A stretch of 38,960 nt of DNA. Source: Ignavibacteria bacterium (GTDB taxonomy: Bacteria; Bacteroidota; Ignavibacteria; Tepidaquicellales; Tepidaquicellaceae). Location of the stretch: contig JAFGII010000014.1 in assembly GCA_016929695.1 (NCBI GenBank), positions 1 through 38,960 of the forward strand, in the 5' to 3' direction. Shown in pieces: positions 1-38,960 of the stretch. The notes beneath the pieces were generated by a model that was given only the letters and a program-made list of their open reading frames with translations, did not search any database and was not told where the DNA came from. Made by a program: the position numbers and the translations under genes. Numbering within the stretch: the first letter of the stretch is position 1; every line of letters starts with the position of its first letter.

Positions 1-944
1 TAATTTTTAAATCCCATTAACGAGTTTATCCCGTTTATATTAATACCCGTGTATTTTTCTTCCTGCGGAGAGAAATTCAGGTCACGGTAATAAATTTTAT
101 TGTCATCTTTGTAATAATAAAGGCGGTTACCGAGAACAAGAAAGTCAAAATTATCTTCATAAAGATTTTCTGTTTCCGATGTTAAAACATTTTCATTTTT
201 ATAATTTAAAATATGAAGTTTTCTGTCCGTGAAAAAAATTATTTTGCCGTTGCAGGAAGAAATTTTTCCGGGGATAATATTATTTGATGAATATTTGTAT
301 GTGTAAATTATTTTTTTATCAACCGGGTTGAGCAGAATAATTTTCCCCTGCTTATTATCAGGATTGTATTCATTTAAGACGATTGAAATTGAATTATCTC
401 CTGCCATACAGTTCAGATTATTCCAGATATAACAGCCGGGTTCGCTTTTGTAAATTGCGCGTATTATATTATCTTCGTCAATTGAATACACGGCGTTAAT
501 TGAATTTATATATGCCTTATCTTTATAAGAAAATCCCGTTTTTTCAAACCTCACATTACCCGCATTGTATCTGTAAACAAGTGATGCATCAGGTTTATTT
601 ACCGAATAAACATTTCCGTTCAGGGATGTTAAAATTAAATTATCATAAGTTTGAAATATATTATTGATAAATTCATCGTTAAGTTCAATTTGCTTCAAAG
701 TCCTGAAACACCGTTCATTCCCTGCAGGATAAGCCAGTTCGGATTTATTAAATCCCGACAACCGGTTATCCGATTTATATCCAGAATATTCGGGTTCATA
801 AGGCGAGGTTTCTTCTTCAGGTTTTATCTTAACGGAAACATCTTTCTCTTCCGTTATATTTACATTGAGAACATCATTTTTTTGCTTATTATTCCGGTTT
901 TCTTCTTCATCATCAAATGATATTATGATTTTATCGTCTGCCAT
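1..944 (-). CDS. Hypothetical protein, N-terminal 314 residues (gene runs off the window)
   Basis: The ATG lies two bases after the dnaX stop, and the frame stays open to base 1, so the 3' end is missing. The product starts MADDKIIISFDDEEENRN, a charged, low-complexity N-terminus of about 60 residues with no signal peptide. It then becomes a series of short beta-strand-like segments such as LILTSLNGNVYSV, INAVYSIDEDNIIRAIY and KLHILNYKNENVL. These resemble blades of a PQQ/WD-type beta-propeller, but I cannot assign a family. The tight spacing suggests co-transcription with lon and dnaX. I do not recognise a function. Confidence is high that it is a gene and low on fold. Confidence 0.7.
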   Translation of the reverse strand, partial: MADDKIIISFDDEEENRNNKQKNDVLNVNITEEKDVSVKIKPEEETSPYEPEYSGYKSDNRLSGFNKSELAYPAGNERCFRTLKQIELNDEFINNIFQTYDNLILTSLNGNVYSVNKPDASLVYRYNAGNVRFEKTGFSYKDKAYINSINAVYSIDEDNIIRAIYKSEPGCYIWNNLNCMAGDNSISIVLNEYNPDNKQGKIILLNPVDKKIIYTYKYSSNNIIPGKISSCNGKIIFFTDRKLHILNYKNENVLTSETENLYEDNFDFLVLGNRLYYYKDDNKIYYRDLNFSPQEEKYTGININGINSLMGFKN

Positions 945-946
945 GG

Positions 947-2329
947 TTATTGATTATTGTTTATGTCAACCTCTTCGGTGTCAAACATATTTTTTAATTT
1001 ATTTTCCATATTACGGAACATATCTTCCGGAGAGGTATGTCCGGATTTCGGAATATCTGTTGAAACATTTAATCTGATATTAATTTCATCATCATTAATG
1101 GGAGGAGATTTATATTCCGACCGGTAAGATGTTTCCTTATATTTTGCCGTATTTTTTATATTTTCCGCAAAAGATATGTCAGAAGTTTTTTTTTTGAATT
1201 CCTCCAGACCGGTAATTAATTTTTCAAGGTCAATCACTTCTTTGTTTATGCGGCACAGTTCGACGAGAATTGTTTCCAGCAGAATTTTCTGATTGCCGGA
1301 ACTTCTGAATCTGTATTCGTCATCGAAAAGAATTTTCAATATTCTCAATATCTGCTCTTCCGAAAAATTTTCCGATTCTTTGAGATATTTTTTTCTGATT
1401 ACGTCGGATTCATCGAGGAGAGAGAGATTTTTTGTTGTTTTTATTATGAGCAAATCCCGAAAATGCTCGCTTATTCCGTTGAAGAATGTCTGAAGGTCAA
1501 ATCCAAGGTCAATCAGTTCATCGAAATATTTCAGGATTGAAGAAGCGTCGGAATTTTTTATATATTCAGAAATTTTGAAATAAACTTCTTTACCCGGCAG
1601 ATTGAGAAATTCTTTTAATTCGCCGACAGTAATTTTACTTCCGCAAAATGAAACTGCAAGGTCGAAAACTCCGAGCGCATCCCGCAGTGCACCGTCTCCG
1701 AGTTTCGCTATCAGGAAAAGAGATTCGTCGTCAATTTTTATTTTTTCATTTTCAGCAATATTTCTGAGTCTGTCAGTGATTTCATCAATTTTAAACCTGT
1801 GAAGATTGAACCGCTGGCAGCGGCTCACGATTGTCTGCGGAATTTTCTCCGGATTAGTTGTGGCGAGAATAAATATAAGGTAAGGGGGCGGCTCCTCGAG
1901 TATTTTAAGCATAGCGTTAAATGCCTGCTGAGTCAGCATGTGAACTTCGTCAACGATGAAAAATTTGTATTTTGCTTTTACGGGATAATATTTGGCTGCA
2001 TCCTGAATTGCTCTCACGTCGTCAATACCCCGGTTGGAAGCGGCGTCGAGTTCAAATACATCAGGGTGAATTCCTTTCGTAATTTCAACGCAGTTTTCGC
2101 ATTCATTGCAGGGCTCGCCGTCTTTCCGGTTCGGACAATTAAGTGCCTTGGCAAATATTCTTGCTATTGTTGTTTTACCTGTTCCTCTCGGACCGCTCAC
2201 GAGATATGAATGCCCCATCTTTTTTAGTTTTATTGCATTCTTTAATGTCTGCGTTACAAATTCCTGCGATATTACTTCGTCGAACCGCTGAGGTCTGTAT
2301 TTCAATGCTGATACTTTATAATCGCTCAT
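947..2329 (-). CDS. dnaX: DNA polymerase III subunit gamma/tau
   Basis: This is the clamp-loader ATPase of the replisome. It loads the beta clamp and, as tau, bridges to polymerase and helicase. The AAA+ module shows a Walker A, GPRGTGKTT, at residues 46-54 and a four-cysteine zinc site at C65, C74, C77 and C80. The Walker B/DEVH lies near 127-130, and sensor 1 is in ILATTNPEKIP. At 460 residues the protein is shorter than E. coli tau (643) and has only a short, charged C-terminal tail after the collar region. The ATG overlaps the lon stop as ATGA, implying translational coupling. An A10 run at codons 379-382 is a probable programmed slippage site, listed separately. The family call is certain. 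Confidence 0.97.
   Translation of the reverse strand: MSDYKVSALKYRPQRFDEVISQEFVTQTLKNAIKLKKMGHSYLVSGPRGTGKTTIARIFAKALNCPNRKDGEPCNECENCVEITKGIHPDVFELDAASNRGIDDVRAIQDAAKYYPVKAKYKFFIVDEVHMLTQQAFNAMLKILEEPPPYLIFILATTNPEKIPQTIVSRCQRFNLHRFKIDEITDRLRNIAENEKIKIDDESLFLIAKLGDGALRDALGVFDLAVSFCGSKITVGELKEFLNLPGKEVYFKISEYIKNSDASSILKYFDELIDLGFDLQTFFNGISEHFRDLLIIKTTKNLSLLDESDVIRKKYLKESENFSEEQILRILKILFDDEYRFRSSGNQKILLETILVELCRINKEVIDLEKLITGLEEFKKKTSDISFAENIKNTAKYKETSYRSEYKSPPINDDEINIRLNVSTDIPKSGHTSPEDMFRNMENKLKNMFDTEEVDINNNQ
1186..1195 (-). promoter_or_regulatory. A10 slippery run inside dnaX (putative gamma-producing frameshift site)
   Basis: On the coding strand a run of ten A residues covers codons 379-381 and the first base of codon 382. 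Reading with one extra A gives Asn-Phe and then TGA, a 383-residue product. Reading with one A lost gives a nine-codon tail and then TAA, a 390-residue product. Both alternative frames therefore stop soon after the AAA+ and collar domains, which matches the size logic of gamma against tau. Homopolymer slippage in dnaX is established for Thermus (A9), and ribosomal -1 shifting is established for E. coli. Use of this particular site is inference. Confidence 0.6.
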
Positions 2330-4887
2330 GATTTTGTCTTTTTGAATTTAATAATTCTGCTGCCGAATAAATAAGGAATCATATCTTCTACCGTTTTCAT
2401 AGTAATTATTTTTAATTTACCTTTGATATCTTTCGGTACTTCTGCAAGGTCTTTTTTATTTTCTTCCGGAACTAATACTGTCTTTATTCCGCTTCGAAGT
2501 GCCGCAAGCAATTTTTCGTTCAGTCCGCCGATGGGGAGAACATTACCGCGGAGAGTAATTTCACCTGTTAATGCCACATCAGTTTTAACGGGATTTTTTG
2601 TTACCGAAGATAGCATTGCGGTTATCATGGTAATTCCCGCTGAAGGACCGTCTTTCGGAATAGCACCTTCGGGAACGTGTATGTGTATTTCCTTATCCTT
2701 AAAATAATTTTCGGGAATACCGAATTTTTTTGCGTTTGATTTTATATATGACAAGCCTGCCTGTGCGGATTCTTTCATTACTTCCCCGAGTTTACCCGTC
2801 AGCGTAAGTTTATCAGCGCCTTTCATTATGGTAACATCAATTGCAAGGATATCCCCGCCGTGCGAAGTCCAGGCTAAACCTGTTGCTGAGCCTATACGTT
2901 CCTTTTCCTTTATCGAGCGTGTATCAGGAAACTTTCTTACACCGAGATATTTTTCAACATCTTTTTCCGTAATTTTAATAACAGATTCGTCAATATTTTC
3001 CCTTGCAATTCTGCTTTTAATCAATTTTCTTATTATGTTTGTAAGTTCACGTTCGAGATTCCTGACACCCGATTCACGCGTATATTCCCTTATGATTTTT
3101 AATATTATTCCGTCGGGAAAAACAATCGCATTTTTTTTGAGACCGTGCTCGGAAAGTTCCTTCGGTATTATATGTCTCTTGGCAATCTGAATTTTTTCGA
3201 AGTCGAGGTAACTCCGCATTTCTATTATTTCCATTCTGTCGAGCAGTGCGGGAGGTATATTGTAGGATATATTTGCAGTTGTTATGAACAGTGCACTTGA
3301 CAGGTCGTAATCAACGTCGAGATAATGGTCGTTAAATGTATTATTCTGTTCCGGGTCGAGCACCTCGAGCATAGCGCTGGCGGGGTCGCCGCGCCAGTCA
3401 CTCCCCATTTTATCTATTTCGTCTATCAGTATGACGGGATTGCAGGTACCTGCCCGTTTCATTGCCTGTATTATTTTGCCGGGCATAGAGCCGATATAGG
3501 TACGTCTGTGTCCCCTGATTTCCGCTTCGTCCTTTACGCCGCCGACCGAGAGTCTGGCGAACTTCCTGTTCAATGCTCTTGCTATGGATTTTCCGAGTGA
3601 AGTCTTTCCTACACCCGGAGGACCTACGAGACATAAAATCTGACCTTTAGGAGGTTTCTTGATGTTCTTTTTATGAAGTAATTTTAATATTGCCAGTAGT
3701 TCTATTATTCTTTCTTTCGGTTTTTCGAGGTTGTAATGGTCTTCGTCAAGTATGCTCTGTGCATTATCGAGATTATAATTATCCTCTGTGTATATATTCC
3801 ACGGGACGCTTACCATCCAGTCGAGATAATTTCTTGTCACGGAAAAATCAGGCGACATAGAAGAGGTTTTTTTCAGTTTATTGAATTCTTCCATTGCCTT
3901 TGCCTTCACGCTTTCGGGCATTCCGCAATTCTCGATTTTCTCGAACATTTTTTGCAGGTCGGGGTCGAGAATTTCCGAACCTTCACCGAGTTCATCTTGG
4001 AGAATTCTGATTTGTTCCTGAACTATGAACCGGCGCTGGTTCTTCTGCATTTCGGTGTAAACCTTGTTGTCAATCTCTTTGATTATATTGGAAATTTCGA
4101 GTTCCGATGTAAGGTAATATGCAAGTTCGTAATATAAACTTTTCAAATCGGATATCTCGAGAAGATATTGCTTTTTCTGTATGTCAATATTAATTGTGGA
4201 AGAAACATAAAAAGCACGCCTGTCAAATTCGGGTATATTCTGAAATGTAATAAGTGTTTCTTTAGGAAAAACGGGATTGGCATTTATGTAATCGGTAAAT
4301 AGGGTTTTTACTTTGCGGGAAACTGCTTCAAGTTCCGGGTCTATTGCCGAACCCGAAAAGTTTTTTACTTTAACATTTGCTTTTATAAAGGAATTTGGAG
4401 TGTATTTAATTACATCGGCGGAAGACAATCCGTCAACAAGGATTTTAATTAATCCGTTTGGCATTCTCAAAACCTGAATGATTTTCGCTACCGTTCCTGA
4501 TTTATATAAATTATCCGGGTCGATGTTTTCAGTTAAAGAATTTACCTGCGTGGCAAGAAAAACATACATATCTTTTTCAACGGCAAAATCAATTGCTTTA
4601 ATGGTTGATTCCCTTCCTGCAAGAACGGGATATACCGTGTACGGAAATATTACGATGTCTTTTAAAGGTATGACGGGAATAAATTCTTCTGCGGAAAAAT
4701 CTTTCAATTCTTTACGGTTAATACCTGAAAGTTCAAGTTTGTAGGGCAGGCTTTCTTTTACCGCATCTGTTTCTTTTTGTGTGTCGTATCCGGATTTATC
4801 CTCTTTTATTAAATTTTGTTCTTTTATTTTTTTTCCTTCCGGTTTTTCCGTTTCTTCCGATTTTTTTTTCCTTTTCTTTTCCTTCAT
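2326..4887 (-). CDS. lon: ATP-dependent endopeptidase Lon (LonA type)
   Basis: Lon is a cytoplasmic AAA+ serine protease that degrades misfolded and regulatory proteins. The 853-residue protein has a Lys/Glu-rich N-terminal extension of about 60 residues, then the LON substrate-binding domain (starting near IPVIPLKDIVIFPYT, about 70-280). The ATPase domain has Walker A GPPGVGKTS at 422-430 and Walker B ILIDEIDK near 486-493. The C-terminal protease domain carries the Ser-Lys dyad, S749 in PKDGPSAG and K792 in GGLNEKLLAA. The spacing of 43 residues equals that of E. coli S679/K722. The start follows an A/T-rich leader without a Shine-Dalgarno sequence. The lysine-rich extension is longer than in E. 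coli and is the only unusual feature. Confidence 0.98.
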   Translation of the reverse strand: MKEKKRKKKSEETEKPEGKKIKEQNLIKEDKSGYDTQKETDAVKESLPYKLELSGINRKELKDFSAEEFIPVIPLKDIVIFPYTVYPVLAGRESTIKAIDFAVEKDMYVFLATQVNSLTENIDPDNLYKSGTVAKIIQVLRMPNGLIKILVDGLSSADVIKYTPNSFIKANVKVKNFSGSAIDPELEAVSRKVKTLFTDYINANPVFPKETLITFQNIPEFDRRAFYVSSTINIDIQKKQYLLEISDLKSLYYELAYYLTSELEISNIIKEIDNKVYTEMQKNQRRFIVQEQIRILQDELGEGSEILDPDLQKMFEKIENCGMPESVKAKAMEEFNKLKKTSSMSPDFSVTRNYLDWMVSVPWNIYTEDNYNLDNAQSILDEDHYNLEKPKERIIELLAILKLLHKKNIKKPPKGQILCLVGPPGVGKTSLGKSIARALNRKFARLSVGGVKDEAEIRGHRRTYIGSMPGKIIQAMKRAGTCNPVILIDEIDKMGSDWRGDPASAMLEVLDPEQNNTFNDHYLDVDYDLSSALFITTANISYNIPPALLDRMEIIEMRSYLDFEKIQIAKRHIIPKELSEHGLKKNAIVFPDGIILKIIREYTRESGVRNLERELTNIIRKLIKSRIARENIDESVIKITEKDVEKYLGVRKFPDTRSIKEKERIGSATGLAWTSHGGDILAIDVTIMKGADKLTLTGKLGEVMKESAQAGLSYIKSNAKKFGIPENYFKDKEIHIHVPEGAIPKDGPSAGITMITAMLSSVTKNPVKTDVALTGEITLRGNVLPIGGLNEKLLAALRSGIKTVLVPEENKKDLAEVPKDIKGKLKIITMKTVEDMIPYLFGSRIIKFKKTKS

Positions 4888-4968
4888 ATCTTATTGTTTG
4901 ATTATTGTCTTCAGTGTACTAAAAAATTTGAATTTAAATTTACATTCAATTAACTCAATATTCAATGT

Positions 4969-5001
4969 ATTATAAGATAATCCTTTATTATCGTAAAGGA
5001 T
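4969..5001 (-). promoter_or_regulatory. Putative lon promoter with overlapping dyad operator
   Basis: Reading toward lon, TTTACG (4997-4992), a 17-base spacer and TATAAT (4974-4969) form a sigma70-like promoter about 80 bases before the ATG. A perfect 8-bp inverted repeat, ATCCTTTA-N6-TAAAGGAT (4980-5001), covers the -35 element and the upstream part of the spacer, where a repressor would act. It is not the CIRCE sequence. The remaining bases between lon and the divergent TPR gene (4888-5197) are AT-rich and hold nothing else I can support. Promoter use and operator function are inferred. Confidence 0.4.
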
Positions 5002-5197
5002 ATATAAGGTTAAGATTAATTTTATTTTAAGTACAGAATAACGCATTTTCACTGCTAAAACCGCTTTTTAAATAAAAAAGACTAAAGATTCCGGTGATTT
5101 ATAATAAATTTATGAACATTTATTAATTTCAGCAGAATTTTATTCCGTTATTAAGAAATGAATTGATTTATCCGATAAATAGGAATAATTTTAAATT

Positions 5198-7582
5198 ATG
5201 AAGTTAAAAATAATAACGGTATTACTGGTCATATCGGCGTTTTTTATTTCGGGCTGTACGCATATGTCGCACAGGACTTATACAAAAACGGAAGTTGCCG
5301 TTGATGAAGACCCCGAACCTGTCTATGAAATAACACTGGATGAAAACTATCAGAATTTTGTCGAATATATGTTTGCAGTAAACCGCTCAGAAAGTTTCGG
5401 TACGTATTTCAATAAATATTATATGGCTGAAGTTGATTTCGACGAGGGAATGAAAGAATACAGAGCGGGATATGTCGCAAATTACAATCCGAGTCTTGAT
5501 TCACTTGATAAAGTGCCACCTGTTGCAACTGCCGCAAAGGAAAAATTCAATCTGGTTATTGAACGGTGTTCAAAAATAATTCAATATAATAAAAATACAC
5601 GTTTCCTTGATGATGCCGTTCTTCTAATCGGGAAATCCTATTTCTTTATGCAGGATTATCTTCAGGCAGAAAGGAAGTTCAATGAATTTCTTTCAAAACT
5701 GACACGAAGCGAATTATACGATGAGGCAATATTATATCTCGGGAAGACCAAAATGAAACTACGCAATAAATCGGACGGTGAATTAATATTGAACAATCTT
5801 CTTGTAAAAACGGACGACAACGAAATTAAATCCGAAATCACGGAGGAACTTGCCATAAATTCATTATCAAACCGTGACATTAAAACAGCGGTAGAATATT
5901 TTGAGAAATCTGTTGATTTTACAAAAGACGACGAAAAAAAGGCAAACAAACAATACACACTTGCCAAGATATTTTTATTAAGTGATATTGAGAAATCAGT
6001 CAGTGAATATGACAAAGTCATAGATAACACATCCGATTTTGATTTAACCTTTTATGCCAAACTGAACAAGGGAGTTGCACTCATAAAATTAAAGAAATAT
6101 AAGGATGCCCGTAAATTGTTCCGTGATTTAAGCAAAGATTATAGGGATTACCCTGATTTAAAACAGCAGGCAGACCTGGAACACGCAAATACTTATTTTT
6201 ATCTTGGTGAATATGATGAAGCATTAACAATGTATTATGATTTAATAATCGAATTTGCGGGTACAAAATCAGCTTCAGAGGCATATTATTATATGGGAAA
6301 GTATTACGAGGAAATAAAAAACGATTATTTTAATGCACTGATAAATTACAAGAAATCGGCTCAGGGTCCGATTTCGGAATTAGTTTCAATCAGTATAAAA
6401 AAATACAATCATCTTGATAAATATTTTACACTTATTGCGGAAATACAGGATACGTTAAAAACGGATATCCCCGGCGAAAATCCTCAACTTGAAAAATATA
6501 AACAACTAAAACTTGAAGAAGAAGGTATAGAACAGGAAAAAGGCAAACAAGAACCGAAATTTGAACAGCAGCATGAAGGGAAAGGCTTCGGCTCAGGAGT
6601 CAGGGATACAACAGATGCCGATACCTTAAAAACGGAAATAAAGGATGAAATCGGTGACGGAGGAGATACTGAAATCATAAAAGAACAGGTAAAGGACACG
6701 GTAGTTACCGATACATCCGGAATTAATAATTATGAGGAAATAATAGATTTACAGCATATTGAAGATTCAATAAATGCGGCAAGACAGGATAAAATTTTCA
6801 ATGCCTATTTTAATATGGCTGAACTGTTCGCTTTTAGTATGGGTATTAATGATTCTGCAATTGTATATCTTGAATTTTTAATGACTGATGATACAAGTTC
6901 CTACAGAAAACCCCGTGCGATGTATATGCTTTCAACATTATACAGAAGTGAAAAGCAGGAAGAAAAAGCCAATAAACTTTTAAATGATTTGATTGAACAA
7001 TTTCCAAAAACGGAATTAGCAAATGAAGCAAGAAAAATTCTTGGTCTTGAATTAATTGAAATTGAAACCGACCCTGCCGAATATCTTTATAAAGAAGCAG
7101 TGGATTATATATACTCGGGAAATTATCAGACAGCAATCGGCAATTTGACGAACGTTTTTACAAATTATACTCAAAGCAAAGTTGCTCCGAAATCATTATT
7201 TACACTGGGATGGATTTATGAACATCATCTTGCAAATAAAGACAGTGCCTACTATTACTACAAATTTTTAAAGGACAGATATCCGTTTTCCCGGTATAGT
7301 ATTGCGGTAGATCCGAAACTTAACGTTCTGACGGACTTTTTTAATCCAAAAATTCAGGATACGACAGGTGTTCTGCCTGATTCCCTTAAAGAAGGAGAGG
7401 ATATAATAGGTGAACTTCCTCAGGAAAAAGAGAAAGAGTTATTTGATATATCGGAAGATTCGTTAAAATTAGACCCTGAATTGCTTAAACAAATTATGCA
7501 GGATACTTTATTAACGGTGCCTTTGCCTGAAATACAGGAAGAACAGCCGGGCGAACAGGAAGAAGAAGCAGGGGAGAGATGA
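5198..7582 (+). CDS. Tetratricopeptide-repeat lipoprotein (possibly SprE/PorW-like)
   Basis: The 794-residue protein starts with a lipoprotein signal, MKLKIITVLLVISAFFISGC, with the lipidated Cys at position 20. Many TPR-like helical pairs follow, for example near 150-190 (DDAVLLIGKSYFFMQDYLQAERKF), 305-390 and 560-690. A Lys/Glu/Asp-rich linker lies around 430-510, and the C-terminus is acidic. It is probably anchored in the periplasmic leaflet of the outer membrane and acts as a protein-interaction scaffold. The window encodes T9SS cargo, and the layout (lipobox, a 'FNKYYMAEVDFDEGM' segment, then TPRs) recalls the T9SS lipoprotein SprE/PorW. That match is from memory of the family and is unproven. 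It is monocistronic and converges on htpX. Confidence 0.85.
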   Translation: MKLKIITVLLVISAFFISGCTHMSHRTYTKTEVAVDEDPEPVYEITLDENYQNFVEYMFAVNRSESFGTYFNKYYMAEVDFDEGMKEYRAGYVANYNPSLDSLDKVPPVATAAKEKFNLVIERCSKIIQYNKNTRFLDDAVLLIGKSYFFMQDYLQAERKFNEFLSKLTRSELYDEAILYLGKTKMKLRNKSDGELILNNLLVKTDDNEIKSEITEELAINSLSNRDIKTAVEYFEKSVDFTKDDEKKANKQYTLAKIFLLSDIEKSVSEYDKVIDNTSDFDLTFYAKLNKGVALIKLKKYKDARKLFRDLSKDYRDYPDLKQQADLEHANTYFYLGEYDEALTMYYDLIIEFAGTKSASEAYYYMGKYYEEIKNDYFNALINYKKSAQGPISELVSISIKKYNHLDKYFTLIAEIQDTLKTDIPGENPQLEKYKQLKLEEEGIEQEKGKQEPKFEQQHEGKGFGSGVRDTTDADTLKTEIKDEIGDGGDTEIIKEQVKDTVVTDTSGINNYEEIIDLQHIEDSINAARQDKIFNAYFNMAELFAFSMGINDSAIVYLEFLMTDDTSSYRKPRAMYMLSTLYRSEKQEEKANKLLNDLIEQFPKTELANEARKILGLELIEIETDPAEYLYKEAVDYIYSGNYQTAIGNLTNVFTNYTQSKVAPKSLFTLGWIYEHHLANKDSAYYYYKFLKDRYPFSRYSIAVDPKLNVLTDFFNPKIQDTTGVLPDSLKEGEDIIGELPQEKEKELFDISEDSLKLDPELLKQIMQDTLLTVPLPEIQEEQPGEQEEEAGER

Positions 7583-7591
7583 TTGGTCGTT

Positions 7592-7615
7592 GGTAATTGG
7601 GTAATTGGGTGATTG
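7592..7615 (+). repeat. Three tandem 8-bp repeats (GGTAATTG)
   Basis: Directly after the TPR-gene stop, GGTAATTG occurs twice in a row, followed by GGTGATTG. An offset, imperfect copy (GGTCGTTG) precedes them. This is a short tandem repeat of low complexity in the 152-base gap between the convergent genes. It has no clear hairpin or function. Confidence 0.6.
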
Positions 7616-7734
7616 ATAGAATTTTTATAGTTTGTTATATATCGAATTTATTTCTTCCGGGGCTGTCTTTAATGATTATTCTCTGATTTATATTTTCTTT
7701 TTTACAGTTATCTTATATAAAACAGTTTTATGAC

Positions 7735-8616
7735 TTAATGAATAATTGTCATTTCTTTTAATCTCTTTATTCTGTCTTCGATAGGGGGGTGTGTTCTGAA
7801 TAAGGAGAATCCCTTTTTCCAGTCAATTTTTGCCATGGTGAAAGAATCTTTTTTATCAAGCTGACCGGTATATCCGCCGATTGTTGCAAGGGCAGAAGCC
7901 ATTGCATCGGGCGATGTAGTTCTTGCGGAGCCTTCATCTGCCCGATATTCGCGGCGTCTTGAAAAAGCCGCAAGTACAATATTTGCGAGAAGCATTAAAA
8001 CAATCTGCACAATAAAAACGACTGCGGGATATGCCAAGGCACCCAATCCGCCGCGGCTGCTCTGGTTTCGTGTTGCCGAACCGAGAAAAATAACTATGAA
8101 TCTTGATATAAATATAACAAATGCGTTTGCAATACCCGTCAGTAATGTAAGAGTTACCATATCGCCATTTTTTATGTGAGCCATTTCATGTCCGGCAACC
8201 GCTTCAATCCGTCTTTCATCCATCATATTCAGAAGACCTGTGGAGAATGCCACCATAGATGATTTTTTTGTTGCACCCGTAGCAAATGCATTCGGCTCGG
8301 GCGAGTTGTAAATTCCAACTTCAGGGACAGGTAAATTATTTTTTTCGGCAAGCCTTTTAATCATGCTGTATATTCTTCCCTCGGTTCCTGATGATGTTGA
8401 AGGTTCAATAATTTTTATTGAATAAGCCTTTTTTGCCATCCATTTGCTTATAAGCAAGGAAATAAATGAGCCGCCCATTCCCCAAAAGACTGACATTATC
8501 AGCAAACCTGTAACACCTGCACTGTCAATACCGAGTAAACTGAGGATAAACCCAATTACTACAATTACAAGAAAATTTACAACTAAGAATAATCCGATTC
8601 TTTTGATATACTCCAT
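7735..8616 (-). CDS. htpX: Membrane zinc metalloprotease HtpX (M48 family)
   Basis: HtpX is an inner-membrane protease that removes damaged membrane proteins, acting beside FtsH. The 293-residue protein has two N-terminal membrane segments (about 8-29 and 36-58) and two more near 155-178 and 193-217. The zinc motif HEMAH has H143, E144 and H147, and the third ligand is E223 in RREYRADEGS. These positions nearly coincide with E. coli HtpX (H139, H143, E222). The AVAGHEMAHIKNGD context is diagnostic. It stands alone on the minus strand, converging on the TPR gene. No heat-shock operator is visible upstream. Confidence 0.95.
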   Translation of the reverse strand: MEYIKRIGLFLVVNFLVIVVIGFILSLLGIDSAGVTGLLIMSVFWGMGGSFISLLISKWMAKKAYSIKIIEPSTSSGTEGRIYSMIKRLAEKNNLPVPEVGIYNSPEPNAFATGATKKSSMVAFSTGLLNMMDERRIEAVAGHEMAHIKNGDMVTLTLLTGIANAFVIFISRFIVIFLGSATRNQSSRGGLGALAYPAVVFIVQIVLMLLANIVLAAFSRRREYRADEGSARTTSPDAMASALATIGGYTGQLDKKDSFTMAKIDWKKGFSLFRTHPPIEDRIKRLKEMTIIH

Positions 8617-8767
8617 AATTTGAATTTAGTTTATATTAAAAATAAGATAATAAAATGAGAAAAGTTATTCAAAAGAGATGAAAGGAATTAAATAAAATAT
8701 GTCTGGAGATTAAAAAAAGGTATCGGGACTGCTCTGCTGAATCAGTGGTATAATATTTTTCCAAGGT

Positions 8768-8856
8768 AGGATTCTATGACTATATTCTGCTTTTACGGGA
8801 AGCTCGGTTCCGGTTTTGTTTCTTCAGATATTTTATAGAAGTTCCGGAGCGGGTCG
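8768..8856 (-). pseudogene. Decayed duplicate of the sufT 3' end
   Basis: This 89-bp stretch aligns without gaps to 8863-8951, the last codons of sufT plus its downstream flank, at an offset of 95 bp. I count 71 of 89 identical bases. The 23 bases at the low-coordinate end (downstream of the stop) are identical, and all 18 differences fall in the remaining 66, mostly transitions. In the matching frame it reads DPLRNFYKISEETKPEPSFP then stop, beside DPPWDYDKMSEVAKLELGFL then stop in sufT. It is a partial tandem duplication or a remnant of a diverged sufT allele, too short to be functional. Bases 8617-8767 hold nothing else I can support. Confidence 0.7.
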
Positions 8857-8887
8857 CATAACAGGATTCTATGACTATATTCTGCCT

Positions 8888-9229
8888 TTACAGAAACCCC
8901 AATTCCAGTTTTGCTACTTCGGACATTTTATCGTAGTCCCAGGGAGGGTCGAAAGTAACTTCAACTCTGGCATCATTTATCATCGGATGCTCTTTGAGTT
9001 TTTCCTGTATTTCTATGGGGAGAGTGCCTGCTACCGGGCAGGCGGGAGATGTGAGCGTCATTATTACGAGTACGTCGCCGTTGGTGGCGAGTTTTATATC
9101 GTAAATTAATCCTAAATCGTAAATATTAACAGGAATTTCAGGGTCATAACAGTTTTTTAAAACCTTCAGAACTTCTTCTTTTAATTCGTCAAGATTTACC
9201 TGATTTTCCTTTTGATTTTCTTCTTTCAT
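8888..9229 (-). CDS. sufT: SUF-associated MIP18/DUF59 protein SufT
   Basis: This is a Fe-S cluster assembly or carrier factor of the MIP18 (PaaD-like) family, thought to help mature Fe-S proteins. The 113-residue product has a charged leader of 15 residues, then the DUF59 core. That core has the CYDPEIPVNIYDLGLIY motif at about 27-43, the conserved cysteine C64 in TLTSPACPVAG, and the C-terminal VTFDPPWDYDKMSE segment. It is the last gene of the suf operon. Its ATG directly abuts the sufE stop, so translation is probably coupled. The family call is strong, and the SufT name rests on the operon context. Confidence 0.92.
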   Translation of the reverse strand: MKEENQKENQVNLDELKEEVLKVLKNCYDPEIPVNIYDLGLIYDIKLATNGDVLVIMTLTSPACPVAGTLPIEIQEKLKEHPMINDARVEVTFDPPWDYDKMSEVAKLELGFL

Positions 9230-9649
9230 TCAGTTAATACTTGAATATTTTTTTGCTTCCGTTTTCATTCTGGCAATCATTGAAATCAATCCGTTTGAAC
9301 GTGTTGGAGAGAGGTGCTCTTTCAGACCGATTTCATTTAAAAATGTCAGTTCCGCATCAGCAATTTCTTCGGGTTTATGACCGGATAATACTCTAATCAG
9401 CAGAGCAATCAGACCTTTTGTTATGATTGCATCGCTGTCGGCTTGAAATGTTACAACACCGTTTTCAAATTCCGGTTTAACCCAGACCTGCGACTGGCAT
9501 CCGGTTACTTTATAATTATCTGTTTTAAATTTCCTGTCAATCAGGGACAGTTTTTTTCCGAGTTCAATTATGTATTCATATTTTTCATCCCATTCTTCAA
9601 ACATTAAAAATTCATCAATTATTTCTTTTTCAATTTCTTTTATAGTCAT
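9230..9649 (-). CDS. sufE: Cysteine desulfurase sulfur-acceptor SufE
   Basis: SufE accepts the persulfide from SufS and passes it to the SufBCD scaffold. The 139-residue product has the family pattern with the acceptor cysteine C51 in KVTGCQSQVWV. It also has the ADSDAIITKGLIALLIRVLSGHKPEEI stretch and the C-terminal LSPTRSNGLISMIARMK motif. One base separates it from the sufS stop, and it abuts sufT. Confidence 0.96.
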   Translation of the reverse strand: MTIKEIEKEIIDEFLMFEEWDEKYEYIIELGKKLSLIDRKFKTDNYKVTGCQSQVWVKPEFENGVVTFQADSDAIITKGLIALLIRVLSGHKPEEIADAELTFLNEIGLKEHLSPTRSNGLISMIARMKTEAKKYSSIN

Positions 9650-9650
9650 A

Positions 9651-10874
9651 TCACTTTAGCATTTTTATTGCTTTCCGCAGTGCTGTTATAAATAAATCAA
9701 TTTCTTCTTTTGTATTGTAAAACGCGAATGATACACGCGCCGTCCCGGAAATTCCGAGCCTTTTCATCAGTGGTTCGGCACAATGATGACCTGTTCTTAT
9801 TGCAATTCCCTGATGGTCAAGTATTGTTCCGACATCGTAGGGATGAAGATTTCCTGCAAGAAATGAAATTACGCTTGCTTTATTTTCTGCCGTACCGATT
9901 ATTCTTAAATCACCGATTTTCATTAATTCAGTCGTACCGTACTCGAGTAGTTTATTTTCATAATTTGAAATATTATCAATTCCAATTTTATTAATATAGT
10001 CAATTGCGGATGCAAGTCCGATAGGTCCTGATATATCGGGGGTTCCTGCTTCAAATTTATAAGGTAATTTATTATAAATTGTTTTTTCGAATGACACGCT
10101 TTCAATCATCTCACCGCCGCCATGATACGGAGGCATTTCATCAAGAAGTTTTTCTTTTCCGTATAACACACCAATTCCCGTCGGACCGAAAATTTTATGT
10201 CCCGAAAATGCAAAGAAATCACAGTCAAGTTCTTTTACGTCAATCCGGCAATGCTGTGTTGATTGCGCCCCGTCTATTAATACCGGTATATTACGGCTGT
10301 GTGCTTTTTCTATTATTTCTTTTATCGGATTTATTGTTCCCAGTGCATTAGATATGTGGATAACAGATATTAATTTTGTTTTCTCCGTGATTAATTTTTC
10401 AAATTCATCAAATAATATTTCACCTTTATCGTTAATGGGAATGACTTTTAATTTTGCACCTGTTCTCTCGCACAGCATCTGCCAGGGAACTATGTTTGAA
10501 TGATGCTCGAGGGCTGATATTATTATCTCGTCGTCCCTGCTAATTTTTGAATTCCCGTAACTTGTTGCAATAAGGTTTATTGCTTCCGTTGTTCCTCTCA
10601 CGAAAATTATTTCATTTACCGATGAAGCATTAATAAACGAACGCACTTTTTCTCTTGCTTCTTCGTATTTATTTGTTGCTTCGTCACTTAAAAAATGTAC
10701 ACCCCTGTGCACATTGCTATTTAAAGTTTTATAGTAATTTGAAACGGTTTCAATCACCGATAAAGGTTTCTGAGAAGTCGCGGCATTATCGAAATATACT
10801 AACTGCCTGCCCCTTATTTTTCTGTGCAGTATAGGAAAATCTTCACGTATCCGGTTTACATTAAAATCGTTCAT
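9651..10874 (-). CDS. sufS: Cysteine desulfurase SufS (group II)
   Basis: This PLP enzyme removes sulfur from L-cysteine to give alanine and an enzyme persulfide, the sulfur source for SUF. The PLP Schiff-base lysine is K227 in FAFSGHKIFGPTG. The catalytic cysteine is C365 in the short RTGHHCAEPLM loop typical of group II (SufS/CsdA) enzymes. The length of 407 residues is normal. It lies three bases after sufD and one base before sufE, as expected for a functional SufS-SufE pair. Confidence 0.98.
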   Translation of the reverse strand: MNDFNVNRIREDFPILHRKIRGRQLVYFDNAATSQKPLSVIETVSNYYKTLNSNVHRGVHFLSDEATNKYEEAREKVRSFINASSVNEIIFVRGTTEAINLIATSYGNSKISRDDEIIISALEHHSNIVPWQMLCERTGAKLKVIPINDKGEILFDEFEKLITEKTKLISVIHISNALGTINPIKEIIEKAHSRNIPVLIDGAQSTQHCRIDVKELDCDFFAFSGHKIFGPTGIGVLYGKEKLLDEMPPYHGGGEMIESVSFEKTIYNKLPYKFEAGTPDISGPIGLASAIDYINKIGIDNISNYENKLLEYGTTELMKIGDLRIIGTAENKASVISFLAGNLHPYDVGTILDHQGIAIRTGHHCAEPLMKRLGISGTARVSFAFYNTKEEIDLFITALRKAIKMLK

Positions 10875-10877
10875 AAT

Positions 10878-12182
10878 TTAATTAAATTTTTCATTCAGCA
10901 GTTTTTCGAGATATATTTTCAAAGGTTCAATATCTATTTCAAGAATTAACTCGTCAAGAAAGGCATTCAGAAGTAATTTTCGGGCTTCGCTTTTTTCTAT
11001 TCCTCTTGAACGGAGATAAAAAAGTTCTTCTGGGTTCAGTTGTCCCGTCGTTGCACCGTGGCTGCATTTTACATCGTCCGCAAAAATTTCCAGTTGCGGT
11101 TTTGCATTTATTGATGCGGTATCGGATATAAGAACATTTTTATTCGACTGATATGCATTTGTTTTCTGGGCATCTTTGCGGACAAGGATTTTTCCGTTGA
11201 ATACACCGAATGCATTGCCACCGAGTATGCCCTTGTAAGTCTGGTTACTGTTGCAGTTAGGAACTGCGTGGTCAACCAGCGTATGATTATCAATCAGGTT
11301 ATTCCCGTCAGAGAGATATATTCCTTTCATAATACATCCGGCACCTTCGCCTTCGAGTACGGAGTTTAAATTATTTCTTAAAATTTCTCCGCCCCAGGAA
11401 ATCACAAAAGTATCGAATTCAGCCGATTTACCTATGCGGGACTGAACCGTATTTATACTGTGGCTTTTTTCATTATCATTCTGGATTTTATAGTACTTCA
11501 CAACGGAATTTTCCTTAACGAATACTTCAGTCAATGCATTGGAAAAGGAATAATTATTCCCGAAATTATGGTACAGGTCAATTACAGTTGCCTGAGAATT
11601 CGGCTCTGCAATAATTATGTTACGAGTGTTTGCCAGCACTTCACTGGATTCCGAACCGGTTAAATTCAGAATCAGGAACGGTTTATCAACAGTTGTGTTT
11701 TTTGAAATATGAATCAGCACGCCGTCATCGGCAAATGCGGTATTTAATGCCGTAAAAGAATCTTCTAAATTGCCTGATGATTTTGAAAAGTATTTTAAAA
11801 CGATTTCTTTTCGTTCATTGAAAGATTTTTTCAGGCTGTTAACGTAATAATTTCCGTTATTATCAGTTCTTGAAAGCGAATCGAAATATTTTCCGTTTAC
11901 CATTACAATCAGATTTGCATCAAGTCCTTTAATGAGGTATTTCTTTATGTTTTCATTCTTAATTTCTTCACCGCCTGTTTGCAGTACATAATTTTTGTTT
12001 ATGAGCGGAGATATATTCGTATATCGCCATTCTTCATCTTTCCTTGTAGGGAAGCCTTTTTCTCTGAAGTAATTAATTGCTTCATTTCTCAGTTCTGATA
12101 TTTCATTTTTACTTCCTGAGTGGATAAACTCTTCGTAATTTTTTATTATGCTATCTGCTAAATTTGTTTTTTCTTTTTCCAT
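10878..12182 (-). CDS. sufD: Fe-S scaffold subunit SufD
   Basis: SufD is the second beta-helical subunit of the SufBC2D scaffold. The 434-residue protein has the N-terminal helical region ending in DEEWRYTNISPL, a central beta-helix, and the C-terminal signature KCSHGATTGQLNPEELFYLRSRGI with the conserved Cys-Ser-His. It is homologous to the C-terminal half of SufB. It sits 27 bases after sufC and 3 bases before sufS. Confidence 0.96.
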   Translation of the reverse strand: MEKEKTNLADSIIKNYEEFIHSGSKNEISELRNEAINYFREKGFPTRKDEEWRYTNISPLINKNYVLQTGGEEIKNENIKKYLIKGLDANLIVMVNGKYFDSLSRTDNNGNYYVNSLKKSFNERKEIVLKYFSKSSGNLEDSFTALNTAFADDGVLIHISKNTTVDKPFLILNLTGSESSEVLANTRNIIIAEPNSQATVIDLYHNFGNNYSFSNALTEVFVKENSVVKYYKIQNDNEKSHSINTVQSRIGKSAEFDTFVISWGGEILRNNLNSVLEGEGAGCIMKGIYLSDGNNLIDNHTLVDHAVPNCNSNQTYKGILGGNAFGVFNGKILVRKDAQKTNAYQSNKNVLISDTASINAKPQLEIFADDVKCSHGATTGQLNPEELFYLRSRGIEKSEARKLLLNAFLDELILEIDIEPLKIYLEKLLNEKFN

Positions 12183-12209
12183 AGTTTAATTATCTTGCTT
12201 GCCGCTTTT

Positions 12210-12971
12210 TTACTGTTTTATCGCTTCTTCCTCTTTAATTAAAAAGTCATATCCCTTTTCTTCGAGTTCAAGAGCAAGTTCCTTGCCGCCTGATTTTATG
12301 ATTTTCCCGTTATATAATATATGTACAAAATCAGGGATAATGTAATTTAGTAATCTTTGATAGTGAGTAATTACTAAAAAAGCATTTTGAGAATTTTTTA
12401 CTTTATTTACGCCGTCTGAAACCACTTTCAGTGCATCTATATCAAGACCTGAATCTGTTTCGTCGAGTATGCCGAGTTTCGGTTCCAGCATTGCGAGCTG
12501 GAATATTTCATTTCGTTTTTTCTCACCGCCTGAAAATCCCACATTCATATATCTTGAAGTCATTTCTCTTGTCATTCCGAGCAGTTTCGCTTTTTCTCTC
12601 AGCAACTTTAAAAGGTCAACAGACGGCATCGGTTCAAGTCCTCTGTATTTCCGAATCTGATTAATAGATGTCTTCATAAAATTTGTTATTGATACACCGG
12701 GAATTTCCACAGGATACTGGAATGCAAGAAATATCCCTTCTCCCGCTCTTTCTTCTGTAGTAAGGTCGAGTAAATTTTTTCCTTCAAACAATACTTCTCC
12801 GCCTGTTACTTCATATTCTTCCCTGCCCGTTAATACCGATGCGAGCGTACTTTTTCCCGAACCGTTCGGTCCCATTATGGCGTGAATTTCGCCGGGTTTC
12901 ATTTCCAGATTAACCCCTTTGAGAATTTCTTTACCTTCTATCTCTGCCTTTAAGTCTTTTATCTTTAACAT
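12210..12971 (-). CDS. sufC: Fe-S assembly ATPase SufC
   Basis: SufC is a soluble ABC-type ATPase that drives conformational change in the SufBC2D scaffold. The 253-residue protein has Walker [10 protein letters not shown] (34-42), the Q-loop in [12 protein letters not shown], an ABC signature [10 protein letters not shown] (146-155), Walker [13 protein letters not shown] (E171), and the switch H203. The ETDSGLD variant is typical of SufC and not of transporters. A 200-base gap with an mRNA hairpin separates it from sufB. Confidence 0.98.
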
Positions 12972-13045
12972 TTTTTTCTTTCTGATTTATATATTTTTTT
13001 TTCTTATTTTTTAACTCATAACCCGGACAAGCCAAAAGCTCCTCT

Positions 13046-13071
13046 GGATACCACACTCCAGCGTAGTATCC
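13046..13071 (-). other. 9-bp mRNA hairpin between sufB and sufC
   Basis: In the sense of the suf transcript this reads GGATACTAC, an 8-base loop (GCTGGAGT), and GTGGTATCC. All nine pairs close, one of them a G-U. The opposite strand has an A-C mismatch at that pair, so the structure favours the suf mRNA. No T-run follows, so it is not a standard intrinsic terminator. The surrounding 200-base gap (12972-13171) is otherwise non-coding, and this core is less AT-rich than the flanks. A role in mRNA processing or differential stability of sufB against sufCDSET is possible. Confidence 0.5.
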
Positions 13072-13171
13072 AAAATTCTTTGCCGGTTTACGCAGAATTT
13101 AAAAACTAATGTACTAATTTTAAATTGAATATCGTTTCTGCGGTTATATTTACATTCAAAATTCATAATTA

Positions 13172-14611
13172 TTACCCGACGCTTCCCTCAAGAGAGATTG
13201 CAAGCAATTTCTGTGCTTCAACCGCAAATTCCATAGGAAGATGCTGCAGGACTTCTTTCGCATAGCCGTTGACGATAAGCGCAATCGCATCTTCCTGCGA
13301 TATTCCTCTCTGATTGCAGTAGTAGAGAATGTCTTCACCGATTTTTGAAGTGGTCGCTTCGTGTTCGACGGTTGCAGAATTATTATTGATTTCAAAATAC
13401 GGGAATGTATGAGCCCCGCATTTATCTCCCATTAAAAGTGAATCGCATTGCGAGAAGTTTCTTGCGTTGTCTGCGTTCTTTACAACTTTAACAAGTCCTC
13501 TGTAACTGTTGTTGCTTAATCCCGCCGAGATACCTTTTGATACAATTCTGCTTTTCGTGTTCTTTCCGATGTGAATCATTTTTGTTCCCGTGTCTGCCTG
13601 CATTTTGTTGTTTGTTAAAGCAACGGAATAAAATTCTCCAACCGAGTTATCACCTTTCAGTATGCAGGACGGATATTTCCAAGTTATTGAGGAACCTGTC
13701 TCAACCTGCGTCCAGGAAATTTTGGAGTTGTTTCCGGCACATATTCCTCGCTTCGTAACAAAGTTGTAAACCCCGCCTTTACCGTCAATGTCGCCCGGAT
13801 ACCAGTTCTGTACTGTCGAATATTTAATTTCCGCATTTTCCATAGCAATCAGTTCCACGACTGCGGCGTGCAGCTGATTTTCATCTCTCACCGGAGCCGT
13901 GCATCCTTCAAGATAACTTACATATGCCCCTTCATCCGCGACAATAAGTGTTCTTTCAAACTGTCCCGTGTCGGATGCATTAATCCTGAAATAGGTTGAA
14001 AGTTCCATAGGACATCTGACGCCTTTAGGAATATAAACAAACGAACCGTCGCTGAACACGGCTGCATTAAGTGCAGCAAAATAATTGTCGGTGTGTGGAA
14101 CTACCGAGCCGAGATATTTTTTAACGAGTTCAGGATGTTCCTGCAATGCTTCGCTGATTGAGCAGAATATTATCCCGAGGTCAGCAAGTTTTTCACGATA
14201 CGTAGTAACTACCGAAACACTGTCCATAACTGCATCTACAGCCACACCCGCAAGAAACTGTTGTTCTACAAGAGGAATTCCGAGCTTATCATACATTTCT
14301 TTAATTTTCGGGTCAAGTTCGTCAAGCGAATTTAAAGTTTTTTTCTTCGGTGCCGCATAATATATTATATCCTGATAATCAATTTTCGGATAAGACACAT
14401 TAGCCCACTCCGGTTCCTCCATTTTAAGCCAGTGTCTGTATGCTTTTAAACGGTATTCCAGCATAAATGGCGGTTCCTTTTTTACTGCCGACAGGTTTTT
14501 TATCGTATCTTCGTTCAGCCCTTTCGGGAATTTGTCCATTTCTATATCAGTAGTAAATCCCCATTCGTATTCACTTTCTATTTTTTTATTTAATATATCT
14601 TCGTTATTCAT
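13172..14611 (-). CDS. sufB: Fe-S scaffold subunit SufB
   Basis: SufB is the main scaffold on which the SUF cluster is built. The 479-residue product has the family landmarks in order: [91 protein letters not shown] and [19 protein letters not shown]. The last region contains the assembly residues. It is the first gene of the operon. The ATG follows an A/T-only leader with no Shine-Dalgarno sequence. No SufR or IscR regulator gene is present in the window, and I could not assign a promoter in the 184 bases upstream. Confidence 0.98.
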
Positions 14612-14795
14612 AATAATTCTTATTATTGTATATTATCTTAAACAATGGTATAACTGAAAAAATTCATTAAATAGAATATTGCGAAAATAGTGATTACTGA
14701 ATTTAAATTTAATGAAAAAACAAGTGTTTATATTTGAATCCGATTCACCTTACAGGAAATCATTTTTAATTTCTGTCAGGAAATAAATATTTACA

Positions 14796-17700
14796 TCAAT
14801 TTAGAAAATCCCCGACGACACTTCTTAATTCCTTTGGTGTAAACGGTTTAGAAATGTAATGTGAGCATCCTCCCGCTAATATTTTTTCTTTATCGCCCTT
14901 GAGAGCAAATGCTGTCAGTGCAATTATCGGAATATTTTTATAATTATCAATAGTTCTGATAATTTTCACCGCATCAAGTCCCGAAATCCCCTTCAATCCG
15001 ATATCCATAATTATTATGCGGTATTGATTTTGCTTCAGCATTTCAATCGCACCTTCTCCGGAATCCGTCGTGTCAATATTACACATATTTCTTAAAACAA
15101 TTTTTGTATATTCGAGAGAGTCTAAATCGTCCTCAACAATCAGGATTTTTACTTTTTCATTTTTTGGGACAGATTTATCCGGAGTTTCCTTTTCAGTGTC
15201 TTTTTTGGGTACTGAATCGCTAATCAGGGGGAATTTAATAATGAAGGTTGAACCTTTTCCGACAACACTGCTGACGGAAATATTCCCCTTCATAAGGTCA
15301 ACATATTTTTTTGCTAAGGTTAATCCAAGCCCTGTTCCTTCAAAAGCCCTGCCGTATCCTTCGCTTACCTGACGGAAAGGTTCAAATATTACTTCAAGCA
15401 GTTCATCGGGAATCCCGATGCCCGTGTCTTTAATTTTTATTACGGAAAACTCTTTGTCATCATCAGTTTCTTTATTGAGTTCAATAATAACGGAGCCTTT
15501 ATTAGTATAAGAAATTGCATTATGAACGAGGTTGCTTAATATCGAAAATAATATATCCTTATCGAGATTCGAAAATACTTTTTGCTTGATTTTGAGTTTA
15601 AGGGATAATTTCTTTTTAATTGCGAGATCCCTGTAAAATTTTACGATTTCTTCAGCGGATTTCGAAATATCAGTTAATGTTATGTTAAGTTTAATTTTTT
15701 TGCTTTCAATTTGTGATACTTTTAAAATCATATTTAAAGTGTTCAGTAGTCTCATGCTTCCGCTCTTTATGATTTCAACTATTTTTAAAGTATCCTTATC
15801 GGTTGTCATATCTTTCAGCATTTCGGAATACCCTATAATAAAATTCAAAGGCGTACGAATTTCATGGCTCATATTATTCAAAAAGTTTGTTTTCATTCTG
15901 TTGGCTTCTTCAGCAAATTCTTTGGCTGAAATTAACTGCTGTTCAGTTTCTTTTTGAGTTGTTATATCCCTGACGATAGCAATTAGCATAGGTATATTAT
16001 CTACAACAACTTTATTCAGACTGACATCAGCAAAAAATTCCGTGCCGTCGGATTTTATATGAACCCATTCAAAACGTTGAGGTTTTCCGTCATACGCATT
16101 TGTTATATATTCCAGCGCCTTATTCTTCGAAAGCTGTCCGTCCGGCTGAAATTCAGGTGATAATTCATAAGGACTCATGTCAGTCATTTGTTCTTTATAA
16201 AGGCCGAATAAGATTTCAGTTTGCCTGTTAAAAATAAAAAATTTTTCTTTGTTAAGAAGTATAACAGAATCACTTGAATTTTCGAAAAGTGTTCTGAAAT
16301 TTTCTTCAGTCTGCAATTTTTCTTTTTCCTTTTCGAATGTTTCCAGAGCATAACTTATATTTGTCGAAATTTCTTCAATGAGACTCAGTTCTTCTTTTAA
16401 AAAATAATTTTTCTTATCGGAAAATATATTGAAAACACCTTTTACTTTGTTCTTGCATAAAAGCGGAATTGAAATCATTGATTTATATCCTCTTGAAAGT
16501 GCTTTGTCGCGCCATTTTTCGGATATTTCGTCATTTTCAATATCATTACAAACAACATTACAGGCGGTTTTCACCGCTTTTTCCGCAGGACCGGTTTCTC
16601 CGAACATTTCGTTAAAAGGTATTTTTGTATCTTCGGAATATCCATTTACTTTTTCTAATGAATAAAATGTCGTAATTTTGCCTGTTTCATTTTTCGCCAA
16701 TTCTATATATGCCGTAATAAATTTACCGTATTGCACGGTGATGTCACAAATTTTCTTTAACAGCAAATCACGGTTTTTTTCGCGTGCAATTGCGTGATTA
16801 ACATGACTTAAAGCAGAATATACCCTGTTCAGTTGTCCGATTTTATTTTCAAAAGTTCTTCTCTGAGTTATATCCTGAATTATATACTGAATATAATCGG
16901 TGCGATTCATTGTAAATATTTTGGCGCCGATTTCAACGGGGAAATCATCATCGTTTTTTTTGCGGTGAACAGTTTCATATTTACTGCTGCCGTTTCTTAT
17001 CGTATTCTCCAGTTCTGATGCAAATTCAAGTTTTTTACTTTTACTGCTCAAATCCTGAAGATTAATTTTTAACATTTCCTCGCGGCTGTGACCGTAAATT
17101 TTCAGAGCATTGTTGTTTATTTCTAAAATATTTCCCCGAGTGTCGGATAATATCATAATATCATTTGTGCTTTCTTTGAAAACATCGTAATAACGTTCCA
17201 GAGATTCTTTTTCTGTCTGCAGTTCGGATTCTTCGAGTCGGTGATAAAGTTTTATTCTTGAAATATAAAGCAGAATTAATGCGGTAATTGACAAAAGCAG
17301 CAATGTAATTATAATGATAAACCATCTCGTTATGAAATGTATATCTTGATAAATCTCGTCTTTATTTATTTTTGTGATTAAAATCCATCCCGTTTCCTCA
17401 ATCGGTTTAATGACTCCGAGCACATTATTGTTTTTATAATCAATTCCTTCCGTCAGTCCTGTGATTTTATTAATTGCTTTAACCGCGATAATATCCGTGC
17501 GGCTTTTATCAAATCTGAATTTCAGTGCGGTATTTTCTTGAAATTTTAATTCATTGAGTACGAGAGCGCTCCCGTTATCTTCTTTTATTAAAAGACTCTC
17601 GCCGCTGTAACTATCCGCAGGAAAAGATTGTATTAACGGATAGATGTAATCATCGGGGTCAATTTCAAGTGTTATAATTTTTTTTACTGAATTATCGTAC

Positions 17701-18245
17701 ACGGAAAATACAGGTATCATTAAATCAAGATGAATTATATCGGAATTTCCGTAAAAATGAAAATCGCTGAATTCAACTTTTCCGGAGACGATTATTTCTT
17801 TTATCATTCGCTTAATATATTCACCTGGCTCTTTGCATTCAGAAGGCTCTGATAGAATTAAATTTGCATTCGTATCAAGTAAACTTACGCTTTTATATCC
17901 GTATTCATTTTTCAAAGAAGAAAACCAGTCAAGTATTTTATGACGTGTCGCTTCCTGCCGGGGCTTATTTTCAAAACCGGAAAGTTCATCTGACAGTAAT
18001 TTGTTCTTGGAAATTGAATTACCGTCTCCCAGTCTTTCCTTAATCCAGTTTTCCAACTGTTTCGATTTTAACTCAGATATGGAAAATAAACTTTTATGTG
18101 CTTCTTCCGTTAATATTATTTTATATCTGTTGTAATAAAAAAATGCGGTAATAACGGCTGAAATGAATAAGATTATCAGGGCAATTATTACTCTTTTTAA
18201 GTATACTTTTCTTGTTCCGTAACTTTTCTCCGATGAGCGCTTCAT
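14796..18245 (-). CDS. Hybrid sensor histidine kinase (periplasmic sensor, PAS-GAF-PAS, HisKA-HATPase, REC)
   Basis: This is a 1149-residue membrane-bound hybrid kinase. Transmembrane segments at about 18-37 and 307-330 flank a periplasmic domain of about 270 residues that looks like a double-CACHE sensor. A first PAS follows (about 348-465, with a NEINNNALKIYGHSREE-like core), then a GAF-like region (485-640) and a second PAS (645-765). The HisKA box NMSHEIRTPLNF has phospho-acceptor H794. The ATPase domain has the N-box N909, DTGIGIP and GTGLGL motifs. A C-terminal receiver has ILIVEDD and phospho-acceptor D1081 in IIIMDIGLKG, with the switch lysine in ISKPF. No separate DNA-binding partner lies nearby. 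The ligand is unknown. Confidence 0.93.
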   Translation of the reverse strand: MKRSSEKSYGTRKVYLKRVIIALIILFISAVITAFFYYNRYKIILTEEAHKSLFSISELKSKQLENWIKERLGDGNSISKNKLLSDELSGFENKPRQEATRHKILDWFSSLKNEYGYKSVSLLDTNANLILSEPSECKEPGEYIKRMIKEIIVSGKVEFSDFHFYGNSDIIHLDLMIPVFSVYDNSVKKIITLEIDPDDYIYPLIQSFPADSYSGESLLIKEDNGSALVLNELKFQENTALKFRFDKSRTDIIAVKAINKITGLTEGIDYKNNNVLGVIKPIEETGWILITKINKDEIYQDIHFITRWFIIIITLLLLSITALILLYISRIKLYHRLEESELQTEKESLERYYDVFKESTNDIMILSDTRGNILEINNNALKIYGHSREEMLKINLQDLSSKSKKLEFASELENTIRNGSSKYETVHRKKNDDDFPVEIGAKIFTMNRTDYIQYIIQDITQRRTFENKIGQLNRVYSALSHVNHAIAREKNRDLLLKKICDITVQYGKFITAYIELAKNETGKITTFYSLEKVNGYSEDTKIPFNEMFGETGPAEKAVKTACNVVCNDIENDEISEKWRDKALSRGYKSMISIPLLCKNKVKGVFNIFSDKKNYFLKEELSLIEEISTNISYALETFEKEKEKLQTEENFRTLFENSSDSVILLNKEKFFIFNRQTEILFGLYKEQMTDMSPYELSPEFQPDGQLSKNKALEYITNAYDGKPQRFEWVHIKSDGTEFFADVSLNKVVVDNIPMLIAIVRDITTQKETEQQLISAKEFAEEANRMKTNFLNNMSHEIRTPLNFIIGYSEMLKDMTTDKDTLKIVEIIKSGSMRLLNTLNMILKVSQIESKKIKLNITLTDISKSAEEIVKFYRDLAIKKKLSLKLKIKQKVFSNLDKDILFSILSNLVHNAISYTNKGSVIIELNKETDDDKEFSVIKIKDTGIGIPDELLEVIFEPFRQVSEGYGRAFEGTGLGLTLAKKYVDLMKGNISVSSVVGKGSTFIIKFPLISDSVPKKDTEKETPDKSVPKNEKVKILIVEDDLDSLEYTKIVLRNMCNIDTTDSGEGAIEMLKQNQYRIIIMDIGLKGISGLDAVKIIRTIDNYKNIPIIALTAFALKGDKEKILAGGCSHYISKPFTPKELRSVVGDFLN

Positions 18246-18573
18246 TATTATATTCCGGAAAACAATATAGTTATTTATTATTTAAATAAAAATATTTTTA
18301 TCTAAGATTAATTTTTGAAAATGGACATCAGTTAAATTACCTGAAAAATTTGTGATACATAACCTTCATAAGCAGGACTTTTACAGTTAAGACAAAGTGC
18401 ATTAAAAAAAACTTCTTGTTACTTCTGTTCTATATCAGGATAAAAAAAGTACCGAATTAATGACCGTCTCTCCGCTTACACGTTAGTAACAGGTACAATA
18501 TTAGTTATCGGTTTTAATATTTATTTTTGCGGACATTATAATTATTTTTCAATATAATAAAATTATCAAAGTT
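18246..18573. promoter_or_regulatory. Divergent intergenic region, one candidate -7 element
   Basis: These 328 non-coding bases separate the hybrid kinase from the DUF3127 gene. TATTTTTG at 18522-18529 fits the Bacteroidota -7 pattern TAnnTTTG and ends 44 bases before the DUF3127 ATG. I see no convincing partner TTG at the -33 position, and no Crp/Fnr-type box like the one upstream of nrfH. Nothing else here can be supported. Confidence 0.25.
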
Positions 18574-18948
18574 ATGAATATCAGAGGAAATATTTTAGAA
18601 ATTTTTCAAACAAACCAGATAAAAGAAACATTCAGGAAGAGGGAATTTGTGGTTGAATATGCGGAAAATCCAAATTACCCACAGATACTTAAATTTGAAA
18701 TGATTAATGACAATTGTTCTTTACTTGACAACTTCGCAAAAGGAGACGATGTAGAAATAGATTTTGATTTACGAGGCAGGGAATGGACGAACCCGCAGGG
18801 TAATAAAGTATATTTTGTCTCTCTGAATGCATTCAGATTAAAGAAAATCGATGATTCAAACAGTTCATCTGCTTCAGATAATGAACCTGTTCCCGGCTCA
18901 GACGATGTTCCTCCTCCACCGTCAGATGAGGAAGAATTGCCGTTTTAA
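18574..18948 (+). CDS. DUF3127 OB-fold-like protein with SSB-type acidic tail
   Basis: The 124-residue protein matches the DUF3127 pattern. It opens with a strand NIRGNILEIFQT, then RKREFVVEYAENPNYPQILKFEM, and then a 'F-KGDDVEIDFDLRGREW...KVYFVSLNAFRLKKI' block typical of an OB-fold. The last 35 residues are Ser/Pro/Asp-rich and end SDEEELPF. This resembles the acidic C-terminal tip of bacterial SSB proteins (DDDIPF), which recruits replication and repair partners. Family members are annotated as hypothetical, sometimes as single-strand-DNA-binding-like. The function is inferred. It sits 23 bases before the Crp/Fnr gene and probably shares its transcript. Confidence 0.85.
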   Translation: MNIRGNILEIFQTNQIKETFRKREFVVEYAENPNYPQILKFEMINDNCSLLDNFAKGDDVEIDFDLRGREWTNPQGNKVYFVSLNAFRLKKIDDSNSSSASDNEPVPGSDDVPPPPSDEEELPF

Positions 18949-18971
18949 CTAAAGCGGATTTCTCTGGATAT

Positions 18972-19745
18972 ATGAAAAACGGATTTAATAATACAGACAG
19001 GTCAGTAGTATTGAAGGAAATAATTTTACAGCAGTTAAAAACCTTTTCATTATTTTCGAAAGTATCCGATAAAGAACTTGCAAAAGTTGTGACAATTTCG
19101 ACAGTAAAAAAATTAAAAAAAAGTGAGATAATATTTCTTGAAAAAGACGAATATACCGGATTCTATTGCATAATAGAGGGTATAGTAAAGATTTACAGAG
19201 TTACACGTGAAGGGAAAGAAAGAATAATACATTTGATGTATAACAATAATACTTTCGGAGAAGTCCCCGTATTTGAAAATTACGAGAAGATTTTAAAAAA
19301 TAACGCAAAATATCCCGCAAGTGCAATGAGTTTATGTGAAGGTACAAGAATCATACATATTCCTGCAAAGCCGTTTTTCGAGTTAATGAAAAACCATTAC
19401 GGACTTTGCATGGGTATGTTATCGGGGTTATCGGCGAAACTTAGAATTATGCAGACTCAGGTTGTTGACGTAAAATCTCAGGACGTAACAAGAAGACTTA
19501 TAAATTATATATTATCTGAATATAACAGCAGGCTTTCAATAAAATCCCGGCAAACTGAAATCTTCAGTTATAATACTTTTGCATTAAGCATATCAAAAAT
19601 TGATTTATCTTCATATCTCGGCGCAACACTCGAAACCGTATCAAGAATCTTCAGAAGGCTTCAATCGGAAAATTATATTACAATAAAAGGGAAAAATATA
19701 ACTGTAAATAATTATGAAGGTTTGAAGAAATTACTGAATGCTTAA
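18972..19745 (+). CDS. Crp/Fnr-family transcriptional regulator
   Basis: The 257-residue protein has an N-terminal cyclic-nucleotide-binding-type beta-roll (about 25-140), a dimer helix (about 145-180) and a winged helix (about 185-250). The recognition helix TLETVSRIFRRL contains E221, S224 and R225, the E--SR triad that reads TTGA half-sites in FNR. The N-terminal cysteine cluster that binds the 4Fe-4S centre in FNR is absent. The signal is therefore not FNR-like oxygen sensing, and a heme/NO (DNR-like) or ligand-free mode is possible. It is immediately upstream of nrfHA, and a matching box lies in the gap, so it is the likely activator of nitrite ammonification. Confidence 0.93.
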   Translation: MKNGFNNTDRSVVLKEIILQQLKTFSLFSKVSDKELAKVVTISTVKKLKKSEIIFLEKDEYTGFYCIIEGIVKIYRVTREGKERIIHLMYNNNTFGEVPVFENYEKILKNNAKYPASAMSLCEGTRIIHIPAKPFFELMKNHYGLCMGMLSGLSAKLRIMQTQVVDVKSQDVTRRLINYILSEYNSRLSIKSRQTEIFSYNTFALSISKIDLSSYLGATLETVSRIFRRLQSENYITIKGKNITVNNYEGLKKLLNA

Positions 19746-19758
19746 ATATTTATAAATA

Positions 19759-19772
19759 TTGACAAAAGTCAA
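19759..19772 (+). promoter_or_regulatory. Crp/Fnr-type operator upstream of nrfH
   Basis: TTGACAAAAGTCAA is a perfect TTGAC-N4-GTCAA palindrome, one base per half-site away from the FNR/DNR consensus TTGAT-N4-ATCAA. It is embedded in A/T arms that nearly continue the symmetry (AAATATTGAC against GTCAAAATATTT). Its centre lies about 33 bases upstream of the -7 element, which puts it near -41/-42 from the expected start. That is the classic class II activator position. Confidence 0.7.
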
Positions 19773-19794
19773 AATATTTAATAGATGAAATAGT

Positions 19795-19802
19795 TATATT
19801 TG
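19795..19802 (+). promoter_or_regulatory. Putative nrfH promoter -7 element (TAnnTTTG)
   Basis: TATATTTG matches the Bacteroidota sigma-A -7 consensus TAnnTTTG. With a start about five bases downstream, the 5' leader before the nrfH start codon would be only about 15 bases. The -33 TTG expected of constitutive promoters is replaced by the activator box, consistent with an activator-dependent promoter. Confidence 0.55.
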
Positions 19803-19822
19803 TATCAGAATTAATTTAATAA

Positions 19823-20416
19823 TTGGGCAAAGTAAAAAGTATAATTCAAAAATTCATTCCGCCTGAAAAGTGGAGAGTGCCTGTAATTATTGCACTTGGA
19901 GTATTAACGGGATTAATAGTCTTTACGTTTTACATCGGAAATGCGGCATCTTATTTATCGGACAAACCCGAGACCTGCATTAACTGCCACGTAATGTACA
20001 ATCATTACACATCCTGGAAGTACAGTTCCCATTCGAGAGTAGCAACCTGTAATGACTGTCACGTGCCTCAGGATAATTTCGTCAGGAAATATATGTTCAA
20101 AGCCACGGACGGATTGAGACATTCAACAATATTCACATTAAGACTTGAACCGCAGGCTATAAGAATTAAACAGGCGGGAGCAAATGCTGTTCAGGAAAAC
20201 TGCAAAAGATGCCACGAGAATGTTTTTACACTTGTTGATCTTGCTCACAGCAAATATTTAAATGACGATGATATATATGAAAGACCCTGCTGGGATTGTC
20301 ATATGGAGACGCCTCACGGCTCAGTCAACAGTTTATCGACATACCCGAATTCGAGGATATTCGCACCTGACGACCTGGTTCCGGAGTGGATAAAACAACA
20401 AATAAATAAAAAATAA
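19823..20416 (+). CDS. nrfH: Cytochrome c nitrite reductase small subunit NrfH (tetraheme)
   Basis: NrfH is a NapC/NirT-type membrane quinol dehydrogenase that passes electrons from menaquinol to NrfA. The 197-residue protein has an N-terminal membrane anchor (about 20-42) and four CXXCH heme sites at 52-56, 76-80, 127-131 and 156-160. The first begins TCINCHVMYNHY, as in this family. The start is taken as TTG because a TAA stop lies immediately upstream in frame and no ATG precedes the membrane segment. No Shine-Dalgarno sequence is visible. It is 15 bases upstream of nrfA. Confidence 0.95.
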   Translation: MGKVKSIIQKFIPPEKWRVPVIIALGVLTGLIVFTFYIGNAASYLSDKPETCINCHVMYNHYTSWKYSSHSRVATCNDCHVPQDNFVRKYMFKATDGLRHSTIFTLRLEPQAIRIKQAGANAVQENCKRCHENVFTLVDLAHSKYLNDDDIYERPCWDCHMETPHGSVNSLSTYPNSRIFAPDDLVPEWIKQQINKK

Positions 20417-20431
20417 TTTAAAAATTTTATT

Positions 20432-21880
20432 ATGAAGAAAATATCAGAAGCCATTAAAGAGAAGCCCTGGATAGGCTGGGTTTTATATCTTGCAACAATT
20501 ATAATAGTGTTCCTTATCGGCCTTTTGGGCAGTTCGATAATCGAAAGGCGCAGTGAAGCACTGGTTTTGCAGACTGTTAAACCTATTGCGGACTGGGAGC
20601 CGAAAAACGAAATTTGGGGAGAAAACTATCCGAGGGAATATGAATCTTATATTAAAACCGCGGATACGACATTTGCAAGTAAGCACGGAGGTTCTGCCAC
20701 AATAGACGCGCTTGCAAAGAATCCTGACCTTGTTATACTGTGGGCGGGATATTCTTTCTCAAGAGATTACAATCAGTCTCGCGGTCATTATAATGCGGTT
20801 AAAGATTCCAGATTGACATTGAGAACAGAATTACCCCAGCCGGGTACCTGCTGGAGCTGCAAAAGTACTGATGTACCGAGAGTTATGAATGAAATTGGAA
20901 TTGCAGAATTTTACAAAACTCCCTGGAAAGAATTAGGAAAAGAAATTATTAACAATATCGGATGTCAGGACTGCCACGACCCGAAAACAATGAATCTCAG
21001 GATTACCAGACCGGCTTTGGTAGAAGCGTTTCAGAGACAGGGGAAAGATATTTCAAAAGTTTCTCATCAGGATATGAGGTCATTAGTATGTGCGCAGTGC
21101 CACGTTGAATATTATTTTAAAGGCGAAGGAAAATATCTTACATTCCCGTGGGATAAAGGATTTACGGTTGAAGATATGGAAAATTATTATGATTCGGTGG
21201 ATTTTGTTGACTGGGTTCATTCATTAAGCAAAGCACCTATGTTGAAAGCACAGCACCCGGATTATGAAGTTTACAAATTTGGAATACACGCGGAGAGAAA
21301 CATATCCTGTGCCGAATGCCACATGCCATATAAAACTGAAGGCGGTGTTAAATTTACCGACCATCACATACAAAGTCCCTTGAATAATATTTCAGGTTCG
21401 TGTCTGGTATGCCATCGTGAACCTGAAGCAATTCTTATGAAAAATGTTTATGACAGGCAGGATAAAATACTTGACTTAAGCAAGAAAGCGACTTCATTAA
21501 TTGTAAAGGCGCATATAGAGGCAAAAACTGCCTGGGACAACGGAGCGACAGAAGAACTGATGAAACCGATTTTAAAACTTATCCGGCAGGCACAATGGAG
21601 ATGGGACTATGTTGCGGCATCGCACGGCGGGGCATTCCACGCACCGCTTGAAGCAGCAAGGATTCTCGGCATTTCAATAGAGAAGGCACAGGATGCAAGA
21701 ATTTTGCTCACGGCATTACTGCAGAAATTAAATGTTACCGTACCTGTTTCTATTCCGGACATTTCCACGAAAGAAAAAGCTCAGCAGTATATAGGTCTCG
21801 ATATGAAAAAACTATACGAAGAAAAAATGGAATTTGTAAAGAATGTAATTTCAACCTGGGATAATCCGTCTGTTTATTGA
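20432..21880 (+). CDS. nrfA: Cytochrome c nitrite reductase catalytic subunit NrfA (pentaheme)
   Basis: NrfA reduces nitrite to ammonium with six electrons in the periplasm, ending respiratory nitrite ammonification (DNRA). The 482-residue protein has an N-terminal signal or anchor helix (about 13-36). The diagnostic CXXCK catalytic heme site is C140-WSCK-144. Four CXXCH sites follow at 178-182, 220-224, 293-297 and 324-328. Conserved surroundings include SRDYNQSRGHY (active-site Arg region), CAQCHVEYYFKG and HPDYEVYKFGIHAERN. The CXXCK form is the classical NrfA and needs the dedicated heme lyase, which is not in this window. It forms an operon with nrfH. Confidence 0.98.
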   Translation: MKKISEAIKEKPWIGWVLYLATIIIVFLIGLLGSSIIERRSEALVLQTVKPIADWEPKNEIWGENYPREYESYIKTADTTFASKHGGSATIDALAKNPDLVILWAGYSFSRDYNQSRGHYNAVKDSRLTLRTELPQPGTCWSCKSTDVPRVMNEIGIAEFYKTPWKELGKEIINNIGCQDCHDPKTMNLRITRPALVEAFQRQGKDISKVSHQDMRSLVCAQCHVEYYFKGEGKYLTFPWDKGFTVEDMENYYDSVDFVDWVHSLSKAPMLKAQHPDYEVYKFGIHAERNISCAECHMPYKTEGGVKFTDHHIQSPLNNISGSCLVCHREPEAILMKNVYDRQDKILDLSKKATSLIVKAHIEAKTAWDNGATEELMKPILKLIRQAQWRWDYVAASHGGAFHAPLEAARILGISIEKAQDARILLTALLQKLNVTVPVSIPDISTKEKAQQYIGLDMKKLYEEKMEFVKNVISTWDNPSVY

Positions 21881-21883
21881 TTT

Positions 21884-21921
21884 TTTTCTCATCCGTTGAC
21901 ATTGTTCGTCTGATGAGGAAA
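21884..21921. terminator. Hairpin filling the nrfA / PIN-gene convergent gap
   Basis: TTTTCTCATC (21884-21893) pairs with GATGAGGAAA (21912-21921), with one T-G pair, around an 18-base loop. The hairpin occupies almost the whole 42-base space between two convergent stop codons, the position of a bidirectional terminator. Neither side has a good downstream T-run, so the call is tentative. Confidence 0.4.
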
Positions 21922-21922
21922 T

Positions 21923-22324
21923 TTAAATATTACTTCTTATATAATATTTTATAAACTCGGAAGGAGTAACGATAAATTTTTCGTCAGGAAAATGTTTTTT
22001 GTTCATAGTTAATAGATAATCCGCTTTTCCGCAAATAGAAACTTCGTAAAATTTTTTGTTTTCCTCATCTTTAAATTCAGCAGATACGGGTTTTGTTGAT
22101 ATGCACTCCCCCATATTTTCAATGAATTCAATAAAAGAACTGATTAAGTCTTTAGAAAAATTAAACCTGTTCTGTTTTAATAAACTTTTATATTCGTCCA
22201 GTATTTTTGAGTCATATAACAGAAGGAAATCCGAATTCAGTAACATTTTTAAAATTTCAGCGGAAACGCAGTCGGGATTTGTAAATCCGTGTACAAAAAC
22301 ATTACAATCTATTACTATTCTCAT
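21923..22324 (-). CDS. PIN-domain ribonuclease toxin (COG1569-like)
   Basis: The 133-residue protein has the PIN fold landmarks. It begins MRIVIDCNVFVHGF with acidic D6, followed by LYDSKILDEY with E44. The DEENKKFYEVSICGKADYLLTMNKKHF block includes D102 and corresponds to the family's 'D-DNKFLE-A--ADYLVT' core. The metal-binding acidic residues needed for RNase activity are therefore present. Its ATG overlaps the stop of the upstream antitoxin gene by 4 bp, the usual arrangement of a type II toxin-antitoxin pair. The RNA target is unknown. Confidence 0.88.
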   Translation of the reverse strand: MRIVIDCNVFVHGFTNPDCVSAEILKMLLNSDFLLLYDSKILDEYKSLLKQNRFNFSKDLISSFIEFIENMGECISTKPVSAEFKDEENKKFYEVSICGKADYLLTMNKKHFPDEKFIVTPSEFIKYYIRSNI

Positions 22325-22605
22325 TTCATTACTTTTCTTGCTGTGTCAATAATACCGTTTATTTCTTTTTTAGACAGCTTATGATTCCTGTTTTTTACGG
22401 AGGTTTTCCACATTTTATCCAGACTGACAATTGCTTTGGCGCGCCTTATTTCATTAAGTGTTTCTTCAATATTTAAATCCGAAAGAGGTGTAAGCAAAAC
22501 AACAGGTGTCCCCTTATTCGTGATAATTAATTCATTAACATTTTCAAGTTCATCCCAGACTTTTTTGGGATGATTTTTATAATCATCTTCTGTTATATAC
22601 TTCAT
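22321..22605 (-). CDS. Phd/YefM-type antitoxin
   Basis: The 94-residue protein has a short N-terminal region, WDELENVNELIITNKGTPVVLLTP, typical of Phd/YefM DNA-binding antitoxins. A Lys-rich helical C-terminus follows and would mask the toxin. A purine-rich AAGGA lies about eight bases before the ATG, so this gene, unlike most neighbours, has a Shine-Dalgarno-like site. It is the first gene of the pair with the PIN toxin and probably autoregulates it. Confidence 0.82.
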   Translation of the reverse strand: MKYITEDDYKNHPKKVWDELENVNELIITNKGTPVVLLTPLSDLNIEETLNEIRRAKAIVSLDKMWKTSVKNRNHKLSKKEINGIIDTARKVMK

Positions 22606-22708
22606 ATTATTTTTCCTTAATTAAAATAACACCTTAGAGTATAATTATCAACACATTTTTTATGAATTAATTAAAAATAGTATTAATGAACAGTCACGGT
22701 TAAAAAAA

Positions 22709-22840
22709 TCAAGTTGTCTGATACTGATTAAGCCAGACTGTTTTTTCTCCCTGCCATAATTCCGGTAAAGTTTCTCCGTCTTTTGCTTTATATAATATTT
22801 TATTGTTATTAATAATAATGTGATTGTAAATTATTAAATT
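22709..22840 (-). pseudogene. Remnant of a RhuM-like protein N-terminus
   Basis: A 43-codon open stretch without a start codon reads ...NNNKILYKAKDGETLPELW followed by QGEKTVWLNQYQTT and a stop. The pattern 'I-LY-a-DG......GE-TVWL-Q-Q' is the N-terminal signature of RhuM-type (and related Fic/death-on-curing-associated) proteins, which normally continue with 'ELF...'. Here the frame ends in TGA and is preceded by another TGA, so only a fragment remains. It lies in a 415-base gap (22606-23020) otherwise without support for genes. The family match is from memory of the motif. Confidence 0.4.
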
Positions 22841-23020
22841 TCATAAGAATGTCCGGTTTATCTTCTTTAATTTATCTAAGTGGTTTTTAAACAAAAGTGA
22901 TAACGTATTTGGAAATATCAGAACGTGAAATTGTTATATAGAATGTCTGTAATGCCTGTTTAACTTATTTGGACAAATGTAATACTTGCTTCGAATGACC
23001 CGCAGGAGAAGGGAAAAAAA
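22841..23020. other. Non-coding remainder of the gap
   Basis: AT-rich, with stops in all frames I read and no hairpin or repeat I can support. It is the downstream flank of the RecQ/DprA cassette. Confidence 0.5.
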
Positions 23021-23842
23021 TTATTCATAATAGAAATACTTAAATACTGTATATATTAAAGGTTCGCATTCCAAATCATAATGTGTAGATTCAAGTGTTT
23101 CACCTTTTTGATTATATTTTGTGATTATTTTCTTTGTCATTTCATTATTTTTATCATAAAAGAAACGTTCTTCTTTTCTTCCGTCTTTACTGTATTTATA
23201 AATTTGCTTTTCGCTTATATCGGTATCATTTAAATAGGATGTTTCTTCCACAAGACGTTTTTTTTCATCATACTTCCTTATTATTTTAGAATCAACTTCC
23301 CCGTTACTTTTATATAATATAATATCGGTTGTCTGACCATTTTTATTTTTTAATTCTAACTGTTTGTACATAAGATATCCATCGTCAATGTAGTAAAATG
23401 TCTCGCACTTCTGATTTTTTTCATCATATTTAAAAACAACTCTTTGTAATATCTCATTACATTCATCGTATATTAATATTCTTGAAACCCTGTCATTCCT
23501 GTCGTATTTTATTTTTTCAATTTCGTATATTCCTTCTTCCAGATAATTTATTTCTTTGGCAATTAATCTTCCGAATTTATCATAAGAGAAATTTTCATAG
23601 TCCGTAAAAATTCCTTCGTCATCATATCTTGAGATATTGAGAATGTTCTCTTCGGAGTCATATATAACTTTTTCCGAAAGATATAGTTCGTCATTTAAGT
23701 CAATATTATAAACAAGAGTTTCTGTAATTTTCCCTTCGGGAGAGAATATATTTTCGGATGACTTGTATTTTTTTTTATTTCTCTTGCCGTTGGTGTAATA
23801 GTAATCAAATTCTATTACATGTTTGAGAATTTTATTTTTCAT
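23021..23842 (-). CDS. Tyrosine-rich YD/MORN-like repeat protein
   Basis: The 273-residue protein has no signal peptide and is built from about eight units of roughly 25-35 residues. Examples are YDKFGRLIAKEINYLEEG, YDRNDRVSRILIYDE, YDEKKRLVEETSYLNDT and YSKDGRKEERFFYDKNN. The pattern 'K-YD--GR--E---Y' resembles beta-hairpin repeats of YD/RHS or MORN_2 type, but it lacks the canonical RHS core and any toxin tail. Its ATG lies inside the end of the dprA-like gene (11-bp overlap), so the two are likely translated together. The function is unknown. Without a secretion signal, it may be a cytoplasmic sensor or adaptor of the cassette. Confidence 0.75.
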   Translation of the reverse strand: MKNKILKHVIEFDYYYTNGKRNKKKYKSSENIFSPEGKITETLVYNIDLNDELYLSEKVIYDSEENILNISRYDDEGIFTDYENFSYDKFGRLIAKEINYLEEGIYEIEKIKYDRNDRVSRILIYDECNEILQRVVFKYDEKNQKCETFYYIDDGYLMYKQLELKNKNGQTTDIILYKSNGEVDSKIIRKYDEKKRLVEETSYLNDTDISEKQIYKYSKDGRKEERFFYDKNNEMTKKIITKYNQKGETLESTHYDLECEPLIYTVFKYFYYE

Positions 23843-25013
23843 TTGATTGAAATAATTTATGCTGATAATTATTATTGCAGTTTTTAATACGGTAATAATT
23901 TTTGTTTCTGATTTTTACTATTTCGATGCTGCCGAGTTTCTTTATATAAGTGTTTAATTTTTTTGGAGACCAGTCAAGGTTCAATTTTGAAATGATTTCC
24001 GTAGCTGTTAACGATGTATTTTGTAAAATTCTTATTATATCGTCTTCGGGAGATTTACCTTCTCTGACGGTTTGAAAAACAATATCATTGTTTTTTATTG
24101 AGTTTATTCCCGGTCCGGATATGCCTGTCGCGTGATAAGATTCCTTTCCTTTCATATCTACGGGGACAGCACCTATTTCTATTAATTTATTATTAGCGTT
24201 TTTTTCGTCTGCATTCGGCATTCTCACATAAATTTTTCTTCCTTTCCGCAGTCCGTCCTGTACTCCCGACCATGTTCCGCCTTTTTCATCGGATTCCGCA
24301 ACGTAAATTTCCTGAGCAAGACCGTAAATAACCGGATTTCTTGCCATTGCAAGTTCCACTTTCCACGGTGCTTTCGGATGAAATATGCTTAAAACAAGTA
24401 CATCGCCGTTTATTATCTGAGTATAATATTGCCTGAATCCCGATGAAAATGTCAGAATACCCTGCGGTAAAACTATTATACTGCGTCCGATGTATTTTAT
24501 TGCGGAATCAAGTGCCTGCTTGTCAACCCCTTTAGCAAAGCCGCTTACTACTACTTTAAATTCTTTGCTCGCAAGTTTTGCAATGTTGTCAGTGAATTCA
24601 AGCGAAATATCAGAAGCGTTACGTGAACCGACTATTGCAACAGATTTTTCCCGAAAGATTTGTTTATCGCCTTTGATGTATATTAATGCGGGAGAATAAG
24701 ATACTTTCAGATTTTGTTTTAAAGTCTTCGGATAGTCTTCGGATGTTATGGGAATAAGTTCATAACCCTCATTGAATAGATTTTCCGCAAGAAATGAATT
24801 GTTCGGAATTTCGGATTTTGAATTATTTAAATCCGATACCTCTTTATCATTTAAACCGTATAAGTTTCTCCATTCGGATTCGGAAAGTTTAAAAAAATCT
24901 TCGAGCGGTAATTTATTTTCATGATGAAATTTAATTATTAATTCATTAATTCTTGATGTCCGCCACTTTGGCAGATGTGCAAAAGAAATCCAGTATGGCG
25001 CATCCTTAATCAT
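23832..25013 (-). CDS. DprA/Smf-like SLOG-fold protein, divergent
   Basis: The 393-residue protein has a helical N-terminal region of about 90 residues, then the DprA hallmark 'YPKTLKQ...SPALIYIKGD' (94-116). The Rossmann-like core has SVAIVGSRNAS (GSR 129-131) and VVVSGFAKGVDKQALD (157-168). The usual 'G(S/G)LITA--A---GR-V-A-PG' block is replaced by EKGGTWSGVQDGLRKGRKIYV (about 243-263). A winged helix ends the protein (about 322-378). DprA normally loads RecA onto incoming ssDNA, and related SLOG proteins bind nucleotides. Its ATG overlaps the recQ-like stop by 4 bp. The odd core and partner genes argue for a specialised paralogue and not the competence dprA. Confidence 0.85.
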   Translation of the reverse strand: MIKDAPYWISFAHLPKWRTSRINELIIKFHHENKLPLEDFFKLSESEWRNLYGLNDKEVSDLNNSKSEIPNNSFLAENLFNEGYELIPITSEDYPKTLKQNLKVSYSPALIYIKGDKQIFREKSVAIVGSRNASDISLEFTDNIAKLASKEFKVVVSGFAKGVDKQALDSAIKYIGRSIIVLPQGILTFSSGFRQYYTQIINGDVLVLSIFHPKAPWKVELAMARNPVIYGLAQEIYVAESDEKGGTWSGVQDGLRKGRKIYVRMPNADEKNANNKLIEIGAVPVDMKGKESYHATGISGPGINSIKNNDIVFQTVREGKSPEDDIIRILQNTSLTATEIISKLNLDWSPKKLNTYIKKLGSIEIVKIRNKNYYRIKNCNNNYQHKLFQSNEK

Positions 25014-27028
25014 ACAATATCTCCTCCTACCGTTTTTGCAATTACCAGAGGTGCAATTTTTTGTGCCCCCATATCCGATAAATATTTTCCTATTTCTTTC
25101 ATTGTTGCTCCGCTGTCGAATATATCGTCTATTAATAAAATTTTCTTTCTAAAAATACCGTTTGGATTAATTAAAATAAATGCATCTTTTACATTATCTG
25201 CTTTCAGATAAGTATTTTCAAACATTTTTTGTTCTTTTGTTTCAACCTGTTTTACAAGGTCATCGGAGACAGGAATATTCAGTATTTTGGAAATTTTAAC
25301 GGCAAAATTTTTGACGAGGTTTCCGGATTTTGTCGGAGGAACATATAATATCAAATCAAATTTTTCATTACCGAATTTATAACGAAATGCATTCACAGAA
25401 AGATTAAGCAGAAAGTCCGGGAAATCCCCGCCGTTTTTATATTTACATTTGTGAATAACCTTGCCTACGTTTGATACTCCGTAGTAGGAACCTGCAATGC
25501 CGTTTACAATATTGGATTTCTTGCTTTCAACTTTCAATTCGGGGAAATCACTTTCCCGAAACTTATTTAATTTCTGCTGCCACTCTTCGGATTGAACAAT
25601 TGTTAACTTCTTCAATCCCGTATTATCACAGTTTTTAAATTCTCTGCCTGTGTTGTCTCCGAGGAATTCGCACAGAAATTTCATACGGGAATTTTCTGTT
25701 TCCGTATAATCAATCATACATTCAAGTTCTTTTATCTTCAGATTTCTGAGTTCTTCGAATGTTTTAGAATTTAATTCAGGAGCATTTCTTATATATTCAT
25801 ATTTCTTACTTTTACCGACAGTTACCTCTCTAATAATTTTTTGCTCCATCAGGTCAGCTTTTATTACTCTTACCTGATTGGTTTTCAGGTTCACTTTTTT
25901 CATTATTTCGCGTTCACCGAGCAATTCTTTTTTAATTTCTTCAATTACTTTGAAATATTTTGTAATTGAAGGTCTCCCGCCTTCTATGAATGATTCGGGA
26001 AGGTCTCTGTCTTCGGGATTATAGAAAAGAATTATATCTGAGGGTAATCCGTCCCTTCCTGCTCTTCCTATTTCCTGATAATAATGTATCGGAGACTGCG
26101 GTATCTGAGTATGTATTATGAATCTGATGTCGGGTTTATCTATTCCCATTCCGAGTGCATTTGTAGATACCACGCATTTCCATTTATTATTCATTAAACC
26201 GTTTTCAATTTCAACTCTTGATTGAGCATCGAGACCGGCATTATAATTAACTGAAGATATTTTTGAAAATTCGAACCATCTTGAATAAATTTCTGTATTA
26301 ACTCTCGTTCCCGTATAGATTATTCCGGAGCCGTTAATGGAATTTAAATTCTGTGCGAGCCAAATCATTTTTTCATCTTCGGAATTTACTTTTATTACGT
26401 ATAATCGGAAGTTATCTCTCATAAGATTTCCTCTGGAAACATTTACATTGCCTCCGATTTGCTTTGCAATGTCCTCTTCAACCCGTTTAGTAGCGGTTGC
26501 TGTAGTTGCAAGCACAGGGAATCCTTCAGGCAGAAGTTTAACAAGATTAATAATTCTTCTGAATGCAGGACGAAAATCATGCCCCCATACCGAAACACAG
26601 TGAGCTTCGTCAATTACAACCATTGATAAATTCATTTGCCTTGTTGATTCGAGCCATTCTTTATTTTCCTGCCTTTCGGGAGCAATGTAAAGAATTTTTA
26701 TTTTTCCTTTAATTGCTTCATCCAGCACCAACGCATTTTCTTCCGGAGTTCGTTCACTGTTAACGCATTTTGCCGCTATTCCAAGCTCATTAAGTTTTTT
26801 GATTTGGTCACGCATTAAGGACAGCAAGGGAGAAAACACAACTGTCATACCTTTAAACAAAACAGCAGGGAACTGATAGCATAATGATTTCCCGTATCCG
26901 GTTTTTTCTATAAGTAGAACTCTTTCACCGTTCAGAATTTTTTCAACTGTGAACCATTGATTCTCATGGAATCCTTTAATTTTGAATTTATTTGTTAATA
27001 AAGATTCTGCCTGAATTCGTGTTAACAT
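25010..27028 (-). CDS. RecQ-family DNA helicase fused to a phosphoribosyltransferase domain
   Basis: The 672-residue protein is a superfamily 2 helicase. Walker A is EKTGYGKS (41-48), the DEAH box VVIDEAHCVSVWGHDFRP starts near 137, TTATAT lies near 175-180, and motif VI QEIGRAGRDG ends at 327. The RecQ zinc subdomain is degenerate: only C437, C453 and C467 remain and the CGNCDNC pattern reads FKNCDNT. The C-terminal 170 residues form a type I phosphoribosyltransferase with the PRPP loop ILLIDDIFDSGATM (630-643) and an upstream VPPTKSG segment. It heads an operon with the DprA-like and repeat genes. A six-codon leader frame (27049-27029) ends in TAG directly before the ATG. Confidence 0.92.
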   Translation of the reverse strand: MLTRIQAESLLTNKFKIKGFHENQWFTVEKILNGERVLLIEKTGYGKSLCYQFPAVLFKGMTVVFSPLLSLMRDQIKKLNELGIAAKCVNSERTPEENALVLDEAIKGKIKILYIAPERQENKEWLESTRQMNLSMVVIDEAHCVSVWGHDFRPAFRRIINLVKLLPEGFPVLATTATATKRVEEDIAKQIGGNVNVSRGNLMRDNFRLYVIKVNSEDEKMIWLAQNLNSINGSGIIYTGTRVNTEIYSRWFEFSKISSVNYNAGLDAQSRVEIENGLMNNKWKCVVSTNALGMGIDKPDIRFIIHTQIPQSPIHYYQEIGRAGRDGLPSDIILFYNPEDRDLPESFIEGGRPSITKYFKVIEEIKKELLGEREIMKKVNLKTNQVRVIKADLMEQKIIREVTVGKSKKYEYIRNAPELNSKTFEELRNLKIKELECMIDYTETENSRMKFLCEFLGDNTGREFKNCDNTGLKKLTIVQSEEWQQKLNKFRESDFPELKVESKKSNIVNGIAGSYYGVSNVGKVIHKCKYKNGGDFPDFLLNLSVNAFRYKFGNEKFDLILYVPPTKSGNLVKNFAVKISKILNIPVSDDLVKQVETKEQKMFENTYLKADNVKDAFILINPNGIFRKKILLIDDIFDSGATMKEIGKYLSDMGAQKIAPLVIAKTVGGDIV

Positions 27029-27128
27029 CTATCGGGTGAATTGATTCATGTTTTAACCGTGAAAATTCAAGGAATAGAAAAATATAATTTTTTTTGATAT
27101 TTCACAGCATTATTATAATCCGTGTTTG

Positions 27129-27905
27129 CTATTCAATACAATTAAGCGGTACAATTTCCAGTACATTTACATATCGTCCGATTCGGCTTTGATGTGTCTC
27201 ATCATCGGAATCCCATAAGCCCCAGCGGAGAAAAACTTTTAATCTGACGTTATTATCCGTGCATTCTTCGATTTCTTTTAAAGAAACCTCACCGTTTTTA
27301 AAACGAATAAAATAAGGAGTTTCTTCAATTTCAAAGAAATAATCAAATACTTCTTCGACTGTCCTGCCTCCTTTATTTACAAATTGTTCTTTGATTAACT
27401 TTCCCGTAAAAATTGCAATATCATTATCGGAAGGAATTTTGCTGAAATTATAATTAACTTGTTTGTTTTTACATTCAACGGTTCCTTCGAGAGTTACTGT
27501 CATCGTGTTATTAAATGAAAATTCATAAATTATCTTCCGGGGAAAATCGTGTTCCTGATTTTCAAATGTGAACTTTTCTCCGTAATTCTCAATGTGTTTT
27601 AACTCAAACACAATTTCTTTTCCGTCGTTCTGACCTTCTACGGTTGTGCAATAACAGAATATGTTATCTATAAAACAAAGGCGCAATATTTCTATTATTG
27701 TCGTATCATTATAATTAGTGAAATAAGTTTTTCCCGTGTATAATTCATCGTTAACATAAGACCATTCTTCAAAAACCAAATCCTCCGAATCCATCTGCCA
27801 GGTACCGAGGAATAAATGTTTTTTAAAAACCGTTTGTGGCTGGGCAAAGGATATTCCGGTTAAATGTAAAGATAAAATTACTGCAAAGATGATTTTTATT
27901 TTCAT
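27129..27905 (-). CDS. Secreted DUF6265-like protein
   Basis: I chose the second ATG (27905) because it begins a clean signal peptide, MKIKIIFAVILSLHLTGISFAQ, in a 258-residue product. An earlier in-frame ATG at 27932 would add nine residues. The first half has the lipocalin-like DUF6265 pattern: FLGTWQMDSEDLVFEEWSYV, a central strand series, and NQEHDFPRKIIYEF. The C-terminal 90 residues (after FVNKGGRTVEEV) form a second region with no family I recognise. It is probably periplasmic or surface-associated. No catalytic motif is visible. It is separated by 35 bases from the next gene. Confidence 0.7.
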   Translation of the reverse strand: MKIKIIFAVILSLHLTGISFAQPQTVFKKHLFLGTWQMDSEDLVFEEWSYVNDELYTGKTYFTNYNDTTIIEILRLCFIDNIFCYCTTVEGQNDGKEIVFELKHIENYGEKFTFENQEHDFPRKIIYEFSFNNTMTVTLEGTVECKNKQVNYNFSKIPSDNDIAIFTGKLIKEQFVNKGGRTVEEVFDYFFEIEETPYFIRFKNGEVSLKEIEECTDNNVRLKVFLRWGLWDSDDETHQSRIGRYVNVLEIVPLNCIE

Positions 27906-27967
27906 AACTGTAGATAATGTTGTTTTTAGCAAATTTCAGCTTTTTCGTGCATTCGGCGTTCTTATTT

Positions 27968-30802
27968 CTATTTCAGCAGAATTAATTTTTTTGTTTCGGT
28001 ATAACTTTCTGTTTCAAGCCGGTAAAAATAAATTCCCGACGATAAATTTCCGGCATCAAATGTAACCTCGTAAGTTCCTGAATTAAGTTTTTCATTTACC
28101 GGAACGGAAACAACTCTTCCGAGTAAATCATATACCGTTAGTTTCGTTAATCCTGATTTCGGGATTTCAAATTTAATTTTAGTCGAAGGATTAAACGGAT
28201 TCGGATAATTCTGATGAAGAATAAATTTCTCCGGTATTTCTGTTGACAATTCTTTTATTCCCACAACATAATTTATTGTAAAACTAATATTTGGTTTTGA
28301 ATTCTGAACAGTACCTGCATTGAGGTCATTGCACCCGCTTCCGTTAATTAAATCCTGATGCTGGTGCCATACAGTTCCGGGTGAATTAAATGAAAAAACC
28401 TGTGAATTTTGTCCGAATGTATTATTATCATAGCAAACTTCAATTAACATATGACTTTCATCCCAGAAAAATGGCGTAGTCAAATCAATATATCTCCAAC
28501 CTGTTCCTGATACGGTATAATTACCCGAAAACACAGTAGTCCATCCGCTGTTTACAAAACCGTTTAAAGTAATTGCGGATGTATGCTGCATTTTAACAGT
28601 CAGCCCGTTTAATTGTACCGGAGATGCTGAAATAATCTGAAACCCTATTCTCAAAATTGACCCCATTGCGCCGCCCGCATTAAATAATTCCCATGCCTTA
28701 TAAATAAACTGCGTTCTTGCATCCGTATAAAATGTTGTAAACGGATACGAACTTATATCCGTACCGTTTCCGACAAATATTGTTGCCAAATTAGTCAGTT
28801 TGAATTTGTATAACGGTGTTGAATCAACATTATGATTTGAAGATACATCTCTGCCAAATATTCTGTAAAATATTGAATCATTTAAGTATACTTCATTTAT
28901 ATTTGAATTAAAATTTGCAGAATATAAATTTCCGGATGCATTTAATTTCAAATGACGGATTCCCTGTGATGCATTATTGATATACCATTTGACCCAGACC
29001 GAATCCACACCTATGTTGTCAGTCACAAATGTCTTGACAAGAACAGGCCAGGCGGGTTTTGGTGTATCGGGCAATTGTGTGTGCAGAATTACGGGTTTTA
29101 TTAAATCCGGTCCTGCATTGAAAGATAAATATCCCGCCGGTGCATTTGCGGGAAATAAACTTATTCTTCCGAGTAAATCAACGGCTTTAATAAAATATCT
29201 GTATTGAGCCGGAGAACCGTTGCCGGGAATATTTCCTGTCCAGTTATTACCCGAAGAATTTGTCAGTGCAACGCTGTCGGTTAATCCGCCTCTGCCCCAT
29301 ATTACTTTTGTTAAGGAAGAATTTATATTGCTGCCAACAGTTAGTAATTTAGTATTAACAATATAAGGACCTGTGAGATTTTCCGTGTCCTTTAATGAAT
29401 CGTGAACTATAACGGGACCTATTGTTACCTTAGCCGAATATATCTGTGCTTTACCGCTTCTGTTATCCGTCCAGAAGGGGTACATATTCCCGTTGTGAGC
29501 GGATACACTTATATAGTCGCCGTAATATCCTGTCGCATATCCCTGAAGAGGAACAGGTTTCTGCGGAGAACTGCTGATTTTAAAGTTTGTCCAGTTCGCA
29601 CCTCCGTCTGGGGAAAGTGCCATATATGTATTGCAGGAATCAAGGGTTGAAACATCCCTCGAGTCATAATAAATAATTACAATATTTCCGTTTGACTGGT
29701 CAACGGTTAGCCAGGGCAGAAATTGCGGTTTGCCGTTATTTAATGCATCGTCATTTACTCTGACCGGAGCAGAAAAACTGGTTCCTCCGTTTGATGAAAA
29801 AACAAAAATTATATCCGCATCACTGCCTGAAGGTGCAAGAGCCCTCTGTGTCCAGCACAGATAAATATATCCGTTTCTTGCACCACCGCTTCTGTCAACT
29901 CCCATTGAAGGGAATGAATTCACTCTTATATTGGAATTTAATATTGTTCCTCTGACTCCTCCTACTGGAATAGGTAATGTCGGAGTAATCCAGTTTACTC
30001 CGCCGTTAGTTGATTTAGAAAAACCTATTTTATCTTCAGTATGAGGCAGGTTGTTAATCGGAGTAGCCCATACCGCATATACAACTCCTCCGGGACCTGT
30101 TTGCAGATTTATCCCCTGTTCATAATGATTTGCCTGAGGTGAGCCAACCTGAATTTCTCCTGAAAAACTTTGTCCGTAGTTTGTTGAATATACTATTACA
30201 ACAGGATATGGGGGAGACCAGCGTGTATATCCTACGTAAAATCTTTGATAATAGGGACTGGTTGACTGATAATCAATTGCAGCGTGATTTTTATCAAAGC
30301 CGCCTGAAGTCGGAATAACAACTCTCCCAATCCAGGACTGCCCGTTGTTTGCGGAACGGTCAACTGCGATTGTATTATCAAAATAGTTAAACAAAAAATT
30401 TCCGTTAGGAGCAATTAAGACAGCCGGATTAGTAGAGATTGCAATTGAGCCGGGCAGCAAATCGTTTCCGTACCATGTTGATCCGGCATTAGTTGATACA
30501 TAATATCCCTGTCCGACATCAGTATTTGCTCCTGCAAAAATAATATTCGGATTTGATATGTGTATTGATGAAGAAATTTCACTCTGATTTATGCCGGTGG
30601 GAAAGATTCTATAATCCGGAAATACAGATAATATTCCCGATGGAGAACTTATCAGAACGGCTTTATTATTATTAATTTTAACGAATGAATTTTCTTCATA
30701 ACCGTACGACATCGTGAAATCGAAAGGCTTGGAAATAGTTCTTTCCTGTGAATAAAGTATCACGGAATAAAAGAGCAAAACTAAAAAAAATATTTTTTTC
30801 AT
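27968..30802 (-). CDS. Secreted BNR/sialidase-like repeat protein with T9SS sorting domain
   Basis: The 944-residue protein has a signal peptide (MKKIFFLVLLFYSVILYS). An N-terminal beta-propeller of about 450 residues shows repeated Asp-box motifs: STNAGSTW, SANNGQSW, STNYGQSF, STNGGVNW, SSNGGTSF and SPDGGANW. Ig-like or fibronectin-like beta regions follow. The last 85 residues are a complete type A T9SS C-terminal domain (HQNYPNPFNPSTKIKFEIPK...SGIYFYRL...KKLILLK). It should cross the outer membrane by the Por system and be released or anchored at the surface. Asp boxes alone do not prove sialidase activity, and I cannot identify a sialidase active site. Confidence 0.9.
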   Translation of the reverse strand: MKKIFFLVLLFYSVILYSQERTISKPFDFTMSYGYEENSFVKINNNKAVLISSPSGILSVFPDYRIFPTGINQSEISSSIHISNPNIIFAGANTDVGQGYYVSTNAGSTWYGNDLLPGSIAISTNPAVLIAPNGNFLFNYFDNTIAVDRSANNGQSWIGRVVIPTSGGFDKNHAAIDYQSTSPYYQRFYVGYTRWSPPYPVVIVYSTNYGQSFSGEIQVGSPQANHYEQGINLQTGPGGVVYAVWATPINNLPHTEDKIGFSKSTNGGVNWITPTLPIPVGGVRGTILNSNIRVNSFPSMGVDRSGGARNGYIYLCWTQRALAPSGSDADIIFVFSSNGGTSFSAPVRVNDDALNNGKPQFLPWLTVDQSNGNIVIIYYDSRDVSTLDSCNTYMALSPDGGANWTNFKISSSPQKPVPLQGYATGYYGDYISVSAHNGNMYPFWTDNRSGKAQIYSAKVTIGPVIVHDSLKDTENLTGPYIVNTKLLTVGSNINSSLTKVIWGRGGLTDSVALTNSSGNNWTGNIPGNGSPAQYRYFIKAVDLLGRISLFPANAPAGYLSFNAGPDLIKPVILHTQLPDTPKPAWPVLVKTFVTDNIGVDSVWVKWYINNASQGIRHLKLNASGNLYSANFNSNINEVYLNDSIFYRIFGRDVSSNHNVDSTPLYKFKLTNLATIFVGNGTDISSYPFTTFYTDARTQFIYKAWELFNAGGAMGSILRIGFQIISASPVQLNGLTVKMQHTSAITLNGFVNSGWTTVFSGNYTVSGTGWRYIDLTTPFFWDESHMLIEVCYDNNTFGQNSQVFSFNSPGTVWHQHQDLINGSGCNDLNAGTVQNSKPNISFTINYVVGIKELSTEIPEKFILHQNYPNPFNPSTKIKFEIPKSGLTKLTVYDLLGRVVSVPVNEKLNSGTYEVTFDAGNLSSGIYFYRLETESYTETKKLILLK

Positions 30803-30994
30803 ATATTTTCCTGAGTCAGGATATATCCCGACATTATAATCTATAAAAAATGATTTTATTTTTCAATATTGTAAAGCAGTTTATAAATTAAAAAGTTTAT
30901 CAAGTTCCTAAAGATAAATCAGCATATTATTTCCTCTGCACGGTTTAATTAATTTTTTTTGAATATTCATATTAATATATTTAAATAAAAAAAA

Positions 30995-31768
30995 ATGAAT
31001 AATTTAGCCGTAACTCTTGTACAATACTCAATGGTATGGGAAAAGCCGCGTGAAAACCTGAGAAAAGTCTATTCTCTTATAAAGCAAAACATAAAAAAAA
31101 CAGATATAATTATTTTGCCTGAAATGTTCAGTACCGGATTTACTTTAAATGTAAAGAATAATTTCGGGTCTATGAGAAGTCCCGTGATAAAATGGATGAA
31201 AGAAATTTCAGCCGAATTCAAATGTGCAGTATGCGGAAGCCTCACCGTAAAGGAAAAAAAGAAATATTACAACAGACTAATTTGGGCAGAACATAATAAA
31301 GACTTGAAGTATTATGACAAGAGGCATTTATTTTCTTTTGTTAATGAAGATATGAATTTCACTCCGGGAAATTCTAAAGTAATTATAGATTATAAAGGAT
31401 GGAAAATTCTGCCTCTCATTTGCTATGACCTCCGTTTTCCCGTGTGGTCGAGATATAACAATGATTATGATATGATTATATATGTGGCTAACTGGCCTGA
31501 AAGAAGAAGTTATGCATGGAAATCACTTCTTATCGCAAGAGCAATTGAAAATCAGTCTTTTGTTATAGGAGTTAACAGAACAGGCACCGATAATGACGGA
31601 ATATACCATTCAGGTGATTCATCTGTGATTGCACCTGACGGGAAAATATTATTTACTGCTTCTGACAACGAAATTGTTTTTACAATAGTACTGAAACATA
31701 CTAATGTAAAATTATTCAGAAGAAAATTTCCTTTTCTTAAAGACAGGGATAAGTTCAAAATAAATTAA
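30995..31768 (+). CDS. Carbon-nitrogen hydrolase, omega-amidase (YafV/Nit2-like)
   Basis: This 257-residue nitrilase-superfamily enzyme carries the Glu-Lys-Cys triad: E43 in ILPEMFSTGF, K109 in YYDKRHLFSF, and C143 in LPLICYDLRFPVW. The 'EMFSTGF' and 'YDKRHLF' forms are typical of omega-amidases that hydrolyse alpha-ketoglutaramate or alpha-ketosuccinamate, a metabolite-repair step after glutamine transamination. It has no signal peptide. The ATG follows a purely A/T leader. A hairpin about 43 bases past the stop suggests a single-gene unit. Confidence 0.92.
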   Translation: MNNLAVTLVQYSMVWEKPRENLRKVYSLIKQNIKKTDIIILPEMFSTGFTLNVKNNFGSMRSPVIKWMKEISAEFKCAVCGSLTVKEKKKYYNRLIWAEHNKDLKYYDKRHLFSFVNEDMNFTPGNSKVIIDYKGWKILPLICYDLRFPVWSRYNNDYDMIIYVANWPERRSYAWKSLLIARAIENQSFVIGVNRTGTDNDGIYHSGDSSVIAPDGKILFTASDNEIVFTIVLKHTNVKLFRRKFPFLKDRDKFKIN

Positions 31769-31810
31769 TCTATAGTGATAAAACTCATACAAACCGAATC
31801 GGATTAAATC

Positions 31811-31831
31811 TAAAGACTGCCTGAGTCTTTA
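31811..31831 (+). terminator. Putative terminator hairpin after the amidase gene
   Basis: TAAAGACT-GCCTG-AGTCTTTA is a perfect 8-bp stem with a 5-base loop, 42 bases after the stop, followed by a short T-rich stretch (TTTAT). It is stronger than chance in this AT-rich gap. The weak T-run keeps confidence moderate. Confidence 0.5.
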
Positions 31832-32012
31832 TTTATAATCTGTTAATGAAAAACACCTCCTTTAAAAACTGTAACTTGTTAAAGTGAATACTGAAAATGA
31901 CTTATGTAATTTTAATGCAAAAATTAAAGATTAATATTACTGAACGTTTTTTATTTGAATTTGGTTAATCATTAATAAATAATTTTTGTAAACAAACAGA
32001 AAGGGACGAAAA

Positions 32013-33320
32013 ATGAAAATAAAACATCCATACAGCATCAAAATTACAGGGACGTTAATAATATTGATAAATATATTTACAATTAATTTATGGGCACAAC
32101 CTTCGAACAACTGCAGTTATACCTGGGTGCCGCAATCGTCAGGCACGCTTAATATATTTTATACTGTGAAAGCCGTTAATGAATTTGTATGCTGGACTGC
32201 CGGTTCAAACGGAACAGTCCGCAGAACTACAGACGGAGGAACAACATGGCTTAACGGTAATCCGAATACTGGTGTAATAATCGGTGATATATTATATATC
32301 GAGGCAACCGATGAAAACAATGCTCTTGCCACAACATCACAATCAAATAATACATTTATATATAAAACCACAAACGCGGGAGAAAACTGGATACAGGTAT
32401 ATACGAGTACAGGTGGATTTATTAACGGTATACACATGATTTCTGCAACTCACGGTTATGCATTCGGAGACCCGAAAGCAAATATCTGGAATATACTTAC
32501 TACAACAGACGGTGGTTCAAACTGGACACTTCTGCCGACAGCACCTCAGGCTTTAATCGGCGAACAGGGTTTTCAAAATGGTTTCTTTGTGTTACCTCCT
32601 TATATGTGGTTCGGAGCATTTTTTGGAAATGCTTACAGAACAACGAACAACGGAATTAACTGGACTTCCCATGAGACAACAGGTATTAACGGTTTTATCT
32701 TAGCATTCCATTTTAATTCACTTTCTCTTGGTCTGGCAAGTTCAACAAATATGATAAGATCTACGGATGCAGGTTCATCATATTTCCCGTTATCTGTTCC
32801 CGGACTTGGAAATATTACAGCAATTGAAGGTTCAGGAACCGAATTCTGGTATGTCAGGGGAGATAAAACATATAGAAGCACGGATTCCGGAGAAAACTGG
32901 GCAGTAGTCAATATAAATACAAATACTCAGCGCGATATTGACTTCCCCGATAACTCGACAGGATGCCGTACAGGATGGGTCGTAGGGCACGCGGGCACGA
33001 TTACCAAAATTACAGTAACACTGACCGGTATAGAAAATAACCAAAACGAATTTCCGGAAAATTACAGTCTGAAACAAAATTATCCTAATCCTTTTAACCC
33101 TGTAACAAATATTTCATATAGTTTACCAAAAGCCGGTTATGTAAAAATTTCAGTCTTTGATATATCAGGCAGGGAAATACAAACGGTTGTAAATGAATTT
33201 AAGAACGCCGGGACACATATTGTATCATTAAATGCCTCTGATTTTTCAAGCGGATTATACTTTTATAAAATGACATCGGCAGATTATTCCGAAACAAAAT
33301 CTATGATTTTATTAAAATAG
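32013..33320 (+). CDS. Secreted Ycf48-like beta-propeller with T9SS sorting domain
   Basis: The 435-residue protein has a long signal peptide ending near INLWAQP. A propeller of six 'TTDGG-NW'-type units follows: TTDGGTTW, TTNAGENW, TTDGGSNW, TTNNGINW, STDAGSSY and STDSGENW, with WTAGSNGTV-like strands as in Ycf48/BNR-like proteins. A complete T9SS type A domain closes it (KQNYPNPFNPVTNISYSLPKAGYV...SGLYFYKM...KSMILLK). The upstream AAAGGGA five bases before AAAATG is Shine-Dalgarno-like. The function is unknown and the location is the cell surface or medium. Confidence 0.9.
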   Translation: MKIKHPYSIKITGTLIILINIFTINLWAQPSNNCSYTWVPQSSGTLNIFYTVKAVNEFVCWTAGSNGTVRRTTDGGTTWLNGNPNTGVIIGDILYIEATDENNALATTSQSNNTFIYKTTNAGENWIQVYTSTGGFINGIHMISATHGYAFGDPKANIWNILTTTDGGSNWTLLPTAPQALIGEQGFQNGFFVLPPYMWFGAFFGNAYRTTNNGINWTSHETTGINGFILAFHFNSLSLGLASSTNMIRSTDAGSSYFPLSVPGLGNITAIEGSGTEFWYVRGDKTYRSTDSGENWAVVNINTNTQRDIDFPDNSTGCRTGWVVGHAGTITKITVTLTGIENNQNEFPENYSLKQNYPNPFNPVTNISYSLPKAGYVKISVFDISGREIQTVVNEFKNAGTHIVSLNASDFSSGLYFYKMTSADYSETKSMILLK

Positions 33321-33421
33321 TGTAAGAAATATCTTAGAAAAAATATGTTGTTTTATTAACTCTTCTTTTATAACTTATAACAGCAAAATGTTTTAGAAAA
33401 TAATTTTTATGAAAAAATATT

Positions 33422-33441
33422 ATGAACAAAAAAATGTTCAT
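33422..33441. promoter_or_regulatory. Dyad ATGAACA-N6-TGTTCAT
   Basis: A perfect 7-bp inverted repeat around six A residues, 131 bases before the cytochrome start codon. It is operator-like in size (20 bp) and does not fit the TTGAC box upstream of nrfH. The regulator is unknown. Confidence 0.35.
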
Positions 33442-33443
33442 TT

Positions 33444-33486
33444 ATTTTGCATTTTGAATTGATAGATGACATAATGAATGCAAAAT
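33444..33486. promoter_or_regulatory. 10-bp inverted repeat ATTTTGCATT...AATGCAAAAT
   Basis: Perfect 10-bp arms (33444-33453 and 33477-33486) with a 23-base loop, two bases downstream of the first dyad. It could be a second operator, a leader hairpin of the cytochrome transcript, or the terminator of the upstream T9SS gene. The sequence does not decide between these. Confidence 0.35.
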
Positions 33487-33571
33487 TTCGGTTGGATGAT
33501 AAAAAGCAAAAGTAATTTCTAAAATTTTTGCGGTTTAGTTTTTGCAAATATTTTCAATAAAAGAGGTTATA

Positions 33572-35464
33572 ATGGATTTATTAATTTCTGTTTTTGTTTT
33601 TCTGAAGTTATTTCTAATAGATGGATTTACACAGGAGATACCCTTGCCGGGTGAAACTTCATCCTTATTTTCGGGTTCAGGAAACTGTGCTTCCTGTCAT
33701 ACGGGAAACGGAATAATCTTATCTGAAAATGGTGTTGATATATCCCCCGTAACACACTGGCGTTCTTCAATAATGGGAAACGCCTCAAAAGACCCGTTCT
33801 GGAGAGCCGTTGTTGAAGAAGAAGTTCATCAGCTTCCGCAGTATCAGTTTTTAATTGAAAGCACCTGTACAAAATGTCACGCCGCAATGGGATGGCGGCA
33901 GGCAATTCAAAACGGAGATTCCGGTTACACTATGGTACAAATGAAACAAAATGCGTTGGCAAAGGACGGTGTGAGTTGTACTGTCTGTCATCAGATAAAA
34001 AACACAAATTTCGGAATGCAGTCAAGTTACAGCGGTGGATACATCATAACGACAGAAAGGCTTATTTACGGACCATATCAAAATCCGCTTGCAGGTCCGA
34101 TGATAAACTCCGTTAATTATACTCCGGTATATTCTGCCTCGGCAAATCAGTCGGAATTATGTGCTACCTGTCATACATTATTCACACCGACAGTAAATTA
34201 CAGCGGACAAATTACAGGTTACTTTCCTGAACAAACACCGTATATAGAATGGAAAAACAGCATATACAAAACAAACGGAGTCCAATGTCAGACTTGCCAT
34301 ATGCCTGTTACGAATACTCCGATTGATATTTCCACGAGTCCGCCATTTGATACAACAAAAAGAACACCCTACTGGAAACATCTTTTTGCGGGGGGAAACA
34401 GTTTTGTCGGGAAAATTCTCAGAAATAATGTTGACAGTCTTCAGTTATCTGCATCGCCCCAGCACTTTGATACAACATTATTTTATATTAGCAAGTCATT
34501 GAAAGAAAGTTCTTTGAATTTATTCTCAAATCCGACATACAGTTCAGGTATATTAAATATAGCGGTTGCCGTTGAAAATAATACCGGCCATAAAATTCCT
34601 ACTGGAATACCGTACAGAAGAATGTGGATTCATCTAAAAGTATCAGACCAGTCAAATAATACTGTGTTTGAATCAGGGAACTGGAATTCAACAGGGGAAA
34701 TAATCGGACTCGATTCAACATATGAACAGCATTATGCAGAAATTACAAACCAGAATCAGGTTCAGATATATGAAGGTTCTTTAAAAGATGTTAACGGAAA
34801 TTTTACATATAAACTTCTTCGGGCAGCATCTTATATAAAAGACAATCGTCTTCCTCCAAAGGGATTTACTAATCAGCATCCAAGTTACGATACCATCGCA
34901 ATTACAGGCGGAGCCGCGTCAGATACAAATTTCAACAGGCAGGGCACAATTCAGGGAACCGGAAAAGATATAATTTATTATAAAATCCCCGTTCAGGGAA
35001 ATTCTCAATATACCATAAAAACAGAAATATGCTATCAATCCGTACCTCCGAGATTAATCTCTTATCTGCAGGGGATTTTTACTCCTGATATTCAAAAATT
35101 CATTGTGCTTTATAATGCTTCGGATAAAAATCCCGTTATAATGAAAACTATGACTTATACTTATACGACAAATATTACACCCGTAAATACAAATATTCCT
35201 GAAAAATATTTTCTATATCAAAACTTCCCGAATCCGTTTAACTCCTCATCCAATATTAAGTTCGATATTTTGAAAACGGGAAATGTTGTATTGGAAATAT
35301 TTGATATTACCGGAAGGAATATATTAATACCCGTCAATGAAATATTACAACCTGGGACATACAGCATCAGATTTGACGGAAATGATTTAACGACCGGAAT
35401 ATATTTTTATAAATTACGAAGCGGAGATTTTTCCGAAACGAGAAAACTTGTTATTATAAAATAA
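33572..35464 (+). CDS. Secreted pentaheme cytochrome c with T9SS sorting domain
   Basis: I start at the ATG preceded by AAAGAGG, which begins the signal peptide MDLLISVFVFLKLFLIDGF. A TTG 30 bases upstream is less likely. The 630-residue protein has five CXXCH heme sites at about 39-43, 99-103, 136-140, 197-201 and 239-243, with additional histidines that can serve as distal ligands. A beta-rich region of about 280 residues follows, and a complete type A T9SS C-terminal domain (YQNFPNPFNSSSNIKFDILK...TGIYFYKL...KLVIIK). Heme is attached in the periplasm and the T9SS would then place the cytochrome outside the cell. The role is inferred as extracellular electron transfer or an oxidoreductase. 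The substrate is unknown. Confidence 0.9.
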   Translation: MDLLISVFVFLKLFLIDGFTQEIPLPGETSSLFSGSGNCASCHTGNGIILSENGVDISPVTHWRSSIMGNASKDPFWRAVVEEEVHQLPQYQFLIESTCTKCHAAMGWRQAIQNGDSGYTMVQMKQNALAKDGVSCTVCHQIKNTNFGMQSSYSGGYIITTERLIYGPYQNPLAGPMINSVNYTPVYSASANQSELCATCHTLFTPTVNYSGQITGYFPEQTPYIEWKNSIYKTNGVQCQTCHMPVTNTPIDISTSPPFDTTKRTPYWKHLFAGGNSFVGKILRNNVDSLQLSASPQHFDTTLFYISKSLKESSLNLFSNPTYSSGILNIAVAVENNTGHKIPTGIPYRRMWIHLKVSDQSNNTVFESGNWNSTGEIIGLDSTYEQHYAEITNQNQVQIYEGSLKDVNGNFTYKLLRAASYIKDNRLPPKGFTNQHPSYDTIAITGGAASDTNFNRQGTIQGTGKDIIYYKIPVQGNSQYTIKTEICYQSVPPRLISYLQGIFTPDIQKFIVLYNASDKNPVIMKTMTYTYTTNITPVNTNIPEKYFLYQNFPNPFNSSSNIKFDILKTGNVVLEIFDITGRNILIPVNEILQPGTYSIRFDGNDLTTGIYFYKLRSGDFSETRKLVIIK

Positions 35465-35578
35465 AAGGCCGATATAATCAATTCTGTAAAATTAAGATGT
35501 AAAAAATATTTTTTAAATATTTCTTTCTATAATTTTACTATTCACACGTAGTAATTCACTTCCCCGGAAATAATAAAT

Positions 35579-36607
35579 TTACAATTTCAGTTCAGTTTTT
35601 ATTTCTTTCATTATTTCTTTTAACGGCGGAATATCTTTGAACCATTCCCTTTTGGTAATCTCATTCGTACAGGAGGAATACACCTGCGATATCAACTGCT
35701 TTAGTTTTGGACTCAGTGGCTCGGGAGAAAGTGCACAGATTTCTTTCCAGTTCTGCCTGTCTTTATTTTTTGCTTCATCCACTGCCCTGCTCCATTCGGT
35801 GTTTCTGTAATGAATTCTTGCAATCTCTTTGCTGACGGGCAATCCTTCGTATGTAAAACGGCATTCATCCAGAGTTCCGAGTACATCTACTAACATTAAT
35901 TTTCTGTTCAGGTCATATCCTACTTCGATTTTTCCGTCTTCATTTTCAAGTCCTATTTGTGCAAACTCTTCCGTTATAAGATTATTTACTATATTGGTAA
36001 GTTCTTTCAGTTCTTTTATTTCATTTTCCGACAAACCTGATATTTCGCGTGCTTCATCCCATTTCATATACCTGTCGGTTATTTCAAGTTTTGTCGAGAC
36101 ATCAAGGATTGGTTCTGCAAGTTTTTGATTGGGCACGGGCATTTCATTCAGTCCGATATCTTCGGGGGTAATTTCGCCGTTTTTCAAACGCTTGAACACA
36201 CTACTTCCGGGAGGCAATGTATTTCTGTAAATCACTTCAAGGGGAATCAAAAATCCGCCCTTTTCATTTTTATACCGGGAGTAATCATATTTATCACCTT
36301 CTAATCCCGGCTTTACAACACGAAGCAGTTTTACTTCCATAGTATTTGACGGATTAGAAACATCCGCAAGTTTTTTTGCGTTATTATTTTCCACGAGCCC
36401 CAGATAATGAGTCGATATGCCTGTTTGTTCAAGTTTCTCGAAAAAATAAGAACCGAGAATTGCAATTGCCGTTCCCTTGTACTGAATTGTATCGGGCATT
36501 TCACCCCAGTCAAATATAGAATAACGGTCGGAAAAAATAAATCTCCCGATTCCTGTATTTTCGTTTGTTGCTTCACTAATGATTTTTAAATCTTTGACGC
36601 TGCCCAT
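35579..36607 (-). CDS. purC: SAICAR synthetase PurC
   Basis: PurC makes SAICAR from CAIR, aspartate and ATP in purine synthesis. The 342-residue protein has the ATP-grasp landmarks SDRYSIFDWGEMPDTIQYKG, VPLEVIYRN-type (IPLEVIYRNTLPPGSSVFKR), ELTNIVNNLITEEFAQIGL and LVDVLGTLDECRF. It is longer than the common bacterial form (about 240) and nearer the longer type. It lies 36 bases downstream of purE on the same strand. Together they perform the two consecutive steps that are fused in the animal PAICS enzyme. Confidence 0.93.
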   Translation of the reverse strand: MGSVKDLKIISEATNENTGIGRFIFSDRYSIFDWGEMPDTIQYKGTAIAILGSYFFEKLEQTGISTHYLGLVENNNAKKLADVSNPSNTMEVKLLRVVKPGLEGDKYDYSRYKNEKGGFLIPLEVIYRNTLPPGSSVFKRLKNGEITPEDIGLNEMPVPNQKLAEPILDVSTKLEITDRYMKWDEAREISGLSENEIKELKELTNIVNNLITEEFAQIGLENEDGKIEVGYDLNRKLMLVDVLGTLDECRFTYEGLPVSKEIARIHYRNTEWSRAVDEAKNKDRQNWKEICALSPEPLSPKLKQLISQVYSSCTNEITKREWFKDIPPLKEIMKEIKTELKL

Positions 36608-36643
36608 AATGTACGATTTACTTTTTTAGTTAATGAATAATAG

Positions 36644-37117
36644 TTATGAATTCTGAATTTCCCTGTCGTCTTTATCAAGGCTTTCTTTCATTTTATTCTG
36701 ATAGTCAAGAATTTTTTTTCTGATTTTTTCGTCTGTGAGTCCGAAAATTTTTGCTACTGCCAGTCCCGCATTCTCTGCTTCTGTAATAACCATGGGTGCT
36801 ACCCCCGACGGCATTCTGAGACTTGAATAAATATCTGTTCCGCCGAATTTCTCACTGTAAGGCGGGCAGGCGATAACAGGGCAGTGAGTCTGAAAATCCG
36901 TAAATCCGCTCAATGCATTGCTTCTTCCCGCAACGGTTATGAATACAACATTTTCAGTCTCGTATTCTTTTATAATATGATAGCATTTTAAAGGAACTTT
37001 ATGTGCAGAGGCAATTCTCATTATGCTTTCAATTCCGAATTTTTTTAATGATTCGGAAATTTTCTTCGACCAGTCAAGGTCGCCTTTGGAACCCATTATA
37101 ATAATTGCTTTACTCAT
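36644..37117 (-). CDS. purE: Phosphoribosylaminoimidazole carboxylase PurE, class II type
   Basis: The 157-residue protein begins MSKAIIIMGSKGDLDWSKKI, with the catalytic H39 in ASAHKVP. The region after it reads ITVAGRSNALSG and then HCPVIACPPY...GTDIYSSLRMPSG...AKIFGL. This is the class II (animal PAICS, CO2-using AIR carboxylase) pattern AGRSN---SG, not the class I AGGAAHLPG of most bacteria. A class II enzyme converts AIR and CO2 directly to CAIR and needs no PurK. It is the first gene of the purE-purC pair. Confidence 0.9.
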   Translation of the reverse strand: MSKAIIIMGSKGDLDWSKKISESLKKFGIESIMRIASAHKVPLKCYHIIKEYETENVVFITVAGRSNALSGFTDFQTHCPVIACPPYSEKFGGTDIYSSLRMPSGVAPMVITEAENAGLAVAKIFGLTDEKIRKKILDYQNKMKESLDKDDREIQNS

Positions 37118-37351
37118 TTTTTAATTTTTTATTTATTCAAATTTATCCGATTTAATTTCAAATATAAAGAGAATAAGGTTTTCAATTATCAGAAAAATTG
37201 TTTTTAATTCTGGGGGACGGGATTTTTACACAACTCTGCACCGAAATTTATAATCCGTAATTTGTGCTTTATTTTTTAATTTTGATTTGAATATATTTAA
37301 CCGGCGATGCTGTAATAATTTGCAAATATTTTTTAATTTAAATATAAAAAA

Positions 37352-38899
37352 ATGAAAAAAGATTTTTCTATTCTATTATTTCTTGTAATTATTCTTTTAT
37401 ACAGTAATGCAGGAGCGCTTTACATCTGGCAGGATTTTGATAATCCGAACTTTCCGCCTGACGGATGGACTTTATATACGACAAATGTTTTCAACTGGGA
37501 CTGGGCGATTATTTGCAGCGGATACGGTATGGGTTATGGTTCGATTAAAGCCGATAATTCCGACGCAAACAGCGGAATGACTTTTGACATCATAACGCCG
37601 CAATTCATTCCGGCAGTATCCGGTGACTCACTTTTATTTGACCACGCTTATGCCACATATGGCACCGCTAACGACCAGTTGAAAATCTGGTACTCAACCG
37701 ACGGCGGAAGCAACTGGACACAACTTGTCCTTCTAAACGGCGGTACATCCGGAGAACTCGTTACCGCACCTGCAACGGGTGCGGCATTCGTTCCTACATC
37801 TTCACAATGGGCAACAAAAAGATATTCTTTACCCGCAGGTACGAATAAACTTAAATTTACCGCTATCTCTGCTTACGGCAATAATCTATATCTGGATAAT
37901 ATAAAAATAGGAACAAGGTACAGCACTGATGCAGGTGCTTCCGGATTTAAAAGCTTTATAAAAGCAATCGTTCCGAACAGCACCGACATTCCGAAAGTAT
38001 ATGTGAGAAATTACGGAACAACGACACAGTCAATACCCGTAACACTTACAATTACTCCGGGAAGTTACACTCAAACTCAGACCGCATCGTCTCTTGCTCC
38101 CGGAGAATCAGTTCTTCTCACATTTCCGCAATGGTCAGCACCGTCTTCGGGTAATATTACAATGAAAGCATACTCAACATTAAGCGGTGACCAGAATAAT
38201 TCAAATGACACAATTTACAATTATTATACTGTATCAAGTAACGGAAGAAATGTCTTAATAGAATATAGTACCGGAACGTGGTGCTCTTGGTGTCCCTGCG
38301 GGAAACAAAGAATTCTCGACCTTGAATTATATTATCCGAATACGGTTGTACTGGCATATCACGGCGGAGGTTCTGATCCTTTCTCTAATTTCAACGGTAG
38401 CAATATTCTCTCTCTGTTAGGATTAACTGCATATCCTCTCGGGACTGTTGACAGGCAAATAGACCCGTGGAGCTGCGGGTACAGTAATTTCGTTGAAAGA
38501 CCGTTTATGAGATATTTAAATCTGCCGGTTGCACCTGTGAAAATTGATATACTGACTAAAAATTATAATTCAGGGACGAGAACACTTGATGTATCATTAA
38601 ATGCTACTGCACTTACAGATTTAACCGGTCAGTATAAAATAAATTATGTTATAACCGAAGATAATCTGGTCTATTCTCAATCGGGGAATTCATATTGTAC
38701 GGGCGGTTCAAATTATGTTCACAAATGGGTAGTCAGAAATATGGTGAACAGTTCAACAGGAGAAAATGTGAATACGGGAGGAATATGGACTAACGGTCAG
38801 GTAATAAACAAAACATTTTCTACGACACTTGGGGCAGGCTGGGTTGAAGGTAACTGCAAACTAAAAGTATTTGGGGTCATCTCCCAAGTGAGTGGGTAA
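37352..38899 (+). CDS. Omp28-related secreted protein, C-terminally truncated
   Basis: The 515-codon frame starts with a signal peptide (MKKDFSILLFLVIILLYSNAGA). It has a 'choice-of-anchor'-like beta-jellyroll with YSTDGGSNWTQ (about 25-190), and a CARDB-like beta domain (about 195-295). A thioredoxin-like Omp28 domain begins EYSTGTWCSWCPCGK (C311, C314, C316). The Omp28 domain is cut after NCKLKVF, and the frame ends GVISQVSG. Proteins of this kind normally continue through the end of the domain and a T9SS sorting domain. The break coincides with a change of sequence character at about 38873, so I read this as a gene interrupted by an insertion. It is otherwise a typical FCB secreted protein. 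Confidence 0.8.
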   Translation: MKKDFSILLFLVIILLYSNAGALYIWQDFDNPNFPPDGWTLYTTNVFNWDWAIICSGYGMGYGSIKADNSDANSGMTFDIITPQFIPAVSGDSLLFDHAYATYGTANDQLKIWYSTDGGSNWTQLVLLNGGTSGELVTAPATGAAFVPTSSQWATKRYSLPAGTNKLKFTAISAYGNNLYLDNIKIGTRYSTDAGASGFKSFIKAIVPNSTDIPKVYVRNYGTTTQSIPVTLTITPGSYTQTQTASSLAPGESVLLTFPQWSAPSSGNITMKAYSTLSGDQNNSNDTIYNYYTVSSNGRNVLIEYSTGTWCSWCPCGKQRILDLELYYPNTVVLAYHGGGSDPFSNFNGSNILSLLGLTAYPLGTVDRQIDPWSCGYSNFVERPFMRYLNLPVAPVKIDILTKNYNSGTRTLDVSLNATALTDLTGQYKINYVITEDNLVYSQSGNSYCTGGSNYVHKWVVRNMVNSSTGENVNTGGIWTNGQVINKTFSTTLGAGWVEGNCKLKVFGVISQVSG

Positions 38900-38960
38900 A
38901 AAACGATAAAAACACCCCATAGAGGGTTATAAATACAGGTATTTAAGTCACTTGAAAAAA
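38873..38960. mobile_element. Probable end of an insertion sequence (partial)
   Basis: From GGGGTCATCTCCCAAGTGAG at 38873 to the window edge the sequence no longer continues the Omp28 protein. It shows a GGGG-type terminus, a CCCA...TGGG hairpin, and a CAAGTGA / TCACTTG inverted pair (38886-38892 and 38948-38954). Placement at the edge fits a contig broken at a repeated element. No transposase is visible, and the family (an IS256-like end is one thought) cannot be assigned from here. Confidence 0.35.

Follow-up and report, generated by a model that had tools for sequence, protein, structure and literature searches.

A PsyrTA (RqlHI)-type operon of an Ignavibacteria bacterium and a candidate sliding-clamp-binding peptide in its predicted antitoxin

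PsyrTA, also named RqlHI, is an already published toxin–antitoxin system that is listed among phage defenses in defense catalogues (Sberro 2013, as cited in PMC9122126 and PMC8790059; Russell and Mulvey 2015, PMC4670107). In E. coli, the toxicity of RqlH requires its phosphoribosyltransferase (PRTase) domain and PRPP pocket, and RqlI interacts with RqlH and neutralizes it (PMC4670107). The toxin gene comes first, and its end overlaps or adjoins the antitoxin gene (PMC4670107). When PsyrTA was overexpressed in one native-host study, only a growth defect and no protective activity was seen (PMC12409345), so phage defense by PsyrTA is not assured. ShosTA also combines a PRTase with a DprA-like partner, and a PRTase–DprA pair was active against T7 and lambda (PMC9122126).

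We analyzed a 38,960-nt window from an Ignavibacteria bacterium (GCA_016929695.1, contig JAFGII010000014.1, positions 1–38,960). Three ORFs lie on its minus strand. psyrT (rqlH, 25010–27028) encodes the predicted toxin, a 672-aa protein with a RecQ-like helicase and a C-terminal ComF-like PRTase domain. psyrA (rqlI, 23832–25013) encodes the predicted antitoxin, a DprA/SLOG-type protein of 393 aa. The third ORF (23021–23842) encodes a cytosolic RHS/YD-repeat-like β-sheet protein of 273 aa. The overlap was 4 bp between psyrT and psyrA, and 11 bp between psyrA and the third ORF. The Walker A (K47), DEAH (at 140), and GRAGR (at 321) motifs of PsyrT were intact, as was its PRPP loop, LLIDDIFDSGAT at 631 (DDIFDSGAT, D634/D635). 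The DprA/SLOG core of PsyrA was also intact, with GSR at 129, SGFAKGVD at 157, and GGTW at 245. The three ORFs are real genes, far from chance. A preliminary description of this DNA had reported the common strand, the two overlaps, and the intact motifs, and the coordinates and the motif check agreed with it.

Pfam searches detected DEAD (4.7e-25), Helicase_C (1.2e-18), and Pribosyltran (3.7e-6) domains in PsyrT and a DNA_processg_A domain (2.2e-39) in PsyrA. The AlphaFold2 model of PsyrA had a mean pLDDT of 87.7. It consists of a helical N-domain (residues 1–81), a SLOG Rossmann domain (85–285), a disordered linker, a winged helix (323–376), and a disordered tail.

The PADLOC PsyrT profile matched residues 5–670 of the 672 with 877 bits (2.5e-264), and the PsyrA profile matched the DprA-like protein with 252 bits (3.6e-75). 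As in published PsyrTA/RqlHI, a helicase–PRTase fusion is followed by an overlapping DprA-like gene, the profile matches are full-length, and the residues equivalent to the PRPP-loop and Walker residues tested in E. coli are present. The region 23832–27028 is thus very probably a PsyrTA (RqlHI) toxin–antitoxin operon (probability about 0.88). The preliminary description suspected that RecQ/PRTase/DprA-like neighborhoods already existed, and the pair is indeed described, as PsyrTA/RqlHI. Its proposal of a defense-type role for the pair was right in outline. It missed the division of labor: by analogy with E. coli, toxicity would lie in the PRTase, and the DprA-like partner would act as antitoxin. 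The operon falls within a branch that is frequent among Bacteroidota and Ignavibacteria. The C-terminal domain of its PsyrT shared 59–73% identity with those of six near relatives, whereas PsyrT shared only about 29–34% with PsyrT proteins on plasmids of other phyla.

Other identities were considered. The DprA-like protein also matched PADLOC ShosA (2e-32), the PRTase matched ShosT (1.4e-6), and a solved ShosA chain (9vzo) was among the closest solved sequences to PsyrA. ShosT has no helicase domain, whereas PsyrT joins its PRTase to a RecQ-like helicase at residues 23–327 (Pfam), so the locus was not assigned to ShosTA. PsyrA shares the SLOG/Rossmann core with canonical DprA, but its TIGR00732 score of 111.3 bits was below the cut-off of 191.15, and the genome encodes its own DprA elsewhere (contig C28, 257 bits). 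PsyrT is not a canonical RecQ; its TIGR01389 match reached 365 vs 640 bits and covered only residues 9–357.

The order psyrT then psyrA was kept in all 80 related loci retrieved with PsyrT, mostly with overlapping or adjacent ends. About 30 of the 395 genomes surveyed from the phylum had full-length PsyrT matches (>700 bits), and 12 of 99 relatives, the window genome counted, had PsyrA-type matches scoring over 240 bits. In both congeners, the flanks were kept, nrfHA on one side and homologues of 27968–30802 and 30995–31768 on the other; the interval between them held different genes and lacked psyrTA. The pair is accessory and patchily distributed, not core, and occupies a variable site. The preliminary description had considered that the genes might be apart in most genomes, or might sit in a housekeeping context with a canonical dprA missing elsewhere. 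The pair survived both checks, with psyrT and psyrA together in 80/80 loci and a canonical dprA on contig C28. Leaving clamp docking aside, a PsyrTA operon at a variable chromosomal site is likely. One E. coli plasmid carries the pair inside a type I restriction operon, between hsdS and hsdR, and in an Acinetobacter plasmid it adjoins BREX pglX. No full-length match was found in phages or viral contigs, and carriage by them was rejected.

This distribution also bears on whether the two proteins form a repair or recombination module, a RecQ-like helicase with a DprA-like ssDNA protein, that serves the cell in a lineage missing canonical RecQ. In this genome, no protein other than PsyrT exceeded the RecQ cut-off, and among 30 relatives only PsyrT-type proteins passed it. 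M. smegmatis RqlH is an active helicase (as summarized in PMC4670107), and a clamp-like motif would suit a repair factor too. However, relatives without PsyrT also lacked RecQ, so PsyrT fills no conserved need for RecQ. The patchy distribution and variable site argue in the same direction. In E. coli, no fitness cost of losing both rqlH and rqlI was detected, whereas loss of RqlI alone was harmful via RqlH and its PRTase (PMC4670107). We consider a repair module quite unlikely and a PsyrTA toxin–antitoxin operon the better reading.

Two further genes adjoin psyrTA at the same variable site. A Phd/YefM-like antitoxin gene (22321–22605, minus strand; PhdYeFM_antitox 1.4e-5, 25.2 bits, just below the Pfam cut-off of 29.8) and a PIN_3 toxin gene (21923–22324, minus strand; 2e-13) overlap by 4 bp and form a separate toxin–antitoxin module. 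Inverted repeats on either side of the operon, at 22687–22705 and 27051–27069, were not taken as element ends, as 3 of 100 shuffles gave equal matches and the pattern had been chosen post hoc. No structured RNA across the region reached the gathering score.

The third ORF had no significant Pfam family; its best match was RHS_repeat (E 0.074, 13.9 bits vs a cut-off of 22). Its predicted fold was a 20-strand sheet with a mean pLDDT of 91.5, and Rhs cores were the top matches in a Foldseek structure search, in keeping with the label "YD-like repeat" given to it in the preliminary description. The "three-gene cassette" of that description did not hold. None of the 80 related psyrTA loci had a counterpart of the third gene, and neither did any homologous locus in nearer relatives or the phylum set; no sequence relatives were found in viral contigs or plasmids. 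A YD-repeat ORF overlapping the 3′ end of the pair was seen here only. We therefore rejected the third ORF as a component of the psyrTA system; it is a local neighbor, not a conserved component.

A true three-component system, with the YD-repeat protein as a lineage-specific sensor, scaffold, or effector, would fit the common strand, the 11-bp overlap, and the confidently predicted fold. Among the relatives of the protein, only the nearest one found likewise lacks a signal peptide; the gene for it lies next to a ThiF/E1-like gene and a type I restriction operon, in a defense island without psyrTA. Against this, the third gene is missing from every other psyrTA locus compared, the other homologues inspected were mostly exported and lay in unrelated, mostly housekeeping surroundings, and the GC content of the third ORF (0.268) differed from that of psyrT/psyrA (0.35). 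A three-component system is very unlikely, and the two-gene operon was retained.

The C-terminal tail of PsyrA (pLDDT <50) contains the peptide QHKLF at residues 384–388 (23850–23864, minus strand), a putative sliding-clamp-binding motif. QxxLF is the general motif by which bacterial proteins bind the clamp (PMC12309361); motifs of this kind can be placed in a C-terminal tail or within an internal segment (PMC11139829). Like clamp-binding proteins, PsyrA has a flexible segment that contains a Q-x-x-[L/M]-F peptide. In the motif columns of the PsyrA alignment, Q was conserved in 26/26, L in 27/29, and F in 29/30 sequences. QxxLF occurred in 54 of 79 PsyrA tails. Among non-redundant sequences, 18 of 29 tails had it, compared with a mean of 0.3 in shuffles, and none of 625 internal 15-mers did; when linker and tail were combined, 25 of 42 proteins had it, compared with a mean of 0.8 and a maximum of 5 over 1000 shuffles, although the shuffles take no account of shared ancestry among PsyrA sequences. 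In contrast, it was found in none of 18 canonical DprA tails, in 1 of 18 when the last 110 residues were searched, and in 2 of 477 other ORFs.

The strict form was absent from 17 of the 42 non-redundant PsyrA proteins. In motif-poor pairs, a motif moved to the C-terminus of PsyrT was looked for and not found. Variants included QLTLF, QIDLF, QLELF, and a six-residue QLSLSF. A tail-only survey had suggested that E. coli RqlI lacks the motif; this was rejected, as QPELF lies in the linker between its SLOG and winged-helix domains, whereas in the PsyrA of this genome the motif is at the C-terminal end. E. coli RqlI truncated at residue 320 (of 400) still neutralizes RqlH, and the cut falls just at the motif by an offset estimate (431-aa annotation vs 400). 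The motif is therefore not needed for neutralization.

These patterns give about an even chance that QxxLF of PsyrA is a sliding-clamp docking peptide. The high-affinity clamp motif is QLxLF (PMC11139829), and PsyrA often departs from it at position 2, which is frequently not aliphatic (QTTLF, QKSLF, QHKLF). That departure, and the fact that short motifs can serve different partners, would suit docking to another partner, such as PsyrT itself. However, the complete pattern (Q, two free positions, L/M, F) within a disordered tail or linker matches that of clamp binders, and a peptide lying now in the tail and now in the linker is in keeping with a free tether. For PsyrT as the main partner, the neutralization of RqlH by RqlI without the motif region is contrary evidence. 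Docking to another partner is rather unlikely, and the sliding clamp is the preferred candidate. The peptide has apparently not been reported before: no publication linking RqlI or DprA-like antitoxins to the sliding clamp was found in the literature covered, which left out most subscription papers and bioRxiv preprints.

A mechanism can be proposed. PsyrT would act as a RecQ-like DNA translocase whose C-terminal PRTase is the toxic activity. PsyrA would bind PsyrT and hold the toxin in check, as shown for E. coli RqlH/RqlI and expected here by homology. QHKLF of PsyrA may dock the complex on the replication sliding clamp, so that replication forks are surveyed. Takeover or collapse of the fork, as in phage infection, together with ssDNA engaging PsyrA/PsyrT, would be the trigger; the PRTase would then be released and the cell arrested. 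We give even odds to the general form of this proposal, in which PsyrA/RqlI antitoxins, that of E. coli included, bind the clamp and PsyrTA rides forks, with fork loss or hijacking as the trigger. By description, RipAB (Rosmer) of S. pneumoniae is similar in being a toxin–antitoxin system linked to DnaN; its toxin attacks the clamp (PMC12795458), whereas for PsyrTA we propose docking on the clamp by the antitoxin.

The analysis sets the real two-gene system apart from a third gene, which had been joined to it by sequence reading alone. We found no description of the sensing step of PsyrTA-type systems in the literature; if true, clamp binding would be the first mechanistic handle on the trigger of this defense-listed toxin–antitoxin family. 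From a conserved clamp-binding peptide in the antitoxin follows a prediction that is both specific and cheap, namely that PsyrA binds DnaN through QxxLF. If it does, the system would be placed at the replication fork, and the pairing of a helicase with a DprA-like protein would be explained.

The three ORFs lie on the minus strand. ORF 1 (psyrT, 25010-27028) overlaps ORF 2 (psyrA, 23832-25013) by 4 bp, and psyrA overlaps the third ORF (23021-23842) by 11 bp. These features were accurately given in the preliminary description, and the motifs that it called intact, those of the helicase, the PRPP loop and the DprA-type Rossmann core, were all confirmed in place, including K47 and D634/D635. PADLOC profiles identified gene 1 as PsyrT (2.5e-264, residues 5-670 of 672), and gene 2 matched PsyrA (3.6e-75) more strongly than ShosA. 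Pfam domains were DEAD, Helicase_C and Pribosyltran in PsyrT and DNA_processg_A in PsyrA. As canonical RecQ and canonical DprA, both products scored below the equivalog cut-offs. The pair belongs to the already known system type PsyrTA, the same kind as E. coli RqlH/RqlI. One PsyrA feature, a QxxLF motif, is apparently new to description and is testable.

In E. coli, the PRTase domain of RqlH is genotoxic and is neutralized by RqlI; the two proteins interact physically and share one operon (PMC4670107). Rousset et al. placed shosTA, syrTA and rqlHI in one group, in which DprA homologues are the antitoxins, and suggested that DprA, on sensing phage DNA, activates the PRTase (PMC9122126). Direct evidence for phage protection by PsyrTA was thin in the literature searched; one study testing it in a native host saw no protection (PMC12409345).

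Of 395 genomes searched in the phylum, about 30 had a full-length PsyrT match. A scan for PsyrT C-termini yielded 80 loci, whose record titles point mostly to Bacteroidota and Ignavibacteria, and psyrA followed psyrT in all 80. On an E. coli plasmid, such a pair is embedded in a type I restriction operon; on an Acinetobacter plasmid, it adjoins BREX pglX. In two loci (L066:1173-2333 and L091:4374-6035), psyrT and psyrA are separated by an additional gene that has a 4-bp overlap with each of them. It encodes a second PsyrT/ShosT-like PRTase; the two extra PRTases share 44.5% identity over about 200 residues, and their N-terminal regions are unlike. In one relative (L064:7078-9950), two KilA-N genes separate psyrT from a psyrA with in-frame stops, and a PIN gene lies further downstream. 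In one E. coli O157:H7 record (L196:4441-6565), the rqlH homologue is annotated as a pseudogene and the adjoining rqlI as intact.

The third gene was absent from all 80 loci and, in agreement, was not found at psyrTA of the nearest relatives or in the phylum set. The proposed three-gene cassette is not a unit. The GC content of the third gene is 0.268, versus 0.35 for psyrT and psyrA. AlphaFold2 predicted a 20-strand sheet (pLDDT 91.5), which Foldseek matched best to Rhs cores and OspA-like sheets, at low TM-scores. The other homologues inspected were mostly exported proteins, judged from their N-termini, in unrelated, mostly housekeeping surroundings. The exception was the nearest cytosolic relative (L197:5869-6672), which lacks a signal peptide, as does the window's protein, and is encoded between a type I restriction operon and a ThiF/E1-like gene whose neighbours are unassigned. 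Because these are only two cases, we base no claim on them.

On the left, both congeners retain DUF3127, Crp, NrfH and NrfA; on the right, they retain homologues of 27968-30802 and 30995-31768. Other genes lie between these flanks, indicating that the window holds a variable site. Here a Phd/PIN module and the third ORF occupy it together with psyrA, psyrT and a DUF6265 protein; neither congener has psyrTA, PIN/Phd or the third gene between these flanks. The Phd/PIN_3 toxin-antitoxin module (21923-22605) thus shares the site of psyrTA. Imperfect 19-nt inverted repeats (22687-22705 and 27051-27069) bracket the psyrT-to-third-gene stretch and were not convincing against shuffles. The host genome (2.78 Mb, 124 contigs) carries a canonical dprA on a different contig (257 bits); the preliminary description had named a core housekeeping context, with no canonical dprA elsewhere in the genome, as one refutation of its reading. 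No RecQ besides PsyrT was found in this genome, and among 30 relatives searched only PsyrT-type proteins passed the RecQ family cut-off. Canonical RecQ is apparently missing from the host's family and from as much of its order as was sampled.

QxxLF was found at the PsyrA tail end in 54 of 79 loci. The stretch holding it in the window (residues 380-393) is predicted to be disordered. In a 30-sequence alignment, the motif columns were conserved (Q 26/26, L 27/29, F 29/30) and the surrounding residues were not. Among 29 PsyrA proteins less than 70% identical, 18 had QxxLF in the last 15 residues, versus 0.3 expected from shuffles. It occurred in 0 of 625 internal PsyrA 15-mers, and in the tails of 0 of 18 canonical DprAs and 2 of 477 other ORFs. 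PsyrAs too short for the winged helix still had the motif (QTTLF in L070, QPTLF in L100, QLSLSF in L120). Where the winged helix is flush to the C-terminus, the motif can be in the linker instead, as QPELF in E. coli RqlI and the protein from the E. coli plasmid, and as QGSLF in L166. With linker and tail counted, 25 of 42 non-redundant proteins had the strict motif, versus a shuffle mean of 0.8 (never more than 5 across 1000 shuffles), and 11 of 19 after clustering at 60% identity, versus 0.46. The shuffle expectation ignores shared ancestry; this concern is reduced because the motif shifts place between branches and the excess holds at 60% clustering.

QxxLF is the general clamp-binding motif of bacteria (PMC12309361; PMC11139829). 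The literature searched nowhere connects RqlI or DprA-like antitoxins with the clamp. E. coli RqlI truncated at about the motif still neutralized RqlH; the motif would therefore serve targeting or sensing, not neutralization. Identity, gene order, pair conservation, the variable site and the motif were established for the window pair. By analogy with E. coli, its toxicity would depend on the PRTase and be neutralized by PsyrA. PsyrA may tether PsyrT to the sliding clamp, and the tethered pair would patrol replication forks. Fork takeover or collapse would then free the PRTase, which would arrest the cell.

What the first reader, a model, noticed from the sequence alone, without database searches (positions are those of the whole stretch)
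33572..35464. Pentaheme cytochrome c exported by the type IX system
Five CXXCH sites and a complete T9SS sorting domain in one chain predict a surface or released multiheme cytochrome. This would be a route for extracellular electron transfer different from the porin-cytochrome systems of Shewanella and Geobacter. The genome segment also encodes NrfHA, so anaerobic respiration is likely.
Basis: partly seen in the sequence, partly recalled or inferred. Interest (0 to 1): 0.55.

Follow-up and report, generated by a model that had tools for sequence, protein, structure and literature searches.

The report
Surface-export tagged five-heme cytochrome
A bacterium of the Ignavibacteria group carries a gene for a five-heme, electron-carrying protein joined to the tag that sends proteins to the cell surface; the parts and the export machinery are really there, but nothing yet shows that it moves electrons to the outside world.

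Summary
The ORF at 33572-35464 encodes 630 aa with five CXXCH sites (0.004 expected) and a type A T9SS sorting domain above the Pfam and NCBIfam cut-offs. The predicted fold splits cleanly: residues 29-531 match the whole pentaheme cytochrome c552 of Thermochromatium tepidum (5ze8, Z 23.4), and residues 546-629 match a solved T9SS sorting domain. So it is a member of the pentaheme 'PHC' kind (T. tepidum c552, Geobacter ExtKL) turned into T9SS cargo. The genome holds SprA, five C25 (PorU-type) places, cytochrome c assembly genes and at least 150 sorting-domain stretches. Homologues occur in 26 of 395 genomes drawn from the phylum; most carry the tag, others lack it, with at least five changes on a 56-row tree. 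NrfHA is real but 12 kb away, and no gene partner is conserved. Best reading: an exported, surface-tethered or released five-heme electron relay or terminal reductase; export likely, role in extracellular electron transfer plausible but untested. New variant of a known kind.

The parts
33562..33566 (+). likely ribosome-binding site AGAGG, 5 nt before the ATG
   Evidence: sequence read; inference
33572..35464 (+). pentaheme cytochrome with C-terminal T9SS sorting domain (630 aa)
33572..33634 (+). atypical Sec signal peptide, residues 1-21; probable cut before or near Q21
   Evidence: sequence; helix 2-17 in the model; no signal-peptide predictor was run
33686..34300 (+). five CXXCH heme c sites, residues 39-243
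   Evidence: all five motifs invariant in 26 of 26 aligned rows
34583..34618 (+). invariant motif GHKxPxGxPxR (residues 338-349 TGHKIPTGIPYR); H340 is a candidate heme ligand
   Evidence: aligned to GHSIPDGUP of MccSep and PHAMPTGAPFR of 5ze8; ligand role inferred
34502..35164 (+). Ig-like domain (residues about 311-531) of the c552 fold
   Evidence: VIA match to 5ze8 over residues 29-531; boundary approximate
35225..35455 (+). T9SS type A C-terminal sorting domain
   Evidence: fold match to mirolase CTD 8qb1 over residues 546-629
19823..21880 (+). NrfH and NrfA (ammonia-forming nitrite reductase); same window, no demonstrated link

Best explanation
It is a c552/ExtKL-type pentaheme cytochrome that has become T9SS cargo. 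Inferred chain: Sec export; heme attachment by the genome's cytochrome c assembly proteins in the periplasm; folding; recognition of the sorting domain by the T9SS; passage through SprA; cleavage by a PorU-type protease, with tethering to the surface or release. There it would act as an outer-surface electron relay or terminal reductase, fed either by a separate outer-membrane conduit such as the barrel-like/14-heme module on contig C87, or by a soluble shuttle. Shown: gene, domains, predicted fold, and presence of export and maturation genes. Inferred: every step of processing, location, redox partner and acceptor.
For: Five CXXCH far above chance and invariant in 26 of 26 rows. Fold of residues 29-531 matches 5ze8 with Z 23.4, rmsd 3.0, 348 of 385 residues (Foldseek E 5e-15); sequence profile E 1e-11. 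Sorting domain by family and fold (8qb1, Z 9.4, rmsd 2.3, 77 of 88). SprA 941.7 bits with its neighbours, five C25 places, at least 150 sorting-domain stretches, two cytochrome c assembly places. In L039 (Aquificota) and L040 (Chloroflexota) the homologue lacks the tag and has a lipobox-like N-terminus (read by eye), so outward anchoring may be a recurrent theme. A conserved 3-heme/barrel-like/14-heme module exists in the genome.
Against: No redox partner beside the gene and no conserved neighbourhood among the Ignavibacteria. The gene is patchy: 26 of 395 genomes, with no heme-domain match listed for the two same-genus genomes, while the conduit module is common (22 of 27), so the two are not tightly linked. 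Heme-motif richness does not separate positive from negative genomes. Marine Flavobacteriales carry the family beside a TonB receptor and a sugar-dehydrogenase-like gene, which does not suggest mineral respiration. Signal peptide atypical. The same-family genome G027 has an untagged homologue.
Confidence: 0.5

Rival explanations
1. An exported or periplasmic pentaheme enzyme that acts on a small soluble substrate (nitrogen, sulfur or metalloid compound) rather than passing electrons to solids.
For: Weak sequence kinship to NrfA and c552 around one CXXCH; MccSep, aligned at the GHxxPxG motif, looks like an enzyme because it has a selenocysteine at that site; only three non-CXXCH histidines are conserved in at least 25 of 26 rows (H270, H340, H387), and a further candidate column (H in 21 of 26) is S190 here, so one heme may lack a second ligand.
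Against: No CXXCK site as in NrfA; the selenocysteine position is isoleucine 346 here; no catalytic residue set identified; ligands were not measured on coordinates.
Confidence: 0.27
2. The protein stays in the periplasm or is non-functional in this strain because the signal peptide is poor.
For: No positive charge before the hydrophobic core and T instead of A at the probable -1 site; patchy distribution.
Against: Open frame and all heme and domain motifs intact; sorting domain scores well; Q at +1 fits the Bacteroidetes Q-rule, with a 77% Q-value reported for Ignavibacterium album (passages of PMC5837995).
Confidence: 0.1
3. A surface heme or iron store, or an adhesin-like structural protein.
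For: T9SS cargo is often adhesive or nutrient-capturing (recalled); marine homologues lie beside a TonB receptor gene in four loci.
Against: Covalent CXXCH hemes are not easily recovered (inference); strict conservation of heme motifs and the c552 fold point to redox use.
Confidence: 0.07
4. A T9SS-exported subunit of a cytochrome filament related to archaeal ECN nanowires.
For: A paper proposes that c552/ExtKL-type pentaheme cytochromes resemble AvECN in heme order (passages of PMC11976967).
Against: AvECN and PcECN did not appear among 29 and 31 listed PDB sequence matches up to E = 10; five hemes instead of four; the T. tepidum homologue is described as a soluble protein (recalled).
Confidence: 0.04

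Closest known systems
Pentaheme cytochrome c552 of Thermochromatium tepidum (PDB 5ze8)
   Same: Whole fold of the heme plus Ig-like domain (Z 23.4, 348 of 385 residues); five hemes; conserved His-x-x-P motif
   Different: No sorting domain; purple sulfur bacterium, not T9SS cargo
ExtKL / PHC family of Geobacter and cable bacteria (NF040886; PMC11976967)
   Same: Family-level sequence match (32.8 bits; 20 of 22 and 14 of 16 homologues match); five hemes
   Different: Far below the ExtKL equivalog cut-off of 250 bits; no selenocysteine; not in an ext cluster; carries a T9SS tag
MccSep multiheme cytochrome selenoprotein (PDB 9wt8)
   Same: GHxxPxG motif region aligned
   Different: Selenocysteine position is isoleucine here; only weak match elsewhere
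T9SS type A cargo (TIGR04183, PF18962)
   Same: Sorting domain by family and fold; T9SS genes in the genome
   Different: Cargo is a multiheme cytochrome; no description of such cargo surfaced in my paper searches
OmcA/MtrC and porin-cytochrome outer surface cytochromes
   Same: Proposed role at the outer surface
   Different: Five hemes, different fold, not a lipoprotein, no porin gene beside it

Membership tests
T9SS type A cargo | C-terminal sorting domain above curated cut-off | tested here: met
   PF18962 40.7/27 bits, TIGR04183 42.3/23 bits
T9SS type A cargo | sorting-domain fold | tested here: met
   model 546-629 against 8qb1: Z 9.4, rmsd 2.3, 77 of 88
T9SS type A cargo | T9SS core in the same genome | tested here: met
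   SprA 941.7 bits; five C25 places; other T9SS parts not searched
T9SS type A cargo | Sec signal peptide | tested here: inconclusive
   hydrophobic N-terminus present but atypical; no predictor available
T9SS type A cargo | secretion and cleavage of the tag | not testable with these tools
   needs proteomics
Pentaheme c552 / PHC family | five CXXCH plus Ig-like domain in the 5ze8 fold | tested here: met
Pentaheme c552 / PHC family | covalent hemes occupied | not testable with these tools
   cytochrome c assembly genes present, no experiment
ExtKL equivalog (NF040886) | score above 250 bits | tested here: not met
   32.8 bits
NrfA (cytochrome c nitrite reductase) | CXXCK active-site heme | tested here: not met
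   all five sites are CXXCH; PF02335 23.8 bits against 24.1
OmcA/MtrC outer-membrane decaheme cytochromes | ten hemes, TIGR03507 above 209 bits | tested here: not met
   five hemes; 21 bits
Porin-cytochrome conduit | barrel and periplasmic multiheme genes beside the cytochrome | tested here: not met
   neighbours are a BNR/CTD protein, purC and purE
ECN nanowire cytochromes (AvECN, PcECN) | sequence or fold kinship | tested here: inconclusive
   not among the listed matches; heme-domain-only model too poor to search (pLDDT 57.8)

The most novel reading that the evidence does not exclude
Bacteria with a T9SS have, on several occasions, put a pentaheme c552-type cytochrome onto or off the export line by gaining or losing the sorting domain, creating surface-tethered or released (possibly polymerising) heme proteins that extend an outer-membrane conduit outward. 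That would be T9SS-built electron transfer equipment, a way to display respiratory cytochromes not based on lipoprotein export.
Probability: 0.3. Interest if true: 0.7.

Novelty: new variant of a known kind. Interest (0 to 1): 0.42.

Why it matters
How outer-surface cytochromes are exported is well described mainly for Proteobacteria and Desulfobacterota (recalled). Ignavibacteria are found on anodes and are suspected of extracellular electron transfer (passages of PMC7399161). A T9SS-tagged cytochrome with untagged close relatives, sometimes as a tandem pair in one genome (L035, G347), makes a direct test possible: does adding or removing the tag move the same redox protein across the outer membrane, and does that change what the cell can reduce?

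Tried and rejected
Richness test: heme-motif excess per Mb in 11 family-positive against 20 negative genomes of the same class or order, medians 60.0 and 55.2, p = 0.43; no association. The 15 positives outside the class were counted but not used.

Neighbourhood test: ORF clusters around 26 loci gave no shared neighbour among the Ignavibacteria; only the marine Flavobacteriales share a neighbourhood.

Synteny: purC/purE are present in G001, G002 and G010 without the cytochrome beside them; G005, G009 and G027 gave no usable purC match.

Structure: the heme domain folded alone is poor (pLDDT 57.8), so no fold search was made with it. A home-made beta-alternation score did not separate barrels from soluble proteins well (434-aa protein 0.50, TonB receptor 0.44, Lon 0.41), so 'barrel-like' for the C87 protein rests on reading its sequence and on its setting.

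Rows left out of the tree: second copies of the window gene (L074, L090) and of L004 (L097), fragment L118, two partial reads (L116 -2..1386 and L091 3178..4521), and every row under 100 bits or under 380 model columns. For counting tag changes, 5 of 56 rows were left out (L037 broken frame; L098, L004, L002_1459, L003 unclear tag): 34 tagged, 17 untagged, 5 changes; with 4 of those 5 put back as tagged, still 5. Which 4 of the 22 rows of A3 fail TIGR04183 was not shown; my choice of unclear rows is a judgement.

Papers: (T9SS with multiheme cytochrome) returned 0 papers and 1 paper (on methanotrophic archaea, with no occurrence of T9SS); some searches listed others, of which I read passages only. 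None of those passages describes a T9SS-exported multiheme cytochrome. Searches looked for MccSep, the T. tepidum c552 and ECN papers. The library lacks most subscription papers, and one search listed 30 of 1,544 hits. Baquero et al. 2023 on ECN nanowires is not held; the description of the T. tepidum c552 as a soluble protein is recalled.

Full report
The observation. The ORF at window 33572-35464 (+) reads 630 aa without interruption, with ATG at 33572 preceded by AGAGG. It has five CXXCH at residues 39, 99, 136, 197 and 239; composition predicts 0.004 such motifs, and none of 20000 shuffles had more than one. The C-terminus matches the T9SS type A sorting domain above both curated cut-offs (PF18962 40.7/27; TIGR04183 42.3/23). 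NrfH (19823-20416) and NrfA (20432-21880) pass their own cut-offs, and NrfA has the CWSCK active-site motif. They lie 12 kb upstream, separated by a PIN/Phd-type pair, DprA, a RecQ-type helicase and others.

What it is. Pfam gives Cytochrome_C7 above cut-off; NCBIfam gives a weak match to ExtKL (32.8 bits, cut-off 250). A profile of 26 aligned rows finds the T. tepidum pentaheme cytochrome c552 (5ze8) at E 1e-11, and weakly MccSep and NrfA-type proteins. The AlphaFold model (mean pLDDT 82.9) matches 5ze8 over residues 29-531: Foldseek E 5e-15, VIA Z 23.4, rmsd 3.0, 348 of 385 residues. Residues 546-629 match the solved sorting domain of mirolase (8qb1, Z 9.4, rmsd 2.3, 77 of 88 residues). So the chain is a complete c552-type cytochrome (heme domain plus Ig-like domain) with a complete T9SS tag. 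A 2025 paper groups ExtKL and GSU2801-type proteins as a pentaheme (PHC) family, with structural likeness to the T. tepidum c552, and proposes likeness to the AvECN nanowire (passages of PMC11976967).

Conserved residues. All five CXXCH and the motif GHKxPxGxPxR are kept across the 26 rows (GHK, both P after it and R invariant, the second G in at least 90%). Beyond the five CXXCH histidines, H270 and H340 are invariant and H387 is kept in 25 of 26; H436 in 23 of 26. A further column has His in 21 of 26 rows but serine (S190) in the window protein. The selenocysteine of MccSep falls on isoleucine 346 here. Whether these histidines bind heme is inferred; no coordinates were available to measure.

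Export and maturation. The genome (2.78 Mb, 99.55% complete) holds at least 150 sorting-domain stretches (150 of 197 candidates scored), SprA (941.7 bits with its neighbours), five peptidase C25 places and two cytochrome c assembly places on contig C87. [quoted passage not shown] The signal peptide is the weak point: MDLLISVFVFLKLFLIDGFTQ has no early positive charge, unlike the MKK-type starts of many homologues. Q at +1 would fit the Q-rule, whose value for Ignavibacterium album is given as 77% (passages of PMC5837995).

Distribution and the tag. The genome-contig scan gave 40 loci that encode a relative; some match only through the sorting domain. The best segments of the seven Ignavibacteria loci at its head are 47-55% identical. 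In 395 genomes of the phylum, 26 (own genome included) have a match at E <= 1e-30. In 59 relatives, strong heme-domain matches were listed for 5 genomes (G000, G027, G044, G046, G054); the other matches in the printed part of that list are sorting domains only, and the list was cut. On a 56-row tree (35 of 53 inner branches starred) the window protein lies in a 16-row set of Ignavibacteria-type sequences (99/93*). Of 51 rows with a clear tag state, 34 are tagged and 17 not, needing at least 5 changes; the tree cannot say gain or loss. Among 22 homologues, mostly with weaker tails, 18 match TIGR04183; among 16 classed as untagged, TIGR04183 is not among the 14 families listed. Two genomes (L035, G347) hold a tagged and an untagged copy in tandem on one strand; G044 has a similar pair. 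The same-family genome G027 has a homologue, split over two contig ends, whose C-terminal piece ends without a tag. Homologues from Aquificota (L039) and Chloroflexota (L040) lack the tag and start with lipobox-like sequences (read by eye; motif recalled).

Does it serve extracellular electron transfer? For: location by tag, a fold related to proteins proposed for such transfer, and a genome with an apparent conduit. On contig C87 (L082) lie a 3-heme cytochrome c554-like protein, a 434-aa protein that reads like a barrel, a 14-heme protein and a lipoprotein-like 5-heme protein. The 434-aa protein has homologues in 22 of 27 genomes tested, and all 10 loci fetched have a 3-4-heme and a 12-14-heme gene on its two sides. 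A published study reports Ignavibacteria rich in multiheme cytochromes and porin-cytochrome clusters in an anode study (passages of PMC7399161). Against: the cytochrome gene is not linked to that module by position or distribution; positives are not richer in heme motifs; neighbourhoods are not conserved; marine Flavobacteriales homologues sit by a TonB receptor and a GSDH-type gene.

Verdict. The finding is real and correctly read at the level of anatomy. It is best called a new variant: a known pentaheme cytochrome family fitted with a T9SS tag, recurrent in the phylum. I put surface or released location at about 0.8 and a role as external electron relay or terminal reductase at about 0.5 (judgements). 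I found no description of a T9SS-exported multiheme cytochrome in searches, but most subscription papers are outside that library.

Noticed in passing
L082 (G000:C87:38000-50000), 4437-8663 (-): Conserved module of 3-heme c554-like, 434-aa barrel-like, 14-heme and lipoprotein-like 5-heme proteins beside cytochrome c assembly genes; looks like a porin-cytochrome conduit common in the group.
   Followed up: partly
L035 4165-7769; G347:C1:3407712-3410924; L002 1-3366: Tandem tagged and untagged copies of the same pentaheme cytochrome in one genome.
   Followed up: partly
window 34139-34141 (residue 190): Serine where 21 of 26 aligned rows have histidine just before heme site 4; a possible lost heme ligand.
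   Followed up: partly
window 25010-27028 (-): RecQ-type helicase with a C-terminal ComF-like phosphoribosyltransferase domain, directly next to dprA.
   Followed up: no
L086 1323-2675 (-): Untagged 4-5-heme relative with the TGHKFPTG motif in the same genome (weak ExtKL match).
   Followed up: no
L040 5767-8064 (+): Chloroflexota homologue with three extra CXXCH in a C-terminal extension in place of the sorting domain.
   Followed up: no
window 21923-22605 (-): PIN-domain / Phd-type toxin-antitoxin-like pair just after nrfA.
   Followed up: no
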